Made by a program: the position numbers and the translations under genes
Shown: positions 1 to 64,000 of the stretch, piece after piece
Layout of the letters: each line of letters opens with the position of its first letter
How positions within the stretch are numbered: position 1 is the first letter of the stretch
The notes under the pieces: model-generated
Told to the model about the DNA's origin: nothing
Databases searched by the model: none
Seen by the model: only the letters and a program-made list of their open reading frames with translations
Source of the DNA: an uncultured Clostridia bacterium
GTDB taxonomy: Bacteria > Bacillota > Clostridia > Christensenellales > Borkfalkiaceae
DNA length: 64,000 bases
Assembly (NCBI GenBank): GCA_947631925.1
Contig: CANRNE010000003.1
Coordinates: 1-64,000, forward strand
Reading direction: 5' to 3'

Positions 1-1368
1 CTTCTTTTCAATCGGGTTGATGAGCAGTTCAATATAATTGCGCTCACCGAGCTTGCGGACGAACTTCGCGCTGAATTTGATTTTCCTGTCGCTGAAGGTG
101 ACGGAGGGGCGTTCATAACTATCGAAGAATTCCGACCGTGTGATCTCAAAGCCGCGCAGGTCGAAATCCCCGGCTGCCACTTCGATATGAACGTCCTGTC
201 CTTCGGCACCGGGCGCGGCGGTAGACGTTTCATCGGAAGGGGGAGCGTAAACGCTCTGAGCAGCGGCGAAATAATCGTTTTCCGTGAAGCCAGCCCACCT
301 GGGGTTGATGACAACGAAGCCCTTCAAAATTCCGCTCTCGATGACACGGAGTTCCGGCAGGAAAGACTTGTTTTTGTATTTCGCATTGTCGAGCATTCGC
401 TGAACGGCAATGAAATCGTCTCTTGAAATGATCGCCTCGTGGTGCTTGTGATAGCGGCTCTGTGGACGTTCGCCGCGATTGCGCTTGGATTTGTGGTCGC
501 GGTAGTTCGGCGTGAAGGTTTTCCTTGTCAGAACATCGCCGCAATGCCGCTCGTTTCGCAGAATTTGCAGGATGCCGCTGGATGTCCAATTGACATTTCC
601 GAGGTAAGACTTTCTCCCCAGGGCATTGAACGTGTCTGCTATCTGCTGCGTGGAATAGCCGTATAAATACATATAAAAGGCGAGCTTCACGGTGGGGGCT
701 TCTTCGGGGTTGACCACGAGATTGCCGTCCTCATCGTGCGTGTAGCCGAGCAGTTTCGGGGTGAGGGGGATGCCGTGGTCGAGCCGCATACGAAGCGAGG
801 TCTCCATGCTCCGACTTCTCGTGTGCGATTCTTCCTCTGCCATAGTCGCCTGGAAGGAAAGTGCCATTTGCGAGTCGTCATTGAGGGAGAAGATTGCTTC
901 GGACTCGAAAAACACGCCGACCGGGGACTTGAGTTCGGCGAGATCACGGACGATACCAATGCAGTCGAGGACGTTTCGCGCAAACCTCGACACGCTCTTA
1001 GTGATGATCATATCCGCTTCTCCCGCTTTGCAGGCGGCTATCATTTTATTAAATTCGTCTCGGTGGAGGAGCGATGTGCCGCTGATACCTTCATCGGCGT
1101 AGATGCGGACGAGACGCCAATTCGGGTGGCGAACAACGAACTCCTCGTAATATTTCTTTTGCAGCTCGAAGGAGGTCGTCTGCCGAACATCATTGGTAGA
1201 AACACGGACGTAAATGAACACCCGTTGGGGGACATCGTTATCGTAATAGTCGATGGGTTTTTTCGCCGGGATGAACTCATAGTTATCGGGATCGATTTCA
1301 ACGTGCATCCTTCGGCGGGTTTTTGCTTTCTCAGCTTCCTTTTTTATGCGGCTTTCTTCATCAATCAT
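1..1368 (-). CDS. Large serine recombinase (partial, runs off left edge)
   Basis: Site-specific DNA recombinase of the serine family, probably the integrase/excisionase of the mobile element here. The frame is open from the ATG at 1368 to position 1, 456 codons, so the C-terminus lies outside the window. The catalytic domain is intact: IYVRVST with nucleophile S57, YADEGISG, and ITKSVSRFARN with R128 and R131. A recombinase/DNA-binding region follows (GYSTQQIADTFN, RNERHCGDVL). The start overlaps the stop of the upstream paralogue by 4 bp (ATGA), so the two are translationally coupled. The exact family branch cannot be told without the C-terminus. Confidence 0.93.
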   Translation of the reverse strand, partial: MIDEESRIKKEAEKAKTRRRMHVEIDPDNYEFIPAKKPIDYYDNDVPQRVFIYVRVSTNDVRQTTSFELQKKYYEEFVVRHPNWRLVRIYADEGISGTSLLHRDEFNKMIAACKAGEADMIITKSVSRFARNVLDCIGIVRDLAELKSPVGVFFESEAIFSLNDDSQMALSFQATMAEEESHTRSRSMETSLRMRLDHGIPLTPKLLGYTHDEDGNLVVNPEEAPTVKLAFYMYLYGYSTQQIADTFNALGRKSYLGNVNWTSSGILQILRNERHCGDVLTRKTFTPNYRDHKSKRNRGERPQSRYHKHHEAIISRDDFIAVQRMLDNAKYKNKSFLPELRVIESGILKGFVVINPRWAGFTENDYFAAAQSVYAPPSDETSTAAPGAEGQDVHIEVAAGDFDLRGFEITRSEFFDSYERPSVTFSDRKIKFSAKFVRKLGERNYIELLINPIEKK

Positions 1369-1970
1369 TTGTCGCTTCCTTCACCGGCTTCTTCATCCGG
1401 TAGCAATTTCCAATCGGGACCGGGGAGGAAGAAGGTGTCTCTCAAATCATTCTGATAGTAAGAGGCGAGGGTGAAAATGTCCTCGGATATGAAATAAATC
1501 CCGATGGGTGGGTTCTGGGCGGCAAGCAATCTGGCGCAGATAGTAACTTCCTGTATTTTCTTCGATACATTGGAAACCTTCTGCGTTATAATGAGATTGA
1601 CCTTTCCGTTCATGGCATCTTCAAGCAATCTGCTCCAAGCAGGAGCGGATTCCATGTTGGGCGCAACGGCTCCTTCATCTATATAAAAATCCACGAGTTC
1701 CCAATTGGGGCAGAGGGCAATCGTGTCTATGAATTGTCGTTTGTGGTATGAAAGGTAGTTGTCGTATTTGGTCTGATTGAAGTAACGGATATAAACACCG
1801 ATTTTGAATTTGTTTGCCGGGTTGGGGCATTCGTGCCGAATGGTCTGAAGCCACATCTTGTGCTGGACGATTTTCCGACCGTGTTCCGAGTTGTCCTCCG
1901 AGCTGAACGCAAATTGGGGAGAGCGGGCTATTTCGTTGAACTTGCTGACTATGTCGATTTCGTTTGCCAT
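1365..1970 (-). CDS. Inactive serine-recombinase-like protein
   Basis: 201 residues. Residues about 55-170 align by eye with the catalytic domain of the neighbouring recombinase (VYIRYFN against IYVRVST; PNWELVDFYIDEGAV against PNWRLVRIYADEGIS; LIITQKVSNVSKK against MIITKSVSRFARN). The catalytic serine is replaced (R62-Y-F-N) and both arginines of the SRxxR motif are gone, so it should not cut DNA. No DNA-binding C-terminal domain is present; a short acidic tail ends it. It shares an operon with the active enzyme, with a 4-bp overlap. Inference: a partner, directionality or regulatory subunit. It could also be a decaying copy, but the frame is intact. Confidence 0.8.
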   Translation of the reverse strand: MANEIDIVSKFNEIARSPQFAFSSEDNSEHGRKIVQHKMWLQTIRHECPNPANKFKIGVYIRYFNQTKYDNYLSYHKRQFIDTIALCPNWELVDFYIDEGAVAPNMESAPAWSRLLEDAMNGKVNLIITQKVSNVSKKIQEVTICARLLAAQNPPIGIYFISEDIFTLASYYQNDLRDTFFLPGPDWKLLPDEEAGEGSDK

Positions 1971-2014
1971 GTGCGTCCTCTTTTCGATTATGCGTCAATT
2001 ATAAAATATTGGTC

Positions 2015-2061
2015 AGAAAAAAGGAATAAACCGCTGGTCAGGTTCGTGACTTGCGGTTTAT
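2015..2061 (-). terminator. Hairpin with T-tract before the recombinase pair
   Basis: A nested inverted repeat (arms 2026-2034 and 2053-2061, with inner arms GTCA/TGAC) is followed on the minus strand by a T-rich run at about 2015-2025. It lies between the XRE gene and the recombinase pair, so it should reduce readthrough into the recombinases. An AT-rich TATAAT on the minus strand (1998-2003) lies just downstream and could start the recombinase transcript. Confidence 0.5.
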
Positions 2062-2084
2062 GAAAAGGGGGTATTTTTATGAGA

Positions 2085-2114
2085 TGAAAAGAAAAGAGCG
2101 GAACGAATCCGCTC
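2085..2114 (-). terminator. Terminator of the minus-strand XRE gene
   Basis: The stem GAGCGG/CCGCTC (2096-2101 and 2109-2114, loop of 7) is followed on the minus strand by TTTTCTTTT. It overlaps the stop codon of the XRE gene ending at 2113. Confidence 0.55.
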
Positions 2115-2469
2115 AGAAGTTGTCATCCGGTTTATTGTGTAGCGATTGCTTCACCTCTTGGACGATTTTCAAAATCGACTCGATTTCGGCGGGGGTGCAA
2201 TCTTTGAGAGTGTCCGAAAACTCTTGCTGGTATAGCTGATTGACGGTGGGGATGTTCGGTCGTAAAATGACATCAGCAGAGATGCGGAGGGCTTCGATGA
2301 CCTTTCGGAAGGTCAACACGTTCATCCGCGCTTTGCCGAGTTCAATGTCACTTATATGCGGCACGGAGATTCCGGCGGCGTATGCTAAATCTGCCTGGCT
2401 CATCTCACACGCTATTCTGGCTTCTCGGATTCGCTGCCCGATCAGCTTCAATTCAGTTGCTTCATCCAT
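2113..2469 (-). CDS. XRE-family transcriptional regulator
   Basis: 118 residues with a helix-turn-helix of the XRE/Cro type at about residues 8-65 (IGQRIREAR, MSQADLAYAAGIS, HISDIELGKA). The C-terminal 50 residues are charged and helical. The ATG at 2467-2469 has an AAGGAG ribosome site. It diverges from a second XRE gene across 159 bp and lies upstream of the recombinase pair. It is likely the repressor controlling element genes. No peptidase domain is present, so it is not a LexA/CI-like cleavable repressor. Confidence 0.85.
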   Translation of the reverse strand: MDEATELKLIGQRIREARIACEMSQADLAYAAGISVPHISDIELGKARMNVLTFRKVIEALRISADVILRPNIPTVNQLYQQEFSDTLKDCTPAEIESILKIVQEVKQSLHNKPDDNF

Positions 2470-2565
2470 GTGGAAAACTCCTTATGGAAAATTGAAATTT
2501 TATCGCCTATGGACGATATCTACTTGCAATTTTATCATCTACAGGCTAAAATATAAATAAGCCAC

Positions 2566-2594
2566 GGGCTATGCCATAGCCCATAGGCTATAAT
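2566..2594 (+). promoter_or_regulatory. Candidate operator/promoter between two XRE genes
   Basis: A near-perfect palindrome, GGGCTAT-gcc-ATAGCCC (2566-2582), sits directly upstream of a TATAAT at 2589-2594 that serves the plus-strand XRE gene. No good -35 box is seen, because the palindrome occupies that position. That arrangement suits repressor binding by one of the flanking XRE proteins; binding is inferred. Confidence 0.45.
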
Positions 2595-2628
2595 TAAGTG
2601 AGACTATTTATTGCGGAGGGATACAATA

Positions 2629-2991
2629 GTGGCACTTAATTACATATTGCTTGGCAAACGCATTAAGGATTCCCGGTGCAAACGGAAGTTGTCCCAGGCT
2701 TCGCTTGCGGAAATGATCGACAAATCGCCAACTTACGTCAGCTACCTGGAGAGCGGCATTAAATGCCCAAGCCTTGACACGCTCGTTCAAATAGCGAATG
2801 TTTTACAGGTATCCGCAGACTGTCTTTTGGCAGAAAGTTTGAATAGCCCGCTTGAAGTGGATTCTTCAGAGTTTGATGAGGTTTTCGATGACTGCAATCC
2901 GTATGAGCGGAGAGTCATCATCGAAACCGCGAGGGCTTTGAAGGCGGCAATGAGGGAATATCACTTCCTTTCGAAGCGACAAAAGCCTTAA
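2629..2991 (+). CDS. XRE-family transcriptional regulator
   Basis: 120 residues. The helix-turn-helix domain spans about residues 5-65 (LGKRIKDSR, LSQASLAEMIDKSPTYVSYLESG). The C-terminus resembles the other XRE protein in style (DECNPYERR-type helix before a charged tail). GTG at 2629 is the preferred start because GGAGGG lies 8 bp upstream; a TTG at 2611 would place the ribosome site inside the gene. It is a probable regulator of the cargo operon or of the divergent genes. Confidence 0.83.
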   Translation: MALNYILLGKRIKDSRCKRKLSQASLAEMIDKSPTYVSYLESGIKCPSLDTLVQIANVLQVSADCLLAESLNSPLEVDSSEFDEVFDDCNPYERRVIIETARALKAAMREYHFLSKRQKP

Positions 2992-3017
2992 AAATATTGT
3001 ACTGCAAGGGGCGAGTT

Positions 3018-3064
3018 CAAACAATCGACCGATGGTCAACGGCATCACCATCGGTTTGTTTTGC
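3018..3064 (+). terminator. Rho-independent terminator after XRE gene
   Basis: The stem CCGATGGT (3029-3036)/ACCATCGG (3047-3054) is followed by TTTGTTTTG. It separates the XRE gene from the cargo operon. Confidence 0.7.
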
Positions 3065-3073
3065 TATGATTTT

Positions 3074-3142
3074 TTACATTTTCGCGGATTTCGATTACAT
3101 TTTCAAAGGAGCGCAGAAATGGGTAAAGAAATATGCTATAAT
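3074..3142 (+). promoter_or_regulatory. Cargo-operon promoter with direct-repeat operator
   Basis: An extended -10 box, TGcTATAAT, lies at 3134-3142 without a recognisable -35. Upstream are two exact copies of TTACATTTTC (3074-3083 and 3095-3104), 21 bp apart, i.e. on the same helix face. This looks like an operator or activator site for an element-encoded regulator such as the AbrB-like protein that begins the operon. Confidence 0.5.
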
Positions 3143-3174
3143 CTATCTGACGAAATTTAAGGGAGGATGCCGTA

Positions 3175-3387
3175 ATGGTATGGACGAGAAAAGTATCTGC
3201 AAAGGGCAGCGTGACAATTCCTGCGGAAATCCGTAAGCTCTTAGGTCTTGTCCCCGGCGGCGAGGTCGCTTTTCTCGGTTCGGGACGAGGGAGCGTGGTT
3301 ATGGTCAATGCTGCGGAACTGTCAGAAGCCGCAACACAGGATTTGCAGGCGGGGATGGAAAAACACAAGGAGAATGACGATAAATGA
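3175..3387 (+). CDS. AbrB/MazE/SpoVT-type DNA-binding protein
   Basis: 70 residues forming a single swapped-hairpin AbrB domain (VSAKGSVTIPAEIRKLLGL, PGGEVAFLG). Small proteins of this kind serve as antitoxins or transition-state regulators. GGGAGG lies 6 bp upstream of the ATG. It is the first gene of the cargo operon and overlaps the next gene by 4 bp (ATGA). The next protein does not resemble MazF, PIN or other known toxins, so an antitoxin role is only inferred. Autoregulation at the 3074-3142 site is plausible. Confidence 0.78.
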   Translation: MVWTRKVSAKGSVTIPAEIRKLLGLVPGGEVAFLGSGRGSVVMVNAAELSEAATQDLQAGMEKHKENDDK

Positions 3388-4001
3388 AGCCCGAATATTT
3401 TATTTATGAGCTGGACGACTACTCGTCTCCTACAATCGTTTCATGGACAAAACCATATTTCGGAACGATAGGGGACTTTAAGAGCTTGGTCGATAATCTT
3501 CCTGGGAAAAGCATGGAAGAGTTGAGGAACACCTTTGAACGCTTCGCCGCCGGAGAACGGAGAATTGTGTATCACGCAGGGCAAGCAAAGATCCGTTTCG
3601 CCCACAGAGTATCGCTGCTTGCCGAAAAGCAGTTTGACTTGAAAAAGCTCACGTTTGAATACAAGAACACCTACGGTTTTCCATATAAAATTCGGATGAC
3701 TTCGGCGGTGGGGCGGCTTTGTCTGTTCAAATACGAGAAAGTTTTTTATACGGTGATTTGGGCGAAATTGGAACGGCCGAGATATTGCAATAACCACTTT
3801 GACGGTCGCCGCTGGACGGAACTTGGAGATATGATTTGGGGCTTCCCCGGACAGATAAAGATGGAGGGAAAATTCATGAAGAACGCGCTCGGCGTTATCG
3901 AGAAGAGATTTGATGACGAGGCAGCCGCCAGGGAGCATTTTGCGAGTGTCTCCGAAATCGACTGGCAGAAATTCTATGAGGATGTGTTTGGGGATGGCTG
4001 A
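3384..4001 (+). CDS. Unknown protein, possible partner of AbrB-like protein
   Basis: 205 residues, soluble, no signal peptide or membrane segment. I do not recognise the family. The central part is rich in aromatic and basic residues (KLTFEYKNTYGFPYKIRM, DGRRWTELGDMIWGFPGQ), and the C-terminus is acidic and aromatic. It starts at 3384 inside the stop of the AbrB-like gene and overlaps the next start by 8 bp. The layout resembles an antitoxin-toxin pair, but no toxin motif is visible. Confidence 0.7.
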   Translation: MKPEYFIYELDDYSSPTIVSWTKPYFGTIGDFKSLVDNLPGKSMEELRNTFERFAAGERRIVYHAGQAKIRFAHRVSLLAEKQFDLKKLTFEYKNTYGFPYKIRMTSAVGRLCLFKYEKVFYTVIWAKLERPRYCNNHFDGRRWTELGDMIWGFPGQIKMEGKFMKNALGVIEKRFDDEAAAREHFASVSEIDWQKFYEDVFGDG

Positions 4002-4326
4002 GACAAAAGAGATTATCAAAAAATCGGTAAGTGTTTCGCTCGACAAAAGGATTATTGAGCCTGCAAAGTGCATTTGCAAAAGGCTCGGTATTCCGTTCAA
4101 TGTCGCAATCAACCTCTTTTTGTACCAGCTTGTCTACACAAAGAGCATACCATTCCCGATAGTGCTTCCCTCCGAAGAAGTAATGGAGCAGTTTGACCTC
4201 TATTTGAAAATTTCCGAAGCGATGGAGAGAGGAGAAAAGGATGGGTTGATTCCGGCAGAAGAGGCTTTTGCTCGAATCCGAAAAGAGCTGGAAAACAAGA
4301 TTGAGGAGGACAAAAATGGGGGTTGA
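3994..4326 (+). CDS. RelB/DinJ-like antitoxin-family protein
   Basis: 110 residues. The N-terminal ribbon-helix-helix region (KSVSVSLDKRI, RLGIPFNVAINLFLYQLV, KSIPFPI) matches the RelB/DinJ antitoxin pattern. The C-terminal 50 residues are charged helix (AEEAFARIRKELENKIEE). ATG 3994 overlaps the stop of the upstream gene. The reading frame opens further upstream, but that part overlaps the 205-residue gene out of frame. No RelE/YafQ-type toxin follows; the next gene is unknown. Confidence 0.75.
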   Translation: MAETKEIIKKSVSVSLDKRIIEPAKCICKRLGIPFNVAINLFLYQLVYTKSIPFPIVLPSEEVMEQFDLYLKISEAMERGEKDGLIPAEEAFARIRKELENKIEEDKNGG

Positions 4327-4957
4327 TTACCGTTTTTATGTCGAAGTGAAGGCGGGCGGCAAGTGGTTTAATATAAGCCCAATGATTCGCAACGTGGACG
4401 GCAAGGTTCGGACGGTTCCGCTTTTGACCGGGCGGTCTATGCTTTATGATTTCGTCAATGATTTAGAGGAGTTTGCATCGCAGAGGGGCGTTCCCGAAGA
4501 TGCTTCAGAGGACATCAAAGGCGTTTTCCATCAGCCATTAGATGAGGAAATGTCGGGGTTTGGACATCGCACCTTCCGGCAGTATTACCAATCTCTCGTC
4601 TTTGTGGTCAAGTATGTTCCGGCAATCAGAAGCCGTGTCGTTAAGGACCGCCCGTGCAAGTTTCGGGGTTATGTGAGCAAGCGGCAAATCGCAGGTTTTG
4701 AGGTGAATGAATTCGATGAGATTACCTCTTGGTTGACTCCCCAGGAATACAATGCGCTACCTCCCAACAAGCAGAAATACTATGCCTGGTTTGAGTGGAA
4801 TGAGCCGGACAGCGAATACGGTCATCTGTATGACCTTTATCAGAAGATTGAGAACCAGCTTGTGTGGTTCGTTCGGCATGGTATTCCGTATGGTTCGGAG
4901 ATCGATAGTGAAACGATTTCCTTCAGCGATGTCCGAGTGATTGTTCAACAGGAATGA
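4316..4957 (+). CDS. Unknown protein in cargo operon
   Basis: 213 residues, predicted cytoplasmic, family not recognised. It opens with a beta-rich segment (VDYRFYVEVKAGGKWFNISP) and holds acidic and aromatic stretches near the C-terminus (YYAWFEWNEPDSEYGHLYDL). The start overlaps the RelB/DinJ-like gene by 11 bp, and the stop overlaps the next gene by 4 bp, so it is coupled to both. By position it could be the effector of that antitoxin-family protein, but no catalytic motif supports this. Confidence 0.7.
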   Translation: MGVDYRFYVEVKAGGKWFNISPMIRNVDGKVRTVPLLTGRSMLYDFVNDLEEFASQRGVPEDASEDIKGVFHQPLDEEMSGFGHRTFRQYYQSLVFVVKYVPAIRSRVVKDRPCKFRGYVSKRQIAGFEVNEFDEITSWLTPQEYNALPPNKQKYYAWFEWNEPDSEYGHLYDLYQKIENQLVWFVRHGIPYGSEIDSETISFSDVRVIVQQE

Positions 4958-5229
4958 AAGAGAACACGAAAAAAACTGCCCAAGAGAAGGCAGCTGAAGA
5001 GGGCTATCCCGTGCCATTGAATTTGGACGGTGTCTATTGCCGAGTGGAGCGTAACGGAAGGTGGTTTGACCGCTGCTTTTCCGATCTCACGGAAGAAGAA
5101 CAGGAGAAGTTCCTCGACAGGCTCGACACGGCGGCACAAAGGCGGCTGTGTCGGCTTTTAGCGGCTTGTTTGAGAACTTGCTCGGAAGAAAAAGAGAAGG
5201 GGGACACAGGCGATGTCTCGGCGGTTTAA
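4954..5229 (+). CDS. Small unknown protein
   Basis: 91 residues, charged, cytoplasmic. The middle reads as a compact beta/helix unit (LNLDGVYCRVERNGRWFDRCFSDLT) followed by a helix (EEEQEKFLDRLDTAAQRRLCRLL). Similar short proteins occur in clostridial mobile elements (recollection, not a search). It overlaps both neighbours (4 bp upstream, 17 bp downstream). Confidence 0.65.
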   Translation: MKENTKKTAQEKAAEEGYPVPLNLDGVYCRVERNGRWFDRCFSDLTEEEQEKFLDRLDTAAQRRLCRLLAACLRTCSEEKEKGDTGDVSAV

Positions 5230-5953
5230 TTCGAACCTTTATTTGAACTGCGCTATTCGTTATCAAGACCATGAACTTCGGGCGATTTATCTGCCCAATG
5301 ACTATCTGTGGGCAAGAGGGAGATATCCGACAAAGATTCGACCTTGTGATTTGCCGGATTGGTATGTCTCCGGCTACCTTTTCAAGCGGCAGGGTTATTT
5401 GTCGGCAAAGGGAATCGTGGACATCGTCTATCGACCGGATTATTTCGTTGAGAACCACTCACACAAATACGATTCTCTCTTCGTCTCGTTTCATGACAAA
5501 ATCACCAGAACATTCGATGAGCGCGGGTTTGACCGATTCGATGGGTACGATTACGCAATGTCGGGGTACATCGGCTATCAGCTCATTGAGAAGATGAAGA
5601 TTTATGCCCCGAACATCAATACCGATGAAATCGTTCGGGAACTGTTTCTCAAAGAGAAATGGTATATGATGCGCAAGGACGGCGGTCCGCTCGTAATCAC
5701 CGAGGAAACGCCTGTGCGTGTTTTCCGATCTTGGATGTCAAAGCCGTGGATTTTGGGGCTTGAATTCAATGACAGCAGCTTCGAAAGCATTGATATGAGG
5801 GTGCTTGCCAGGAAGATGCCGAAGGTGGCTGAGCATTTGGACTACTTTCAAGAGAAGCGAATTGCGCAGACTGACCTCTATGGCTATGGGGTGGCTTTCG
5901 ACTGCGGGTTACGTCTGACCGCTGCCGAGTGCTATGAGTTTTGCAAAGGGTGA
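5213..5953 (+). CDS. Unknown protein in cargo operon
   Basis: 246 residues, no signal or membrane segment, rich in Tyr, Phe and Asp (RGFDRFDGYDYAMSGYIGYQ). I do not recognise a domain. It begins within the previous gene and ends 4 bp before the Phd-like gene. With the 205- and 213-residue proteins it makes three unknown proteins of similar size and aromatic content in one operon, each near an antitoxin-family gene. Confidence 0.7.
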   Translation: MSRRFNSNLYLNCAIRYQDHELRAIYLPNDYLWARGRYPTKIRPCDLPDWYVSGYLFKRQGYLSAKGIVDIVYRPDYFVENHSHKYDSLFVSFHDKITRTFDERGFDRFDGYDYAMSGYIGYQLIEKMKIYAPNINTDEIVRELFLKEKWYMMRKDGGPLVITEETPVRVFRSWMSKPWILGLEFNDSSFESIDMRVLARKMPKVAEHLDYFQEKRIAQTDLYGYGVAFDCGLRLTAAECYEFCKG

Positions 5954-5957
5954 TTTC

Positions 5958-6155
5958 ATGAGCCTGGTTGTGACGGAGAAAGAGGTCGCGGAAAAGCTCG
6001 AAGAGTTCCTTCAACTTTCCGCAAAAGAAGATGTTTTTATTACTCGCCGTGGGCGCGTGATTGCGGTTTTGACAAAGCCGGATAAAGGCGGCGCGGAGAT
6101 AATAGCTTCGTTGAAAGATGCGATGCCCAGGGGAGCGAACAATGGGGAAATTTAA
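5958..6155 (+). CDS. Phd/YefM-like antitoxin-family protein
   Basis: 65 residues. The pattern VTEKEVAEKLEEFLQLSAKE followed by DVFITRRGRVIAVLTKP is that of the N-terminal Phd/YefM DNA-binding fold (helix, then strand-turn-strand around TRRGRVIAVL). The C-terminal toxin-binding region is very short. ATG 5958 lies 4 bp after the preceding stop. No Doc, RelE or YoeB toxin is adjacent; the next gene is DpnD/PcfM-like. Confidence 0.7.
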   Translation: MSLVVTEKEVAEKLEEFLQLSAKEDVFITRRGRVIAVLTKPDKGGAEIIASLKDAMPRGANNGEI

Positions 6156-6339
6156 GGTAGCCATTGAGGAAACGGTGGTCGATGAATTTACTGTCGAGGC
6201 AGACAGCGAGAGTGAAGCCTTAGAGATTGCCAGGCAGAAATATAGAAACGGGGAATTCGTCCTGGAACCGGGCGAAGTGCAATACAAACAAATGGCGATT
6301 GTGTCCGGAAAGGAAAATCACGAGTGGCACGAATTCTAA
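6142..6339 (+). CDS. DpnD/PcfM family small protein
   Basis: 65 residues. FKVAIEETVVDEFTVEAD, SEALEIARQKYRNGEFVLEPGEV is the DpnD/PcfM signature, a short alpha/beta protein common on conjugative and integrative elements (established occurrence; function not known). ATG 6142 overlaps the Phd-like stop by 14 bp. Confidence 0.78.
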   Translation: MGKFKVAIEETVVDEFTVEADSESEALEIARQKYRNGEFVLEPGEVQYKQMAIVSGKENHEWHEF

Positions 6340-6352
6340 AAGGCAGGAAAGC

Positions 6353-7156
6353 ATGAAATATTATGTGGTTTCGGACGTCCACGGGTTCTACACGCCGCTG
6401 GTGTCCGCCTTAAAAGAAAAGGGATTTTTCGATGACAAGGAACCGCACAAGCTCATTGTTTGCGGCGACCTTTTTGACCGTGGAGAGGAAGCCGAGAAAA
6501 TCCAAGAGTTCATTTGCGATTTGCTTGAAAAAGACCTCGTGATTCTGATTCGCGGAAACCACGAGGACTTGGTAGAAGAGTTGGTTGAGAACTTCGGCGA
6601 GTGGATGACGATCGACCTCATCTATTCGCATCATTGGCACAATCAAACGCCGCAGACCGTGTTCCAGCTCACGCACAGCGATTTATATGAAGCAACGACC
6701 ATGCCGAAGAGGGTTTCTCTCAGAATGAAGGAAACGCCGTTCTTCAAGAAGATTCTCCCGGCGATGGTGGACTATTACGAGACGGAAAAATATATCTTCG
6801 TGCATGGCTGGATTCCCGCTGATGGCATCGGCGGCAGCCGCCCGCAGTATTTCTATCCGATTGAAAATTGGCGCGGGAGCGATGCCACCCGGTGGAGGGA
6901 GGCGCGGTGGTTCAATGGGATGCTTGCCGCATCGTGTGGCGTAACGGAGCCGGGGAAAACAATCGTCTGCGGGCATTGGCACACCTCCTACGGACACTCT
7001 ATCCTGGAAGGCAAATGCTCGGAGTTCGGAGATGATGCCGAATTCACGCCGTATTACGGAGAAGGCATTATTGCGATTGACGCTTGCACGGCTCACTCCG
7101 GGTTCGTCAACTGCATTGTTTTGGAAGATGAGGAATTGCAGAAAAATGGCGACTGA
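6353..7156 (+). CDS. PPP-type metallophosphoesterase
   Basis: 267 residues. Metal-binding motifs are complete: SDVHG (D8, H10), GDLFDRG (D39, D42), RGNHED (N69, H70), FVHGW and CGHWHT. This is the arrangement of phage and bacterial PPP phosphatases related to lambda phosphatase and ApaH, acting on phosphoproteins or dinucleotide polyphosphates. Substrate unknown. AGGCAGGAAAG precedes ATG 6353. It is the only clear enzyme among the cargo genes and overlaps the next gene by 11 bp. Confidence 0.88.
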   Translation: MKYYVVSDVHGFYTPLVSALKEKGFFDDKEPHKLIVCGDLFDRGEEAEKIQEFICDLLEKDLVILIRGNHEDLVEELVENFGEWMTIDLIYSHHWHNQTPQTVFQLTHSDLYEATTMPKRVSLRMKETPFFKKILPAMVDYYETEKYIFVHGWIPADGIGGSRPQYFYPIENWRGSDATRWREARWFNGMLAASCGVTEPGKTIVCGHWHTSYGHSILEGKCSEFGDDAEFTPYYGEGIIAIDACTAHSGFVNCIVLEDEELQKNGD

Positions 7157-7475
7157 AAGACAAACCGAGATTGACGCTCCGTCCCTGGAAGAAATCCTTC
7201 AAAAGCATTTCGGCTTGAAAGGGAACTTGTATTTGAAGCGACCAGTCGTGTCGGGTTGGGTTGGCGGCAATAAAGAGAGGGGAGACTTCGATGCTCCGTC
7301 CCCGGAATATCGGTATTTCACCCTGGCGGGCTTTCGGGCTTACGAGCGATTTATTTCCGCACTGTACGACCTGGCGAACCATGTCGAGACATTCATCGAT
7401 ACCGATCTTGGGAAGCGCATCAGCCACCTTGATGACACCTTCGATGAATATGAGCATGAACCGTGGAATTCTTAA
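7146..7475 (+). CDS. Unknown small protein
   Basis: 109 residues, acidic, no known domain. Its C-terminal half looks helical (FRAYERFISALYDLANHVETF, ISHLDDTFDEYEHE). It starts 11 bp before the phosphatase stop, so it is translationally coupled to it and may act with it. Confidence 0.62.
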   Translation: MATERQTEIDAPSLEEILQKHFGLKGNLYLKRPVVSGWVGGNKERGDFDAPSPEYRYFTLAGFRAYERFISALYDLANHVETFIDTDLGKRISHLDDTFDEYEHEPWNS

Positions 7476-7514
7476 AAAGGAAAGCAAAGACTGGCGTAGG
7501 GGTTGAGTGAAAAG

Positions 7515-7697
7515 ATGAGAAAGAAAAAACCGAAATTGAATTACAAATTCCATCATCCGAATCCGGAGCAGTTGATTGGGACGATTTTGCAGGTTTGCAT
7601 CGAAGCGAATATCCCTCGTGTCGATAAACTCCTGGCGCAAGAGCCGATGGAAAGCCAGGAAAAAGATGAGGAGAAAAATGAGGGAAAAACAGTTTGA
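7515..7697 (+). CDS. Small unknown mobile-element protein
   Basis: 60 residues, very basic N-terminus (MRKKKPKLNYKFHHPNPEQ) and acidic lysine-rich end. The YKFHHPNP...ANIPRVDKLL pattern recalls short proteins of Firmicutes integrative elements (memory, not a search). ATG 7515 is preferred over the in-frame TTG 7503. It is the last gene of the operon, directly before the periodic repeats. Confidence 0.55.
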   Translation: MRKKKPKLNYKFHHPNPEQLIGTILQVCIEANIPRVDKLLAQEPMESQEKDEEKNEGKTV

Positions 7698-7731
7698 CTT
7701 TCCAATCTCCTCGTGATACAATAAAAGAGCG

Positions 7732-7799
7732 TTTGAACGCCCGGCGGTGCATTTGAACGGTCAGAGGGCAATTTGAACGGTCAAGTGACGTTTTGAACG
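7732..7799. repeat. Four TTTGAACG repeats at exact 20-bp period
   Basis: TTTGAACG occurs at 7732, 7752, 7772 and 7792, and three of the four copies are TTTGAACGG. The spacers differ in sequence, so this is an array of short sites rather than a duplicated unit. A weaker TTTGACT lies at 7693. The array lies between the last cargo gene and the palindrome, at the apparent right border of the element. Possible roles are protein-binding iterons, recombination accessory sites or an operator array. Confidence 0.75.
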
Positions 7800-7835
7800 G
7801 GCGGTTGAAATGGTATCAAAATCAGATACCTTTCA

Positions 7836-7876
7836 CATGAGAAAAGAGAATGCCCACGGCATTCTCTTTTCTCATG
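7836..7876. terminator. 19-bp perfect palindrome between convergent operons
   Basis: Arms 7836-7854 and 7858-7876 pair perfectly around a 3-base loop (CAC). A second small hairpin, GGTATC/GATACC (7812-7830), precedes it. The palindrome separates the plus-strand cargo operon from the minus-strand ABC operon ending at 7892 and can stop transcripts from both sides, although T-runs are modest. Confidence 0.65.
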
Positions 7877-7891
7877 GAAATAATTTTGTTT

Positions 7892-9238
7892 TCAATCCAC
7901 TTCCGTATGCAGAATTTCTTTAATGGGCTTGCGCCGCAGTCGGATGAGGGACACGAGGAAGAACATGGCGGCGATTGCAAAGACGATGGCAACGGCAACG
8001 ATGAGAATGGTCGCGATTTCCCCCGCGGAGACGGTCAGCGAGATGGCGACGACCCACTTGAGCAGGGCGGACAGGACGGTGTAGCCGAGCAGCGTCAGAA
8101 TGGCCGCGATGGGGATGGCGGCGAGGCACAAAAGGAGCAATTGTATCGCGAGCAGGGCAAACATCTGGCTGCGTTTCAATCCGAATGTCATGAGAATTCC
8201 GCCCGAGCGGGAGAACACCTTGATGTACTTATCTATCATCAGAAATACGGTCAGAATGAGCCCGATGGCGAGCGTTGTTCCGACGACGGCATAGAGATTG
8301 GCCGCGAGGATTTGCACCTTCGACGTATTACTGATATGCGCCGCCATCTCCTTGCCGACATATTTCGTACTGGAGTCGGTGTATTGCCATGAGAGGACGT
8401 CTTCCAGTTCGGGCCAATCGGCGAGATAGCGGCGATAGCGATGATAGTAAGAGGACTTGAAGAAGTCGCTCCCGTAGGGGAAGAGGAAGGTGGGACGGCA
8501 TACCATTTCCGCGCTGTGTCCCTTCAACGAGGTCAGTTCGCGGCGATAGATGCCGCAGACTTTCATCGTGAACTGCTCGACGAATTCACCCTCCGTCTTC
8601 TTGCGGAATTTCACCGTCATAGTCTTGTCGAGCACGTCCTCGGGCTCCATCTTATAGGCGTCGAGGAGAAGTTCGCTCACCGCAATCTCGTCGAGCGCCT
8701 CGGGGTAGTGCCCCGCGGAGAAGAAGCTGTCATAGCCGTAGCGAGCCTTGAGCTCCCGATAGTCGAACTCGGTGAAGTATCCCGTCTCGCACGCAATCGT
8801 CGCGAACGTGACATTTTTCAGCGGGATATATTCCTTCCCGTCCACGTCGATAAAGAAGTAGGTGCTGTTCGCGTTATACTGCCCGCCGACGGCGTATTCC
8901 GCGCTCACGGTGGGGGCGTAGTTGTGAAGAAGATAGTGGTCCTCATAGACAAAATCGCTGTAGTACGTGTGAACGATTTCATCCTGTGAGGGAGACTGAA
9001 AGATGATGTAGTTGGAGGAGGCAATCTCGTCATACTTGTTGTCGCGATATTCCTCGATGGCCACGTTATAGACCGTAAAGAGGCAAAAGAGGAAGGCGAG
9101 CGCGGCAAAGGTGAGACAAAGTTTTGTGTTCATCCAGAGGTACGTCTTGATTTGCTTGCAGGCGAGGCGAAACAGGCTGAATCCCTTTTTGACTTCCTGC
9201 ACATTCTCCTGAAGGGCTTCTGCTTTGTTGTTATTCAT
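7892..9238 (-). CDS. ABC transporter permease, FtsX-like
   Basis: 448 residues. One N-terminal membrane segment (about residues 37-57, CLTFAALAFLFCLFTVYNVA), an extracytoplasmic domain of about 250 residues rich in Tyr and acidic residues, then three C-terminal membrane segments (LAIGLILTVFLMI; ALLAIQLLLLCLAAIPIAAIL; TILIVAVAIVFAIAAMFFLV). This is the FtsX/MacB permease layout. ATG at 9236-9238 has a GGAGG site and overlaps the preceding gene by 8 bp; the open frame upstream of it is not the gene. It acts with the second permease and the ATPase upstream. Confidence 0.85.
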   Translation of the reverse strand: MNNNKAEALQENVQEVKKGFSLFRLACKQIKTYLWMNTKLCLTFAALAFLFCLFTVYNVAIEEYRDNKYDEIASSNYIIFQSPSQDEIVHTYYSDFVYEDHYLLHNYAPTVSAEYAVGGQYNANSTYFFIDVDGKEYIPLKNVTFATIACETGYFTEFDYRELKARYGYDSFFSAGHYPEALDEIAVSELLLDAYKMEPEDVLDKTMTVKFRKKTEGEFVEQFTMKVCGIYRRELTSLKGHSAEMVCRPTFLFPYGSDFFKSSYYHRYRRYLADWPELEDVLSWQYTDSSTKYVGKEMAAHISNTSKVQILAANLYAVVGTTLAIGLILTVFLMIDKYIKVFSRSGGILMTFGLKRSQMFALLAIQLLLLCLAAIPIAAILTLLGYTVLSALLKWVVAISLTVSAGEIATILIVAVAIVFAIAAMFFLVSLIRLRRKPIKEILHTEVD

Positions 9239-10454
9239 GGCGGACCTCCACGGAGAGACGGGCGTTGCGCACCTTGCGGTTGACGACAAAGAATAGAATG
9301 AGCGTGAATGCCGCAAGCACGAGAAGCAGGATAAAGGGGATAATGGGGCGGAAATGCGAGATGAAATTGGAGCTGAACGTTTTGAACAGCGACCCGCAAA
9401 GTCCCATAAAGTACACATTGAACGCCATCGAGAACGCCGAGCCGAGCACGACGCCGAGGAAAACAAGGAAGATGGCGACGGTGCAGTAGACGGCTGCCAC
9501 GAGAAAACTTGTCGCCCCGAGCAGACGCATGCGGAGAATCTGCGCGCGCCGCTGGCGGAAGAAGATGGCGATGAGCGAATACAGAATAAAGAGCACCATA
9601 AAGCCGATGACGGCGGCAATGGCGCCGAAGAACGCCTGTGCGAGGGCGACATTCTCCATCTGCCGCTCGCTGGTACCGTCCATCGTGGCTTCCCTTCCCC
9701 CGCGGATGAGACTGAGCGCGGTCTGGTGCATCGTCCTGGAGTTTGGCATCAGGAAGGTGAGCGTCGAATAGGTCGTCTCCTCGGGCATCATCAGATAGAA
9801 ATAATAGCTCGGGACGATGTAATCGCGGGGATGGATTGCATTATATCTGGAAATCACGCTGTTGTCATGCGTTCCGACCAGTGTGAAGGAGGTCTCCTCC
9901 CGCCCCGTGAAGTCATACTCCTCGGCATACTGCGGGTCGGGACGGAGGGTGACGGTGTCCCCAATGCTCGCGCCGACCAGTTTTGCAACCGTCGCGTTGA
10001 TGCAGATTTCCCCGGGGGCATTCGGCAGTCTTCCCTTGCCGACAAGTTTCTTATAGGGCTCGAATTCCTTCAAAAGGGAGGGCCGAATGGCACAGCCCGT
10101 GAACGTGTAGGTAATCTCGAGCAGTTCGTCCTCCTCGCCGCCCGCGGTGGGAGGGGAGATGACCTGTTCTCCGCCCGGGCCTTTGAGGATGGAATACCGC
10201 GTGATGCCGTTGATGAACCCGTAGACGGACTCTCCTTCGATGTCGAGGTCGGGGCGCGCGTCGCTCACCTTCAGCGTAAAATGGTGCAAATACTCGTCCA
10301 GCCCAGCATACATGCCCTCGGGCACGTCGAGAAGCACGGAGATGACGGAGAGAAGAGCGGAGATGAAGGTGATGAGAATGAGCCCGATGAGCACGATGGT
10401 CTTCCAGAGGAAGGCTACCTCGAGTCGGATAAGTTTGAATACACTTCGCAGCAT
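9231..10454 (-). CDS. ABC transporter permease, FtsX-like
   Basis: 407 residues. An N-terminal membrane segment (residues 19-42, TIVLIGLILITFISALLSVI), a large outer domain with an MacB-like segment (VGASIGDTVTLR), and three C-terminal membrane segments from about residue 275. It differs from the 448-residue permease in length and sequence, suggesting a heterodimer. ATG 10454 lies 3 bp after the ATPase stop. Such exporters handle peptides, lipids or antimicrobial compounds, or transmit signals to cell-wall enzymes; the substrate here is unknown. Confidence 0.85.
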   Translation of the reverse strand: MLRSVFKLIRLEVAFLWKTIVLIGLILITFISALLSVISVLLDVPEGMYAGLDEYLHHFTLKVSDARPDLDIEGESVYGFINGITRYSILKGPGGEQVISPPTAGGEEDELLEITYTFTGCAIRPSLLKEFEPYKKLVGKGRLPNAPGEICINATVAKLVGASIGDTVTLRPDPQYAEEYDFTGREETSFTLVGTHDNSVISRYNAIHPRDYIVPSYYFYLMMPEETTYSTLTFLMPNSRTMHQTALSLIRGGREATMDGTSERQMENVALAQAFFGAIAAVIGFMVLFILYSLIAIFFRQRRAQILRMRLLGATSFLVAAVYCTVAIFLVFLGVVLGSAFSMAFNVYFMGLCGSLFKTFSSNFISHFRPIIPFILLLVLAAFTLILFFVVNRKVRNARLSVEVRHE

Positions 10455-10457
10455 TGT

Positions 10458-11534
10458 CTATATCGCCTCGTCCCCGTCTCGGTATTCTTCGACGATGTCA
10501 TCGCCCTCGTCCACTGCCTGTTCGACAACGTCGTCGCCCATATCTTCCTGTTCGTATTCGATTTCGGGAAGGTCGCCATCCTCCCGTACGGGCTCTACGA
10601 CGTCCTCGCCCGCAGGGAAAACTTCCTCGGGTTCCACGACGTCTTCGCCCTCATCCGTCGCCTGTTCGACGACGTCGACGGGGTCTGCGGGAGAGGAGAA
10701 TTTCTCCGAATCTTCGATTGTTTCTTCTTCGGTTTTACGGAAAAAGCGGCTCGTCCGCCTGTGCGCTTTATGGGAAATTTCTTTGGATGTTTGCGGAATT
10801 TCCTCGGGGATTTCCACAGGCGCTTCGACGATGTCGGACGCGCTGTCTGAAGGCTTACCCACGGGCATGGTATCCCCGATTACCTTCCCGTCCGACATCG
10901 TAACGATGCGTTCTGCCTGCAATGCGTCCTCGGGGTCGTGGGTGACCATGATGACGGTCTTGCCCTGTGCGTGCAATCCCTTGAGGATGCGCATGATGTT
11001 CTCGCTGTTGGCGGTGTCGAGGTTGCCGCACGGCTCGTCCGCAAGGATATATTTCGGGTCGTTGACGATGGCGCGTGCGATGGCGACGCGCTGCTGTTCC
11101 CCGCCCGAGAGATTTCTCGCCTTCTCCTTGATTTTGTCCGCCAGCCCGACTTCATCGAGCGCGGCCTCCACCTTGGCACGGTTGCGCTTGCGGGGGCGCC
11201 CCGCGAGGATGAGGGGAAGTTCCACGTTGTCATAGACGGTATAGCTCGGCTCGAGGTAGAAGCTCTGGAAGACAAACCCGACCGTTTTGTTGCGGTAGGC
11301 GGCCACCTTTCTCCCCGAAAGTTTGCTCAAATCGCTCCCGTCCACATAGACGGAGCCCTCCGTGAGGCGGTCGAGCGCACCGACCATGTTTAGAAGGGTG
11401 CTCTTCCCGCTCCCCGACTTCCCCGTGATGGCGACGAACTCTCCCTCACGGATTTCGAGATTGACGTCGTCGAGCGCGAAAAAGCTCTTTTTGTCTGTCC
11501 TGTAGTCCTTTTTTGCATGTTCGATGCGTATCAT
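10458..11534 (-). CDS. ABC transporter ATPase with acidic C-terminal tail
   Basis: 358 residues. The first 225 form a LolD/MacB/FtsE-class ATPase with Walker A GKSGSGKST, Q-loop VFQSF, signature LSGGEQQR, Walker B YILADEP and H-loop VTHD. Residues about 230-358 are an unusual tail with a basic patch (KAHRRTSRFFRK) and then acidic, valine-containing repeats (DEGEDVVEPEE, GEDVVEPV, GDDVVEQAVDEGDDIVEE). Typical members end near residue 230. The tail may bind a regulator or the permeases; this is inference. First gene of the three-gene operon. Confidence 0.9.
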   Translation of the reverse strand: MIRIEHAKKDYRTDKKSFFALDDVNLEIREGEFVAITGKSGSGKSTLLNMVGALDRLTEGSVYVDGSDLSKLSGRKVAAYRNKTVGFVFQSFYLEPSYTVYDNVELPLILAGRPRKRNRAKVEAALDEVGLADKIKEKARNLSGGEQQRVAIARAIVNDPKYILADEPCGNLDTANSENIMRILKGLHAQGKTVIMVTHDPEDALQAERIVTMSDGKVIGDTMPVGKPSDSASDIVEAPVEIPEEIPQTSKEISHKAHRRTSRFFRKTEEETIEDSEKFSSPADPVDVVEQATDEGEDVVEPEEVFPAGEDVVEPVREDGDLPEIEYEQEDMGDDVVEQAVDEGDDIVEEYRDGDEAI

Positions 11535-11583
11535 TTCATTTCCTCGCCCGGGTCATGACATTTGTTACCTTTTTAACATAGAT

Positions 11584-11612
11584 ATTGTAATCCTACGAAC
11601 GGAAATTGTCAA
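11584..11612 (-). promoter_or_regulatory. Promoter of the ABC operon
   Basis: On the minus strand TTGACA (11607-11612), a 17-bp spacer and TACAAT (11584-11589) stand about 50 bp upstream of the ATPase start. It diverges from the rny promoter. Confidence 0.75.
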
Positions 11613-11676
11613 GATTTCGTGAAAAATTTACGAAAGATTCCGTAAAAAATATTTTTTTCAGCATGTGAGTAAGTAC

Positions 11677-11705
11677 TTGACATTTTTATATTCTTACTGT
11701 ATAAT
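11677..11705 (+). promoter_or_regulatory. Promoter of rny
   Basis: Consensus TTGACA (11677-11682), 17-bp spacer and TATAAT (11700-11705). The expected 5' leader is about 75 nt and ends in AGGAGG (11773-11778). Confidence 0.85.
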
Positions 11706-11786
11706 AAGCCTTGACCGCGCAATGCGGCTGTAAAATTTGCAGTCCGATGCGGGTCGGAATAAAAAACTTATCAGGAGGCTGAACAC

Positions 11787-13403
11787 ATGAACACCATTGT
11801 CAGCCTGCTCCTTGATATGAACCCCGGACTTGCCGCCGGTCTGTTCGTCGTATTCCTCGTTGTGGGACTCGGCGTCGGCGGACTCGTCACATGGCTCATT
11901 CTCAAACAAGTTTCCAAAAGGAGATCCGAGCGCAAGCTCGACGAAACTTCGAAGAAAGTCGAAGAAATGCTTGAAACGGCGCAGGCCGAATGCAAGCAAC
12001 TGAAAAAGGAAGCGATTTTGGAGTCCAAGGAGCAGGACTTAAAGCGCAGGAACGAATTCGATCAGGAGATGAAGGAGAAGCGCGCCGAACAGCAGCGCGT
12101 CGAATCCCGTCTCCAACGGCAGGAGGACATGCTGGAAAAGCGGGAATCCGAAGTCTCCCGCAAAGAGCAATCCCTTGAGGACAGAAAGAAGGACCTCGAG
12201 CGCAAGACGGCGGACGTCGTCAAGCGCGAGGAGCAAGTCTCCCACCAGCAGGAGCTGATGACGGCGGAGCTCGAACGCATCGCCCAGCTCACCAAGGAGG
12301 AGGCGAAGAAGCAACTCACCGACGAAATTTTGGACGAGACGAGAAGGGACTGCGCCGTGCAGGTGCGCAACCTCGAACAGCAGGCGAAGGACGAGGCGGA
12401 TTTGAACGCGAAGAACATCATCACGCTCGCCATCCAGCGCTGTGCCGCAGACCACGCCTCGGAGAGCACCGTCTCCGTCGTCCCTCTTCCCAATGACGAC
12501 ATGAAGGCGCGCCTCATCGGCAGAGAGGGGAGAAACATCCGCGCCATCGAGAACGCCACGGGAATCGAACTCATCATCGACGACACGCCCGAAGTCGTCA
12601 TCCTCTCGGGCTTTGACCCCGTGAGAAGGGAAGTCGCCCGCCTCACCCTCGAAAAGCTCATCTCCGACGGCCGCATCCACCCCGCCAAAATCGAGGAGAC
12701 GGTGGAAAAGGTCCGCAAGGAGCTCGACCAGCAGATAAAGGCCGCGGGCGAGAACGCCATGTTCGAAGTGGGCATCTTCGGACTCCACCCCGAGCTCATC
12801 AAACTCATCGGCAGACTCAAATACCGCACCAGCTACGGACAGAACGTCTACCGCCACTCCATCGAAGTCGCCCAGCTCGCCGGTCTCATGGCGCAGGAAC
12901 TCGGGCTCGACATCAACTTTGCCAAGCGCGCGGGACTTCTCCACGACATCGGCAAGGCCGTCGACCACGAGCAGGAGGGGACGCACATTCAGCTCGGCGC
13001 CGACATCGCGAAGAAATATAAGGAAAACGCGATGATTGTCAACGCCATCATGGCGCACCACGGCGACGTCGAACCCAAGACCATCGAGGCCGTGCTCGTG
13101 CAGGCGGCAGATGCCATCTCGGGCGCCCGTCCCGGGGCACGCAGAGAGACGGGGAGCAACTATATCAAGCGCCTTGAAAAGCTCGAAGAGCTCGCAGGCG
13201 GCTTCAAGGGCGTCGACAAGGCATATGCCATTCAGGCGGGCAGGGAGGTCCGCGTCATCGTCAAACCCGAGCAGGTGGACGACGCCAAGGCGCTCTTCCT
13301 CGCGAAGGACATCGCCAAGAAAATCGAGAGCGAACTCGAGTATCCCGGGCAGATTAAAGTCAACGTCATCCGCGAATTCCGCAGCGTGGAATACGCAAAG
13401 TAA
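11787..13403 (+). CDS. rny: Ribonuclease Y
   Basis: 538 residues. Membrane-anchored endoribonuclease that starts mRNA decay in many Bacillota. Domains in order: N-terminal membrane helix (about residues 15-38, [20 protein letters not shown]), a long charged coiled coil to about residue 200, a KH RNA-binding domain ([17 protein letters not shown]), and an HD domain ([29 protein letters not shown]). Length is near the usual 520 residues. AGGAGG lies 8 bp upstream. Single-gene transcript with its own promoter and terminator. Confidence 0.97.
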
Positions 13404-13415
13404 TCAAAAATTGAC

Positions 13416-13452
13416 AAAGTCTCAAAACGCAGCCGCGCTTTGGGACTTTTTT
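13416..13452 (+). terminator. Terminator of rny
   Basis: The stem AAAGTCTCAAAACGC/GCGCTTTGGGACTTT (with G-U pairs) is followed by TTTTTT. Confidence 0.85.
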
Positions 13453-13542
13453 CATTCACAGTTTTTGTTCGGGAAATACTCAATTTATTTTATCCTAATT
13501 GCAAAAGAGTATGAAAAATAGACGAAATTCAAAAAGTGTATA

Positions 13543-13571
13543 TTTACACAAAACCATAATTATTCTATAAT
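13543..13571 (+). promoter_or_regulatory. Promoter of LytTR-GH16 operon
   Basis: TTTACA (13543-13548), 17-bp spacer and TATAAT (13566-13571), about 42 bp before the GTG start of the response regulator. Confidence 0.78.
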
Positions 13572-13612
13572 ACGCATGCACGCAAACAACAGGGGACAAA
13601 GCGGAGGGAGCC

Positions 13613-14299
13613 GTGTACGAAATTGCCATCGTGGAAGAGAACGAAGAGGACGCAGAGCACCTTCACAGTGTGCTCGAAGCGTATGCAACTCTGCGCGGAA
13701 TGCAGTTCGACTGCGCGCGGTTCCGCTCTCCGTACGAATTTCTCGCCGAGCGCGAGCAGTTTTTCCACATCGTCTTTCTCGATGCCTCTCCCGCTTCGGG
13801 CGGAATGGATGCCGCGCGCAAATTCCGCCTCTTGAATTCCGAATCCGCCATCGTCTTTGTGACGCGCGACCTGTTGCAGGCCGTGCGCAGTTATGAAGTC
13901 GACGCCCTCGACTATATCATCAAGCCGGTCACTCTCGACAGGCTTTCGCTGCGCCTCGCGCGCGCGTTCGCGCAGAAATCGCAAGGTAAGACCGTCGTCA
14001 TCCGCGACCGCACGGGATCCGTGCAAATTCTCGCCGAGAGCGTCTATTACATTGAGATTCACGGCCACGCGCTCACATGGCACACCGAGCAGGGGAATTT
14101 CACGGAGAGCGGCTCCATGAAACAGCTCAAAGAGACGCTCGGGCCGTACGGTTTCGCCCCCTGCAATGCCTGCTATCTCATCAATCTCCGCCATGCGCAC
14201 CGCGTCAAGGGATATTTTCTCACGATGTCGTGCGGCGACGTTCTCAAAATCAGCCAACCCAAGCGCAAAGAGTTCCTCGCGGCGCTCCGCCGCGGATAA
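13613..14299 (+). CDS. LytTR-family response regulator
   Basis: 228 residues. Receiver domain (residues 1-120) with acidic pair E8/E9, phospho-acceptor D57 (VFLDAS), T of FVTRD and the lysine of IIKPV, followed by a LytTR DNA-binding domain (VQILAESVYYIEIHGHALTW, CYLINLRHAHRV, KISQPKRKEFLAAL). GTG 13613 is chosen because GCGGAGGG lies about 6 bp upstream. No histidine kinase is encoded nearby, so it is an orphan. The GH16 lipoprotein gene follows after 39 bp, suggesting it controls the surface-glycan locus. Confidence 0.92.
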   Translation: MYEIAIVEENEEDAEHLHSVLEAYATLRGMQFDCARFRSPYEFLAEREQFFHIVFLDASPASGGMDAARKFRLLNSESAIVFVTRDLLQAVRSYEVDALDYIIKPVTLDRLSLRLARAFAQKSQGKTVVIRDRTGSVQILAESVYYIEIHGHALTWHTEQGNFTESGSMKQLKETLGPYGFAPCNACYLINLRHAHRVKGYFLTMSCGDVLKISQPKRKEFLAALRRG

Positions 14300-14338
14300 A
14301 AGCACCATAAGTTCGGCAAATTGCTTTCGGAGTAAGCC

Positions 14339-15961
14339 ATGCAGAAATGTTCCCTCGTCTCCTATGTCCTTGCGGCGTTTTTTGTGTTCGCGCTTCTTGC
14401 GGGCTGTGCGCCGCACGGGACGGGCGGCAATGCGAAGACGCTCACCCTCTCCCCGAGCTCCACAACGCTCTCGGTGGGGGAGACCTATCAACTCCGCGTC
14501 TTCGTGTCCGATGAGGACGAGACGCTCGAATGGGAATCCGACGACGAGTTGGTCGCCACCGTCGACGATGAGGGAAAAGTCACCGCGTGTTCTGCGGGCA
14601 TTGCAGTCATCACCGTCTCCTGTTCCTTTGCGGAGAAGTCCTGCACGATTACCGTCCTTTCGGATGACCCTGTGCCTCCGCCTGCACCCACGCTCACCAT
14701 TTCCTCTTCCGCCCTCACCTTGCAAGTGGGCAAGACGGCAACCCTTACCGCTGCGGCCTCGGACAACTCCGACGTCCTTTGGAGCACCGAGAATGCGGAA
14801 GTCGCCACCGTCGAGGAGGGGACCGTCACCGCCGCAGGCGTGGGGAAGACGCGCATCGTCGCCGAGAGCGCGACCGCGGGCAGGGCGTATTGCACCGTCA
14901 CCGTGGAGGCGCCCCCCGTCACCATTCCCGAAATTCATGTCGCACCCGCGGCCATCTCCCTTGCGGAGGGCTCCGAACAGCAACTCACCGCCACCACGAC
15001 GGACGGCTCTTCCGTCACTTGGTCCTCGGCGAGTATTCGGGTCGCCCGCGTCGACCAAACGGGGAAAGTCACGGCAGTCATGGCGGGCTCGACGCGCATC
15101 ACCGCAACCAGCGCCACGGCGGGTTCGGCATATTGCGAAGTCACCGTCACCGCGCGTCAGACGGGCGGCTACAGCCTCGTCTGGAGCGACGAATTCAACT
15201 CCAACGTCCTCGACGAAGCCAATTGGGAATATCAGGAGGGCACGCACGATGTCTACCACGGCATTCCTTCCCGCAATGAGAATTGGGGCAACGACGAGCT
15301 CCAGTATTACACGCGGGACGCCGTCAAGGTGGAAAGCGGCAGCCTCGTCATCACCGCATCGCGCCAATCCCGCGGCGGCATGGAGTTCACCTCCGCCCGC
15401 ATCACGACGCGTGACCGCCATGTGTTCACCTACGGCTATTTCGAGGCCCGCATGCGCCTTCCTCTCGGAACGGGCATGTGGCCCGCATTCTGGATGCTTC
15501 CCCAGCCCGCGAATGAATTTTCCACGCAAAACAAATACGGCGGCTGGCCGGCGAGCGGGGAGATAGACATCATGGAGGCCAAGGGAAGGCTCACGGACAG
15601 AACGAGTTCCGCCCTGCACTTCGGTCCCAACACCGCAGGCGGCTGGGACAGCAGATGTATCTCCAAAGAGACCGCGCTGTCCACGCCAATCAGCGAGTGG
15701 CACACCTATGGCGTGGAGTGGACGGAGGACAAAATCGTCTACTATGTCGACCGGGCGGCGACGCTGACCGTCACAAGTTCGCAGTGGTTTTCACGGAACG
15801 CCGAGGACAACGCCCGTGCGCCCTTCGACGTCGATTTCTACCTTCTCTTCAACCTTGCGGTAGGGGGGAATTTCGACGGCGGACTGCGCCCCGACGCGTC
15901 CTTTACTTCCGCTTCGATGTATATCGATTATGTCCGCGTGTACCAAATCGGAAACGCGTAA
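14339..15961 (+). CDS. GH16 glycosidase lipoprotein with three Ig-like domains
   Basis: 540 residues. Lipoprotein signal with lipobox LLAGC (C23), three BIG2-type Ig-like domains (about residues 34-110, 118-195, 200-280), then a GH16 domain (283-540) starting YSLVWSDEFN. The catalytic motif GEIDIMEA gives E408 (nucleophile), D410 and E413 (acid/base). The bacterial GH16 members it resembles are laminarinase-type beta-1,3(-1,4)-glucanases. It is tethered to the outer face of the membrane, with the Ig domains as spacers. Probably cotranscribed with the LytTR regulator upstream. Confidence 0.92.
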   Translation: MQKCSLVSYVLAAFFVFALLAGCAPHGTGGNAKTLTLSPSSTTLSVGETYQLRVFVSDEDETLEWESDDELVATVDDEGKVTACSAGIAVITVSCSFAEKSCTITVLSDDPVPPPAPTLTISSSALTLQVGKTATLTAAASDNSDVLWSTENAEVATVEEGTVTAAGVGKTRIVAESATAGRAYCTVTVEAPPVTIPEIHVAPAAISLAEGSEQQLTATTTDGSSVTWSSASIRVARVDQTGKVTAVMAGSTRITATSATAGSAYCEVTVTARQTGGYSLVWSDEFNSNVLDEANWEYQEGTHDVYHGIPSRNENWGNDELQYYTRDAVKVESGSLVITASRQSRGGMEFTSARITTRDRHVFTYGYFEARMRLPLGTGMWPAFWMLPQPANEFSTQNKYGGWPASGEIDIMEAKGRLTDRTSSALHFGPNTAGGWDSRCISKETALSTPISEWHTYGVEWTEDKIVYYVDRAATLTVTSSQWFSRNAEDNARAPFDVDFYLLFNLAVGGNFDGGLRPDASFTSASMYIDYVRVYQIGNA

Positions 15962-15978
15962 AAACTTATCAGGCAACA

Positions 15979-15995
15979 ACGGGCAGAACGCCCGT
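15979..15995 (+). other. Small intergenic hairpin
   Basis: ACGGGC-agaac-GCCCGT between the GH16 gene and the next lipoprotein gene. No T-tract, so possibly an mRNA-stability or processing element. Confidence 0.35.
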
Positions 15996-16028
15996 ATGCA
16001 AAAATATTTTCAGGAGGATGTAGTGTTT

Positions 16029-18491
16029 ATGAGAAACAAGTTGCGTGTAGTAGTCGCAAGTCTCATGGCGGTGCTCTTTGTATTGTCATTTGCCGTCGCT
16101 TGCGCCCCTGCTACCCTCACAGTCGAGCCCGACTCCGTCGAATTGACCGTCGGCGAGACTCAGGACCTCGTAGTCAAGCAGGGTGATACCGTGCTCGACA
16201 ACAAGGATGTCAAATTTGAGATGGAAGACACCGCAGTGGCGTCCGTCAGCTCCCGTGGGAAGGTGACTGCGAAAGCTGCCGGCGAGACGACCCTCACCGT
16301 CACGTATGACAAAGCGACCGCCGAGATTCCCGTCAAGGTCAATCCGAAGGCCGTCGTCACCGTCGAACTTCAGGTCGACGGCGCCAAAGTCGAGACGTTG
16401 AGCCTCGCTTCCGGTGCGGAGAAGACCGTCACCGCGGTCGTCACGGGCAGCGATGCGAAGCCCACTTGGAACGGCGGCAACACGGATTACATCACCGTCA
16501 CGCCCGCAGAGGACGGCAAGTCCGCTACGGTAAAGGGCATCTCCCCGACGGGGAACACCCCCGTGTCGGTGTATGTCGCTTGCGGCGGCGTCACGGCAGA
16601 GCTCAAAGTCACCGTCACGACGGAAGGACAGAAGGCAGGCTACTATCTTCTTCGTGATGGTGGAGATCCCGTCCACGACGGCGCTATCGGACAGAACAAA
16701 GTTCCCTCCGGGAAATGGGCATTCTGGCGCGATCAGAGCGACTGGAACGGCGGCAACGTCACCATGGGGAAGGCCGAATATCTCGGCGACGACGAACCGA
16801 GCGTCTCTCAGGCGGGCAGTGTGCATCTCACTGCGACCATTACAAATCCGTCCGATAACAACTCCGATGGCCGTAACCCCGCAGATACCGTCCAGCTGTT
16901 CTTCCGCAGCCCCAAGACCTCTGTGTCCAATCCGAGCTTCCAAGGACTTCTCGAAAATAATAAGGATTATGTGCTGACGGCGAAGATTAAATCCAATGCC
17001 GCAGGCACCGTCACCGTCAACGGTGTGGAAGTCGACCTTGTCGTGGGCGACAACAACATCAGCATTCCTTTCCATCATGCAGACGACGGCGCAATTCATG
17101 CCACCGACGACTATTCCGCTATCCAGTGGATTGCATTCCATCTCGAACTCGGCTCTGCCAGCAAACGTACCTGCTTGGTTCCGAGCGGTGCGGTCGATAT
17201 CACGGTTTCCAACCTGAAGTGGACAGAAGCGGGTCCCGCTACGCAGTTGCAGGTGCCCACTGCCACGCTTGCAGCGAAAGTTGTTACGATTACCGATACC
17301 GTGAACACCGCGGGCGTCAAGGATTACACCGTTGGTTTCTTCAAAGACGGAGATTCGCCGGCATATTCGATGACTGCCAAAGTCGGCGCGAACACGATTG
17401 ACGACTCGAAATGGGAAGACGGCACCTACACATTGAAGGTGCGTGCAAATGCGGAAAGCATACTCTACACCGCTTCCGAATGGTCTGAGAGCTTCGGTAG
17501 TTATACCGTCGCAAACGGCGGCATTGTCTATGACATTCCTTTCAGCACCGAGTCCGAAATCGGCGAACAGAATGGTTGGTTCAGATGGAACGGCGAAGGC
17601 GGCCTGACGCCCACAGTCGCGAAATTTGACAAGGGAACGCTCACATATAATTATCCGGAAGGCGGCAACATGTTCTACTCTCAGCAGCTCTTCTATCGCG
17701 ATAATTCTCTTGAGAGCGGTGCAACTTACAAAATCTCCTTTGACATCACTGCCACAGGCGCGAATTCGAAGCAGGATACAGTAATCATTACCGTCAACGG
17801 CACGCCGATTGATATTACGAGCGGAAACGGCCACTATGAGGGCACGAAGGTTGCCGGACCGAAAACAACTCTTATCAATGTTTGCTTTGGGCAAGTGGAT
17901 GTCATGACGGTTGTGGTCGGCAACTTCACGTTCACCAACTTTACGTTTGAAAAGCAGGGAAGCGCTCCCGCCCCCGAAGCCGAAGGCGTCGTAGTGGACC
18001 CGTCCACATTGACCCTTGGAAACAAAGTCAATGCAAATCTCGACACACTTACCAATGGTGAAGAAGGTGTCGCTTCCGCAAACAAAGATAAACTGTACTA
18101 TTGGTATGTTGCGGGCGATTGGGGTGGTTGCGGTACCATTGTCACGATGTCGAAGAATGCCATTGAGAACAATGCTGTGGTGCTCACCTATCACGGCGGC
18201 AGCGTGAATTTCAGTGTGCAACTCTTCTATACCAGCACCGCCCTGACTGCCGATAAGACCTATGTTCTGAACATCAAAGTGAATGCCCATCAAGCGTCCA
18301 CAATTATGATTAACGGAGCGAGCGTAAATCTTACGGAGGGTGTTAACGACATCCATGTCGAATTTGTATTGAACAAGACGGGTGCGGGAAACAATGGTAT
18401 CAGCGCGCTTGACATTCAGATGCCCGGGACGAACAACACGACCGATGTAACCTATGAGTTCTCCGACATCTCTTGGCAAGAAGTTCAGTAA
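16029..18491 (+). CDS. Large lipoprotein with Ig-like and repeated binding-type modules
   Basis: 820 residues. Lipoprotein signal (FAVAC, C25), a BIG2 domain (about 28-105), a second Ig-like stretch to about 205, then three beta-sandwich modules of related pattern: KDYVLTAKIKSNAAGTVTVNG, TYKISFDITATG, and TYVLNIKVNAHQASTIMING. Each contains a Y-x-hydrophobic strand before an N-G-x-x-V/I turn, as in CBM4/9-like carbohydrate-binding modules (assignment tentative). No catalytic motif is seen. AGGAGGAT lies about 10 bp upstream of ATG 16029. Inference: a substrate-capture protein serving the GH16 and GH3 enzymes. Confidence 0.75.
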   Translation: MRNKLRVVVASLMAVLFVLSFAVACAPATLTVEPDSVELTVGETQDLVVKQGDTVLDNKDVKFEMEDTAVASVSSRGKVTAKAAGETTLTVTYDKATAEIPVKVNPKAVVTVELQVDGAKVETLSLASGAEKTVTAVVTGSDAKPTWNGGNTDYITVTPAEDGKSATVKGISPTGNTPVSVYVACGGVTAELKVTVTTEGQKAGYYLLRDGGDPVHDGAIGQNKVPSGKWAFWRDQSDWNGGNVTMGKAEYLGDDEPSVSQAGSVHLTATITNPSDNNSDGRNPADTVQLFFRSPKTSVSNPSFQGLLENNKDYVLTAKIKSNAAGTVTVNGVEVDLVVGDNNISIPFHHADDGAIHATDDYSAIQWIAFHLELGSASKRTCLVPSGAVDITVSNLKWTEAGPATQLQVPTATLAAKVVTITDTVNTAGVKDYTVGFFKDGDSPAYSMTAKVGANTIDDSKWEDGTYTLKVRANAESILYTASEWSESFGSYTVANGGIVYDIPFSTESEIGEQNGWFRWNGEGGLTPTVAKFDKGTLTYNYPEGGNMFYSQQLFYRDNSLESGATYKISFDITATGANSKQDTVIITVNGTPIDITSGNGHYEGTKVAGPKTTLINVCFGQVDVMTVVVGNFTFTNFTFEKQGSAPAPEAEGVVVDPSTLTLGNKVNANLDTLTNGEEGVASANKDKLYYWYVAGDWGGCGTIVTMSKNAIENNAVVLTYHGGSVNFSVQLFYTSTALTADKTYVLNIKVNAHQASTIMINGASVNLTEGVNDIHVEFVLNKTGAGNNGISALDIQMPGTNNTTDVTYEFSDISWQEVQ

Positions 18492-18507
18492 ACGAATCTC
18501 ACAGCAG

Positions 18508-18532
18508 CCTCTCCCCCCGCGTGGGGGAGAGG
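18508..18532. repeat. C/G-rich intergenic palindrome
   Basis: CCTCTCCCC...GGGGAGAGG with a short CCGCG-type loop and no T-tract, between the lipoprotein and GH3 genes. Similar C-run/G-run palindromes recur at 21683, 27202 and 28215, so this may be a dispersed repeat. Confidence 0.5.
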
Positions 18533-18565
18533 TGAACTAAAATTTGAAAAGGAGAAATGAACACT

Positions 18566-21500
18566 ATGGCTGTTACGTTCTTTTCCGGCAAATCCAAAAC
18601 GAAGAGAATCGCGCTTTTGATTGTTGCGTGCGTGCTTGTCGTTGTCTTTATCGGAGCGAATATTGCGCTCGATATATTGCAGCCTCTCCTTCATGAGATG
18701 TTCTCCCCGACGGCGCCCGCATCCGAAGAGGCAATGGCTGCGCTCGGCGAGGCGGACGACCTCATCGGTGAGATTGCCGAAGAAAGTTTTGTTCTCCTCA
18801 AGAACGATGAGGACTTTCTCCCCCTCGAGAAGGAGTCCAAAGTCAATCTCTTCGGCTGGGCATCCACCGACCACGGCTTTTTGATGGTCGGCGGCGGCAG
18901 CGGCGGCTCTCCCATCAACAAGGACATCAACCCCAAGTACCTCACACTCAAGGACGCCTTCGACGAATATGCCGACCTCTATGAGTTCGATACGCTCTAC
19001 AACGAGACCCTGTCGGATGCTTACGAGAACCTCTATGACTGGGATGCGGACTTCAAGGATCTTGGGGGCACCACGGGCGATACCCCTGTCCGCAACATGC
19101 TCAACCCCGACTCGTCCTTCTACACAGAAGCCCGCATGAACGATGCCAAGGACTTCTCGACGACGGCAGTCGTCGTGCTCTCCCGTTGGGGCTGTGAGAA
19201 CGGCGGCGACGGCGAGCTTGTCAGCACGAGCGGGGAGGCAAACAGGACACGCCTTTCCTTCTCGAACGGGAACTATCTTGAACTCACCGACAACGAGAAG
19301 ACGATTTTCGACGCACTCGACAAGAAGGACTTCAACGTTATCGTCCTGCTCAACACGACCAACCCGCTCGAGCTCGGCTTCCTCGAAGAATACGACTGCA
19401 TCAAGTCCTGCCTCTTCATCGGAACCCCGGGACAATCGGGCGCACGCGCCGTTCCGTGGGTGCTCTACGGCGAAAAGAAGGTGGAACGGCTCGACGAGGA
19501 CGGCGAGGGCACGGGCATCTATGACGAAGTCCAAGTCAGCCCCTCGGGCAGGCTCTCCGACACCTATGCCTATGACTGGCAGACCAACAACCCCGTCTAT
19601 CCCAACGCAACGAAGGACAGCGCGGGCCTTGTCTATCAGGAGGGCATCTACTTCGGCTATAAGTGGTACGAGACGGCAGACGAAGAGGGATTTTTCGACA
19701 GCGTGACCCGCGGCGACAAGACGGGCTATGACGCTGTCGTGCAGTTCCCGTTCGGCTACGGCCTCTCCTACACCACCTTCACGCAGGCAATCGTCGACAC
19801 GGGCTACATCGACGAAGAGGGGAAGCATGTCTCCGAAGCGTTCGACACCCTCGAGGCGGACACGGAGTACTATGTGACCGTGCACGTCATCAACACGGGC
19901 GACCGCCGCGGCGCCGAAGTCGTGCAGCTCTACTACACGGCTCCCTATACCCCGGGCGGCATCGAGAAAGCGAGCGTCAATCTCCTTGCCTTTGGCAAGA
20001 CGGTACAGCTTGAACCGCACGGAACCGTAAACGAAGACGGCGCCGCAATCGACCAGCAGGATATCACCCTCACCTTCACGGCGTACGACATGGCTTCGTA
20101 CGATGCCTCTGATGCCAACGCAAACAACTTCAGGGGCTATGAGATAGAGGAGGGCGATTATGCGCTCACGGTGCGGGCAAATGCGCACGCCGAATGTGAC
20201 GGTTGCGACCCCATCGAATTCTTCTGCGACGAAATCAAATTCGACGAAGATCCCGTAACGCATCAGACAGTCGAGAACCGCTTCACGGGCAGCTCTGCCT
20301 ACGGCAATATGCCCATCGACGGGTCGACTGGGATAAGCGGTGGCGTGAAGTATCTCTCCCGCGAGGACTTTGCGGGAACTTTCCCGACCGACAAGACGTT
20401 TACGACGTACGGCGAAGCAAGCAGTAGTGCGGTCAACCGGGATGCAACGGGCAACGTCCAATGGGACGATTCCGACATCCAATACGGCGTGGATGCACAG
20501 CAATATCTGACGCTCGTCGAGGCGGACGGTACGAAGCCCACGAGAAATGACCTTCAGGGAAAAACGGGGGCGCGTTCGCTCAAGATAAACGAAGACCTCT
20601 TCGAAGTCCTCGCCGACTATGACGCGGAGGAGTGGGATGAATTCCTCGACCAGCTCTCCCAGCAAGAGGTCGCCCGCCTCATTCTCAACGGCGGCTTCCG
20701 CACCTACGACGCAGAGAGCATCGCAAAGCCCAATCAGGCGAACAGAGACGGCCCTGCCGGGTTCAACCGCGCAACGTCCAACGCGGAACCCAACGAGGCG
20801 TGGGCAGTCTTCCCCGCAGAGACTTTGGTCGGCTGCTCGTGGAACACGAGATTGACCTACAACATCGGCCGCGCACAGGGCGTGCTCGGCAACACGACGG
20901 ATGCCTACGGCTGGTACGCCCCCGGCGTCAACCTGCACCGCTCCGCCTACAACACCCGTAACTACGAGTATTACAGCGAGGACGCCGTTCTCTCCGGCCA
21001 TCTCGGCGCAGAGACCGTCCGCGGCGCAAAGCAGACCAACCTCTACTGCTATGTCAAGCACTTCGTGCTCTCCGACAACGGACAGAACGCAAAAGATTGG
21101 AATGAGTGGATTACCGAGCAGACGCTCCGCGAAGTCTATCTCAAACCCTTCGAAATCTGCGTCAAAGAGGGCGGCGCGAATGCCATGATGAGCGCATTCA
21201 ACCGTCTCGGCACGATTTGGTGCGGCTACAACCGCGCACTTCTCACCGACATTCTGCGCAGCGAGTGGGGCTTCCGCGGCTCCGTCATCACAGACTGGCA
21301 CGCCGCCGGCGATTACATGGCAAAATACGAGTTAGGCGTGCGCGCGGGGAACGATTTGTGGCTCTTCGGCTTAGGCGCCAAAGATGACACCGCTTCCCTG
21401 GACCTTAGCACGGCTGCCAATAGGGCAGCGTCCCGTCAGTCTGCCAAGAACATCATCTACACCTACGTCGACACCTACATGGCGGCGAAGGACTACGCGG

Positions 21501-21664
21501 AGAACGGCGACGACAGCTATAACGTCACCCTCGGCACGGGCGTGAGCACGGCTCCCTATTCGCCCGTTGTCCCCGCACTCTGGGCAGTCATCGACGTTGT
21601 CCTCATCCTCGGCATCGGCGCATGTGTGCTGTTCATGTTCATTCCGAAGAAACAAGAAGAATAA
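18566..21664 (+). CDS. Membrane-anchored GH3 glycosidase with swapped domains
   Basis: 1032 residues from ATG 18566; GGAG lies 11 bp upstream, whereas ATG 18557 is only 2 bp from it. An N-terminal membrane helix (about 11-36) is followed by the GH3 alpha/beta-sandwich domain (EESFVLLKND near residue 77, then FPFGYGLSYT), a FnIII-like domain (YYVTVHVINTGDRRGAEVVQ), and only then the TIM-barrel domain (NRDGPAGFNR, ending GSVITDWHA with nucleophile D910). Classical GH3 has the barrel first. A second membrane helix closes the protein (LWAVIDVVLILGIGACVLFM). Likely a beta-glucosidase; specificity not determinable. Confidence 0.9.
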   Translation: MAVTFFSGKSKTKRIALLIVACVLVVVFIGANIALDILQPLLHEMFSPTAPASEEAMAALGEADDLIGEIAEESFVLLKNDEDFLPLEKESKVNLFGWASTDHGFLMVGGGSGGSPINKDINPKYLTLKDAFDEYADLYEFDTLYNETLSDAYENLYDWDADFKDLGGTTGDTPVRNMLNPDSSFYTEARMNDAKDFSTTAVVVLSRWGCENGGDGELVSTSGEANRTRLSFSNGNYLELTDNEKTIFDALDKKDFNVIVLLNTTNPLELGFLEEYDCIKSCLFIGTPGQSGARAVPWVLYGEKKVERLDEDGEGTGIYDEVQVSPSGRLSDTYAYDWQTNNPVYPNATKDSAGLVYQEGIYFGYKWYETADEEGFFDSVTRGDKTGYDAVVQFPFGYGLSYTTFTQAIVDTGYIDEEGKHVSEAFDTLEADTEYYVTVHVINTGDRRGAEVVQLYYTAPYTPGGIEKASVNLLAFGKTVQLEPHGTVNEDGAAIDQQDITLTFTAYDMASYDASDANANNFRGYEIEEGDYALTVRANAHAECDGCDPIEFFCDEIKFDEDPVTHQTVENRFTGSSAYGNMPIDGSTGISGGVKYLSREDFAGTFPTDKTFTTYGEASSSAVNRDATGNVQWDDSDIQYGVDAQQYLTLVEADGTKPTRNDLQGKTGARSLKINEDLFEVLADYDAEEWDEFLDQLSQQEVARLILNGGFRTYDAESIAKPNQANRDGPAGFNRATSNAEPNEAWAVFPAETLVGCSWNTRLTYNIGRAQGVLGNTTDAYGWYAPGVNLHRSAYNTRNYEYYSEDAVLSGHLGAETVRGAKQTNLYCYVKHFVLSDNGQNAKDWNEWITEQTLREVYLKPFEICVKEGGANAMMSAFNRLGTIWCGYNRALLTDILRSEWGFRGSVITDWHAAGDYMAKYELGVRAGNDLWLFGLGAKDDTASLDLSTAANRAASRQSAKNIIYTYVDTYMAAKDYAENGDDSYNVTLGTGVSTAPYSPVVPALWAVIDVVLILGIGACVLFMFIPKKQEE

Positions 21665-21682
21665 ATCTCACGATTTGTTCGT

Positions 21683-21712
21683 CCCCCACCTTTCAAGGTG
21701 GGGGATTTTGTT
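21683..21712 (+). terminator. Terminator of GH3 gene
   Basis: CCCCCACC (21683-21690)/GGTGGGGG (21697-21704) followed by ATTTTGTT. Confidence 0.75.
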
Positions 21713-21770
21713 AGTCTATTACAATTTTTTAACAATTTATGCAAAAAGTATTTCCTTTCGCGCGCGGATG

Positions 21771-21779
21771 TGTTATAAT
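21771..21779 (+). promoter_or_regulatory. Extended -10 promoter before beta-helix lipoprotein
   Basis: TGtTATAAT at 21771-21779 with no clear -35 box, about 49 bp upstream of the gene. It implies transcription separate from the GH3 gene. Confidence 0.5.
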
Positions 21780-21827
21780 ACTTATATTGAAAAGTATGCC
21801 GCAGAGTGGATACAAAAGGAGATTCGC

Positions 21828-23861
21828 ATGAAACGGTTTGCGCTTCTCATCGCGATGGTTTTTCTTCTCCTTGCGACGGCTTGCGCGCCGACTTTTGAGG
21901 GGGGAAAGCCCTTCGACGGCGAACAGCTGTCGAGCGGTGAGGTGCGCTATAACGTCGTGGGCGAAGTCGGCTACCTCCGCTGGGACGGGACAGACGGCGC
22001 GGACGGCTATCTCGTCACCCGCTCGGCGACCCGCTTTGGCGAATTTACCCCCGAGACAACCACGGCGGAGACCTCGTACGAAGTGGAAGACGGCCTCTTC
22101 GACTACTTCCAAGTCATCGCCCTCGAGGGGGAGGAAGAGCGCCCGCTCGGCGAACCGGTCTGCGCCCTCACCAACACGCTCGTCGTCGGCCCCGATGACG
22201 ACATGGCGGCCGTGCAGGCACACATTGACGAGGTGCATTCCCGCCTCGAAACGGCAAACAGCGGGCAGTTCTCCTCCGAACGCTTCGCCGTCTTTCTTCT
22301 CCCCGGAGAATATCCCGACCTCGACCTCAAAGTGGGCTACTACACCTCCGTCAGCGGCTTGGGAACGTACCCCTACGAAGTCACCGTGGGCAAGCTCTCA
22401 GTCTCCCTTAAGGTGCTTGCAAACTCCAACTCCACCTGTACCTTCTGGCGGGGTGCGGAGAACATGACCGTCCTTTCGGACACCGTCTGGGCTGTCTCGC
22501 AGGCGACGTATCTTCGGAGAATGTCCTTTTTGGGCGACCTCAGCCTGTCGGGCAGCGGCTGGTCCTCGGGCGGCTTCCTCGCCGACAGCACGGTGCAGGG
22601 AGTCATCCACGCGGGCACGCAACAGCAGTGGTTTACCCGCAACACGGCGTTCAAGAGTTGGGACGGGAATTCCTATAACTACGTCTTCACGGGCTGTGAG
22701 GGGCAAATTCCGAGCGGAAATTGGTCCTCGGACGGCACCCGCACGACAATCCTTCCCTCGACGGAGCGCATCGCGGAGAAGCCCTTTCTCACGAACATCG
22801 ACGGCGAGTACAACCTCTTCATCCCCGATTTTTCGGAGGACGCCGTAGGTTGCAGTTGGAAAAGCAGCAAGCTCGGCGGATATTTTGCGCCGCTCGAAGA
22901 ATTCTATATAGCGAACGAGAAGACAGACACCGCGGCAACGCTCAACGACGCGCTCGCGCGGGGGTACAGCATCTTCTTCCCCGCGGGGAGATACCGCCTC
23001 GACGCGCCGCTGAAAGTCTGCGAAGAGGGGACCCTCCTGCTCGGCTCGGGGTATGCCACCCTCGAGATTTCCGATGAAAATCCGGTGGGCGCATTGCAGA
23101 TTGCCGACGTCGGCGGCGTGCGCGTCGCGGGACTGCTCATCGACGCAGGCAAAAAGAGCGAAAACATGGTCGTCGTCGGCGAAGAGGGGAAGCACACCTC
23201 TCATAAGGCGTTCCCCGTCGTCCTCTCCGACCTCTTTCTCCGCATCGGCGGCGTCAAAAACGTCCACACCGAGACAGACACCGCCCTCGTCATCCACAGC
23301 GACGACACGGTGGGGGACAACTTCTGGCTCTGGCGCGCCGACCATTCACAGGGCGTCGCATGGGAAGATACCCAAAACCGCGACGGCTCTGTCTCCTATG
23401 GCAACCCCGCGAAGACAGGCCTGCTCGTCTATGGCGACCGCGTGCAGTGCTACGCGCTCATGGTAGAGCATTTCGAAGGCTATCAGACCGATTGGCGCGG
23501 GAATGACGGCACCGTCGTCATGTACCAGTCGGAGACCCCGTACCGCGTCCCGTCGCAGGACAAGTGGATGTCCCACGGCGGCGAGAAGAACGGCTGCGCG
23601 AGCTACCGCGTCGCAGACAGCGTGACGTCGCACCGCGCCTATGGAATAGGCGTCTATCTCGTCAATTACAGCGGCGTGAATTTGCAATCCGCCATGGAGG
23701 CGCCCGAACGCGAGGGCGTCGTGCTCGAACACCTCGTCACGACCTGCTTTGCGGCACAGGGCGGCGCATCCATCACCTATATCATAAATGCCCTCGGCGG
23801 CACCGTGAGAGACGGCGTCTCGGCTGCCTATCTCGCCCGTTTCCCCGTCGAAATCGGCTGA
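21828..23861 (+). CDS. Beta-helix lipoprotein, putative exo-glucanase-like
   Basis: 677 residues. Lipoprotein signal (LLATAC, C19), a FnIII-like segment (about 30-120, LRWDGTDGADGYLVTR), then a long parallel beta-helix region. Recognisable pieces are FLLPGEYPDLDLKVGYYTSVSGLG, NMTVLSDTVWAVSQATYLRR and FFPAGRYRLDAPLKV. It recalls actinobacterial proteins wrongly called adenylyl cyclase or coagulation factor 5/8-type, and the double pectate-lyase-like design of GH55 beta-1,3-glucanases (family memory, not a search). AAAGGA precedes ATG 21828. Catalytic residues are not assigned. Confidence 0.65.
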   Translation: MKRFALLIAMVFLLLATACAPTFEGGKPFDGEQLSSGEVRYNVVGEVGYLRWDGTDGADGYLVTRSATRFGEFTPETTTAETSYEVEDGLFDYFQVIALEGEEERPLGEPVCALTNTLVVGPDDDMAAVQAHIDEVHSRLETANSGQFSSERFAVFLLPGEYPDLDLKVGYYTSVSGLGTYPYEVTVGKLSVSLKVLANSNSTCTFWRGAENMTVLSDTVWAVSQATYLRRMSFLGDLSLSGSGWSSGGFLADSTVQGVIHAGTQQQWFTRNTAFKSWDGNSYNYVFTGCEGQIPSGNWSSDGTRTTILPSTERIAEKPFLTNIDGEYNLFIPDFSEDAVGCSWKSSKLGGYFAPLEEFYIANEKTDTAATLNDALARGYSIFFPAGRYRLDAPLKVCEEGTLLLGSGYATLEISDENPVGALQIADVGGVRVAGLLIDAGKKSENMVVVGEEGKHTSHKAFPVVLSDLFLRIGGVKNVHTETDTALVIHSDDTVGDNFWLWRADHSQGVAWEDTQNRDGSVSYGNPAKTGLLVYGDRVQCYALMVEHFEGYQTDWRGNDGTVVMYQSETPYRVPSQDKWMSHGGEKNGCASYRVADSVTSHRAYGIGVYLVNYSGVNLQSAMEAPEREGVVLEHLVTTCFAAQGGASITYIINALGGTVRDGVSAAYLARFPVEIG

Positions 23862-23880
23862 AATCAAAATTGAATCCCCT

Positions 23881-23928
23881 TGCGAAAGCGCGCTTTCGCA
23901 TTCTTATCCCGCCACAGCGGGATAAGAA
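23881..23928. repeat. Two tandem perfect palindromes
   Basis: TGCGAAAG-cgcg-CTTTCGCA (23881-23900) is followed immediately by a 12-bp perfect stem, TTCTTATCCCGC-caca-GCGGGATAAGAA (23901-23928). Neither has a downstream T-tract on the plus strand. They separate the beta-helix gene from the large lipoprotein gene and may shield mRNA ends. Confidence 0.6.
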
Positions 23929-23990
23929 AAAACATCTCATGGCTTCAACGGCAACCGCCGCGGCAAAATACATTTTTTATGGAGGAAAGT

Positions 23991-26900
23991 ATGTCACAAC
24001 GCAAATTGAAAATTGCAAGAATTTCAGTCGCAGTTTTATTTGCACTCGTTGCGTCCCTCCTCGTCATGACTGCATGCGCTCCCAAAGCGGAACAATGCAC
24101 GATTGAATGGGATACGGCAAACGCAACGCACCTCATCGTCAGCGCAGACGGCTTTGACGAACTCCCGACGTCCGTGGACAAGGGCACCTCGCTGTCCTTC
24201 ACGGTCAGTCCCGACAGCGCAGGCAACTACGCAGTCGACACCGTCAAACGCGGCACGACCACGATGCAGCTCAAGAACGGAAAGTACACCTACACGGTCA
24301 ACAATGACGTCAAATTCACGATTACCGAAAAGAAAGTCGTGAAGGACATCACTGCGACGCCGGCAAGCGGCGTAACCTTCCTCGCGGGCGACACGGTGGA
24401 AAGCGGCGACCTCGTCGTCACCGTCAACTACAAGGACGGCTCGCACGACACCCTCAATTGGGGCGACTACAGCATCCAATATCAGGGCGGCGCTGAGGCA
24501 ACTTGCATTTCGCTCGGCGACACTTCCGTTAAAGTGACTTATGAGGGCAAAGAGGCCTCCGTCACCATTCCCGCGGCACAGGTGCAAATCGTCCTCGATG
24601 CCTTCGGCGGCAAGTTCAGCGAAGCATATCTTGCGGTTCTTGCAGCAAGAGAGGATTTCGTGCTCACAAAGGACATCCAAGCCACGGGCGACAAGCTCAC
24701 CATCACCTACGGCACGGCGCCCACGGCGAACATTCCGCTTCCCACGAGCACAGACATCACGAAGGGCTCGGAAGGGGACTATGACTTCCTTGGATGGAAA
24801 GACGGAACGAACTCCGTTGCCGAAATCAGCAGCTCTCAAAAAGTCAGCATGAATCTGACGGCAACCTATAAGGCTCACCTCGTCACGCTCAGCTCTGTCG
24901 AGCTGAAGCTCGAGGAAGAGACGGAAAGCGACGCGCAGGTGCCTTATCTCATCATCAAGGGGAACTTCAAGGCCTCGACCTCTATCTATCTCTTCCTGCA
25001 TGAAGGAAATGACGACGTGGACCTGAAGGGCACCGAAGCAGGCGATGCGAACACCAAGAGCGGCGACGAATTCACGATTAAATTCGACCTTCGTGAACTT
25101 GTGGAGAAAGAATACAAGGGCAAGTGGATGGATATCCGTATCCGCGCCGACATCGACGGCAGAACAGAGGACATGGACATTGACCTCAACGATTATCCGG
25201 ACAGCGGATTCGTCGATTTGAAGCAATCCATTCATGATGATACCTATACGTATGATTTCAAAGTCCATACGCCCGACGACACTACTCAGCGCAATCTGAA
25301 AGTCGAATACGTCAACTTTGTTCCCGCTATCACGTACAGCTACACGATGACGGTTGCCGGCGACAATACCGCAACGCCTACCGTGACCTTCGCAGGTACT
25401 GTGACGAAAGGTGAAACAGACCTTGAAGTTGCCGGTAAATATGTCCGCCTTGACTTCTGGGTTGATGGCGGCAGCGACAGGCCGTATGCTTTCGGTTTGA
25501 TTGGTGACGACGGCTCATTCTCCGCAACATTTGAGCTCACCACCGAATTGTTCCTCCGCAGCAAGCACGGCTATGCGCACATCGCCATCGTCGACAAGAA
25601 CGACGACACCGCGACGCAGCTGTATCCCGTCTCCGGGGAGACCAACTTCGAGAGCGCGTTCTGCACCAATCTCGAAGGCATGACGAACTATGGCGGCATC
25701 CAGTCTCACATCGCAGGCAAGGGCGTGAGCGTCATGAATACGTCGGGCGAAAGATTCTATATCGCTGTCACCGACAACGGCGCAATCGGCTGCTACACCC
25801 AATTCACGGGTTTCGACCTCTATGGCGACGTCGCGCTCAAAGTAGACAATGTCACCACGCCTACAAGGGTCTTCTACGTCGTCACCGTGAAATCCAACGG
25901 CATGACGAAGGAAGCGTTGGAAGGTATCGTATTCGGCAACGTGGACAGCTCGGCTGAAATTTATACGGTTGACCACGTCACGGAGCCCGCAACGGATTAC
26001 TATCGTCTGTGGTTTGACATTACAGATTGCAACAATACGCAACTTTGGTCGAACCTTTACTTCGTGAAGGGCACGGACGATGCGCCTGTCTACGATAGGA
26101 TTTTGGAAATCAAGGACGCCGACAGCTCGACCAATGGTCTCTTCGCCATCGTCAGCGGAAAGAAGTACACCATTCGCAGCACAAATGATGACACGTATTA
26201 CAATAGCGCATGCGTGGTTGTCGGCGCTCCCGAGGACGATGATGTCAACGACACCAATAAGCTCGACCCCGACAAGTGGGACGAAATCACGGAACCCGAA
26301 CCCGAACCCGATTATTCTTTGCCGGAGGGTGCTCAGTTTGAATTGACCGCGGTTACCATTGAGGGGACGGATTCTGCAGCTTACTATGTTGTGAGCGGCA
26401 CCTTCTCGGGTTGCACTGCTGACCAAATCAAGGGGTACTTGGAGAATGCGTATTACTTTGACTTCCAGCGCGTTGGCGGAGACTATGCAAGATATGCGAA
26501 ACTTCCGAGAACCGTCACGGCAGCGGATGGCGCCTTCACGATGAAAATCGATGTCACATCATTGGATACGAACAGATATGGTACGCACTATGGTGACGAA
26601 AACACGAATTTCACGCTTTCAGCAGAGGCTGCTTCCAACGCAACAAAAGTAACCGTCGGTAATAAAATATACGAGATGGTTAACGTTCCCGGCAGTAATA
26701 AAGATGATGAATGTTGGGGGACGGTTGGTCTTTGGGTTCAACCTAACATAGTAATCCCTGCAATGACCTTCAGTGACATGACGGTTGAGTTAGAGACTGA
26801 CCAGTCGAAGCTCTACTACACGATTACTATCACTTTCACGGATGCCGATGCAGACGACACCAAGATTGTAGAATGGCTGAAATCGATTACGCTTGAAGAC

Positions 26901-27140
26901 ACCGGCTGTTCCAAATCTGTTGCAAAACACGTGAAGGTCGCCGAGAAGAAGTATAAGGTGTACTTCGATGTCTCCGACTACAGCGGTACGCAGCTTTGGC
27001 CGCATATTAAATATATGGGCAACGGTTGGGACAAGAGCAACGGTGATGTGAAGTGTGGCGGTAGCGGCTCGGTTTCCTTCAACGGCAAGACGTATTATTA
27101 CGAGGACGGTTGGGGAATGCCGACCATGAAAGTGTCGTAA
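23991..27140 (+). CDS. Very large lipoprotein of repeated beta modules
   Basis: 1049 residues. Lipoprotein signal (LLVMTAC, C29). Visible parts: an InlB-repeat-like N-terminal segment, a BIG-type Ig domain (about 115-205, ITATPASGVTFLAGDTVESG), a second InlB-type repeat (about 235-300, DFLGWKDG...LTATYKA), then four or more beta-sandwich modules. Two modules share FDITDCNNTQLW (near 680) and FDVSDYSGTQLW (near 998). A PEPEPEPDY linker sits near residue 768. No enzyme motif. GGAGG (23981-23985) precedes the ATG. Inference: glycan-binding or adhesive surface protein. Confidence 0.75.
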   Translation: MSQRKLKIARISVAVLFALVASLLVMTACAPKAEQCTIEWDTANATHLIVSADGFDELPTSVDKGTSLSFTVSPDSAGNYAVDTVKRGTTTMQLKNGKYTYTVNNDVKFTITEKKVVKDITATPASGVTFLAGDTVESGDLVVTVNYKDGSHDTLNWGDYSIQYQGGAEATCISLGDTSVKVTYEGKEASVTIPAAQVQIVLDAFGGKFSEAYLAVLAAREDFVLTKDIQATGDKLTITYGTAPTANIPLPTSTDITKGSEGDYDFLGWKDGTNSVAEISSSQKVSMNLTATYKAHLVTLSSVELKLEEETESDAQVPYLIIKGNFKASTSIYLFLHEGNDDVDLKGTEAGDANTKSGDEFTIKFDLRELVEKEYKGKWMDIRIRADIDGRTEDMDIDLNDYPDSGFVDLKQSIHDDTYTYDFKVHTPDDTTQRNLKVEYVNFVPAITYSYTMTVAGDNTATPTVTFAGTVTKGETDLEVAGKYVRLDFWVDGGSDRPYAFGLIGDDGSFSATFELTTELFLRSKHGYAHIAIVDKNDDTATQLYPVSGETNFESAFCTNLEGMTNYGGIQSHIAGKGVSVMNTSGERFYIAVTDNGAIGCYTQFTGFDLYGDVALKVDNVTTPTRVFYVVTVKSNGMTKEALEGIVFGNVDSSAEIYTVDHVTEPATDYYRLWFDITDCNNTQLWSNLYFVKGTDDAPVYDRILEIKDADSSTNGLFAIVSGKKYTIRSTNDDTYYNSACVVVGAPEDDDVNDTNKLDPDKWDEITEPEPEPDYSLPEGAQFELTAVTIEGTDSAAYYVVSGTFSGCTADQIKGYLENAYYFDFQRVGGDYARYAKLPRTVTAADGAFTMKIDVTSLDTNRYGTHYGDENTNFTLSAEAASNATKVTVGNKIYEMVNVPGSNKDDECWGTVGLWVQPNIVIPAMTFSDMTVELETDQSKLYYTITITFTDADADDTKIVEWLKSITLEDTGCSKSVAKHVKVAEKKYKVYFDVSDYSGTQLWPHIKYMGNGWDKSNGDVKCGGSGSVSFNGKTYYYEDGWGMPTMKVS

Positions 27141-27161
27141 CCCGCAAGTCTTATCAAAACA

Positions 27162-27195
27162 AAAAAACTGCCGCGCACTGCGCGGCAGTTTTTTT
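27162..27195 (+). terminator. Strong terminator after large lipoprotein
   Basis: AAAAAACTGCCGCGC-act-GCGCGGCAGTTTTTT, a perfect stem with A and T flanks. Confidence 0.9.
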
Positions 27196-27489
27196 ACTCG
27201 CCCACCCCTTGAGGGGTGGGTGGCACGAGCAACGCGAGTGACGGAAGGGGTGTTGGAATGGCACCCCCTCACCGCCTTCGGCGGAGCTTTCTCGGGCAGG
27301 TAGAGTCCTGCCCTCGGGCATCGTTCGCGCGGCGGATGCGCTCACTCACCGCAAACGCCGCGCACAGCGCACTGTGCTGTGCGCGAGAAATGCGTTTGCG
27401 ACCCTCAAGGGTGCGCCAAGAATCATTCATCCCGCTCATTGCACTACCTATCTTTCTCTTTTTCTGTTCGTCGGCAAAGCCTTTCTTGA
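27196..27489. repeat. Palindrome-rich non-coding stretch
   Basis: About 290 bp without a credible gene. It contains CCCACCCC/GGGGTGGG (27202-27222), GGGGTG/CACCCC, CCGCCTTCGGCGG, GGGCAGG/CCTGCCC, and a long palindrome centred near 27378 (CGCGCACAGC/GCTGTGCGCG with outer CAAACGC/GCGTTTG). Similar GC-rich segments are interspersed repeats in gut Firmicutes (recollection). It could also be a structured RNA, since it lies between two plus-strand terminators. Confidence 0.6.
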
Positions 27490-27520
27490 ACCATGCGACT
27501 ATCGCGTGGTTTTCCTTTTA
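27490..27520 (+). terminator. Terminator-like hairpin
   Basis: ACCATGCG-actat-CGCGTGGT followed by TTTTCCTTTTA. It closes the palindrome-rich stretch on the plus strand. Confidence 0.55.
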
Positions 27521-27523
27521 GAC

Positions 27524-27555
27524 CAAAAAAAACCGCACGCCGTCTGGCATGCGGT
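27524..27555 (-). terminator. Terminator of tRNA-Arg
   Basis: On the minus strand ACCGCATGCC/GGCGTGCGGT (one G-U pair) is followed by TTTTTTTT. It starts 1 bp after the tRNA CCA end. Confidence 0.85.
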
Positions 27556-27556
27556 T

Positions 27557-27633
27557 TGGTGCGCCATGAGGAGCTCGAATCCCCAGCCTTTGGTTCCGTA
27601 GACCAACGCTCTATCCAATTGAGCTAATGGCGC
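27557..27633 (-). tRNA. tRNA-Arg (anticodon ACG)
   Basis: 77 nt on the minus strand. Acceptor stem GCGCCAT/ATGGCGC, D stem GCTC/GAGC, anticodon stem TTGGT/ACCAA with loop CTACGGA (anticodon ACG, read as ICG for CGN codons), T stem GGGGA/TCCTC with loop TTCGAGC. Discriminator A and CCA are encoded. Own promoter and terminator flank it. Confidence 0.95.
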
Positions 27634-27645
27634 ATTAACGGCTAT

Positions 27646-27674
27646 ATTATAGACCTTTCATAGGGGTTTGTCAA
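27646..27674 (-). promoter_or_regulatory. Promoter of tRNA-Arg
   Basis: On the minus strand TTGACA (27669-27674), 17 bp, TATAAT (27646-27651), ending 12 bp before the tRNA 5' end. Confidence 0.88.
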
Positions 27675-27881
27675 TGATTTTCGCAGTCAATTCGAGAATT
27701 CCACAGAAAAATTCGCATTGTGGAATTCGTAAACCGATTTTTTGTTCGTATTTTCTCTATTTTTGTCGCAACCACGCATTTTTCCGCGTTTTTTGTCCCC
27801 AATTGTGGATAACTTTATGCAGCTTATGCGCATAAACCGCTCCCCATTTCTTGCAAAAAACCCGCTTTCCACAAAAAATTC
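27675..27881. other. AT-rich intergenic region
   Basis: Nothing coding is seen. It contains repeated TTCCACA words and one DnaA-box-like TTATCCACA (minus strand, 27804-27812). A single box does not support an origin. Confidence 0.5.
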
Positions 27882-27937
27882 TTGACATTTTTCGCATTTG
27901 GTGCTACAATATCCATAAAGTTCGCCCGCGCGAACTT
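27882..27937 (+). promoter_or_regulatory. Promoter with palindromic operator for HMA gene
   Basis: TTGACA (27882-27887), 17 bp, TACAAT (27905-27910). Directly downstream is a perfect palindrome, AAAGTTCGC-ccgc-GCGAACTTT (27917-27938), covering the expected start of transcription and lying before the GGGAGG ribosome site. Such placement suits a metal-responsive repressor; the DtxR-type protein two genes down is a candidate. Confidence 0.6.
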
Positions 27938-27949
27938 TGGGAGGTAGTT

Positions 27950-28198
27950 ATGTTTGAAATCGTCATGAAAGTGGAAGGCATGCACTGCGGCATGTGCGAA
28001 GCGCGCGTCAACGACACGGTGAGAAAGGCCGCGCCCAACGCGAAGAAAGTTTCTTCCTCCGCCGCCAGGGGGGAGACGAAGTTTCTCTCCGACACGGACT
28101 GCTCCGAAGCCGTGAAGGCCGCCATCGCCGAACAGGGCTACACCGTGGGCGAAGTCACCGTCTCGCCGCACAAGACCTTCTCGCTCTTCCGCAAATAA
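27950..28198 (+). CDS. HMA-domain metal-binding protein (CopZ-like)
   Basis: 82 residues: one heavy-metal-associated domain with the metal motif GMHCGMC (C13, C16), as in copper chaperones. The fold pattern is complete (FEIVMKVEGM, ARVNDTVRKA, AVKAAIAEQGYTVGEV). The last residues are basic (HKTFSLFRK). ATG 27950 has GGGAGG upstream. No P-type ATPase is nearby. Copper is likely but other soft metals are possible. A DtxR-family regulator follows after 90 bp. Confidence 0.87.
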   Translation: MFEIVMKVEGMHCGMCEARVNDTVRKAAPNAKKVSSSAARGETKFLSDTDCSEAVKAAIAEQGYTVGEVTVSPHKTFSLFRK

Positions 28199-28288
28199 TC
28201 GTACGCCGCTTTCTCCTTTCTTAAAAGGGGAGAGGGAACAAACTATTCGGGAGATGCCGCTCCGCATTTATTCGCGCAAGGGGGAAAT

Positions 28289-28651
28289 ATGAAGACGCAC
28301 GAATCCGAAGAAATGTATCTCGAAACCATCCTGCTCCTCAAGAAGAAGCACCCGAGCGTCCACGCCATCGACATCGCGGGCGAGCTTGGCTATGCCAAAT
28401 CGAGCGTCTCGCGCGCCGTCGGGCTCCTCGTCGCCAAGGGGTACATCACCGTCAACGACGCGGATGAAATTCTTCTCACCGAGGACGGCGAAAAAAAGGC
28501 GGCCGACATCTACGCCCGCCACCGCGTCATCACAGAACTTCTCATGCGCATGGGCGCGGACGCCAAACTTGCGGAGGACAACGCCTGCCGCATCGAGCAC
28601 GTCATCTCGCCCGAGCTCTTCGAGATTATGAAGACCTTCGTGAAAAACTAA
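28289..28651 (+). CDS. DtxR/MntR-family metal-dependent regulator
   Basis: 120 residues. An N-terminal winged helix (EEMYLETILLLKKK, AIDIAGELGYAKSSVSRAVGLLVAKGYI) and the dimerisation/metal region (HRVITELLMRMGAD, DACRIEH-like NACRIEHVIS). The C-terminal SH3 domain is absent, as in MntR-type proteins. AGGGGG precedes ATG 28289. Pairing with an HMA protein suggests metal homeostasis; which metal cannot be told. Confidence 0.85.
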   Translation: MKTHESEEMYLETILLLKKKHPSVHAIDIAGELGYAKSSVSRAVGLLVAKGYITVNDADEILLTEDGEKKAADIYARHRVITELLMRMGADAKLAEDNACRIEHVISPELFEIMKTFVKN

Positions 28652-28683
28652 AAAAATTCCCGAGCCGTCTCGGGAATTTTTTT
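28651..28683. terminator. Bidirectional terminator
   Basis: AAAAAATTCCCGAG-ccgt-CTCGGGAATTTTTTT between the DtxR-type gene and the convergent VanZ-like gene. It overlaps the last base of one stop codon and the stop codon of the other. Confidence 0.9.
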
Positions 28684-30316
28684 ATCGCTTGACTTTTTTG
28701 ATGATGGCGGAAATGATGAGATAGCCGCCGTACACGACGAGAAGGGCAGGGGCAAACCCGCCGAAGTCGATGAGAACGTCATAAATCGACGCACCCCGCC
28801 CCGCCGTGAAGATGCCGAGCTGGAGAAGTTCGGTGAGCCCCGCAAAGGCAAATCCGCAGACAAGCCCCAAAAGGAGGGCGATGAGCCGCCATTTCAAGTC
28901 CTTCCGCTCAAAGAAAATGGCCACCAAGCCCGTGAGGACCCCGAGGACGAGAAATGCCCCGAAGTGCCCGAACAGCTTGCGTATAAACCGTTTCCAGCCA
29001 CTAAAACTGTCGCTGAACGCCGCACGTTTGATTTCAAGCCGCAGAGTGAAGGCCTCGCACAGTCCGCTTTCCGCCGAGAAGTCTTCATTGTCCGAAACAA
29101 TGACGCGCACCCGCGCCTCGCCGACGGAATAGGGGAGAAGCATGCCGTCGTCGATTTCCACCGCATTACTTTCCGTCTCGTACCGCACAAACAGCTCCGA
29201 CGGCGTTCCCTCGACGGTGAGCGGCACCCGCTTTCCCACCGTGAGCGTGAGAAAGTATTCGCCCTGCCCGTCCGCGGCAAGCGGTTTGCTTGTCGTAATT
29301 TTTACCCCGAGTTCGCGGTTTCTTACTTCCACTTCGAGGGTGGAAGAAACGCCCGACGCCGCCGCGCGCGCAGTCACGGTCGCCCGCCCCTTCTTTTGGG
29401 GAACCGCCCGCCCGAGAGCGTCGATTTTGAGAACTTCCTCGTCCGAACTCGACCACACGACGCCCTCTTCATTTGCACCGCTCGGCGCGAGTTCGGCAGA
29501 AAAGGTGGCACCCATGTCCGCGAACAGGTAGCACGATTCGCCGTCGTAGAGCAAATCATCCGACAAAATTCGAATGGAGCTCGCGGGGACAAAGGGGACG
29601 TCTTCCACCGTGACGACAACGCCCGCCGTCAGGGTGACTCTTTCGCCGTCCCGTTCCGAAAACGAGGTGTATTCTGCCGTAATCGTGGCAGTACCCGCCG
29701 AGACGCCCCGCACGGTCCCGTCCTTTCCCACAGTCGCAACTTCCGCATTGTCGCTCGAATAGGTAATCGTCCCCGTCGCCCGTTTGGGGGTGAGCACGGC
29801 ATGCAGTACTTCCGCCCCGCCCACGGGCACCGTCGCCCCGTCCGCAAGCTGCAGCGTGAGGCTCTCGGCAAAGACTTCGAGCACGCAAACTTCGACCGTG
29901 TCCGAGATGGCGGGATTTTCCTCGAGCGAGACGGTGATATGCGCCGTCCCGATGCCCTTCGCCACGGCAACCCCGCCGCGGACGGTGACCACATTCTTGT
30001 CGTCACACGTCCAATTCAGCTTCAGGTGGGAAGCCGACGCGTTTTGCGGCGTGGGTAGGGCCTCCAGCTGCTTTTTCTCCCCCAACACGAGCGAAAAGTC
30101 GCGCTCCGCGATTTTAATTTCCTCCGCGGGGACGTCATATCCCGAATCGCTCCCCGCAAGGTCGGTGAAAATCTCGTCCACGAATCCTCCCACCGCCTCG
30201 CTGTGCTCGGAGGACGTTTCCCCCGGCAGGAGCGCCTCCGCAATGAGCAGGACGCATTCCGCGACGAGCAAAAGGAGGGAGAGATATTTGAACACTGTCT
30301 TTGCCCGTTGCTTCAA
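28682..30316 (-). CDS. VanZ-like membrane protein with Ig-like domains
   Basis: 544 residues. N-terminal membrane helix (about 9-29), then an outer region with at least three BIG2/Ig-like domains (about 60-150, 150-245, 250-345; for example NAEVATVGKDGTVRGVSAGTATITAEY-like segments). A VanZ-type membrane domain follows (about 425-544: GHFGAFLVLG, GLTELLQL, TAGRGASIYDVLIDFGG). Typical VanZ proteins are only 150-200 residues. Start is TTG at 30314-30316 with GAGGAG 8 bp upstream; no ATG fits. VanZ in vancomycin clusters gives low-level teicoplanin resistance; the role here is unknown. Confidence 0.82.
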   Translation of the reverse strand: MKQRAKTVFKYLSLLLLVAECVLLIAEALLPGETSSEHSEAVGGFVDEIFTDLAGSDSGYDVPAEEIKIAERDFSLVLGEKKQLEALPTPQNASASHLKLNWTCDDKNVVTVRGGVAVAKGIGTAHITVSLEENPAISDTVEVCVLEVFAESLTLQLADGATVPVGGAEVLHAVLTPKRATGTITYSSDNAEVATVGKDGTVRGVSAGTATITAEYTSFSERDGERVTLTAGVVVTVEDVPFVPASSIRILSDDLLYDGESCYLFADMGATFSAELAPSGANEEGVVWSSSDEEVLKIDALGRAVPQKKGRATVTARAAASGVSSTLEVEVRNRELGVKITTSKPLAADGQGEYFLTLTVGKRVPLTVEGTPSELFVRYETESNAVEIDDGMLLPYSVGEARVRVIVSDNEDFSAESGLCEAFTLRLEIKRAAFSDSFSGWKRFIRKLFGHFGAFLVLGVLTGLVAIFFERKDLKWRLIALLLGLVCGFAFAGLTELLQLGIFTAGRGASIYDVLIDFGGFAPALLVVYGGYLIISAIIKKVKR

Positions 30317-30342
30317 TGCCGTTCTCCTCTTGGTTTTTCATT

Positions 30343-30451
30343 GTCATTTCAATTGTATTTCAATTGTCATTTCATGACGCGTGGTTTTTCATTGTCATTT
30401 CGAGCGGAGCGAAGCGCAGCCGAGAAATCCCGCCTTCCGCCAACTATGTTC
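30343..30451. repeat. Intergenic repeats in vanZ-like leader
   Basis: TTTTTCATTGTCATTTC occurs twice (near 30333 and 30384), with related CAATTGT/CATTTC words between, followed by a CATTTCGAGCGGAGCGAAGCGCAGCC-type segment (first part near 30395) resembling a widely dispersed repeat that reads TTTCGAG...CGAGAAAT. It lies in the predicted 5' leader of the vanZ-like transcript. Confidence 0.5.
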
Positions 30452-30480
30452 ATTATATCATACTTTTTATATTCCGTCAA
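30452..30480 (-). promoter_or_regulatory. Promoter of vanZ-like gene
   Basis: On the minus strand TTGACG (30475-30480), 17 bp, TATAAT (30452-30457). It gives a leader of about 130 nt that contains the repeats. Confidence 0.65.
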
Positions 30481-30524
30481 TGATAATCTCACGACAAACT
30501 CTGATAAAACCGTGCGTAATTTGC

Positions 30525-30553
30525 TTTACAAACAACATAAACTATGGTATAAT
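30525..30553 (+). promoter_or_regulatory. Promoter of nrdR operon
   Basis: TTTACA (30525-30530), 17 bp, TATAAT (30548-30553), 37 bp before nrdR. Confidence 0.8.
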
Positions 30554-30590
30554 TTAAGAAAAAAGCAGGTTTTTGGGAACGGAGGAAGAT

Positions 30591-31064
30591 ATGCGCTGCT
30601 TGTATTGCAACTGCACCGAGAGCAAGGTCATCGATTCGCGCTCTGCCGACGACGACAGAACGATTCGCCGCCGCCGCGAGTGTATCGGCTGCGGAAGAAG
30701 GTTTACGACGTACGAGACCATCGAGATCGCTCCCATTCTCGTCGTGAAGTCGGACGGCACCAGACAGGCGTTTGACAAGGACAAAATCAAGCGCGGCATC
30801 ATCAAGGCATGCGAAAAGCGTCCCGTCGCCGTGGACAAGATTGACGCCCTCGTCGACGACATCGCGAAGCGGCTCTACAATTCCATGGAGCAGGAAGTTT
30901 CCTCCAAACAGATTGGGGAAATGGTCATGGACGGGCTCAAACAGCTCGACGAAGTCGCCTATGTGCGCTACGCGTCGGTGTACCGTTCCTTCAAGGACAT
31001 CTCCTCCTTCATGGCGGAACTTCAGCGCATGATGGAGCGCAAGGAGAGCGAGAACAACGGATGA
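30591..31064 (+). CDS. nrdR: Transcriptional repressor NrdR
   Basis: 157 residues. Zinc ribbon MRCLYC...CIGCGRRFTTYE and an ATP-cone domain (VVKSDGTRQAFDKDKIKRGI, SSKQIGEMVMDGLKQLDEVAYVRYASVYRSF). It represses ribonucleotide reductase genes according to ATP/dATP. GGAGGAAG lies directly upstream of ATG 30591. The stop overlaps the ispG start by 4 bp. Confidence 0.96.
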   Translation: MRCLYCNCTESKVIDSRSADDDRTIRRRRECIGCGRRFTTYETIEIAPILVVKSDGTRQAFDKDKIKRGIIKACEKRPVAVDKIDALVDDIAKRLYNSMEQEVSSKQIGEMVMDGLKQLDEVAYVRYASVYRSFKDISSFMAELQRMMERKESENNG

Positions 31065-32107
31065 AACGGATAGTGCAGGTCGGAACCGTTCCCCTCGGCG
31101 GGGGAAGGATTGCCGTCCAGAGCATGACAACGGGAAAGACGAGCGACGCGCAGGCCTGCGTCGCTCAAATTCTGCGCCTCGAGGAAGCGGGCTGTGACAT
31201 CGTACGCGTCGCCGTGCTGGATGAGGCGGATGCTTGCGCCATCAAACAAATCAAGGAGGGCGTGCACATCCCCGTCGTCGCCGACATTCATTTTTCGGAG
31301 AAGCTCGCCGTCCTCGCCGCGGAATCCGGTGCGGACAAACTGCGGGTGAATCCCGGCAACATCGGCGGGGAGCGGGAGATTGCGCGCGTCGCAGACTGTG
31401 TCAAGGCGCATAAAATTCCCGTCCGCGTCGGCGCCAATTCGGGGAGCATCCATCCCGAATATCTGCAAAAATACGGAAGAAGCGCACAGGCGCTCGTCGA
31501 AAGCGCCCTCGCCAATGCACGCGTCTTCGAGCGGCACGGGGTCCATGACCTCGTTCTCTCCGTGAAGGCCTCCGATGTCAGGATGACCGTAGACGCCTAT
31601 ACCGCGCTCGCAGAGAAGTCGCAATATCCGCTCCACCTCGGCGTCACCGAGGCGGGCGTGGGGGAACAGGCGCTCGTGAAGGGCGCCGTCGGCATCGGCT
31701 CCCTGCTCCTTAAGGGGATTGGCGACACCATCCGCGTCTCCCTCACCGACGACCCCGTGCGGGAAGTTATCGCCGCGCATGAAATTTTGCGCGCCTGCGG
31801 CATCGAGCGGTATGCGGAAGTCGTCTCCTGCCCCACCTGCGGACGGTGCGAATACGACTGCATGGGGCTTGCACGGCGCGTCGCCGCACGGCTGAAGGGC
31901 GAAAGGACGCCGATAAAGGTTGCCGTCATGGGCTGTGTCGTCAACGGCCCCGGGGAAGCGGCGGATGCCGACCTCGGAATCGCGGGGGGGCGAAAGTTCT
32001 GCGTCCTCTTCGAACGGGGAAAACAGCAGACGCGCGTGCCCGCCGGGCAGGCGGAGCAGATGTTTTTCGAACGCTTGGAAAAATTACTCAAAGAGAAAGA
32101 GACATGA
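31061..32107 (+). CDS. ispG: 4-hydroxy-3-methylbut-2-enyl diphosphate synthase (IspG/GcpE)
   Basis: 348 residues. Iron-sulfur enzyme of the MEP isoprenoid pathway. N-terminal TIM barrel (VQSMTTGKTSD, DIHFSEKLA, KLRVNPGNIG) and C-terminal [4Fe-4S] domain with CPTCGRCEYD and MGCVVNGPGEA (cluster cysteines and glutamate). Normal length for the bacterial form. Overlaps nrdR and the next gene by 4 bp each, so all three are coupled. Confidence 0.96.
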   Translation: MKRIVQVGTVPLGGGRIAVQSMTTGKTSDAQACVAQILRLEEAGCDIVRVAVLDEADACAIKQIKEGVHIPVVADIHFSEKLAVLAAESGADKLRVNPGNIGGEREIARVADCVKAHKIPVRVGANSGSIHPEYLQKYGRSAQALVESALANARVFERHGVHDLVLSVKASDVRMTVDAYTALAEKSQYPLHLGVTEAGVGEQALVKGAVGIGSLLLKGIGDTIRVSLTDDPVREVIAAHEILRACGIERYAEVVSCPTCGRCEYDCMGLARRVAARLKGERTPIKVAVMGCVVNGPGEAADADLGIAGGRKFCVLFERGKQQTRVPAGQAEQMFFERLEKLLKEKET

Positions 32108-33615
32108 GAAGTTCGGAATATTTACGGGAAATCAGAAAATCGGAGGGACTTGCGCACGCAGTCCTCAAGAAAATCGTCGTGGAAAACGGCAACGCGGTCT
32201 TCCATCTCGTGACGGATACCAACTATATGGAGCAGGACGTCGCCTATGCGGGGGAGGTCTCCGCGCGGTATTCCGCAGGCCTTCCCGCGAGCGCAAAAGT
32301 CGTCAAATCGGTGCCCGACGCGCACGGCATCGCCGCCGCCGTTGCGGACTATCTTCCCGCCCGCTTTCCCTCTTTTGCCGCATTCGTCCGCCCCGAGGAC
32401 ATCTCCGCAACCGTTTCGGACGGCGGGGGAAGGGTGTTTCTCGGCGTGAGCGAGGAGGAGCGCCTCCGCGTGCAGGGGGACAGCGTGACCGACGCCGTCG
32501 CCGCCTATCTTTGCCGCAACTTTTGCGGAACGTGGGCATGCGAGCTCGTCAGTAAGCACAAGGAGAGCGCGGAGATTGTGCGGGAGACGCCCGAGGAGGA
32601 ATATCTTCTCACGCCCCGCTACTTCGAGATAGCCGACTTTGCCGCGATTGACGGCGGGGAGCAGCCCAAGCGCGCCCTCTATCTTGCCGACCTCACGAAA
32701 GAGGTGCAAAACGTCACCGTGTGCGGCAAAGTGGACTTCATCGAGGAGCGGCAGACCAAGTCCGGGAAGCCCTTCTTCCGCGTCACGGTGACCGACGTGA
32801 GCGGGGAGAGCATTCAGGCGACTTATTTTTCCAAGAAAGCGACGCTCGAGCAGGTGCGTGGCGTGAAGGCGGGCGCCTCCGTCTGCCTCACGGGCAACAG
32901 CGAATTTTATATGGGGAGACTGTCGCTCAACGTCCAGTATTTCAACTTCGGGAACCCGCCCGCGGGCTACGTCGCCGAAAAGCGTCTCTCCCGTCCCGTC
33001 CCGCAGCGGTACAAAGTGGTATTTCCCACCCCCGCCTGCGACCCCGAGCAGGGGAATTTGTTCGGCAAAAAGCCGCTTCCCTTGGAATTTCTCGGCCGCA
33101 ACTTCGTCGTCTTCGACCTCGAAACGACGGGCATCAGCACCGCGGGAACGATGGACCGCATCATCGAAATCGGCGCGGTCAAGATTGTGCGCGGGGAGAT
33201 TGCGGAGAAGTTCTCCTCCTTTGTCGCCTGCCCCGTCAAACTGCCGCAGGAAATCGTGGATATTACGCATATTACGGACGAGATGCTCGTCGGTGCCCCC
33301 GAGGTCTCCGACGTACTCGCCGATTTCTATAAATTCTCGGCGGACTGCTGCCTCGTCGGACAGAACGCCAAGCAGTTCGATTGCAAATTTATCCGCTACT
33401 ACGGGGAGAAGGAGGGGTACCTCTTCGACCAGCCCGTCTACGACACCATGCTCATGGCGCAAAAACAGCTCCCCGGGCTCACCAAGCACAATTTGCAGGT
33501 GCTCGCCGACCACTTCGGTCTGCAGTTCAACCATCATCGCGCCTTCGACGACGCCTTTGTCACCGCGAAAATCTTCATCGAACTTGTCCGCATGGACGGC
33601 AAACTTCCCGAATAA
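32104..33615 (+). CDS. PolC-like protein with OB fold and 3'-5' exonuclease but no polymerase
   Basis: 503 residues. N-terminal region (1-195) similar in style to the PolC N-terminus, an OB fold (about 205-285, VTVCGKVDFIEERQTKSGKPFFRVTVTD-type), a linker, and a DEDDh exonuclease (about 330-500): FDLETTG (D338, E340), NAKQFD (D426), HRAFDDA (H478, D483). PolC also has a PHP domain and a 900-residue polymerase core; both are absent and the frame ends just after the exonuclease. It sits between ispG and rimP, where Firmicutes usually carry full polC. Inference: a stand-alone proofreading factor. DinG-like or epsilon-like proteins are less good fits. Confidence 0.8.
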   Translation: MRSSEYLREIRKSEGLAHAVLKKIVVENGNAVFHLVTDTNYMEQDVAYAGEVSARYSAGLPASAKVVKSVPDAHGIAAAVADYLPARFPSFAAFVRPEDISATVSDGGGRVFLGVSEEERLRVQGDSVTDAVAAYLCRNFCGTWACELVSKHKESAEIVRETPEEEYLLTPRYFEIADFAAIDGGEQPKRALYLADLTKEVQNVTVCGKVDFIEERQTKSGKPFFRVTVTDVSGESIQATYFSKKATLEQVRGVKAGASVCLTGNSEFYMGRLSLNVQYFNFGNPPAGYVAEKRLSRPVPQRYKVVFPTPACDPEQGNLFGKKPLPLEFLGRNFVVFDLETTGISTAGTMDRIIEIGAVKIVRGEIAEKFSSFVACPVKLPQEIVDITHITDEMLVGAPEVSDVLADFYKFSADCCLVGQNAKQFDCKFIRYYGEKEGYLFDQPVYDTMLMAQKQLPGLTKHNLQVLADHFGLQFNHHRAFDDAFVTAKIFIELVRMDGKLPE

Positions 33616-33642
33616 TTTTTTCGAAAAGTTGCGTGCAAACGC

Positions 33643-33671
33643 TTGCAAAATTCTTGCGCGCATGTTATAAT
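33643..33671 (+). promoter_or_regulatory. Promoter of rimP-nusA-infB operon
   Basis: TTGCAA (33643-33648), 17 bp, TATAAT (33666-33671). Confidence 0.7.
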
Positions 33672-33687
33672 GGTCATGCTTAATCGA

Positions 33688-33728
33688 TGAAAAGAGATTG
33701 AGAGCGGGCTTTCCGCTCTCATTTCTTA
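33688..33728 (+). ncRNA. rimP leader-type hairpin
   Basis: In the 5' leader of rimP, AAGAGAT-TGAGAGCGG pairs with CCGCTCTCA-TTTCTT around a GCTTT loop and is followed by the ribosome-site region. This matches the form of the rimP leader RNA known in Firmicutes, which is thought to regulate the nusA operon. Confidence 0.6.
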
Positions 33729-33740
33729 TGTGAGGACACA

Positions 33741-34196
33741 ATGAAAGTCAAAAAGACAGAGGAGATTGTCTCCTGCCTGCAGCCCGTTGCGGAGCAACTC
33801 GGCTTGGAGCTCGTGGAGGCCGTGTGGGATATGCGCACCAACTCGCTCACCCTGTTTGTGGACCGTGCGGGCGGCGTCGACCTCAACATTCTTGAGGCGT
33901 TCCACCACGCCGTGGACGGCCCCCTCGACGAGCTGGACCCCACCTTCGGCGCGGCGTATACGCTCAACTGTTCCTCCCTCGGGCTGGACAGACCCTTCAG
34001 GACGGAGCGCGATTTTTTGCGCCGCATGGGGGAAAAGATAGAGGTGCATCTCTATGCGCCCTTCGAGGGTGCGAAGTACTATGAAGGCGTTCTCTCGGCA
34101 TTTGAGGACGGGATAATCCGTCTTCAGACCGCCAAGGGCGAGAAGGAAATTCCCTTCGACAAGACTTCGAAGGTCTGCCTTCTCATCGAAGTATAA
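33741..34196 (+). CDS. rimP: Ribosome maturation factor RimP
   Basis: 151 residues. 30S assembly factor. N-terminal domain (LGLELVEAVWD, LTLFVDRAGGVDL) and C-terminal SH3-like domain (KIEVHLYAPFEG, EIPFDKTSKVCL). The glycine-containing SSLGLDRPF motif stands for the usual SSPGLDRPL. First gene of the translation-factor operon, 24 bp before nusA. Confidence 0.94.
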   Translation: MKVKKTEEIVSCLQPVAEQLGLELVEAVWDMRTNSLTLFVDRAGGVDLNILEAFHHAVDGPLDELDPTFGAAYTLNCSSLGLDRPFRTERDFLRRMGEKIEVHLYAPFEGAKYYEGVLSAFEDGIIRLQTAKGEKEIPFDKTSKVCLLIEV

Positions 34197-34220
34197 GAAA
34201 ATCATTCAGGAGTAAATACC

Positions 34221-35300
34221 ATGGTCAATAAGGATTTCTTTGCGGCGCTTGCCGACCTCGAAGTCGAACGCGGCATCAGCCAACAGGTGTTCATCGACGC
34301 GCTTTCGGGCGCGCTCGCTTCCGCCTACAAGAAGCAGGCATACGGGGAGACGGCGAACGTCGAAGTCCGCCTTAATCCCGAAAAGAGCACGCTGCGGTTC
34401 TTCCTGCACCGCACCGTCGTCGAGGATACCGATGAGGAAATCGGGGACGGCGAAATCATGCTCGAGGACGCGCTCGAAATCAAAAAGAATGCCAAGGTGG
34501 GCGACGTGCTCACCGAGGAATTCGTGCCGAAGGACTTCTCGCGCATTGCGGCGCAAACCGCAAAGCAAGTCGTCATGCAGAAGATTCACGAGACGGAGCG
34601 GGACAACACGCTCTCCGAATTCGCCGACAAAGAGGGCGAACTCATGACGGGTCTCATCCGCAAAATCGACGGGCGCGGCGTCTATATCGAACTCGGCAAG
34701 GGGCAAATCGAGGGCATCATGCTGCCGCAAGATCAGGTGAACGGCGAGAAGTATGTCGTCGGCGACCGCATCAAGGTGTTCGTCAAGCGCGTCAAGAGCG
34801 GCGGCAGGGCGGCACAGGTGCTCGTGTCCCGTGCGGCTCCCGGCCTCGTCAAGCGCCTCTTCGAGGAGGAAGTTCCCGAAATCAAGGCGGGGACCGTCGT
34901 CATCAAGTCGGTCTCGCGCGACCCCGGTCACCGCACCAAGATGGCAATCGTCTCCCTCGACGACCGCGTGGATGCCGTCGGCGCCTGCGTCGGCAACAAG
35001 GGCGCCCGCGTCAATGCCGTCGTGGGGGAACTGTCGGGTGAGAAAATCGACATCATCCTCTGGAGTGAAAATCCCCTCGAATTCATCGCAAAGGCGCTCG
35101 CTCCCGCGACCGTCATCTCCGTCACGCAGATTTCGGACAAATCCGCCGTCGCCGTCGTTCCCGACGAGAAACTCTCGCTCGCCATCGGCAGGGACGGTCA
35201 GAACGCCCGCCTTGCCGCCCGCCTTACGGGTTGGAAAATCGACGTAAAGAGCGAGACTGCGGCCGCCAAGCTCAATCTCGACACGGGCGCGGAGGACTGA
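34221..35300 (+). CDS. nusA: Transcription termination/antitermination factor NusA
   Basis: 359 residues. N-terminal RNA-polymerase-binding domain (DFFAALADLEVERGIS), S1 domain (LMTGLIRKIDGRGVYIELGKG-type), and two KH domains (VGACVGNKGARVNAVVGEL; LSLAIGRDGQNARLAARLTGW). No acidic repeats follow, as usual in Bacillota. CAGGAG precedes the ATG. Its TGA is directly followed by the rnpM ATG. Confidence 0.97.
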   Translation: MVNKDFFAALADLEVERGISQQVFIDALSGALASAYKKQAYGETANVEVRLNPEKSTLRFFLHRTVVEDTDEEIGDGEIMLEDALEIKKNAKVGDVLTEEFVPKDFSRIAAQTAKQVVMQKIHETERDNTLSEFADKEGELMTGLIRKIDGRGVYIELGKGQIEGIMLPQDQVNGEKYVVGDRIKVFVKRVKSGGRAAQVLVSRAAPGLVKRLFEEEVPEIKAGTVVIKSVSRDPGHRTKMAIVSLDDRVDAVGACVGNKGARVNAVVGELSGEKIDIILWSENPLEFIAKALAPATVISVTQISDKSAVAVVPDEKLSLAIGRDGQNARLAARLTGWKIDVKSETAAAKLNLDTGAED

Positions 35301-35576
35301 ATGCAGGAGAAGAAAGTCCCCATGCGGACGTGTATCGCGTGCCGCACGGAAAAACCCAAGCGCGAACTGTTGCGCATCGTGCGCACCGCAGACGGCGTAT
35401 TTCTCGACCCCACGGGCAAACTTGCGGGGCGGGGTGCCTACCTCTGCGCGGACGAGGCGTGCCTCAAAAAGCTCGTGCAGAAAAAATTGCTTGCCCGTGC
35501 CTTTTCGGAGCCCGTGCCCCCCGAGGCATACAGTCGGCTCGAAGAGGATTTCCGACAGAAAGTCGCACGGCAATAG
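35301..35576 (+). CDS. rnpM: RNase P modulator RnpM (YlxR)
   Basis: 91 residues of the YlxR/DUF448 family, with MRTCIACRTEKPKREL and GRGAYLCADEACLKK. YlxR of Bacillus subtilis binds RNase P RNA and modulates its activity (established). Conserved place between nusA and ylxQ. Starts immediately after the nusA stop. Confidence 0.93.
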   Translation: MQEKKVPMRTCIACRTEKPKRELLRIVRTADGVFLDPTGKLAGRGAYLCADEACLKKLVQKKLLARAFSEPVPPEAYSRLEEDFRQKVARQ

Positions 35577-35586
35577 GGGGCTTTGC

Positions 35587-35889
35587 TTGAACGAGAAGTT
35601 GAAGAGCTATTTCGGCTTTGCGAGGCGCGCGGGCAAACTTACTCTCGGCGTCGCCGCAGTGGAGGGGGAGAGAAGGAAGGTGTACCTTCTCGTCGCCGAT
35701 ACGGACGCCTCTCCCAATACCAAACAGGAAATCGCAAAGATTCGCACGAAATTTTCCTGTCCCTTTCTCGAGACGGGCGGTCTCGGGGAATTGACAAACA
35801 AGACAGAAGTCAAACTCGTCGCGGTGCGGGAAGAGCATCTTGCCGCTGCCATCTTGGCGGAACTTTCAAACAGAAGTCCGGAGGAATGA
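35587..35889 (+). CDS. ylxQ: L7Ae-family ribosomal-type protein YlxQ
   Basis: 100 residues, L7Ae/L30e fold that binds kink-turn RNA. FARRAGKLTLGVAAVE, VYLLVADTDASPNTKQEI and LAAAILAELS are family features. TTG 35587 is selected as start because AGGGGG lies about 6 bp upstream and no ATG precedes the conserved N-terminus. Followed by infB after 9 bp. Confidence 0.88.
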   Translation: MNEKLKSYFGFARRAGKLTLGVAAVEGERRKVYLLVADTDASPNTKQEIAKIRTKFSCPFLETGGLGELTNKTEVKLVAVREEHLAAAILAELSNRSPEE

Positions 35890-35898
35890 TAGAAATCT

Positions 35899-38424
35899 AT
35901 GGCTTACGATAACATCGAAAAATTGGGCGCACTCTTAAAGGACAGCGCAACGGCAGGTCTTCGGGATACGGTTTCCTCCAACGAGAAGAAGGTCGCCGAC
36001 ATCCTCAAAAAGCTCGGGGAACTTGAAACAGCCGCCGCTTTGAAGAAAGCGGAGGCGCTTCGCCGTGCCGAGGAGGAACGGCTCGCCGCCGAGGCCAAGC
36101 GCATCGAGGAGGCGAAACAGGCGGAAGAGGAGGAGACCAGGCGCGCCGCAGAACGCGTGGCACAGGAGGAAGCGGAGAGAGCTGCCGCGGCAGAGGCCGC
36201 AAAGCAGGCGAGACAGGCCGCAGCAGAGGCTGAGGCCGCCGCACGTCCGCAAACTCCTCCGCAGGCAAGACCCACCCCGCCCGCCGCAGGTCCTCGCACG
36301 CCCCAACCTCCGCGCACATTCCGCCCCGACAATTCCCGCGTCGGCGCAAGACCCGCACCTGCGGGCAGGCCCGCTCCGGCGGGAGCAGGCGCCCGTCCCA
36401 CTTTTGTTCCGCGCACGCCCAATCAGGCACGGCCCGCGGGCGCACGTCCGTTCGTCCGTCCCACGCCGCCTCCGCCTCCCGCAACCACCCGCCGCGAACC
36501 CGCGAAGAAGTTCGAAAAGACCTTCGTGGAGAAATCCCGCGGTCCCGTCAACAAGCGCGCATTGCAGCGCCAGCAGGGCGCCGACATCGGCGACTTCGAC
36601 AAGGAGAGCGGGTACAGAAAGGCACGCTTCGGCAAGAAGGTCAGGAAGGAGACGCAGACCGTCAAAATCGACCACGCCGTCGTCACGAGCAAGGATATTC
36701 CCATCAAAGTCCTCTCCGAGAAGCTCGGAATCTCCGCTGTGGAGATTACCAAGCGCCTCTTCAAAGAGGGCATCATGAAGACCGTCAACGAATCCGTCGA
36801 TTACGACAGCGCGGCGCTCATGGCGCTCGACCTCGGAATCGACCTCGAATACAAACCCGAGAAGACCGCGGAGGAGGCGCTCATCGAACAGCACAACGAG
36901 GCCGCGGATGAGGCATCCGTGCCCCGTGCACCCGTCGTCACCGTGATGGGACACGTCGACCACGGCAAGACCTCCCTTCTCGACAAAATCAGAAGCACCA
37001 ATGTCACCGCGGGTGAAGCGGGCGGCATCACGCAGTCCATCGGCGCGTACACCGTCACCATTCCCGACGGCAGGAAGATTACCTTCATCGATACCCCCGG
37101 GCATGCGGCATTCACGGCCATGCGTGCACGCGGCGCCATGGTGACGGATATCGTCGTCCTCGTCGTCGCCGCAGATGACGGCATCATGCCGCAGACGGTG
37201 GAGGCAATCGACCATGCCAAGGCCGCAGACGTGCCCATCATCGTCGCCCTGAATAAGATGGATAAACCCAACATCTATCCCGACAGGGTGAAGCAGGAAC
37301 TCATGAATTACAACCTCGTCCCCGAGGAATGGGGCGGCGACGTCATCGTCGTTCCCGTCTCCGCCAAGACGGGGGAGGGCATCGACGAGCTCCTCGAGGA
37401 TATCTGCCTGCAGGCGGAGATGCTCGAACTCAAAGCCAATCCCGAACGCAGGGCGCGCGGCGTCGTCATCGAAGCCAAACTCGACAAGGGCAAGGGGCCC
37501 ATGGCGAGCGTCCTCGTCCAGAACGGAACACTCCGCACGGGCGACAACCTCATCTCGGGCACGACGATGGGGCGCGTGCGCGCCATGATTGACGACACGG
37601 GCAAACAGGTCAAGGAGGCAGGCCCGTCCACCGCCGTCTCCGTCCTCGGTCTCGAGGATGTCCCGGGCGCGGGCGACGCCATCTTCGCCGTCGAGGCCTC
37701 CCTCATGAAGAAGGTGCAGGAGGAGCGTAAAAACAAACAGCGCGAGGGCCTCATCTCCGACATGCACGACAAAAAGACGCTCGACGACATCTTCAAGAAC
37801 ATGTCGGACGGCACCGTCAAGACGCTCAACGTCATCATCAAGGGCGACGTGCAGGGCTCCGTCGAGGCCATCAAGGCCGCCGTCGAGAAACTCGAGAACG
37901 ACGAAGTCAAGATTCACGTCATCCGTGCCGCCGCGGGCGCCGTCACCGAGAGCGATGTCTCGCTTGCCGACAGCGCAAGTGCGCTCATCATCGGATTCAA
38001 CGTCCGTCCCGACGCAAAGGCGAAGGCGCTTGCGGAGCGCAGCCGCGTCGAAGTGCGCTCGTACCGCATCATCTATGAGCTCCTCGACGAGATGGAGGCC
38101 ATGATGAAGGGCATGCTCGCGCCCAAGTACAAGGAGACGCTCGTGGGCAAGGCGGAGGTCCGCCAGACCTTCAACGTGTCGGGCGTGGGCGTCGTTGCGG
38201 GCTGTCTCGTCGTCGAGGGACGGCTGATGCGGGGCGGAAAGCTGCGCATCTACCGCGACAACGTGATGATTGTCGAGGGCAACGCCAAGACGCTCAAACA
38301 CTATAAAGACGACGTCAAGGAAATCGCCGCGGGCCTCGAATGCGGCGTCGGAATCGAGGGCTTCAACGAGATTCGCATCGGCGACTTCATCGAATGCTAC
38401 CTCATCGAGGAGGTCAAACAGTGA
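35899..38424 (+). CDS. infB: Translation initiation factor IF-2
   Basis: 841 residues. The N-terminal 240 residues are helical, Ala/Glu-rich and then Pro/Arg/Ala-rich, a low-complexity linker. IF2_N ([19 protein letters not shown]), GTPase with [27 protein letters not shown] and SAKTGEG, then domains II-IV ([33 protein letters not shown]). It positions initiator tRNA on the 30S subunit. The stop overlaps the GTG of rbfA by 4 bp. Confidence 0.97.
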
Positions 38425-38780
38425 CAAAGCGCACACAGCGGGTGGACAGCGAGCTCCGCAAGGAAATCTCCGCGATTCTCTCGGGCGCGCTCAAAAATAA
38501 GGAACCCGAGCTCAAGGGGCTCATCAGTGTGACGGAAGTGGACGTCTCCCCCGACCTCAAGACGGCAAAAGTGTATGTGAGCGTCTATTCGAAAGAGAAG
38601 GCGGAGCAGGAGAAGTCTCTTTCCATCATCGCGGAGAATGCGGGCTTCGTGCGGCGGGAACTTGCACGGGTCATGCGCACGCGCACCGTCCCCGAACTCT
38701 CCTTCAAAGCGGACGAAAGTTTTGAGTACGGCTCCAAAATGGATGAGCTGTTCTCCAAACTCCACAACGACGAAACATGA
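38421..38780 (+). CDS. rbfA: Ribosome-binding factor A
   Basis: 119 residues. Single KH-type domain for 30S maturation (RVDSELRKEISAIL, LISVTEVDVSPDLKTAKVYVSV, RRELARVMRTRTVPELSF). GTG 38421 overlaps the infB TGA (GTGA). Its end overlaps the next gene by 4 bp. Confidence 0.94.
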   Translation: MTKRTQRVDSELRKEISAILSGALKNKEPELKGLISVTEVDVSPDLKTAKVYVSVYSKEKAEQEKSLSIIAENAGFVRRELARVMRTRTVPELSFKADESFEYGSKMDELFSKLHNDET

Positions 38781-39739
38781 TACAACTCGAAGAGATTGCA
38801 ACACGGCTCAAACGGGCCCAAAGCGCGGCAATTTTTCTGCACATGCGTCCCGACGGCGACACCGTTGGGAGCGGCATGGCGCTCTGCCGCGCTCTTTCTA
38901 TGCGAAAAGTCCGCACGGAAGTGCTCTGCGAGTCCGACATTCCCGATAAATTTTCCTTCCTCCCCGGGACGAAGGAAATCAAAAAGCGCCCGACGTTCGA
39001 TGCGGAAGTCTACATCTGCGTGGACGTGAGCGGGACGGCCCGACTCGGCGCGCTCGAGCAGGTCTTTCTTGCGGGCGCCAAAAAGAAGACGACGGTAAAT
39101 ATCGACCATCATGTCTCCAACACCCGCTACGCGAAATACAATTTCGTCCTCGACAGGGCAAGCAACTGCGAAAATATCGCGGAACTCATTCGCCTGCTCG
39201 GTGTTCCCGTAAGAGGGGAGATTGCCGACTTTCTTCTCCTCGGCATGGTGACGGATTCGGGCTGTTTCTCCCATTCCGACGTGGACGGCGCCACCTTTCG
39301 TGCCGCAGCGGAGTGTTTGGACGGCGGTGCGAATCTTTCCGCGATTGCATTCGAGACGATGCGTCGCCGCTCCCGTGCGGGGGCGGAGCTCTACGCCGAG
39401 GTCATCTCCCATCTTCGCTATCTTTCGGACGGAAAGATTGTCTGTGCGCTCGTCACCCGTGAGATGCTTGCATGCCGCGGGCTCGACGACTCGGTCACCG
39501 AGGGCATGGTGGATTTCGGACTCGGCATCGACGGCGTCGAGGTGAGCGTCTGCTTGCTCGAGGTCAAAAAGACGCAGTATCGGATTTCCTTCCGCTCCGC
39601 GGGCCGCATCGACGTCAATGCCGTCGCGCGCACCTTCGGCGGGGGCGGGCACATTCTCGCCGCGGGCTGTATGCTGTTCGGCGAGCTCGAAGAAATTTAC
39701 GAAAAAATCGCTTACGCGGTGTGGCAGAACGAAGGATGA
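38777..39739 (+). CDS. nrnA: DHH-family oligoribonuclease / pAp phosphatase (NrnA)
   Basis: 320 residues. DHH motifs: HMRPDGDTVGSGMAL, VDVSGTARLG, NIDHHVSNT, LGMVTDSGCF; DHHA1 end GGGGHILAAGC. It degrades nano-RNAs and dephosphorylates pAp. It sits between rbfA and truB, the usual place in Clostridia. Overlaps both neighbours by 4 bp. Confidence 0.94.
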   Translation: MIQLEEIATRLKRAQSAAIFLHMRPDGDTVGSGMALCRALSMRKVRTEVLCESDIPDKFSFLPGTKEIKKRPTFDAEVYICVDVSGTARLGALEQVFLAGAKKKTTVNIDHHVSNTRYAKYNFVLDRASNCENIAELIRLLGVPVRGEIADFLLLGMVTDSGCFSHSDVDGATFRAAAECLDGGANLSAIAFETMRRRSRAGAELYAEVISHLRYLSDGKIVCALVTREMLACRGLDDSVTEGMVDFGLGIDGVEVSVCLLEVKKTQYRISFRSAGRIDVNAVARTFGGGGHILAAGCMLFGELEEIYEKIAYAVWQNEG

Positions 39740-40569
39740 ACGGATTTCTCAATCTCGACAAGCCGCAGGGGACTTCCTCGGCACATCTCGTGAATTTCGT
39801 CAAGCGCCTGACGGGCTGTTCCTGCGGGCACCTCGGCACTCTCGACCCCTTTGCGACGGGGGTGCTTCCCATTGCAATCGGCAACGCCACCCGCCTCTTC
39901 GAATATTTTCTCACGAAGCAAAAGACCTACCTCGCGCGCTTCCGCTTCGGCGCGACGACGGACACCCTCGACCCCGAGGGAGAGCTCGAAACGGGCGGAG
40001 AAATTCCGACCCGAAGCGCCCTTGAGGCCGCACTCGGCGCCTTTCGCGGGGAGATTGAACAAACCCCGCCCGCCTACAGCGCAAAGAGCGTGGACGGCGT
40101 GCGCAGCTACGTGCTTGCGCGAAGGGGGGAGAATGTCCGACTTGTCGCCAAAAAAGTTACGATTTACGACTTTTCTCTCATCAAACAGACGGCGGCCGAC
40201 GAGTATGAATTTTCCGTCACCTGCGGGGCGGGAACGTACATCCGCGCCCTCGCACGCGACCTTGCGGCGGCCACGGGCACCCTCGGCTACTGCACCGCGC
40301 TCCGTCGCACGGCAAGCGGATATTTCACGGAAGAAGCGTCAATTCGGCCCGAGCTCCTGACGAAGGAAAATTGGAAAAATTTCCTCATACCCACGGACAT
40401 GGTATTGCCGTTTTCTGTCATTGACTGCTCCGACGCCCGTCTCTACAACGGGATTTCCATTCCGACGGCCGCCCCCGACGGCCTCTACAAACTCTATCGC
40501 GAGGGTGCTTTCTACGGGCTCGCGCGTGCCGTGGGCGGGCGCCTCAAGGCGGAGAAAAAGTTATGCTGA
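39736..40569 (+). CDS. truB: tRNA pseudouridine(55) synthase TruB
   Basis: 277 residues. Catalytic motif GHLGTLDPFATGVLP with the nucleophilic aspartate; substrate motif AYSAKSVDGVRSYVLAR and GAGTYIRALARDL. It modifies U55 of tRNAs. The C-terminal PUA-like end is short. ATG 39736 overlaps the nrnA stop. Confidence 0.96.
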   Translation: MNGFLNLDKPQGTSSAHLVNFVKRLTGCSCGHLGTLDPFATGVLPIAIGNATRLFEYFLTKQKTYLARFRFGATTDTLDPEGELETGGEIPTRSALEAALGAFRGEIEQTPPAYSAKSVDGVRSYVLARRGENVRLVAKKVTIYDFSLIKQTAADEYEFSVTCGAGTYIRALARDLAAATGTLGYCTALRRTASGYFTEEASIRPELLTKENWKNFLIPTDMVLPFSVIDCSDARLYNGISIPTAAPDGLYKLYREGAFYGLARAVGGRLKAEKKLC

Positions 40570-41420
40570 CCTTTGCCTTCGGCGAACAATTTCAAATTCC
40601 GTGTGCGCTCCTTTTGGGCGGCTTCGACGGACTGCACATCGGGCACCTGTCCCTTCTTGCGGAGGCGAAGAAGACGGGGCTCCCCGTCGTCATTCTGACG
40701 CTGCTCGGCGGCAAGGGGAAACAGCTCTTCACGCGCGAGGAACGCCGATATGTCTTTGAAAAGGCGGGAATATTCGCCGTCTGCGAGGCGGAGCTCGACG
40801 ATGCCCTGCGCGAAATGCCCGCAGAGGCGTTCGCAGACAAAATTTTTTCGACGATTGCGGCGAAAGCGGTGTTCTGCGGGGAGGATTTTCGATTCGGGAA
40901 GGGCGCGCTCGGCACCCCGGAGCTCCTCAAACGGGATAAAACGAGCCAAATTTTTGCCCTTCCGCCCGTCAATTCCGACGGCAAAAAGGTCTCCGCGTCT
41001 CTTCTGAAGGAACTGCTCGCGAGAGGGGAGTTACGTATGGCACGTGCACTCTCTTGCGGCTATTTTTTGCAGGGCGCCGTGGAGCACGGGCGCGAAGTCG
41101 GCAGAACGTACGGCTTTCCCACGCTTAACCTCACGCCCCCGTCCGAAAAACTGCTCCCGCCCGACGGCGTCTTTGGCGGCACCTGCGAGACGCCGCAGGG
41201 GACATTTGCCTGTATTTTGCACATCGGGCCCCGCCCGACGTTCGGCATCGAGGAGAAAAAAGTCGAGGTCTACCTCGACGGATTCTCTGGAAATCTCTAT
41301 GGAGCGACGGTGCGCGTCTATCCCAAAGCGTTCTTTCGCGGGGTGGAAAAATTCCCTTCGAAAGAGGCCTTGCAAAGGCAGCTCGAGGAGGACATCAAGC
41401 GGCTTCGCAGAGGCGTTTGA
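40563..41420 (+). CDS. ribF: Bifunctional riboflavin kinase / FAD synthetase
   Basis: 285 residues. The N-terminal nucleotidyltransferase domain has GGFDGLHIGHL and SASLLKELLARGEL; the C-terminal flavokinase has GREVGRTYGFPTLNL, PPDGVFGG and GPRPTFG. Makes FMN and FAD. The N-terminal motif lacks one lysine-rich segment but is otherwise usual. Overlaps truB by 7 bp and ends the translation-factor cluster. Confidence 0.95.
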   Translation: MLTFAFGEQFQIPCALLLGGFDGLHIGHLSLLAEAKKTGLPVVILTLLGGKGKQLFTREERRYVFEKAGIFAVCEAELDDALREMPAEAFADKIFSTIAAKAVFCGEDFRFGKGALGTPELLKRDKTSQIFALPPVNSDGKKVSASLLKELLARGELRMARALSCGYFLQGAVEHGREVGRTYGFPTLNLTPPSEKLLPPDGVFGGTCETPQGTFACILHIGPRPTFGIEEKKVEVYLDGFSGNLYGATVRVYPKAFFRGVEKFPSKEALQRQLEEDIKRLRRGV

Positions 41421-41483
41421 CGGAAAACGAGGTACCCATGTCGCGGATTAAGCCGCAAAAACGCATGAAATACGGAGGACGTT

Positions 41484-42350
41484 ATGATAAAATTCGGACC
41501 GAGCGGAAATTCGGAAAGTTTCTACTTGGAGGGCTATGAGCATACGGAGGATGCGGCGCATTTTGTCAAGGCGCGCGGCCTCGACTGCTTCGAGTACTCT
41601 TTCGGGCGCGGCGTCCGCATGACGGCGGAGAAAGCTCGCTCCATCGGGGCCGCATTTTCCCGCGAGGGCGTGGAAATCTCCGTCCATGCGCCCTACTTCA
41701 TCAACTTCGCCAATCCCGACGACGAGATGGCGGAAAAGTCCTACGGCTACGTCCTCGACAGCGCCAAGATGCTCCGCCTGCTCGGTGGATGCCGCGTCGT
41801 CTTCCATCCCGCCGCGCAGGGGAAAGTTTCGCGCGGGGAAGCCGTCTCTTTAGCCATGGACAGGCTGAAAATTTTGCGGGACAAAATTTACGAAAACGGG
41901 CTTGAAGCATTGAAATTCTGCCCCGAGACGATGGGGAAGATTGCCCAAATCGGCACGATAGAGGAAGTGACCGCCTTTTGCGAGATTGACCCCGTCTTCA
42001 CCCCATGCGTCGACTTCGGCCACGTCAACGCCCGCGAGCAGGGAAGCCTGAAGACGGTGCGCGACTTTGAGGAGCGCCTCGAGTTCATGCTCTCCCGTCT
42101 CGGCTACGAGAGGATGAACAATTTCCACGTCCACTTTTCCAAGATTATGTACGGGGCGAAAGGGGAGCTCCGCCACCTCACCTTTGCGGATGACGTGTTC
42201 GGGCCCGAATTCGAACCGCTCGCCGAGGCGCTCGTCCGTCTCAAGCTGGAGCCCTACATCGTCTCGGAATCCGACGGCACGCAGGCCGAGGACGCCGTCA
42301 CAATGAAGAAGATGTACGAAGCCGCGCTTCAAGCGGCGCCCCGCGCTTGA
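41484..42350 (+). CDS. Endonuclease IV-like TIM-barrel protein
   Basis: 288 residues, of the AP endonuclease 2/xylose isomerase-like TIM-barrel family. Metal-type motifs: ISVHAPYFINFANP, VVFHPAAQ, FCPETMGK, VDFGHVNAREQG, HVHFSKI and VSESDG. These match the endonuclease IV layout, though it is more divergent than Nfo. A role in base-excision repair is likely but not certain. GGAGG precedes ATG 41484. No clear terminator separates it from pepP. Confidence 0.82.
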   Translation: MIKFGPSGNSESFYLEGYEHTEDAAHFVKARGLDCFEYSFGRGVRMTAEKARSIGAAFSREGVEISVHAPYFINFANPDDEMAEKSYGYVLDSAKMLRLLGGCRVVFHPAAQGKVSRGEAVSLAMDRLKILRDKIYENGLEALKFCPETMGKIAQIGTIEEVTAFCEIDPVFTPCVDFGHVNAREQGSLKTVRDFEERLEFMLSRLGYERMNNFHVHFSKIMYGAKGELRHLTFADDVFGPEFEPLAEALVRLKLEPYIVSESDGTQAEDAVTMKKMYEAALQAAPRA

Positions 42351-42388
42351 TTTTCGCCACAGCATCCCTCTTTTTTCGAAAAAAATCC

Positions 42389-42417
42389 TTGACTCGTGCG
42401 CGCGCATATGGTATAAT
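42389..42417 (+). promoter_or_regulatory. Promoter giving a near-leaderless pepP mRNA
   Basis: TTGACT (42389-42394), 17 bp, TATAAT (42412-42417). The predicted start of transcription is at about 42423-42425, i.e. on the ATG at 42424. Confidence 0.75.
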
Positions 42418-42423
42418 TTGGTT

Positions 42424-43479
42424 ATGATTACCGAAAAAATGCGCAAGATATATGAAGATGCGGGGGCGGAAGCTCTCCTCATCGGGTCGGAATTTCTCCG
42501 CACCTATCTCACGGGCTTTCCCGCAACGGACGGCTTTGTCGTCCTCGATGAAAAGTACTGCACGCTCGTTATCGACGCCCGCTATGTCGAAGCCGCCCGC
42601 AAGGCGCTCAAAAGCAGCCGCGTAAAGGTGGCGGAAGGGACGCTTCGCGAGGCGCTTGCCCTCCTCGGCGAACGCAAAAAAATCGGCGTTCCCTTTACCC
42701 ATCTCTCCTTTGCGGAGGGGCTGTCTCTGCGTGAGAAGGGATACGAGCTCGTCGATTGCACGCCCGCACTCCGCACCGCCATGCTCGTCAAATCTTCGGA
42801 CGAGATTGCAAAGATTGCCGCATCCTGTGAGATTGCGGAGGACGCATTCAACCTCCTTCTTCCCGAGATAAAAGAGGGGATGACGGAGACGGAAGTCGCC
42901 GCCGCGCTCGAATATCTCATGCGCTCTCTCGGCGCGTCGGGCACGTCCTTCGACACCATCTGCGCTTTCGGAGAAAACGCGAGTGTTCCGCACTATGCGA
43001 CGGGCAAGCGCAAGCTCAAGTTCGGCGACCCCGTCCTCATCGACTTCGGGTGCATCTTCAAGGGTTACTGCTCGGACATCACCCGCACTTTCCTTTTCGG
43101 CGACGACGGACAGCACGAGGAGTTCAAAAAGCTCCATGCGACCGTTCTTCTCGCGCATGAACTCGTCAAGGAGCGCGTAAAAGCGGGCATGACGGGCAAA
43201 GAGGCAGACGCCGTTGCGCGCAGCTATTTTGCCTCCAAGGGGCTGGGGGAGCAGTTCACCCATTCCCTCGGGCACGGCGTGGGCGTGCGCATTCACGAGG
43301 CGCCCCTTCTCTCGCCGAGGAGCGAGGACGTCCTCGCGGAGGGCATGGTGTTCTCGGACGAACCCGGTCTCTACGTTGCGGGAAAGTACGGCATCCGCAT
43401 CGAGGATACCGTGATGATCAAAGACGGAAGGGTACAAAGTTTCATGAGCAAGACGAGCCGCAACGCGCTCATCTTATAA
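42424..43479 (+). CDS. pepP: M24 aminopeptidase P (Xaa-Pro peptidase)
   Basis: 351 residues. An N-terminal creatinase-like domain (1-125) and a C-terminal pita-bread domain with dinuclear metal ligands in DFGCIFKGYCSDITRTF, SLGHGVGVRIHEAP, FSDEPGLY and GIRIEDTV. Cleaves N-terminal X-Pro peptides. No Shine-Dalgarno precedes ATG 42424, and a consensus -10 box ends 6 bp before it, so translation may be leaderless; an in-frame ATG at 42439 also lacks a site. efp follows, a common pair in Bacillota. Confidence 0.94.
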   Translation: MITEKMRKIYEDAGAEALLIGSEFLRTYLTGFPATDGFVVLDEKYCTLVIDARYVEAARKALKSSRVKVAEGTLREALALLGERKKIGVPFTHLSFAEGLSLREKGYELVDCTPALRTAMLVKSSDEIAKIAASCEIAEDAFNLLLPEIKEGMTETEVAAALEYLMRSLGASGTSFDTICAFGENASVPHYATGKRKLKFGDPVLIDFGCIFKGYCSDITRTFLFGDDGQHEEFKKLHATVLLAHELVKERVKAGMTGKEADAVARSYFASKGLGEQFTHSLGHGVGVRIHEAPLLSPRSEDVLAEGMVFSDEPGLYVAGKYGIRIEDTVMIKDGRVQSFMSKTSRNALIL

Positions 43480-43516
43480 GAATTTATAACGAAAACGATT
43501 TAAGGAGAACATAGTT

Positions 43517-44080
43517 ATGGCACAAATCATGGCAGGCGATATCCGCAAGGGCACGACGTTCGAATACAAGAGCGGCGTCTACACCGTCGTCGAATTCCAG
43601 CACGTCAAGCCCGGCAAGGGCGCAGCGTTCGTCCGCACGACGCTCAAGAACGTCGTCACGGGACAAGTCCTCTCCGACGAGACCTTCAACCCCACGACGA
43701 AACTCGAGACGGCGCAGGTTGAGACGAAGAAGATGACCTATTCCTACAACGACGGGGAATTCTACTACTTCATGGACGACGAGTTCAACCTCACCCCGCT
43801 CAACCACGATCAGGTCGCCGACGCGCTCCGCTATATCCGCGAGAACGATACCGTCACCGTGCGCTTCCTCTATGACAACGCCTTCTCGGTCGAGCCCGAG
43901 AACTTTGTCGAGCTCAAAGTCATCGAGGCGGAACCGGGCGTGAAGGGCAACACCGCAACCAACGTCACCAAGGCCGCAAAGGTAGAGACGGGCGCCACCT
44001 TCCAAGTGCCGATGTTCGTCAACGAGGGCGACACGATTCGCATTGACACCCGTACGGGTGAATACATGTCGAGAGTGTAA
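43517..44080 (+). CDS. efp: Elongation factor P
   Basis: 187 residues, three beta-barrel domains. The loop [11 protein letters not shown] holds the lysine near the ribosomal P-site; C-terminal motif is [21 protein letters not shown]. Relieves stalling at polyproline. AAGGAG lies upstream of ATG 43517. The dtd gene starts 3 bp after the stop. Confidence 0.97.
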
Positions 44081-44082
44081 GC

Positions 44083-44520
44083 ATGAAGTTCGTCGCACAG
44101 CGCGTCAGCCGTGCGAGGCTTTCCGTGGATGATACGCCCGTCTCCGAAATCGGATACGGGCTTGTCGTTTATTTCGGCGTGAAAGCGGGGGACGGCGAGG
44201 CGCAGGCAGCCAAATGTATGGAAAAGCTCGCAAATCTCAGAATTTTTTCCGACGAAGCGGGCAAGATGAACCTGTCCGTAAGGGATGTCGGCGGGGAGAT
44301 TCTCTTCGTCTCGCAGTTCACGCTGTACGGGGACGCGCAGAAGGGAAACCGTCCGAGTTTTACGGATGCGGAACGGCCTCCGCGTGCGCGCGAGCTCTAT
44401 GACTATGCCGCAAACCTTCTTGCGGGGATGGGAATTCCCGTAAAATGCGGCGTGTTCGGCGCCGACATGCGCATCGAACAGGTATGCGAGGGGCCCGTCA
44501 CCCTCATCTATGAAATCTGA
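44083..44520 (+). CDS. dtd: D-aminoacyl-tRNA deacylase
   Basis: 145 residues. Family motifs FVSQFTLYGDAQKGNRPSF (catalytic SQFTLYG) and cis-Gly-Pro GPVTLIYE, near the usual GPVTI. Removes D-amino acids from tRNA. It follows efp by 2 bp and its end overlaps the patatin-like gene by 11 bp. Confidence 0.95.
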   Translation: MKFVAQRVSRARLSVDDTPVSEIGYGLVVYFGVKAGDGEAQAAKCMEKLANLRIFSDEAGKMNLSVRDVGGEILFVSQFTLYGDAQKGNRPSFTDAERPPRARELYDYAANLLAGMGIPVKCGVFGADMRIEQVCEGPVTLIYEI

Positions 44521-45364
44521 AATGAGTCTTCTTTCCTTTTTCAAACAATTATTTTCGCCGAAAAAGGGACCCGTGCTCGGGCTTGCACTCGGCAGCGGCG
44601 GGGCGAAAGGCGTCGCCCATCTCGGCGCGCTCAAGGCGTTCGAGGAGGCGGGAATTTCCTTCTCCGTCGTCGCGGGGGCGAGCATCGGCTCCATCGTCGG
44701 CGCGCTGTACGCCAAGGGCTATACCGCGCGGGACATGGCGGGCATCGTGGAAAATCTCAACCGCAAGGAATTTGCCAAAAACCTGCGGCCCTTTTCCGAC
44801 CTCTCGTTTGCGGAAGACTTTCTCTCCGACTACCTCGAGGGCAACATCGAGGACCTTCCCAAGCCGTTTGCCGCCGTCGCCACCGACGGCGAGACGAACA
44901 AGAGCGTCGTCCTTCGGACGGGGAAACTTGCACGGGCGCTCACGGCCTCTGCGGCAATTCCGCCCTTCTTCCGCGGCGTGGAAATCGACGGGAAGAAGTT
45001 GTATGACGGCGCATTCTCCAACGCCGTCCCAAGTGAAATCTGCCGCGAACTCGGCGCAAACTTCGTAGTCGGCATCGACCTCTCTGCCTATCTTCGCGAC
45101 GAGCAGGAGACGGGGAGATTGAAGAAGCTCGTGGGGAATGCCATGAGCGCGGTGAGTCCCGTTCGCTATATGGACGACTGCAGAACGCGCGGCTATGACC
45201 ATGCGGACCTCATGCTCCGTCCCGATTTGCGGGGATACGAGGCAACCGACGTCTCGCGCGCCGCCATGGAGGCGATGTTCGAAATCGGCTACAACGAGGC
45301 AAAGTCGCGGATGGAGGAAACTCTGCATGCCATCAAAACTTTCGGAAAAACTCGCAAGAAATAA
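44510..45364 (+). CDS. Patatin-like phospholipase (RssA/YchK type)
   Basis: 284 residues (280 if ATG 44522 is used; neither start has a clear ribosome site). Ser-Asp dyad motifs: oxyanion GSGGAKGVAHLG, nucleophile elbow GASIGS, and the DGAF motif KLYDGAFSNAVP. Probably a cytoplasmic lipid or acyl hydrolase. A basic, aromatic N-terminus (SFFKQLFSPKK) may touch the membrane. A second protein of the family is encoded at 61834. Overlaps the next gene by 38 bp. Confidence 0.9.
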   Translation: MKSEMSLLSFFKQLFSPKKGPVLGLALGSGGAKGVAHLGALKAFEEAGISFSVVAGASIGSIVGALYAKGYTARDMAGIVENLNRKEFAKNLRPFSDLSFAEDFLSDYLEGNIEDLPKPFAAVATDGETNKSVVLRTGKLARALTASAAIPPFFRGVEIDGKKLYDGAFSNAVPSEICRELGANFVVGIDLSAYLRDEQETGRLKKLVGNAMSAVSPVRYMDDCRTRGYDHADLMLRPDLRGYEATDVSRAAMEAMFEIGYNEAKSRMEETLHAIKTFGKTRKK

Positions 45365-46313
45365 GCGGTTAAAGCGCCAACTTCTGCACGCACTTTCCAT
45401 TGCAATCTCGGCGCTGATTGCCATCGCAATCGCCGTATTCTTTCATTTTATTCCCTTCCGCAGTCTCCTTTCGGGGCTTCCCATTCCCACACGCGGACAG
45501 GATGAGATGCGCGTGCACTTTCTCTCCGTGGGGGAAGGAGACTGTACCATCGTGGAATTCCCCGATGGCGACGCCCTCGTCGTGGACGGCGGAAACGGCA
45601 GTTTTCAAAACACCGAACACCTCGTCCGCTATCTGAAGGGGCTCGGCTCACCCCGTCTCACCCTCATCGCAACGCACACCGACTGCGACCATGCGGCGGG
45701 GCTTTCCGAACTATTTGATTTGTTTGAGGTGGACAAACTCTACCTGCCCGTCGGGGGCAGTGAACTCGGGCACTATATGCGCCTTCTGCGCAACGCGAAG
45801 GAGGCGGGCGTGGAGACGGAGCCGCTCACCCGCTACCGGACAATCAGCCGCCCCTCGGGCGCCTATGCCGCCTGCATCAGTCCGCGGAGTACGGACGGGG
45901 AGACGGAAAGCGACAACGACGCGTCCACCGTGCTCTATATCGGCTATCGCGGCGTGAATTTTCTGCTCGCGGCGGATATCACCTCGGCGCGGGAGCGCCT
46001 TCTCATGCAGGAATATGCCCTCGACGAGAGCATCTTCGACTGCGGAGTCTGCCGTGTGCGGCTCGATGAAGTGGACGTCTTGCGCGTCTCCCACCACGGG
46101 TCGGCGACCTCTTCCGCCGCGGAATGGCTCGCCCTTCTCGACGCAGAGATTGCGATTATCTCCTCGGGCGCGGACAATGAGTACGGGCATCCCGCATCGG
46201 AGACGCTGACGCGGCTCGCGGCCTTTACCGATGAAGTGTACCGCACCGACGAGTGCGGAGATATCTATATCACCGTCAAGGACGGATATACCGTCCATAC
46301 GGCTACGGAGTAA
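45327..46313 (+). CDS. ComEC-C-terminal-like metallo-beta-lactamase-fold protein
   Basis: 328 residues. Membrane helix at about residues 17-43 (ALSIAISALIAIAIAVFFHF), then an outer MBL domain: FLSVGEGDCTIVEFPDGDALVVDGG, THTDCDHAAGL (metal motif HxDxDH), LLAADITSARE, LRVSHHGSATS. This is the architecture of the hydrolase half of ComEC made as a separate protein. ATG 45327 is chosen for a GAGGAA site 8 bp upstream, giving a 38-bp overlap with the patatin-like gene. aroC follows by 3 bp. Nuclease or phosphodiesterase activity is inferred. Confidence 0.83.
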   Translation: MPSKLSEKLARNKRLKRQLLHALSIAISALIAIAIAVFFHFIPFRSLLSGLPIPTRGQDEMRVHFLSVGEGDCTIVEFPDGDALVVDGGNGSFQNTEHLVRYLKGLGSPRLTLIATHTDCDHAAGLSELFDLFEVDKLYLPVGGSELGHYMRLLRNAKEAGVETEPLTRYRTISRPSGAYAACISPRSTDGETESDNDASTVLYIGYRGVNFLLAADITSARERLLMQEYALDESIFDCGVCRVRLDEVDVLRVSHHGSATSSAAEWLALLDAEIAIISSGADNEYGHPASETLTRLAAFTDEVYRTDECGDIYITVKDGYTVHTATE

Positions 46314-46316
46314 GCT

Positions 46317-47435
46317 ATGAAACTGACAACGGCAGGAGAATCTCACGGCCAACAGCTGACCGCCATTCTCGAGGGAATTCCCGCGGGACTTTGCATCGAT
46401 GTGGGCGCCATCAATCGCGCGCTCGCCCGCAGACAGGGCGGCTACGGCAGGGGCGGACGGCAGGCGGTCGAACATGACCGCGTGCAAATTCTTTCGGGGG
46501 TGCGCGGCGGCGTCACGCTCGCAAGTCCCATCACGCTTGCAGTCGTCAACCGTGACTATGTGAATTGGGAATCCTGCATGGACCCCATCTCCTGCGACCG
46601 TACGAACAGAAAGCTCACCCGCGTACGGCCGGGGCATGCCGACCTCGTCGGGATGCAAAAATTCGGCACGGACGACGCGCGGGATGTCTTGGAGCGTGCC
46701 TCTGCGCGGGAGACCGCCGTGCGCGTCGCGGCAGGGGAAATCTGTCGGGGCCTTCTTTTGCGCCTCGGCGTGCAAATCAGGGGCTATGTCAAGCGCATCG
46801 GGCCCGTTTTGGACAAGCGCACCTATTCCTTTGAACAAATTCTTCCCGATGCGGCGACGGGCATGCTCGACCCCGCATGCTCCGCCCGTGCGAAGACGGA
46901 AATCGACGCATGCCGCGCAGACGGGGACACCCTCGGCGGCGTTGTGGAACTGCGCGTCAAGGGGCTCAAGAGCGGATTCGGCAGCTGTATGACGTATGCC
47001 GAGAAGCTGGATGCCCGCCTTGTCGGCGCACTCTTCTCCGTGCAGGCGGTCAAGGGCGTGGAAGTGGGGCTCGGCTTCGGCGCGGGCAGTCTCCGCGGCA
47101 GCGAGGCGCACGACGCGATTTACTGCAAAGACGGCAACCTGTTTCGCAAGACCAACCGTGCGGGGGGCATCGAGGGCGGCATGTCCAACGGGGAGGAGAT
47201 TGTCCTCTCCGCCGTGATGAAGCCCATTCCCACCCTCATGCAGGGACTTCCCACCGTGGATACGGCGAGCGGACTTCCCGCCACCGCCGCATCCGAGCGC
47301 AGCGATGTCTGCGCCGTGCCCGCCTTCGAAGCCATCCTCGAGAGCGTCCTTGCGACGGAGCTCTGCGCCGTCGTGCTCGAGCGCTTGGGCGGGGACAAGA
47401 TGGCGGACGTCCTCCGCCGCTACAACGAGTTATGA
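46317..47435 (+). CDS. aroC: Chorismate synthase
   Basis: 372 residues, FMN-dependent last step of the shikimate pathway. Motifs GESHGQQLTAILEGIPAG, RRQGGYGRGGRQ, RPGHADLVGMQKF, RASARETAVRVAAG and GGIEGGMSNGEE. Start ATG 46317 lies 3 bp after the MBL-gene stop. Overlaps aroB by 4 bp. Confidence 0.97.
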   Translation: MKLTTAGESHGQQLTAILEGIPAGLCIDVGAINRALARRQGGYGRGGRQAVEHDRVQILSGVRGGVTLASPITLAVVNRDYVNWESCMDPISCDRTNRKLTRVRPGHADLVGMQKFGTDDARDVLERASARETAVRVAAGEICRGLLLRLGVQIRGYVKRIGPVLDKRTYSFEQILPDAATGMLDPACSARAKTEIDACRADGDTLGGVVELRVKGLKSGFGSCMTYAEKLDARLVGALFSVQAVKGVEVGLGFGAGSLRGSEAHDAIYCKDGNLFRKTNRAGGIEGGMSNGEEIVLSAVMKPIPTLMQGLPTVDTASGLPATAASERSDVCAVPAFEAILESVLATELCAVVLERLGGDKMADVLRRYNEL

Positions 47436-48475
47436 GACAGATTACCTTGCGCATCCGCGGAAAGCGGAGCATCATTTGCTTTTGCGACGCCTTTCGGTCG
47501 CTCTCCCGCCTTGCAAGGCGGCTCGCCCATGAAGGCGGAATTGTTTTGACGGATTCCAACGTCCATGCGATTTACGGGGAGCAACTTTCCCGCGCTCTCG
47601 GCGAAGTCCCCGTCTTCGTCATGCCCGCGGGGGAGGCCAACAAGAACGAACAGACGCTGCTCTCCCTGCTCTCCGCCATGAAAGAGGCGAATTTGCACAG
47701 AAATTCCCTGCTCATCGCCTTCGGCGGCGGGGTAGTCGGCGACCTCGGCGGCCTCGCGGCAGGGCTCTACATGCGGGGCATCGACTGCATTCAAGTCCCC
47801 ACCACCCTGCTTGCACAGGTGGACAGTTCGGTGGGCGGCAAGACGGCAATCGACTTCGGCGGCGTGAAAAATCTCATCGGCGTCTTCCATCAGCCCGTCC
47901 GCGTCTTCATCGATCCTCGCTTCTTAAACACCCTTCCCGAACGGGAAATCGTGTGCGGATTGGGGGAAATCGTCAAATACGGCGCCCTCAGCGGGGACAT
48001 TTTCGACAGACTTGTCGCTTGTCCGAATTTACACGACGCAGCATTTCTCGCGAGTCTCGTTCCCGCCTGTGTTGCGTATAAGGCGGCAGTCGTCCGCCGC
48101 GACCCCGAAGAGAGGGGAGAGCGCAAATGCCTCAACCTCGGACACACGACGGGGCATGCCGTAGAGCTCTCTTTGGGGACCTATTCGCACGGCGCGTGCG
48201 TGCTCATCGGGATGTTCTATGAGGCGCGCCTCTCCGCAAAATTCTGCGTGGACGCGGATTTCGACTATCTCTCCCGTCTGGAAACCCTCGTGCGCGCTGC
48301 CGCCGACTTCGACCCCGCGGCTGTCGATGCGGCATCTTGTGCAGAGCTCGCGCGGTCGGACAAGAAGAACACGCACCGCGACGCCGTCACCCTCATCGTT
48401 CCGATAAGGCGGGGGGAATGGCGGCTCCTCGAGCTCCAAACGGAGCGCTACCGCGCCGCGCTTGCGGAGATTTGA
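47432..48475 (+). CDS. aroB: 3-dehydroquinate synthase
   Basis: 347 residues. NAD- and metal-dependent cyclase of DAHP. Motifs MPAGEANKNEQT, AFGGGVVGDLGGLAAG, VPTTLLAQVDSSVGGKTAID, GLGEIVKYG and NLGHTTGHAVE. The N-terminus is slightly short but the NAD-binding core is complete. ATGA overlap with aroC; aroE follows after 4 bp. Confidence 0.96.
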   Translation: MRQITLRIRGKRSIICFCDAFRSLSRLARRLAHEGGIVLTDSNVHAIYGEQLSRALGEVPVFVMPAGEANKNEQTLLSLLSAMKEANLHRNSLLIAFGGGVVGDLGGLAAGLYMRGIDCIQVPTTLLAQVDSSVGGKTAIDFGGVKNLIGVFHQPVRVFIDPRFLNTLPEREIVCGLGEIVKYGALSGDIFDRLVACPNLHDAAFLASLVPACVAYKAAVVRRDPEERGERKCLNLGHTTGHAVELSLGTYSHGACVLIGMFYEARLSAKFCVDADFDYLSRLETLVRAAADFDPAAVDAASCAELARSDKKNTHRDAVTLIVPIRRGEWRLLELQTERYRAALAEI

Positions 48476-48479
48476 TATC

Positions 48480-49304
48480 ATGATTCGCCTTGCAGTCATC
48501 GGCAAAGACGTGTCCCAATCGGACAGTCCCGCCATCCACAACTTCATTCTTCGCCGCTTCCACGCGGAACACAGCTACGAAAAGGTCAGCATTCCGCCCC
48601 AATTGTTCCCCTCCGAGGCGGAGAAGCTCTTTTTCCGCTACGACGGCTTCAACGTCACCATCCCCTTCAAACAGGAGATAATTCCCTACCTCAAAGAACT
48701 CATCGGGGACGCAAAGGACTTCGGCGCGGTGAATACCGTCGTCACGGCGTCCCGCACGGGGCACAATACGGACGGCGGCGGCTTTCTGCTCATGCTGAAA
48801 AACGCAAAAATTCCCGCGGAGGGGAGCGTTCTCGTGCTCGGCGCGGGCGGCGCGGGCAGGAGCTGTATCAAAAAACTGTGCGGCGCGGGCGCCCAAGTCT
48901 TCGTCTATGAACGGGACAGCGCGCGTCTTGCGGCGGTTTTTGACGAATTGGGCGGCTTCATCCCCCTCGAACGGGTGCCGAAGACGCATTTCGACCTCAT
49001 TCTGAACTGCACGGGCGTCGGCATGCACGACACGGCGGGCAGGCTCCCCTGCGTGCGCTTCGAGGAGGGGGAGGGAACCTGCGAGCCGCTGCTGGCGAAG
49101 TGCGGCAGGGCGGTGGACCTCATCTACGTCCCGAAGAAATCGGAATTTCTGCGCGTCGCCGAAGGGTACAAAAAGCCCATTTTGAGCGGCGGGGCAATGC
49201 TGTTCTATCAGGCATATCTGTCGGATTGCATCTATTTGGGCATTCCCGCAGACGCCGAAGAGGCGGGAAAACTTTATCGGAAATACACGGAGGAAGCGTC
49301 ATGA
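48480..49304 (+). CDS. aroE: Shikimate dehydrogenase
   Basis: 274 residues. Substrate domain IGKDVSQSDSPAIHN, NVTIPFK (catalytic Lys) and NTVVTASRTGHNTDG (catalytic Asp); NADP domain LGAGGAGRSC. The C-terminus has the usual GGAMLFYQAYLS. Overlaps aroQ by 4 bp. An aroA-encoded EPSP synthase is missing from this cluster. Confidence 0.95.
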   Translation: MIRLAVIGKDVSQSDSPAIHNFILRRFHAEHSYEKVSIPPQLFPSEAEKLFFRYDGFNVTIPFKQEIIPYLKELIGDAKDFGAVNTVVTASRTGHNTDGGGFLLMLKNAKIPAEGSVLVLGAGGAGRSCIKKLCGAGAQVFVYERDSARLAAVFDELGGFIPLERVPKTHFDLILNCTGVGMHDTAGRLPCVRFEEGEGTCEPLLAKCGRAVDLIYVPKKSEFLRVAEGYKKPILSGGAMLFYQAYLSDCIYLGIPADAEEAGKLYRKYTEEAS

Positions 49305-49723
49305 ACATTCTCATCGTCAACGGAGTCAATCTCAACCTCACGGGCAGGCGCGAACAGTCCGTCTACGGCGCACGCACGCTCGACGAAATCAATAATTCCC
49401 TCAAAACTTACGCGGCGGCGCGCGGACACGAAGTTGCCTTCTTCACGAGCAACCTCGAGGGGGAACTCTGCACCGCCATCCAAGAGGCGGAGGGCAAATA
49501 CGACGGCATCGTCCTCAACGCGGGCGCCTATTCGCACTATTCGTACGCCATCCGCGACGCCATCGCCGCCGTCACCGTTCCCGTCGTCGAAGTCCACATG
49601 AGCAACGTGCACGCGCGCGAGGACTTCCGCAAGACATCCGTCCTCACCGCCGTTTGCAAGGGGGAGATTCTCGGCTTCGGCGAGGACAGCTATCGGCTCG
49701 CACTGGAGAGCTTTTTCGCATGA
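49301..49723 (+). CDS. aroQ: Type II 3-dehydroquinate dehydratase
   Basis: 140 residues. Motifs NGVNLNLTGRREQSVYG (catalytic Tyr, Arg in the lid), SNLEGEL, NAGAYSHYSYAIRDAI and EVHMSNVHAREDFR. Works as a dodecamer in this family. Coupled by 4-bp overlaps to aroE and aroK. Confidence 0.96.
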   Translation: MNILIVNGVNLNLTGRREQSVYGARTLDEINNSLKTYAAARGHEVAFFTSNLEGELCTAIQEAEGKYDGIVLNAGAYSHYSYAIRDAIAAVTVPVVEVHMSNVHAREDFRKTSVLTAVCKGEILGFGEDSYRLALESFFA

Positions 49724-50211
49724 AAATTGTTCTCTGCGGCATGCCCGGGGCGGGAAAATCGACGGTGGGAAGACTGCTCGCCGCCAACCTTCGGCTGCGC
49801 TTCGAGGATACCGACGCGCGGATTGAACAGGACTTCGGGCCTATTCCCCGCATCTTTGCGGAGCGCGGGGAAGAGGGGTTCCGCGCCATCGAGACGGAGA
49901 CGCTCAGACGCCTTCTCGAGGAAGACGGATTTGTGCTTGCGACGGGGGGCGGCATCGTCACGCGGGAGGAAAACCGTGCGCTCCTGAAAGGGGAGAAGAC
50001 GGTTTGGCTGGATGCCTCCGTGGAGACGCTTTGTTCCCGTCTCGAAGGCGACAACACGCGCCCCCTGCTCCAAGGAGGGCTCCGCGAACGGCTTTTGGCG
50101 CTCCAAGCGGCACGCGGCAGCCTGTATGCCGAAGTCGGCAGGCGGATAGCGACGGACGGGCTTTCCCCGCAGGAAGTCGTCCGCATTTTGCAAGAGGAGA
50201 TACTCGGATGA
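49720..50211 (+). CDS. aroK: Shikimate kinase
   Basis: 163 residues. Walker A GMPGAGKSTVG, shikimate-binding FEDTDARIEQ, FRAIETETL and ATGGGIVTREENR, lid arginine in GDNTRPLL. Slightly short but complete. The stop overlaps the SDR gene by 4 bp. Confidence 0.95.
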   Translation: MKIVLCGMPGAGKSTVGRLLAANLRLRFEDTDARIEQDFGPIPRIFAERGEEGFRAIETETLRRLLEEDGFVLATGGGIVTREENRALLKGEKTVWLDASVETLCSRLEGDNTRPLLQGGLRERLLALQAARGSLYAEVGRRIATDGLSPQEVVRILQEEILG

Positions 50212-50906
50212 AATACGCACTCGTCACGGGCGGAGCACGGGGAATAGGCCTTGCCACGGCGAAACTTCTTTCAGAGCACGGCTACACGGTCACGGCGACC
50301 TATTGCCACAGCGAAGAGGACGCCGCGCGCGCCAAAGATTTGCTCCCCGAAGTCAATTTTTTGCGTGCGGACTGCGCGAAAGAGGGGGAAGTCAAAGAGG
50401 TTTTAGAGGAAATGCCCGCCCTCGACCTTCTCGTCGCCAATGCGGGCGTCGACGGCTTTGCGCAGGTGCAGGACGTCTCCGAAGAGGAATATCGCCGCAT
50501 CATGGACACCAACTTCGGCGGCGTTTTGTTCTGCTGCAAGCATGCGGTAAAAAAGCTTATCGCGCGCTGCGGCGCCATCGTCACCATAGCCTCCATCTTC
50601 GGCGAGAGAGGGGGGAGCTGTGAGAGCGTGTATTCTGCCTCGAAGGGCGCGGTCATTGCATTCACAAAGGCGCTCGCAAAGGAGCTCGCCCCGTCCTGTG
50701 TCACCGTAAACTGCGTCAGCCCCGGCGCCGTGGATACCGCCATGAACGCAAGGCTCAAGGAAAGGGAGAAAAGAGAGTTGGAGAGCGAAATCCCGCTCGG
50801 CCGCATGGGGACGGCGGAGGAAGTCGCCGCCGCCATTTTGTTCCTCGCCGAAAACCGCTATATCACCGGACAGATTTTGGGAATAAACGGCGGCTGGGAC
50901 CTTTGA
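50208..50906 (+). CDS. Short-chain dehydrogenase/reductase (FabG-like)
   Basis: 232 residues. Cofactor motif TGGARGIG, NAG (VANAGVDGF), catalytic S (TIASIF) and YSASK, C-terminal GQILGINGGWDL. The fold is that of 3-oxoacyl-ACP reductase, and the shikimate-operon setting could suggest another ketoreduction, so the substrate is left open. It is the last gene of the operon and is followed by a terminator. Confidence 0.9.
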   Translation: MKYALVTGGARGIGLATAKLLSEHGYTVTATYCHSEEDAARAKDLLPEVNFLRADCAKEGEVKEVLEEMPALDLLVANAGVDGFAQVQDVSEEEYRRIMDTNFGGVLFCCKHAVKKLIARCGAIVTIASIFGERGGSCESVYSASKGAVIAFTKALAKELAPSCVTVNCVSPGAVDTAMNARLKEREKRELESEIPLGRMGTAEEVAAAILFLAENRYITGQILGINGGWDL

Positions 50907-50948
50907 AATTTGATATTTTTGAATTTTGCAAAGTACTATGTCAGACAT

Positions 50949-50974
50949 AAATCCCACATTTTGCGGGATTTTTT
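50949..50974 (+). terminator. Terminator of shikimate operon
   Basis: AAATCCCAC-attt-TGCGGGATTT followed by TTTT (one mismatch in the stem). Confidence 0.75.
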
Positions 50975-51041
50975 GCTAATTTGGGAAAACTTTATCTGTA
51001 AAAAAAGGAGTTTTCGACTTTTTTGCGTAAATAAATCTGTG

Positions 51042-52046
51042 ATGAAACACGAATCGATGAAGCAAAAGACCTACGAGAAAGAGGCGGCGTTTCTTTCGCC
51101 CTATGCCATGCGCTCGGAACTTTCCCGCGGCAGACTTCGCCCCGAGGAGCCCTGTTCCATGCGCACGGACTTTCAACGCGACAGGGACCGCATCATCTAC
51201 TCGAAATCCTTCCTGCGGCTGAAGAACAAGACGCAGGTCTTTTTCGCGCCCGACGGCGACCACTACATGTCCCGCCTGACGCACACCCTCGACGTATGCC
51301 AGATTGCCCGTTCCATCGCCCGCTGTCTCTCCCTCAACGAGGACCTCGCGGAGGCAATCGCGCTCGGGCACGACCTTGGCCATACGCCCTTCGGGCACAT
51401 CGGGGAACGGGTGCTCAACCGTCTCTGTCCCACGGGCTTCCGCCATTCGGAGCAGTCGCTGCGCGTCGTCGACTGTCTCGAAAAGGACGGCGCGGGATTA
51501 AATCTCACCTATGAGGTGCGGGACGGCATTCTCAACCATCCCAAGAGCGGGAATCCCTGCACGCTCGAGGGCGTCGCAGTCTCCCTTGCCGACCGCATTG
51601 CCTACATCAACCACGACATCGAGGATGCCATCCGTGCGGGAATCATCCGCGCGGACGAGCTCCCCAAGCGCCCCGTAAAGCTGTTCGGGCCCGACACCTC
51701 GGAGCGCATCAACACGGCGATTACCGATATCGTCGAAGTGTCCGAGGGACAGCCCTTCGTGCGCATGTCGGACGAGAGGCGGGAGGCGCTCGACGAACTG
51801 CGCGCCTTCATGTTCGAGCGCGTCTACGAACACGCCAATGTGCTCATACAGGACAGTGCGGACCGTATGCTCGAGGCGCTGTATACATACTTTCTCAAGC
51901 GTCCCGAGGAGCTCCCCGCCCAGTATGCGTCTACGGCGCAGACCGACGTGCCCCGCGCCGTGTGCGACTATCTCTCTTCGATGTCCGACCGCTATGCCAT
52001 CAACGTGTTCCGCACGCTCTATGTGCCGCGGGAGGGGAGCGTATGA
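51042..52046 (+). CDS. dgt: dGTP triphosphohydrolase-like HD protein
   Basis: 334 residues. HD motifs RLTHTLDVCQIARSIAR and HDLGHTPFGHIGE, with DFQRDRDRIIYSKSFLRLKNKTQV typical of the dNTPase family. It hydrolyses dNTPs to nucleosides and triphosphate. The start is uncertain (ATG 51042 or 51057; no nearby ribosome site, AAAGGAG lies 30 bp away at 51005-51010). Precedes dnaG and rpoD as in many Clostridia, with 4-bp overlap to dnaG. Confidence 0.92.
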   Translation: MKHESMKQKTYEKEAAFLSPYAMRSELSRGRLRPEEPCSMRTDFQRDRDRIIYSKSFLRLKNKTQVFFAPDGDHYMSRLTHTLDVCQIARSIARCLSLNEDLAEAIALGHDLGHTPFGHIGERVLNRLCPTGFRHSEQSLRVVDCLEKDGAGLNLTYEVRDGILNHPKSGNPCTLEGVAVSLADRIAYINHDIEDAIRAGIIRADELPKRPVKLFGPDTSERINTAITDIVEVSEGQPFVRMSDERREALDELRAFMFERVYEHANVLIQDSADRMLEALYTYFLKRPEELPAQYASTAQTDVPRAVCDYLSSMSDRYAINVFRTLYVPREGSV

Positions 52047-53821
52047 GAAAGGAAGGCGAATTCGGCGAATTCATCCGCGTCCTCAAGGAGAAGTGCGACC
52101 TCGTCGAGATCATCGGCTCCTACATCAAGCTCGAGCGCCGCGGATATCAATACTGGGCATGCTGTCCCTTCCATCACGAAAAGACGCCGTCCTTTGCCGT
52201 CAATGCCGCCGACCGGTACTACCACTGCTTCGGATGCGGCGCCTCGGGGGACGTCATCGGCTTCGTGAAGGCGTACGAAAACGTCGATTTCAATCAGGCC
52301 GTCCAAATTCTCGCCGCCCGCGCGGGTCTCGAGGTTCCCGCCTATGACGACCGTGCCGCCGAGGAAGCGGCCATCAAAAAGCGCAAGCGGGACAGGCTCT
52401 CCGCCCTCATGCGGGACGCGGCGCGCTTCTATCTCAACAATCTCGGCTCGGACAGGGCCGCTCTGCACAACGAATATCTCGCAAAGCGGGGGATTAGCGG
52501 CTCCACGGTGCGGAAATTCGGGCTGGGCGCCTCCCTCGACTTCGTGGGACTGCCTGCCTATCTCCTTGCACAGGGCTACACGCCCGAGGAATGCACGGAC
52601 AGCGGCGCCTGTACGCGCACCGAAGAGGGGAAACTCATCGACGCCGAGGGCGGTCGGCTCATCATTCCCGTCATCAATGCGATGGACGAAGTCGTCGCAT
52701 TCGGGGGAAGGGTGCTAAAGCCCACCGACCACGCAAAGTATAAGAACACCCGTGAGACGATGCTCTTCGACAAGAGCAAAAATCTCTACAATATCAACCT
52801 CGTCAAGAAGGAAAAGCGGGCGGGCGGACTTCCCTACCTCATCATGGTGGAGGGATATATGGACGTCATCTCACTCTGGCAGGCGGGATTCCGCTGTGTC
52901 GTCGCGAGCATGGGCACCTCGCTCACCAAGGAGCAGGCGCGCCTCGCCAAGCGGTACAGCGAGCGGGTCTTTATCAGCTACGACGGGGATTTTGCGGGGC
53001 AGAAAGCCAATCTGCGCGGCCTCGACATCTTCCGCGACGAGGGGATTAAGGTGCGCGTCGTGCCCCTTCCCGAGGGGCTGGATCCCGACGACGTCGTCAA
53101 ACAGCAGGGCGCGGCGGGGTATCAGAGCTGTCTCGATGCCGCCATGCCGCTCATCGATTTCCGGCTGCTCTCCGTCAAGAGGAAATACGACCTCACGCGC
53201 ACGGACGACCGCCGCGAATTCGTCAAGGAGGCGCTTCCCATCCTCAAAGAGGCGGAGAGCGAGGCGGAGCGGGAGGAGCTCGTCTCCAAACTTGCCGCAG
53301 ATTCCGGCATCAGCAAGTCTGCGATTTTGCGCGACCTCGACAGCGCGCCTTCCCGTCCGCAGGAAGTCGTTCCCGCACGGGACAAGCCCCAAAGGGCGGC
53401 TTCGGACGGCGTCACGAAGGCGGCGCGCTTCGTCCTTGCGGCATGCCTTCTCTCCAAGCCGTACGCAACAGATTGCAATCTCGCCGCATATGATTTTTCC
53501 GATGAGGCGCACAAGACGATTGCGGCGTTTATCACGGAGGGGAGAAGGAGCGGCTCTCTTCGCCCGAGCGGGCTGTTTGACGTCATGCCGACGGAAGGGG
53601 AGCTCTCGGAGGTCCTCAACCTCGACTACGGGGACAATCTCGACGGGGAGGCCGCGGCGCGCTATTTTGCCGATTGTCTCGCCGTTCTCGAACGGGCGGG
53701 GATAGAGGCCAAGCGGGAGGACGCCTTGAAGCGGTACGCTTCGGCGTCGTCGGATGCGGAGCGGCGGGAACTTCTGCTTCTCGTCAACGAATGCAACAAG
53801 AAACTCAACAGGAAGAATTAA
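52043..53821 (+). CDS. dnaG: DNA primase
   Basis: 592 residues. Zinc-binding domain [11 protein letters not shown]...[12 protein letters not shown], core with [15 protein letters not shown] and [11 protein letters not shown], and a C-terminal helicase-binding domain (from about 430). Makes RNA primers at the fork. GGAGGGG precedes ATG 52043. Followed by rpoD after 13 bp with its own GGAGG. Confidence 0.97.
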
Positions 53822-53834
53822 ATCGGAGGAAAGC

Positions 53835-54890
53835 ATGGTCGTAACCGAACAAAAACTCAATGAGCTCATCGAGCAGATTGCTTCCGAATACAAGATGAAG
53901 GGGAGCGTCTCCACCAACGCCCTCTGCGACGCGCTGGAAAAATACGACCTCACGCCGCAGCAGATTGAACAGGTCTATAAAGCTCTGCCCGAGATGGGCG
54001 TGGCCATCTACGACGAGGACGAGCGCGACAAGGAGCTCTTCGAACAGGCGCTCTCGGACATCGGGCTCGACGACCCCGTCAAGATGTACCTCAAAGACAT
54101 CGGCAGGGTGCCCCTTCTCTCCACGGAGGAGGAGATAGAACTCGCCCGCAGAATGCAGGAGGGGGACGAGTCGGCGAAAATCAGGCTCTCCGAGGCCAAT
54201 CTCCGCCTCGTCGTCTCCATTGCCAAGCGCTATGTCGGCCGCGGCATGCTCTTTCTCGACCTCATTCAGGAGGGCAACCTCGGCCTCATGAAGGCGGTGG
54301 AGAAATTCGACTACCAGAAGGGATTCAAGTTCTCGACGTATGCGACTTGGTGGATTCGCCAGAGCATCACCCGCGCCATCGCCGATCAGGCGAGGACCAT
54401 CCGCATTCCCGTCCACATGGTGGAGACCATCAACAAGCTCACCCGCATCTCCCGCATGCTTTTGCAGGAAAACGGCAGAGAACCCACGCCGGAGGAAATT
54501 GCCGAGGCGATGGGAATTGACGTCGCCCGCGTCATGGAGATTCAGAAGATAGCGCAGGACCCCGTCTCCCTCGAGACGCCCATCGGCGAGGAGGAGGACT
54601 CCCACCTCGGCGACTTCATCGAGGACGACAAGACGCAGACCCCGGGGGACAGCGTCACCTCCATCATGCTCAAAGAACAGCTCCTCGGCGTGCTCGACAC
54701 CCTCACCCCCCGCGAGGAGAAGGTGCTCCGCCTGCGCTACGGCATTGACGACGGCAAGCCCCGCACCCTCGAAGAGGTCGGGAAAGAATTCAACGTCACG
54801 CGTGAACGCATTCGCCAAATCGAGGCAAAGGCGCTCCGCAAACTGCGCCATCCCTCGCGGAGCAAGCGCCTTCGCGATTTCCTCAACTGA
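53835..54890 (+). CDS. rpoD: Primary sigma factor RpoD (SigA)
   Basis: 351 residues. Region 1.1-like start ([23 protein letters not shown]-type), region 1.2 ([17 protein letters not shown]), region 2 ([43 protein letters not shown]), region 3, and region 4 ([33 protein letters not shown]). Recognises the TTGACA/TATAAT promoters seen in the window. Overlaps trmK by 1 bp. Confidence 0.98.
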
Positions 54891-55561
54891 TGACGGAGCG
54901 AATCGCAAGCATTGTCGCCATGCTCCCCGCCTGCCGCGTGTTTGCGGACATCGGCTGTGACCACGGCTACATGACGCAGTACATGTTGCGCCACGGGCTG
55001 TGCGAGCGGGCGTATCTCTCGGATATCAGCGCAAAAAGTTTGGAAAAGGCAAAAAAACTTCTCGCAGAGGAGATTGCCGCGGGGCGCTGTATTCCCATCG
55101 TCGCAGACGGCCTCGAGGGCCTGCCCGAGCCGTGCGACTTTGTCCTCATTGCGGGAATGGGGGGAGAGGAGATTGTCTCCATCCTCGAAAAATTTCCGCT
55201 CCCGCCGCATTTTTTGCTGCAACCGATGAAAAACAGCGAAAAAGTCCGCCGCTATCTCGTCTCCGCGGGCGCCCGCATCGAGCGGGATTTCACCTTCTCG
55301 GAGGCAAACCGCTACTATGACGCCATTCTCGGCGCCGCCATGGGGGGAAGCGACTATTCCGAACGAGAACTTAAATACGGGCGGGACAACCTCTCGGGCA
55401 AATCCGTGCCCTTTTTGATGCAGATGCGGGAAGAACTTGCCAAGACGCAGGCCCGTCTCGCCGAAAATCTCGGCCCGTCGAGCAGAGAGAAACTCGGGCG
55501 GCGCATGCGGGAATACGAGGAGATTATCCATGAAGTTGAAGGAATTATACGAAATGATTGA
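54890..55561 (+). CDS. trmK: tRNA (adenine22-N1)-methyltransferase TrmK
   Basis: 223 residues. SAM-binding FADIGCDHGYMTQYML, LSDISAKSLEKAKK, catalytic region IAGMGGEEIV and LQPMKNSEKVRRYL. The C-terminal coiled coil is typical (QMREELAKTQARL). It methylates A22 of tRNA (YqfN in Bacillus). TGATG overlap with rpoD; overlaps nif3 by 32 bp. Confidence 0.94.
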   Translation: MTERIASIVAMLPACRVFADIGCDHGYMTQYMLRHGLCERAYLSDISAKSLEKAKKLLAEEIAAGRCIPIVADGLEGLPEPCDFVLIAGMGGEEIVSILEKFPLPPHFLLQPMKNSEKVRRYLVSAGARIERDFTFSEANRYYDAILGAAMGGSDYSERELKYGRDNLSGKSVPFLMQMREELAKTQARLAENLGPSSREKLGRRMREYEEIIHEVEGIIRND

Positions 55562-56300
55562 CGGCTATGCGCCCTTTGCGCTCTCCAAGGAGTACATCGC
55601 GCGCGGCGCCTATGACAACAGCGGACTTCTGATTGACTGCGGCGGGGATATCCGCGGCGTGCTCTTCTCCCTCGACCTCTCGGCTCGCGCCGTGACGGAG
55701 GCAAAGAGGACGGGGTGCAATGCCATCGTCACCCATCATCCCGCCATCTGGTCGGCGCTCAAACGAATTACCTTCGATGAGACGCCCGACCTCGCCCTCC
55801 TCATTTCGGAGAAAATTTCCGTCATCTCCGCCCATCTCAATCTCGACGCGGCGGAGGGCGGCATCGATGACTGCCTCATGCGCGGCCTCGGCGGGAATGC
55901 CCCGCTTGCCGTCATGGAGGAGCTCGCGGGCGGCGGCTACGGAAGGGTGTATGAACGCGCCCCCGTCTCCCTCGAAGAATTTGTACAAGAGGCGGAGAAG
56001 ACCTTCTCCACAAAGCGCATCATATGTTATGGAACAAACCCCGTCAAACGGGTCGCAAGTTTTTGCGGCGGGGGATTTACCGAGAGCGCGCTCTCCTTTG
56101 CCCTTGAAAACGGGGCGGACACGCTCGTCTCGTCGGACGGAAAGCATCATCTCATCGCGGAAGCGGTGGAGCGCGGCCTCAACGTCGTCCTGCTCACCCA
56201 TTACGCATCGGAGGCGTACGGCTTTTCCAAGTTCTTCCGCAGGGTGCAAGAATCCGTCGATGTTCCCTGCACGCTCTTTGTCGACGAAAATCTTTTGTAA
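55530..56300 (+). CDS. Nif3-like GTP cyclohydrolase I type 2 family protein
   Basis: 256 residues. Metal-binding motifs NAIVTHHPAIW, SAHLNLDAAEGG, and SDGKHHLIAEAVERG with LTHYASE. The YqfO-type PII-like insert is missing, giving the short form. It always follows trmK in Bacillota; the biochemical role is unsettled. The N-terminal DNSGLLI stands for the usual N-V-G-L. Confidence 0.9.
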   Translation: MKLKELYEMIDGYAPFALSKEYIARGAYDNSGLLIDCGGDIRGVLFSLDLSARAVTEAKRTGCNAIVTHHPAIWSALKRITFDETPDLALLISEKISVISAHLNLDAAEGGIDDCLMRGLGGNAPLAVMEELAGGGYGRVYERAPVSLEEFVQEAEKTFSTKRIICYGTNPVKRVASFCGGGFTESALSFALENGADTLVSSDGKHHLIAEAVERGLNVVLLTHYASEAYGFSKFFRRVQESVDVPCTLFVDENLL

Positions 56301-56325
56301 AAAATCATCAAGGTGGTAATATAGA

Positions 56326-57027
56326 ATGCCCATTTCCAAGGAATTGCTCGAATATCAGAAAGTGGATGAACGGCTTCGCAGAATCGAACAGGAGATGGCT
56401 GCGAGCGAGGAACGCAAGAAGTATGTACAGGCAAAGAAGTTCATGGAGGCCGCGAGAGAACGTCTCGAGGCACAGGACAGGCATGCCGTAGAGCTCAAAG
56501 CGATGCGCGAGGAGCTCATCCGCCGTGTGGACGATACGACGAAGGCAATCGCGGAGTACAACGACCTCGACGAAATGCTCGAAGAGAGCGGCGGCGACCT
56601 CTCCTTCTACAAGAAGAACGCACAGGCGCTTGCGGAGCGCCTCCGCGCCATCAAAGCCGACCTCAACGCCCTCATCGCAGAGATTACCCGCGCGAGCGAG
56701 GAGTATGAAAAATTCAAGAAGCAGACCATCGCAATGCAGCGCCAGTACAAGGAATACAGCGAGAAATTCAAGGCGCTGCGCAATTCCCGTGCGGACGAAG
56801 TGCGCGAAATCAACGCGCAGCTCGCCGCCCTTGCGGAGAAAATCGACCCCGCCATCATCGAGCGCTATCAGTCCAAGCGCAAGGAGCGCATCTTCCCCGT
56901 CATCGTCCCGCTCAACAACTGGATGTGCATGTGCGGCATGGAACTTCCGCTGTTGCACCAGAGCGAACTGGCGGGCGGGAACATGATTGAATGCGAACAC
57001 TGCCACCGCATCATCTATAAGCCCTGA
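56326..57027 (+). CDS. CdsZ-type coiled-coil zinc-ribbon protein
   Basis: 233 residues. Residues 1-180 are a long antiparallel coiled coil (LEYQKVDERLRRIEQEMAAS; QYKEYSEKFKALRNSRAD); the C-terminus is a C4 zinc ribbon ending CEHCHRIIYKP. The first cysteine pair reads CMCGMELP, i.e. CxC, where the family normally has CxxCGM. GGTGG-type site precedes ATG 56326. The place after nif3 is conserved in Clostridia. Role is probably RNA- or ribosome-related. Confidence 0.85.
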   Translation: MPISKELLEYQKVDERLRRIEQEMAASEERKKYVQAKKFMEAARERLEAQDRHAVELKAMREELIRRVDDTTKAIAEYNDLDEMLEESGGDLSFYKKNAQALAERLRAIKADLNALIAEITRASEEYEKFKKQTIAMQRQYKEYSEKFKALRNSRADEVREINAQLAALAEKIDPAIIERYQSKRKERIFPVIVPLNNWMCMCGMELPLLHQSELAGGNMIECEHCHRIIYKP

Positions 57028-57059
57028 ACGGGGGCGCCGCGGGCTGCATACCATGAGAT

Positions 57060-58037
57060 ATGCAGTCTTTGCTTGCAACCGTTGATTTAGCTGCCATCCG
57101 TCGGAACGCAAAGCGCGTTCTGCGGCTTTCCAGTCGCCCGCTCATTGCCGTCGTCAAGGATGACGCCTACGGACACGGCGCAGTGGAAGTTTGCCACGCC
57201 CTTTTGGGGCTCGCCTCGGCATTTGCCGTCGCCACCGTCGAGGAGGGCGCAATGCTCAGAATCGGCGGGGTGGAACTCCCCATACTCGTGCTCACGCCGC
57301 CGCTCTCCCGCGAGGAAGCGGCGAAAATCTCCCTCTACCGCCTGACGGCCTCCGTCGGCTCCCTTCGGACGCTGAGGCTGTTTTCGGACGAATTCGAGGC
57401 GCATATCGCCGTCAATACAGGCATGAACCGCTACGGCGCCTCTCCGCGGGAGGCCGCAAACCTCGCCAAAGCCGTATGCAAGCGGGGCGGGAGGGTGACG
57501 GGCGTGTATTCCCATCTCTATGCTCCCGCCGACCTCGGCGCCCTGCAGGCGCAGACACGGATCTTTGCAATGGCCGCCGCGCAGGTGAAGGAAATTGCGC
57601 CGCATTGCCTTGCACATCTCGCCGCAACGGGGGGAATTCTGCAGGGGATTAAGTTTGACGCCGTGCGGGCGGGACTTGCCCTGTACGGCTACCTTCCCGA
57701 CGGAATGAAGGGACTCGACGTCCGACCCGCGATGAAAGTTTACGCCACGGTCGCGGATGCCCATAAAAGGGTGGGGGACGGAATGGGGTACGGATATGCG
57801 ACGGGGGAAGAATTCCACACCCTCCGCGTCGGCTACGGGGACGGATTCTTCCGCGTCGGCGGATTTGGAGAGGGGAACCTCTGCATGGACGCCTGCGTGG
57901 AAGGGGGAATTGCCCGCGTCGGCTCGCGCAGGCTTCTTCTTGCGGACGCCGCCGCCTATGCCGCCCGTCACGGCACGACGGTTTACGAAGTTCTTGTCAA
58001 TATTTCAAGGCGGGCGGAGATGCGCTATCTGCATTGA
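57060..58037 (+). CDS. alr: Alanine racemase
   Basis: 325 residues, shorter than the usual 360-390. PLP lysine in VVKDDAYGHGA (K33), GMNRYG, LAATGGIL, GYLPDG, catalytic tyrosine region GMGYGYATGEEF, RVGYGDGFFR and CMDACVEGG. Makes D-alanine for peptidoglycan. Segments between motifs are contracted rather than truncated at one end. No good ribosome site precedes ATG 57060. Reduced activity or another amino acid substrate cannot be excluded. Confidence 0.88.
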   Translation: MQSLLATVDLAAIRRNAKRVLRLSSRPLIAVVKDDAYGHGAVEVCHALLGLASAFAVATVEEGAMLRIGGVELPILVLTPPLSREEAAKISLYRLTASVGSLRTLRLFSDEFEAHIAVNTGMNRYGASPREAANLAKAVCKRGGRVTGVYSHLYAPADLGALQAQTRIFAMAAAQVKEIAPHCLAHLAATGGILQGIKFDAVRAGLALYGYLPDGMKGLDVRPAMKVYATVADAHKRVGDGMGYGYATGEEFHTLRVGYGDGFFRVGGFGEGNLCMDACVEGGIARVGSRRLLLADAAAYAARHGTTVYEVLVNISRRAEMRYLH

Positions 58038-58061
58038 CCCCGCACTGTTCGGAGTGATAGC

Positions 58062-58595
58062 ATGCGAATTATCGCAGGAAAATACCGCGGACGCGTCTTG
58101 AAGGCCTTCCGCGGCGAGGAGATTCGTCCGACGGCGGACAGGGTGAAGGAATCCCTCTTTCAGATTCTGTCCTCGCGGCTGCCTTCGTCCGACGTGCTCG
58201 ACCTGTTTGCGGGGAGCGGCGCGCTCGGCCTCGAAGCGCTCTCCCGCGGGGCGGAAAGAGTGGTCTTCAACGATGTCTCGCCCGAAAGTCTGTCCGTGCT
58301 CCGCGCCAATCTCTCCCTTCTGAAGGTGAAGGCGGAGATCATGGAGCGGGACTTTTCCGCATGCCTTATGAGCGTGGCAGGCAAATTCGATTTGATTTTT
58401 GCCGACCCGCCCTACCGCGCGGCATACACCGAGGAAATCCTCCGTCTGACGGCGATGCACAATCTTCTCAAAGAGGGGGGACTCGTCATCGTCGAGAGCG
58501 AACGGGAGGAAGTTCCCATAGACGGCTGGACGGTCTATGACGCCCGCAGCTACGGGAGAACGAAAATCACCATGTTTACAAGGAGCAACCTATGA
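58062..58595 (+). CDS. rsmD: 16S rRNA (guanine966-N2)-methyltransferase RsmD
   Basis: 177 residues. MRIIAGKYRGRVLKAF, RPTADRVKESLFQIL, SAM site DLFAGSGALGLEALSRGA, and catalytic DPPY (IFADPPYRAAY). Overlaps coaD by 4 bp, the usual pair. Confidence 0.96.
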   Translation: MRIIAGKYRGRVLKAFRGEEIRPTADRVKESLFQILSSRLPSSDVLDLFAGSGALGLEALSRGAERVVFNDVSPESLSVLRANLSLLKVKAEIMERDFSACLMSVAGKFDLIFADPPYRAAYTEEILRLTAMHNLLKEGGLVIVESEREEVPIDGWTVYDARSYGRTKITMFTRSNL

Positions 58596-59074
58596 AAAAG
58601 TGCGTCTTCGCGGGGACCTTCGACCCGTTCACCGTGGGACATGCCGACACCGTCGCAAAGTGTCTTGCGCTGTTTGACGAAGTTGTCGTCGCCGTCGCGG
58701 AAAACAAGAGCAAATCCTGCCTCTTTCCGCTCCCTCTGCGCAAGCGGATGGTGAGCGCCGTCTATCGGAATGAGCCGCGCGTCAAAGTGGTCGCATGGGA
58801 CGGCGTGATTGCCGATTTGCTCAAGGAAGAGGGGACGCCCTTCTACGTCCGCGGCCTGCGCAGTCCTGCAGATTATGAGTACGAGACGATGGATTTCTAC
58901 GCGAGCCGCGACCTCTCCAAGGACCTCATCGAGCTGTATTTCCCGACCGAACTCGACAAGATTCATATCAGTTCCACCTTGGTACGCAACTGCATTGCAT
59001 TCAAAAAGCCCTTCTCGGGCTACGTCCCCGCGGAAGTTTTTGCGATTTTGAAGGAGGAGGGAATATGTTCGTAA
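58592..59074 (+). CDS. coaD: Phosphopantetheine adenylyltransferase
   Basis: 160 residues. Nucleotidyl motif GTFDPFTVGHADTV, RGLRSPADYEYE and ISSTLVRNCIA. Fourth step of coenzyme A synthesis. Ten-base overlap with aroF; GGAGGAGGG within its end serves aroF. Confidence 0.96.
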   Translation: MKKCVFAGTFDPFTVGHADTVAKCLALFDEVVVAVAENKSKSCLFPLPLRKRMVSAVYRNEPRVKVVAWDGVIADLLKEEGTPFYVRGLRSPADYEYETMDFYASRDLSKDLIELYFPTELDKIHISSTLVRNCIAFKKPFSGYVPAEVFAILKEEGICS

Positions 59075-60087
59075 AAGAGGTAAAAATTCCAACCGCGGAA
59101 GAAATCGTTGCGGAGATTCCCTTTCCCGCCCGTCTCGCCGAAATCAAGGCAAGGCGGGACAAGCTGGCAATCGACGTCCTCACGGGGAAGAGCGATAAAT
59201 TTCTCGTCGTCATCGGGCCCTGCTCCGCCCATGAGGCCGCGCCCGTGCTCGAATATGTGGAGCGGCTGGGAAGATTGCAGGAGAAGGTGGAAGGCAAGCT
59301 CGTCCTCATTCCCCGCATCTATACGAACAAGCCGCGCACGAAGGGCGTGGGGTACAAGGGAATGTTCTCCCAGCCCAATCCCGAGGCGGGAGAGGACATC
59401 TGCCGCGGCATCCGCGCCATCCGCAAACTGCACATCGACGCCATCGACGCCTCCCACCTCTCCGCGGCGGACGAGATGCTCTATCCCGAAAATTTTGCCT
59501 ATCTCGAGGACGTGCTCACCTATGTCACGGTGGGGGCGCGCTCCTGCGAGAACCAGCTCCACCGCCTCGTCGCGAGCGGCGTGGGGCTCCCCGTCGGCAT
59601 CAAAAATCCGATGGGCGGCTCTCTTGCGGTGCTCCTCAATTCCGTCTATGCGGCACAGCAGTCGCAGGTCTTCAAATATCATGACTATCAGGTGCGCACG
59701 GACGGAAATCCCTATGCGCACTCCATTTTGCGCGGCATGGTGGATAACAACGGAAACGATATTCCAAACTACCACTATGAGACGGTCATGCAGCTTGCGG
59801 AGGGGTACGCGGCGCGCCATCTCGCCCATCCCGCCGTCGTCGTGGATGCCAACCACTCCAATTCCGGGAAGGCGTTCCGCCAACAGCCCCGAATCGTCGA
59901 CGAAGTGCTCGAAAACCGCATTTTGGACGCGGATTTCCGCAAAATTGTCAAGGGCGTGATGGTAGAGAGCTTCCTCGAGGAGGGCAGTCAAGTCCACGAT
60001 GAAATTTTCGGCAAGTCCATCACCGACCCCTGCTTGGGCTGGACAGACACCGAGCGGCTCATCTGCCGCATCGCGGAGAAGGTATGA
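59065..60087 (+). CDS. aroF: 3-deoxy-7-phosphoheptulonate synthase (type I)
   Basis: 340 residues. IGPCSAHEA, RIYTNKPRTKGVGYKG, ARSCENQLHR, GLPVGIKNPMGG and VVDANHSNSGK are the class I alpha DAHP synthase motifs. Condenses PEP and erythrose-4-phosphate at the head of the shikimate pathway. Coupled to pheA by 4-bp overlap. Confidence 0.96.
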   Translation: MFVKEVKIPTAEEIVAEIPFPARLAEIKARRDKLAIDVLTGKSDKFLVVIGPCSAHEAAPVLEYVERLGRLQEKVEGKLVLIPRIYTNKPRTKGVGYKGMFSQPNPEAGEDICRGIRAIRKLHIDAIDASHLSAADEMLYPENFAYLEDVLTYVTVGARSCENQLHRLVASGVGLPVGIKNPMGGSLAVLLNSVYAAQQSQVFKYHDYQVRTDGNPYAHSILRGMVDNNGNDIPNYHYETVMQLAEGYAARHLAHPAVVVDANHSNSGKAFRQQPRIVDEVLENRILDADFRKIVKGVMVESFLEEGSQVHDEIFGKSITDPCLGWTDTERLICRIAEKV

Positions 60088-60905
60088 GACGGCTCGCAAA
60101 AGTCGCCTGCCTCGGCCCGCGCGACAGCTTTTCGGAATGCGCCGCAAAGGCGCTCACGGAGGGGGAAATTCTCCTCTGTCGCAACTTTTCCGAGGCGGTC
60201 GCGGCGCTGGAGCGGGGAGATACCGACTACGTCGTTCTTCCCGTGGAGAACTCGCTGAGCGGCGGCGTAAGGCCCTGTCTCGAGCTCTTTCGCGCGCACG
60301 AACTGTTTGCGGTGGAGGAGTACATTCTCCCCGTCGATTTGCGCCTCGCAACGCGCATGGGGGTCAAGGTAGAGGAGATTTTTGAAATCTATTCGCACGA
60401 ACAGGCGCTCGCCCAGTGCGAGTTGACGCTCGCAAGGCGTTTCCCGCAGGCGAATTTGCATGCCACGTCCTCGACGGCGGAGGCGCTCTCCCGTCTCGAT
60501 GCGCATACGGCCGCCGTCGTCGGCGCCCACGTGCGGCGGGAGGGGGTAGTTCTCTCGGACGACCTTGCCGACGAAAAGAACAACTACACGCGCTTCTTCC
60601 TTGCGAAAAAGGGCGGAGAGCTGCCCGCGCACAGCGATAAAATTTTCTTCTGCGCCGTCATTCCCCATCGCCCCGGCTCCCTGCTCGGGCTTCTCGAGAT
60701 TTTTCGTGCGCGCGGCCTCAATTTGACGCGCATCGAATCCCTTCCCGTCAAGGGCTCCCCGGGGGAATACCGCTTCTTCATCGAGCTCACGGGGGACATT
60801 GCAGACGAGAAAGTCCGCAGCGCGTTGGCGGAAGTTGCTTCGCTCTGTCCGCTCTCCCGCCTGCTCGGCGCCTTCACTCAGAGCACGGCGAGCGAGACGA
60901 GATAG
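60084..60905 (+). CDS. pheA: Prephenate dehydratase
   Basis: 273 residues. Catalytic domain with VENSLSGGV, SHEQALAQCE and NNYTRFFL (TRF motif), plus an ACT regulatory domain (HRPGSLLGLLEIFRARGLNLTRIESLP). The ACT motif is ESLP rather than ESRP. Gives phenylpyruvate; feedback by phenylalanine is expected. The last 28 bp overlap the end of the opposite-strand ylbJ-like gene. Confidence 0.93.
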   Translation: MRRLAKVACLGPRDSFSECAAKALTEGEILLCRNFSEAVAALERGDTDYVVLPVENSLSGGVRPCLELFRAHELFAVEEYILPVDLRLATRMGVKVEEIFEIYSHEQALAQCELTLARRFPQANLHATSSTAEALSRLDAHTAAVVGAHVRREGVVLSDDLADEKNNYTRFFLAKKGGELPAHSDKIFFCAVIPHRPGSLLGLLEIFRARGLNLTRIESLPVKGSPGEYRFFIELTGDIADEKVRSALAEVASLCPLSRLLGAFTQSTASETR

Positions 60906-61807
60906 GCGAGCAGGGCGGCGACTGCCGCCTGCAAGAATTTTATCAGGATAAACTTCCCCGCGGGGACGATTTTTTCGAGGAAGGCAAGCTGTTGGACGAG
61001 CACGCACAGCCCGCCGAATGTCACGAAAAATGCGCATGCCGCAAGGGAGAGCGGCGAAAGATTTTTTGCCGCGAGCGCACAGCCGGAAGTCATTTCGAGC
61101 AGTCCGCGGATAATAGTCTCCCAATCCTTCGGGAGCGAAAACAGGGCACCCATGTCCGCGATCATCGTTCCGAAAGCGTAAAAAATGGCGATTGCACCGC
61201 CCACCGTGAGGACGGACAAAACCGAGCTCGTCAGCGCGTCCGAGAGGGAAACTTTCCGCGCGGGGAACAAGGCTTCCCGCCGTACGGATTTCGCCCTTCT
61301 TGCGAGCAGAAAGCCGACAAGCCACACGCCCGCAAGATGGCAAAGATAGAGGAGCCCTCCGAGGAAGGGACTTTGCAGCATTCCCGCGCCGATCGCACCT
61401 ACCAAAAAGGCGGGACCGGACGTCGTCGAGACGACGGCAACGCGGAGCGCCTCGTCTTCACTCAGAAGATTTGCACGCTTGAGGTCGGCGACTGTGCGCG
61501 CCCCCACGGGGTATCCCGAGAGCGCGGAGAGCAGGGCGACGCAGCCTCCCGCCCCCGAAATGCGGAAGAGCTTGTCCGCGGCGGGGGAAATTTTCGAGGA
61601 CAGTTTGGAGAACAAATCGAGCCCCGTAAAAATCGCCGTGAGGAACAAAAAGGGCAGGGTTGCGGGAAGGACGCTCACCGCCCAGAGGGAGATTCCCTCG
61701 CTCACGCTCTTTGCGTACCGTGCGGGAAAGAGGAGAAAGAGAAGGAGCGCTGCCGCGATGGCTGCAGTCAGGATATGGGACGCGCGCAATTTTTGTTTCA
61801 TCATCAA
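60878..61807 (-). CDS. ylbJ: YlbJ-family integral membrane protein
   Basis: 309 residues with seven or eight membrane segments (TAAIAAALLLFLLFPARY; LPATLPFLFLTAIF) and Gate-domain motifs SALSGYPVGARTVADL and VVSTTSGPAFLVGAIG. Bacillus YlbJ is a sporulation (SpoVV) protein moving dipicolinate between cells; the name fits the family but sporulation here is not shown. Convergent 28-bp overlap with pheA and a 26-bp divergent gap to the next gene. Confidence 0.83.
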   Translation of the reverse strand: MMMKQKLRASHILTAAIAAALLLFLLFPARYAKSVSEGISLWAVSVLPATLPFLFLTAIFTGLDLFSKLSSKISPAADKLFRISGAGGCVALLSALSGYPVGARTVADLKRANLLSEDEALRVAVVSTTSGPAFLVGAIGAGMLQSPFLGGLLYLCHLAGVWLVGFLLARRAKSVRREALFPARKVSLSDALTSSVLSVLTVGGAIAIFYAFGTMIADMGALFSLPKDWETIIRGLLEMTSGCALAAKNLSPLSLAACAFFVTFGGLCVLVQQLAFLEKIVPAGKFILIKFLQAAVAALLAYLVSLAVL

Positions 61808-61833
61808 GAAACTATGCGAAAAGGTTGGTGTTT

Positions 61834-62625
61834 ATGAGGAAAAAGAAGCTGGGCTTGGCGCTCGGCGCAGGCGGTTCCCGCGGAATCGCCCACATCGGAT
61901 TTTTGCAGGCGCTCGAAGAGGCGGACATCCTTCCCGATTTTATTGCGGGGAGCTCGATGGGCGCCATCGTCGGCGGTTGCTACAGCGCGGGGCTCTCCCC
62001 CGAGCGGCTGAAGGAAGAGGCGCTCGGTCTCAAACTCGGCAGCATTGCCGCGCCCAATTTTTCCTTTACCGAACACAGCGGCATTCTGCACCTTTCCCGT
62101 GCACGCAAACTTTTGGAAGGCCTCATCGGCGACATCACCTTTGACAAGCTGAAGATTCCCTTCTGCTGCGTGGCTACCGACCTTCTCAAGGGGGAGACTG
62201 TCGTCCTGTCCAAGGGCACCGTCGTCGATGCCATTCTCGCTTCGGGCTCCATCCCCGGGGTGTTTACCGCCGCGGAAGTGGGGGAATACGACCACCTCTC
62301 GGACGGCGGAATTTTGGAGCGCGTGCCCACCAAACAAGTCAAGGCGATGGGCGCAGACGTCGTCGTTGCTGTCGACGTGCTCGGCAATCTCCTTGCCAAG
62401 GAACTCCCCAACACGCCGCTCGGGACCGTCTTCCGCTACATCGACATCATGGACGGCTACAACACCGCCCGCACGCGGGAGAGCAGGGAGTATATCGACC
62501 TCTGGCTCGAGCCCGACCTCGGCGGCATGGATCAGTATAAGGTCAAAGACCTCGATTTCGCCTACGACAGGGGCTACCAACTCGGAAAAGACAGCGCAAA
62601 GGATATTCTCGCGCTGATAGGATAA
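61834..62625 (+). CDS. Patatin-like phospholipase (RssA type)
   Basis: 263 residues. Oxyanion loop GAGGSRGIAHIG, nucleophile elbow GSSMGA, and DGGILERVP (catalytic Asp). Same family as the protein at 44510 but a different sequence group. ATG 61834 selected; GTG 61828 is possible. The gap to the divergent ylbJ-like gene is only 26 bp, so the promoters must lie inside the other gene. rarA follows by 3 bp. Confidence 0.9.
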   Translation: MRKKKLGLALGAGGSRGIAHIGFLQALEEADILPDFIAGSSMGAIVGGCYSAGLSPERLKEEALGLKLGSIAAPNFSFTEHSGILHLSRARKLLEGLIGDITFDKLKIPFCCVATDLLKGETVVLSKGTVVDAILASGSIPGVFTAAEVGEYDHLSDGGILERVPTKQVKAMGADVVVAVDVLGNLLAKELPNTPLGTVFRYIDIMDGYNTARTRESREYIDLWLEPDLGGMDQYKVKDLDFAYDRGYQLGKDSAKDILALIG

Positions 62626-62628
62626 ACC

Positions 62629-63933
62629 ATGGATCTTTTTGATTTCAACGACAACGAAGAGAAGGCGAAGCCGCTTGCCGAGCGCATGCGCGCCTCCACC
62701 CTCAAAGATTTTGTGGGACAGAGCCATCTCATTGCGGAGGGTTCTCTCCTTCGCAGGGCAATCTCGCTTGACCGCCTCGGGAGCTGTATCTTCTGGGGAC
62801 CTCCCGGGTGCGGGAAGACCACCCTTGCCAACATCATCGCGGCGCAGACGAACGGGGAATTTATCAAGCTGAATGCCGTCTCCTCGGGCGTCGCCGATGT
62901 CAAGGCGGCCGTCTCGCGGGCGCTGGACAACCTCAGAATGTTCGGCAAGAAGACCTATCTCATGCTCGACGAGTGCCACCGTTTCAACAAGACGCAGTCG
63001 GACTCTCTCCTGCCCGCCATCGAACAGGGGACCATTCTCTTTATCGGTTCCACGACGGAGAATCCCTACGCCGCCATGACGCCCGCTATCGTGTCGCGCT
63101 GCCGCGTCTTTCACTTCGAACCGCTCAAGACGCAGGAGATTAAGGATGCGCTGTACCGTGCGCTCAAGGACAAGCGGAAGGGGCTCGGCATGTACGATGC
63201 CGTCGTGGATGACGATGCGATTACCCATCTTGCCGTGACGGCGGGAGGGGACCTTCGCACGGCGTACAACGCCCTCGAACTTGCGGTGCTCACGACTTCT
63301 CCCACGGACGGGACCATTCATGTCACGCTGTCGGATGCCGAGCAGTCCATCCAGCGCAAGGCGCTCTCCTACAACGAGGACCTCTACTATGACATCCTTT
63401 CCGCCTTTTGCAAGTCACTGCGAGGGAGCGATGCCAATGCGGCGCTCTACTATGCCATGCGGCTCATCGAGGGGGGATGCGACCCCATTCTCGTCATCAG
63501 AAGGCTCATCGCCCACTCGGCGGAGGACGTCGGCATGGCGGACCCGCGCGCGCTTCAGATGAGCGTCGCCGCCCTCACGGCATTTCAGAATATGGGCTAT
63601 CCCGAGGGGCTCCTGCCGCTCACGGAGGCCATTATCTACGTCTGCGAGGCGCCCAAGAGCAACACGGTGGTCATGGCAAAGGATGCCGCCCGCGAGGACG
63701 CGGTGAGTAATCGCGACGACGACATTCCGCCCTATCTTCGGGACAGCTCCTACGGCAGCAAGGAGATGAAGGCGGACAGCGCAAAATATAAATACCCGCA
63801 CAGCTATGGCGGGTATGTGGAACAGCAATATCTGCCCGACTCCCTCAAGGACCGCGTCTATTATACCCCGTCGGACAAGGGCTATGAGGCGACGGTGAAG
63901 GAAATCAGAAGGCAAAAGGGCAAAAAGCGGTAA
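62629..63933 (+). CDS. rarA: Replication-associated recombination protein RarA
   Basis: 434 residues. AAA+ clamp-loader-like ATPase (MgsA family): Walker A GPPGCGKTTLAN, Walker B LMLDECHRFN, sensor 1 GSTTENP and arginine-finger region SRCRV. C-terminal domain includes AMRLIEGGCDPILVIRRL, DVGMADPRAL and GGYVEQQYLPDSL. Acts at stalled forks. A terminator follows. Confidence 0.97.
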   Translation: MDLFDFNDNEEKAKPLAERMRASTLKDFVGQSHLIAEGSLLRRAISLDRLGSCIFWGPPGCGKTTLANIIAAQTNGEFIKLNAVSSGVADVKAAVSRALDNLRMFGKKTYLMLDECHRFNKTQSDSLLPAIEQGTILFIGSTTENPYAAMTPAIVSRCRVFHFEPLKTQEIKDALYRALKDKRKGLGMYDAVVDDDAITHLAVTAGGDLRTAYNALELAVLTTSPTDGTIHVTLSDAEQSIQRKALSYNEDLYYDILSAFCKSLRGSDANAALYYAMRLIEGGCDPILVIRRLIAHSAEDVGMADPRALQMSVAALTAFQNMGYPEGLLPLTEAIIYVCEAPKSNTVVMAKDAAREDAVSNRDDDIPPYLRDSSYGSKEMKADSAKYKYPHSYGGYVEQQYLPDSLKDRVYYTPSDKGYEATVKEIRRQKGKKR

Positions 63934-63943
63934 AAAAATAGCA

Positions 63944-63970
63944 AAAGGGACGGCGTTTGGCCGTCCCTTT
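63944..63970 (+). terminator. Terminator of rarA
   Basis: AAAGGGACGGC-gtttg-GCCGTCCCTTT, with only a short T-run. Confidence 0.75.
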
Positions 63971-64000
63971 CAAATGTTTATGGGGTTTTATACTACGCCG

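Follow-up and report, generated by a model that had tools for sequence, protein, structure and literature searches.

A conserved catalytic-domain-only serine recombinase without an active site, encoded beside a large serine recombinase

Why would a mobile element keep, directly in front of the gene for a large serine recombinase (LSR), a second gene whose product has the fold of a recombinase catalytic domain without its active site? The question is raised by the first genes of the window analyzed here, a stretch of 64,000 nucleotides whose base 1 is base 1 of a contig of 111,673 bases (G000:C3) in a 1.9-Mb assembly. The short upstream protein, which we call DEAD, could be a decaying duplicate or a retained partner of the LSR (Table 1).

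Table 1. Features of the window and of related loci (locus handles precede the positions where these lie outside the window)
Feature	Position	Strand	Basis or remark
DEAD, catalytic-domain-only serine recombinase without active site, 201 aa	1365..1970	-	Pfam, predicted structure, alignment
LSR, first 456 codons, catalytic residues intact	1..1368	-	Pfam, alignment
Overlapping stop and start codons (ATGA) of DEAD and LSR, 4 bp	1365..1368	-	Sequence
HTH (Cro/CI-type) regulator upstream of DEAD	2113..2469	-	Pfam; same order in relatives
Divergent HTH regulator, first cargo-side gene	2611..2991	+	Pfam; same place in relatives
Element cargo genes	3175..7697	+	ORFs, profiles
MazE-like cargo gene	3175-3387	+
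RelB-like cargo gene	3994-4326	+
NinI-like metallophosphoesterase, cargo	6353-7156	+
Four TTTGAACG direct repeats, adjoining element end	7731..7800	+
Host hairpin, 17-bp stem, abutting element end	7838..7874	none	Junction 7837/7838
CTD1 and CTD2, two genes after LSR	L070:7520-8672		Same place in relatives
ParB-like 1 and ParB-like 2 (DUF6551), closing operon	L070:8665-10559		Same place in relatives
L321/L238 partner, 180 aa	L321:3998-4537
L350/L355 partner, 142 aa	L350:2149-2574
L008/L009/L360/L365 partner, ~165 aa	L360:5448-5957
L212 partner, 157 aa, in frame with LSR, one stop between	L212:9682-10152	-

Predicted fold and active site of DEAD

The DEAD open reading frame runs from an ATG start to a TGA stop, and the LSR starts at position 1368 on the same strand. 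The initial annotation had described an intact gene overlapping an active recombinase by 4 bp. Intactness and overlap hold; the neighbor has intact catalytic residues, but it is truncated by the contig start, with 456 codons present against ~630 in relatives and its C-terminal end absent.

By Pfam, DEAD matches the Resolvase family (PF00239) alone, at 23.2 bits, marginally below the cut-off of 23.3 (E = 8e-5), with neither a Recombinase domain (PF07508) nor a DNA-binding domain; the neighboring LSR matches both PF00239 (88 bits) and PF07508 (78 bits). The predicted structure of DEAD (mean pLDDT 81.8) aligns with the serine-recombinase catalytic domain 3g13 (Z = 15.9, rmsd 2.4 over 111 residues) and with TP901-1 integrase (Z = 13.4), and its profile matches the LSR catalytic domain (E = 2e-23). 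These results agree with the fold and the missing DNA-binding domain proposed at the outset, and DEAD is a stand-alone copy of the LSR catalytic domain. Structural similarity to 1gdt extends as far as 1gdt residue 102. Alignment of the DEAD profile with the LSR breaks off at the same place, where the long dimerization helix (alpha-E) starts. By alignment and structural model, DEAD has neither this helix nor a DNA-binding part.

In the window's DEAD, with catalytic residues numbered after gamma-delta resolvase, S10 is gone, R68 is replaced by N and R71 by K, and the loop YIRYFNQT stands where the catalytic serine region would be. The serine and both active-site arginines had initially been listed as lost. 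That is correct for S10, R68 and R71, but R8, another active-site arginine, is retained together with Tyr6, as it is in all 56 distinct DEAD proteins collected below, truncated ones included.

Conservation and history of DEAD

Using a seed alignment obtained with two relatives from the same bacterial family, we scanned one genome per species across 84,980 species, which gave 36 loci, and virus contigs, which gave 28. An intact DEAD gene is followed directly by an active LSR in 58 of these 64 loci, so the two-gene arrangement does recur in other genomes. Four of the remaining six are cut by contig ends (L058, L065 and L067, and L063, whose contig stops 82 bases past DEAD). The other two are deletion remnants with a truncated DEAD and the LSR gone (L061, 4902-5971; L069, 4941-5231); the former looks like a deletion from DEAD into ParB-like 2, the last gene of the operon. 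Counted from the first base of the LSR gene through the last base of the stop codon of DEAD, the overlap is 4 or 8 nt in 53/64 loci (8 nt in 48, 4 nt in 5); where there were several in-frame starts the one nearest -6 was taken, with ATG preferred, and the exact offsets depend on this rule. The likeness among members exceeds chance: a search of 396 genomes from the order found a family member in three of them (325–345 bits), each beside its LSR, and the best non-members, at most 91 bits, are full LSRs.

The loss of catalytic residues is shared by the family. None of the 56 distinct DEAD proteins has S10; R68 is N in 52, S in one, G in one and a gap in two, and is never retained; R71 has become K in 37 and is kept in 10, with another residue in seven and a gap in two. 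YIRYFN is invariant across 37 aligned members, with the following QT nearly so, and later loci added two cases of YIRFFN and one of YIRYYN. The partner LSRs have a full catalytic site in all 50 distinct sequences.

We compared substitution rates by a counting method written for this analysis, over 29 pairs that are not independent because many share sequences. DEAD has a median dN/dS of 0.146 and the LSR one of 0.025, so that DEAD evolves faster than its neighbor; in ten pairs with dS > 0.4 the DEAD value is 0.03–0.07, and the closest pairs reach 0.31 from 4–9 changes. DEAD is under purifying selection. Distances among DEAD genes track those among their LSRs (r = 0.85 over 46 gene pairs, 0/2000 permutations), as expected for co-inherited genes.

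The 64 loci are uninformative on the loss of DEAD because DEAD itself was the query, and two further scans did not use it. With the LSR as query, among the 80 matches listed, near-identical records included, DEAD is present in 38 and absent from 37 with at least 700 nt upstream, and five are too short. With ParB-like 2 as query, the 80 matches listed, again with near-identical records among them, comprise 28 with DEAD, 29 without, 10 that are too short and 13 without an LSR. The LSR tree comprises 105 different sequences (one of the 106 collected was too short; LG+G4, short search) and includes rows from the DEAD scans. The 54 DEAD carriers form a single clade (SH-aLRT 99), 46 non-carriers lie outside it and presence is undecided in five; on this tree there is no loss of DEAD inside the carrier clade. 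DEAD was gained once in this clade and retained afterwards, and the absence or breakage in most relatives that simple decay would predict is not encountered within it. Because sister clades carry the module described below without DEAD, DEAD is dispensable for the module as such.

A survey of 136 upstream ORFs beside 263 LSRs, in which LSR fragments, HTH genes and zinc-finger genes were set aside on reading, revealed four further sets of short catalytic domains without an active site directly upstream of other, active LSRs (Table 1). Three other candidates (L011, L026 and L027) are split or full recombinases with active-site motifs. In a catalytic-domain tree of 76 rows and 131 columns, whose bootstrap had not settled, the L350/L355 partners fall beside the LSRs that they precede (99/86), as does the L212 partner (99/98). 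These positions point to separate origins and rule out a single origin for all dead partners. The partners of L008/L009/L360/L365 and of L321 are placed only tentatively with the DEAD family, on long branches. Virus-contig scans with two minor partner sets found one and two loci, and most matches of a genome search with the first of the minor sets were ordinary LSRs, with one DEAD among them.

Module, carriers and insertion site

Neighbor clustering and profiles give a fixed gene order in the DEAD clade: divergent HTH, HTH, DEAD, LSR, CTD1, CTD2, ParB-like 1 and ParB-like 2 (PF20188, DUF6551). Where a locus extends far enough, the operon nearly always closes with both ParB-like genes. CTD1 (~256 aa) and CTD2 (~124 aa) belong to no Pfam or PHROG family and match the LSR C-terminal region (E = 3e-32 and 3e-12, respectively); they are stand-alone copies of that region of their own LSR. 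The cassette has four recombinase-derived proteins, two more than the initial annotation described. CTD2 was undetected in L055, L056 and L060. Fold searches with CTD1 gave unusable best matches, a sliding clamp by Foldseek (TM ~0.1) and MraZ by VIA-align (Z = 3.9). Two further, convergent LSRs often follow ParB-like 2 on the opposite strand (L183, L188, L195 and others), and elements with this pair carry up to three LSRs.

The window itself contains the first four parts of the module only, the two HTH genes, DEAD and the LSR. A search of its genome assembly found no ParB-like 2, and the CTD1 gene is absent from the assembly, where the sole CTD1 match is the C-terminal end of the LSR itself. 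We infer that the assembly is a metagenome bin, and the missing genes are as expected if the rest of the mobile element was dropped from it. Phosphoesterases recur in the cargo of relatives, and the window carries a NinI-like one, to which the single weak PADLOC match on the window element also falls. No Rfam family was found in positions 1-8200 of the window.

Some carriers are phages. Of 22 virus records searched, six encode a terminase with 76–88% identity to the one in a Ca. Heliusvirales phage, and five of the seven DEAD-bearing virus contigs of at least 30 kb encode one 83–88% identical to it. Named records of Ca. Heliusvirales/Heliusviridae gut phages contain the LSR-CTD1-CTD2-ParB-like module, annotated as hypothetical (PV036458), whereas no member of the DEAD family was found in the annotated phage collection; the main text of a paper on Heliusviridae gut phages does not mention a recombinase, integrase or resolvase (PMC9226167). 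A search of 26 genomes, of which 23 carry DEAD, found a terminase with more than 60% identity in only two (G667 and G729), and in G667 it lies on a different contig from the module. Because the terminase is rare among carrier genomes, and off the module contig in G667, some carriers, for example the near-identical Flavonifractor-type elements, may be non-phage islands. The assembly that contains the window gave no match to the terminase, and the window's contig ends within the LSR. The near-identical elements (L049-L054, L059, L088) occur at differing sites in genomes named Flavonifractor, Angelakisella, Dysosmobacter and others, with ~95–98% DNA identity over the aligned regions of three checked pairs; near-identical elements at different sites reflect recent transfer.

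We located the cargo-side end of the window element by comparison with relatives; the opposite end, beyond the LSR, was not found. Similarity stops at 7837 for G165 (99%, 111 bp) and G260 (84%, 67 bp) and at 7818 for G269 (91%, 319 bp), and the sequences diverge beyond these points. On the host side of the window, a 17-bp hairpin begins at the first base after the junction. Across eight junctions, including the left ends of four Flavonifractor-type elements, a stem of at least 12 bp, with one mismatch allowed, lies at most 2 nt from the junction in six, against a background of at most 0.15% of 45-nt windows in the same host DNA. The two junctions without a standout stem have 6 bp (ANG) and 8 bp (G269) by the same measure, and a folding-energy test of the junction hairpins was weaker than the stem test. 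From their position after genes and nearby T runs, we read the hairpins as putative intrinsic terminators, and the junctions suggest that terminators are insertion targets of the window's and related elements (L157-L164 and L394-L396). Multi-targeting LSRs have been described in a paper whose main text does not contain the word 'terminator' (PMC10083194). The four TTTGAACG repeats just inside the element end, ~20 bp apart, are also present in G269 and G165 and are possible binding sites.

Possible roles of DEAD

A recombinase fold with Tyr6 and R8 kept, a non-catalytic loop, and no dimerization helix or DNA-binding part make DEAD a likely LSR-binding cap or bridge. Our main reading, to which we assign a probability of about 0.6, is that DEAD is a selected pseudo-recombinase subunit of a multi-protein integration module found in Ca. 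Heliusvirales-like phages and in related islands of Clostridia. Given the gene overlap, DEAD and the LSR would probably be made in step. Docked as a cap or bridge on the catalytic domains of the LSR encoded beside it, DEAD would gate synapsis or decide between integration and excision, with CTD1 and CTD2 acting at the opposite end of the LSR. A cap or bridge is likelier than a place in the rotating tetramer because DEAD has no DNA-binding part and its match ends before the dimerization helix.

A recombination directionality factor (RDF) stimulates attL × attR recombination by its LSR and inhibits attP × attB recombination. The RDFs described so far contact their LSRs at the zinc-domain or coiled-coil region, and none is known to derive from a recombinase; LSR–RDF complex structures are listed in the PDB. 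The phiC31, Bxb1 and TP901-1 systems share with ours an LSR with catalytic and Recombinase domains and a separate small protein, whereas in our module the recombinase catalytic fold recurs in the small protein, and the C-terminal region of the LSR, without a Pfam zinc ribbon, is duplicated as separate genes. DEAD could still be an RDF made from a recombinase that switches the LSR to excision, as it adjoins the LSR, lacks catalysis and a DNA-binding part, and is accompanied by no other RDF identified in the module by neighbor clustering or profiles. We consider this role unlikely: modules without DEAD must excise by other means, Pfam finds in the LSR no zinc domain of the kind that RDFs bind, and the place of DEAD behind an HTH gene suggests co-expression with the LSR, a poor fit for an excision-only factor.

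We give similarly low odds to DEAD being an inhibitor that sits on the LSR catalytic domain and silences the enzyme while the element is integrated. The missing dimerization helix would let DEAD cap rather than extend the tetramer, and a single operon would supply both proteins in step, but an inhibitor made alongside its enzyme must be overcome for integration. A mixed synapse, suggested in the initial annotation beside control of directionality and in which DEAD replaces at least one LSR subunit in the tetramer, is more doubtful still: DEAD shares the LSR fold and, among non-members, is most similar to its own kind of LSR, but the dimerization helix and all DNA-binding parts are missing from it. 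That DEAD is a decaying pseudogene of a duplicated recombinase, as the truncated genes at L061 and L069 without an LSR might suggest, is highly improbable and, for the family, refuted by the intact loci with their LSRs, the purifying selection seen in dN/dS, the near-invariant new loop and the LSR tree without in-clade loss.

CcrA and CcrB of SCC elements are two adjacent serine recombinases that act together. The best NCBIfam matches here, all far below cut-off, are CcrB for the LSR and CcrC and CcrB for DEAD; two neighboring serine recombinases are common to both systems, whereas CcrA and CcrB are full-length and catalytically complete and DEAD has neither an active site nor a Recombinase domain. 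Streptococcal ICEs can carry serine integrase triplets in one module, attributed to duplication; as described there, each of these integrases contains PF00239, with its serine conserved, and PF07508 is always present, whereas DEAD has neither the serine nor PF07508 (PMC4701971). Our search of open-access papers turned up no account of a conserved, dead partner of a serine recombinase.

More broadly, and tentatively, LSR lineages may repeatedly recruit a dead, catalytic-domain-only recombinase copy as a subunit, here within a machine that combines a full LSR with stand-alone versions of its catalytic and C-terminal halves and with two ParB-like proteins; the elements that carry it would insert at the base of intrinsic terminators. 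We consider this generalization somewhat less likely than not. What makes a serine integrase integrate rather than excise has been asked for a long time and has practical weight for genome engineering, and a natural, genetically linked pseudo-enzyme partner of multiple origin would give a new handle on synapsis and direction. With the catalytic-domain and C-terminal-domain proteins encoded separately, the roles of both halves of the enzyme become separately testable, and relatives of the module reside in gut phages whose lysogeny genes bear hypothetical annotation.

Follow-up and report, generated by a model that had tools for sequence, protein, structure and literature searches.

Three small proteins of different antitoxin families sit in one operon alongside several genes that match no family. 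Does such an operon hold new toxin-antitoxin pairs, carried as cargo by a mobile element, or does it belong to the working parts of that element? The question is posed by positions 3175-7697 of the window, i.e. the whole stretch of 64,000 nucleotides analysed here, from a contig of an uncultured Clostridia bacterium (Borkfalkiaceae).

Layout and coding status of the locus

Eleven open reading frames follow each other on the same strand (70, 205, 110, 213, 91, 246, 65, 65, 267, 109 and about 60 aa, in order), and most overlap by 4-17 bp. This confirms the tightly overlapping operon and the gene order of the original prediction, and the overlaps suggest coupled translation. A divergent pair of XRE genes separates the rightward operon from leftward recombinase genes. 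The features of the locus are the following:

1..1368, minus strand: large serine recombinase, truncated at the edge of the contig so that the N-terminal ~454 of its ~631 aa are present; 86% identical to aa 1-454 of the recombinase in L025, a locus from a rabbit-gut MAG
1365..1970, minus strand: resolvase N-terminal-domain-only protein, 201 aa (PF00239, E=8e-5); at the same position in L065 and L067, and in L025 by ORF list
2113..2469, minus strand: XRE regulator (ORF), with a homologue in the leftward XRE of phage PV036458
2500..2593, no strand: operator-like palindromes in the XRE-XRE intergenic region, with inverted and direct repeats such as ATAGCCCATAGGCTAT
2629..2991, plus strand: XRE regulator (ORF), aligned with the rightward XREs of relatives
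3026..3057, plus strand: terminator-like hairpin followed by a T-rich stretch, 3' of the rightward XRE gene (-15.9 kcal/mol, z=-2.7)
3074..3104, plus strand: putative tandem operator TTACATTTTC, copies 21 bp apart; pair also in L025, L065 and L067
3134..3142, plus strand: predicted extended -10 promoter TGCTATAAT, 29 bp past the operator in all four loci
3175..3387, plus strand: AbrB/MazE-like protein, 70 aa (PF04014, E=1e-7; TIGR01439, E=4e-9; above cutoff)
3384..4001, plus strand: 205-aa core protein, found at 12 distinct loci (AF2 model, pLDDT 88.9)
3994..4326, plus strand: RelB/DinJ-like protein, 110 aa (TIGR02384, E=4.6e-9, below its cutoff; Pfam, 0.002)
4316..4957, plus strand: 213-aa protein, 54% identical to its counterpart in L025 and 45% to that in L060 (weak match to phrog_10141, E=6e-4)
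4954..5229, plus strand: 91-aa protein, related to two proteins from the same region of PV036458 and to ORFs in L043, L045 and L046
5213..5953, plus strand: 246-aa core protein, conserved in the N-terminal ~155 aa (AF2 model, pLDDT 77)
5958..6155, plus strand: Phd/YefM-like protein, 65 aa, weakly assigned (PF02604, E=0.061); kept in L025
6142..6339, plus strand: DpnD/PcfM-like protein, 65 aa (PF14207, E=6.5e-11, above cutoff)
6353..7156, plus strand: PPP-type metallophosphoesterase, NinI/lambda-phosphatase-like, 267 aa (PF00149, E=2.5e-15; phrog_246, E=1e-29)
7146..7475, plus strand: 109-aa protein (ORF list), without a family match
7503..7697, plus strand: protein of 60-64 aa, by eye like a 95-aa protein beside a DUF6551 gene in L039
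7732..7799, no strand: four TTTGAACG direct repeats with exact 20-bp spacing, a candidate element end

L025 carries orthologues of eight of the operon genes in the same order. In all eight comparable genes pN (0.16-0.33) is well below pS (0.70-0.87), i.e. they are under purifying selection, and we therefore regard these ORFs as real coding genes. The DpnD/PcfM and PPP phosphatase assignments were correct, both lying above the Pfam cutoff, and the proteins of 205, 213, 91 and 246 aa indeed have no Pfam, PADLOC or significant NCBIfam match. The same searches found no family for the 109-aa protein.

Features of the DNA between the XRE genes and the operon are shared with relatives. The hairpin behind the rightward XRE gene is retained in the DNA alignment, and its counterpart in L025 is more stable (-21.5 kcal/mol, z=-4.1). 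The tandem TTACATTTTC pair has four matches in 334 kb, versus none in 20 shuffles, and the putative operator and promoter are common to the four loci whether the first operon gene encodes AbrB or a phosphoesterase. At the other end of the operon, the three-repeat pattern of TTTGAACG occurs nowhere else in the genome, even with up to 3 mismatches allowed; as a common element end the repeats were discarded, since they were not found in relatives.

Relatives and probable phage origin

The operon is rare and patchy, occurring in 2 of 381 genomes of the class, and the 213-aa gene was not found in any of 150 other members of the family. Scanning IMG/VR and GTDB with the 213- and 246-aa proteins as single queries gave nothing, and neither did a plasmid search with the former; relatives of the operon proteins were recovered with small profiles. 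What recurs is a set made of a large-serine-recombinase module, the divergent XRE pair, one or more metallophosphoesterases, the 205-aa family and usually the 246-aa family. L025 shares the gene order (57% identity for the 246-aa protein), and the core order is also found in phage PV036458, in G230 and in eight further distinct IMG/VR loci. Of 19 distinct loci carrying a gene of the 205 or 246 family, 17 had serine recombinase genes in the fetched flanks, and in several loci the 246 family stands directly behind such genes. In the family of the large serine recombinase, Pfam recognizes Resolvase and Recombinase domains. The recombinase system appears to be multi-part, consisting of the large recombinase, a resolvase-only fragment, stand-alone paralogues of the C-terminal domain and ParB-like proteins.

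The right end of the genome of PV036458, an Oscillospirales phage assigned to Ca. Heliusvirales, offers the closest comparison with a known phage. It has a leftward recombinase, a divergent XRE pair and a rightward operon with homologues of the 205-, 91- and 246-aa proteins and a PPP phosphatase, followed by host DNA; the order of integration genes, XRE pair and operon is thus the same. In contrast to the window, its operon lacks the AbrB, 213-aa, Phd and DpnD genes, starts with an extra metallophosphoesterase and contains two genes of the 91-aa type. Identity to the window is 31-42% for the 205- and 246-aa proteins. In PV036458 and its two MAG copies the phage ends with the operon, after which host DNA follows; in the circular phage the operon would therefore lie upstream of the replication genes.

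Three relatives on records of >70 kb combine the conserved module with a terminase gene (terL) 85-100% identical to that of a Ca. Heliusvirales phage, and the prophage is also present on two MAG contigs, where terL lies at a distance of about 36 kb. For this reason, the rightward operon of the window and the integration and immunity genes next to it probably belong to a Ca. Heliusvirales-related temperate phage or to what is left of one. The host assembly lacks the terL, major head protein and HTH311 genes as well as the remainder of the recombinase; no phage body is seen in this host because the contig breaks off inside the recombinase gene. The expectation of a mobile element with an operon of conserved unannotated genes and antitoxin-like proteins, but no toxin, is supported. 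The idea of generic cargo is not, as the operon is contiguous with the recombinase, resolvase-N and XRE genes in an order conserved in the phage family.

The L025 module directly adjoins a BREX operon, and its fetched flanks contain no phage genes. A free-standing satellite was considered for this locus and is not claimed, because another contig of the same MAG holds a left phage arm that breaks off at terL, so that a prophage which was split or has decayed is equally likely. Comparing attachment sites in two MAGs with the same prophage placed only the left end, roughly, next to a dinB-like gene, because the hosts are too alike and the right flanks rearranged.

Antitoxin-like proteins and their neighbours

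As in the type II modules MazEF, RelBE/DinJ-YafQ and Phd-Doc, up to three small operon proteins have antitoxin-domain homology. The AbrB/MazE-like identity holds in both Pfam and NCBIfam. For the RelB/DinJ-like protein a match was seen, although below threshold in both collections, and the Phd/YefM-like protein carries the motif ITRRGRVIAVLTKP, Phd-like by eye, although its Pfam match is sub-threshold.

In the original prediction these proteins head unannotated genes of suggested toxin, defence or anti-defence modules; read as new type II toxin-antitoxin systems, the pairs would be AbrB+205, RelB+213 and Phd with a neighbour. In the window and in L025, an antitoxin-like gene does overlap or abut the start of the following gene. 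The pairings, however, break up in relatives, and we consider this reading highly improbable. AbrB precedes the 205-aa gene in only 2 of the 12 distinct loci (the window and L025), the other ten having a metallophosphoesterase or another gene directly ahead of it; L060 has a member of the 213-aa family but no RelB; and in L026 and L048-L051 no antitoxin-like gene adjoins the 246 family. The proposed comparison of neighbourhoods thus found AbrB and RelB, both of which were seen only in the window and L025, to be scattered independently of the unannotated genes. Nor do toxins appear: as predicted, no toxin family was matched by the operon proteins of the window, and the same holds for the operon proteins of 69 relatives, so that, in contrast to type II modules, the operon has neither a toxin partner nor conserved pairs. 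Phd-like proteins do recur in relatives. They belong to another subfamily, and placing the Phd of the window with them was not supported (hhalign, 3%).

Structure searches with the AF2 models of the 205- and 246-aa proteins revealed no toxin fold and no other match: Foldseek gave nothing at E<=0.001 in the PDB for either, nor in BFVD for the former, and PDB profile searches returned chance-level matches only. Neither of these conserved families could be linked to a solved structure or to a named function. Overall, AbrB, RelB and Phd give the impression of loosely attached regulatory additions and not of partners for new toxins.

Phosphoesterases and the role of the operon

The best PHROG of the PPP protein is the lambda NinI-like phosphatase, its nearest solved chain is the Ser/Thr protein phosphatase 1g5b (E=5e-6), and the metal-site motifs DVHG, GDLFDRG, GNHE, H and GHWH can be read from its sequence. 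In lambda, the ninI phosphatase gene is part of the early right operon. The layout resembles that of the lambda Nin region, in which an XRE/Cro-like regulator is followed by an early-type operon with a PPP phosphatase. Unlike lambda, which uses a tyrosine integrase, the element described here has a serine integrase; no counterpart of the 205-, 213- or 246-aa proteins was detected in the Nin region, and sequence similarity is limited to a short stretch.

We favour the reading of an XRE-switched early or lysogeny operon of a phage, with solitary antitoxin-like regulators and phosphoesterases that would act in excision control or host takeover. The XRE switch would hold the operon low in the lysogen and release it upon induction or infection. 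The substrates of the phosphoesterases may then be phosphorylated host proteins or nucleotides, in a role in host takeover; alternatively, these proteins may help turn the serine recombinase towards excision. AbrB, RelB and Phd would be exchangeable solitary regulators or stray antitoxins.

Three other roles were weighed against this early or lysogeny operon. It is possible, though unlikely, that the AbrB-, RelB- and Phd-like proteins are orphan antitoxins neutralizing host abortive-infection toxins, with the phosphoesterases and unannotated proteins as further anti-defence functions. Three antitoxin-like proteins without a toxin would fit, as would the recurring Phd-like proteins of the other subfamily; PMC12548467, citing Johannesman et al. 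2025, describes orphan antitoxin-like proteins in phages, and mycobacteriophage gp48 is a counter-defence phosphoesterase (PMC12287305). Yet the restriction of AbrB and RelB to two loci argues against it, and AbrB-type proteins are often plain regulators. A defence role, in which the prophage expresses the operon and so shields the lysogen from other phages, seems similarly improbable. It would fit the position of the operon in PV036458 and the MAG copies, where immunity genes lie on one side and host DNA on the other, and the BREX operon beside the nearest relative. Against it, no operon protein has a convincing PADLOC match, the only hit to catalogued defence proteins being a weak one of the phosphatase to candidate family PDC-S10 (E=1e-6), and the conserved core tracks the integrase module, unlike typical, changeable defence cargo.

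The proximity to the recombinase raises the rather doubtful alternative that the multi-part serine recombinase uses the metallophosphoesterase and the 205- and 246-aa proteins as accessory or directionality factors. In L048-L051 the 246-family genes lie downstream of the recombinase, c236 and c130 genes on the same strand, and in L091 a PPP gene lies downstream of c130. Bxb1 gp47, a relative of calcineurin-like phosphoesterases, serves a serine integrase as its excision factor (PMC12287305). This protein and the phosphoesterases of cluster A mycobacteriophages share with ours a calcineurin-like fold and a phage with a serine integrase, and have published roles in excision control or counter-defence. 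However, their gene neighbourhood differs, neither of our phosphoesterases aligns with gp47 beyond the shared metal-site motifs, and the metallophosphoesterase family retains its metal-site residues, whereas gp47 is reported as inactive. In its boldest form, to which we give little credence, the 205- and 246-aa proteins and a metallophosphoesterase that keeps its metal-site motifs would be an undescribed control module of gut phages, deciding between excision and integration by the multi-part recombinase.

Ca. Heliusvirales are gut phages with a reported link to metabolic disease (PMC12427128). Their integrase-side region holds conserved, unannotated gene families. Where the recombinase and the XRE switch go, the 205- and 246-aa families go too, as do the phosphoesterases, but not the AbrB and RelB genes. 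This directs tests away from a search for toxins and towards host takeover and the lysogeny switch, and a conserved putative operator-promoter is now available for direct experiments.

Gene content and flanks of the operon

The operon of the original prediction is real and comprises 11 rightward open reading frames, most of which overlap by 4-17 bases. It is flanked by the following features.

Left of the operon: large serine recombinase gene, truncated where the contig ends, with 86% identity to its counterpart in L025, the nearest relative (a rabbit-gut MAG)
Left of the operon: resolvase-only fragment
Left of the operon: two divergent XRE genes
3175-7697, rightward: the operon
7732-7799, just right of the operon: four TTTGAACG repeats at an exact 20-bp spacing

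As predicted, searches of Pfam, NCBIfam and PHROGs recovered the DpnD/PcfM protein, above the family cutoff, and a metallophosphoesterase of the PPP type that is close to NinI, and they found no known toxin among the operon proteins. Of the three antitoxin families proposed, AbrB was above cutoff, while RelB/DinJ fell below the NCBIfam cutoff and Phd/YefM was weak. The 205-, 213-, 91-, 246- and 109-aa proteins, named here by length, have no significant family in Pfam or NCBIfam. The AF2 model of the 205-aa protein was confident, with long beta strands and a pLDDT of 88.9, and that of the 246-aa protein was fair (pLDDT 77). At E<=0.001, Foldseek matched neither model to any PDB entry, nor the 205-aa model to BFVD, and no toxin fold emerged.

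L025 shares the gene order, minus the 91-aa gene. Between the two, eight genes show pN of 0.16-0.33 against pS of 0.70-0.87, and all eight are therefore protein-coding and constrained. The element is rare: of 150 other genomes from the same taxonomic family, not one had the 213-aa gene, and 381 genomes of the class included two with the 205-aa family. The TTTGAACG pattern is absent elsewhere in the host genome and is possibly an attachment end or a binding array; ABC transporter genes and RNase Y lie to its right.

Phage relatives and the recombinase module

A single annotated phage matches the 205-, 91- and 246-aa proteins: PV036458, a member of Ca. Heliusvirales whose 75-kb genome encodes terminase, portal, head and tail proteins. 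Here, leftward ParB-like genes and recombinases are followed by an XRE pair and a rightward operon (phosphoesterase, 205, 91, 246, PPP, 91 and a small RHH-like gene). Profile searches added L025-L027 and about 30 IMG/VR loci. In the three records above 70 kb, terL is 85-100% identical to that of PV036458, and two MAG contigs carry a PV036458-like prophage. At L073:3293-4540, a polymerase gene of dinB/umuC type is followed, directly past its 3' end, by the start of the PV036458-like prophage, and a umuC-like gene also adjoins the operon of L060.

The 205-aa family occurs in 12 distinct loci. Of the 19 distinct loci that carry a gene of the 205 or 246 family, 17 have serine recombinase genes in their fetched flanks (raw count); these counts depend on our collapsing of near-identical copies, and assembly edges may hide genes. 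The exceptions are viral contigs of large size whose 246-like domain has diverged. Such a domain was seen in the viral contigs L053, L055 and L056 (43-194 kb), where the recombinase module is absent from the fetched flanks. On the same strand, the 246-family gene (L048-L051) and a PPP gene (L091) follow the recombinase and c236/c130 genes, which ties both to the integration module.

The c236 and c130 genes encode the serine recombinase C-terminal domain as one or two stand-alone copies alongside the recombinase (L026:1718-4709, L025:1330-4391), accompanied by two ParB-like proteins, HTH311 and DUF6551. Together this set looks like a multi-part recombinase system. In genome G230, two contigs (L016:9650-10983, L039:1-900) each hold part of the phage recombinase gene, which is broken at about codon 90. 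One side of the break has a ParB-like gene, the other the tail of a further large serine recombinase; a second element may have inserted into the gene.

Antitoxin-like genes and the shared promoter

The proposal that antitoxin folds head the unknown genes did not extend to the relatives. Among the 12 loci, only the window and L025 have AbrB ahead of the 205-aa gene, and RelB precedes the 213-aa gene in these two, not in L060. No antitoxin-like gene adjoins the 246-aa gene in L026 or in L048-L051. At least seven other loci also have Phd-like proteins, and profile comparison gave no demonstrable match between them and the Phd subfamily of the window. Among 69 operon proteins of ten relatives, none was a toxin and about 20 were calcineurin-like phosphoesterases. 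Because the pairings with the 205- and 213-aa genes break in relatives and no toxin was found among these proteins, the AbrB and RelB genes look like exchangeable passengers.

Past the rightward XRE gene lie a conserved hairpin, TTACATTTTC twice, 21 bp apart, and then TGCTATAAT. The tandem site (<=2 mismatches) had four matches in 334 kb of relatives, always at the equivalent position and followed by TGNTATAAT at a distance of exactly 29 bp, and none in 20 rounds of mononucleotide shuffling. The first gene behind it is AbrB in the window and L025, and a metallophosphoesterase in L065 and L067. Judged by sequence, the tandem site and TGNTATAAT are one conserved regulated promoter with varying first genes. 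The remaining relatives have different palindromes at this position. The best candidates for binding the tandem site are the XRE proteins encoded next to it.

Possible remnant state and potential function

A search of the host assembly did not find the phage body. The L025 module has no phage genes in its fetched flanks and lies beside a WYL regulator and BREX brxA/brxB (10661-16630), which begin directly downstream of the operon, and its MAG also contains the left arm of a phage, which breaks off at terL. For these reasons, it is possible that the elements of both the window and L025 are phage remnants.

Metal-site motifs are kept in the MPE phosphoesterases of relatives. Two to three calcineurin-like types (MPE, PPP and ~210-aa) occur per phage operon region in L016, L043, L045, L046, L060 and L066. 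Two phage calcineurin-like proteins offer published precedents: gp47 of Bxb1 serves a serine integrase as excision factor, and the A10ZJ24 protein gp48 acts in counter-defence (PMC12287305). Sequence comparison did not support the operon phosphoesterases as gp47 homologues, and both precedents would apply by analogy only. Gene order, conservation, promoter architecture and the phage affiliation of the relatives are direct observations. Under XRE control, the operon would be expressed upon induction or infection, and its phosphoesterases may act in host takeover or in the control of excision.
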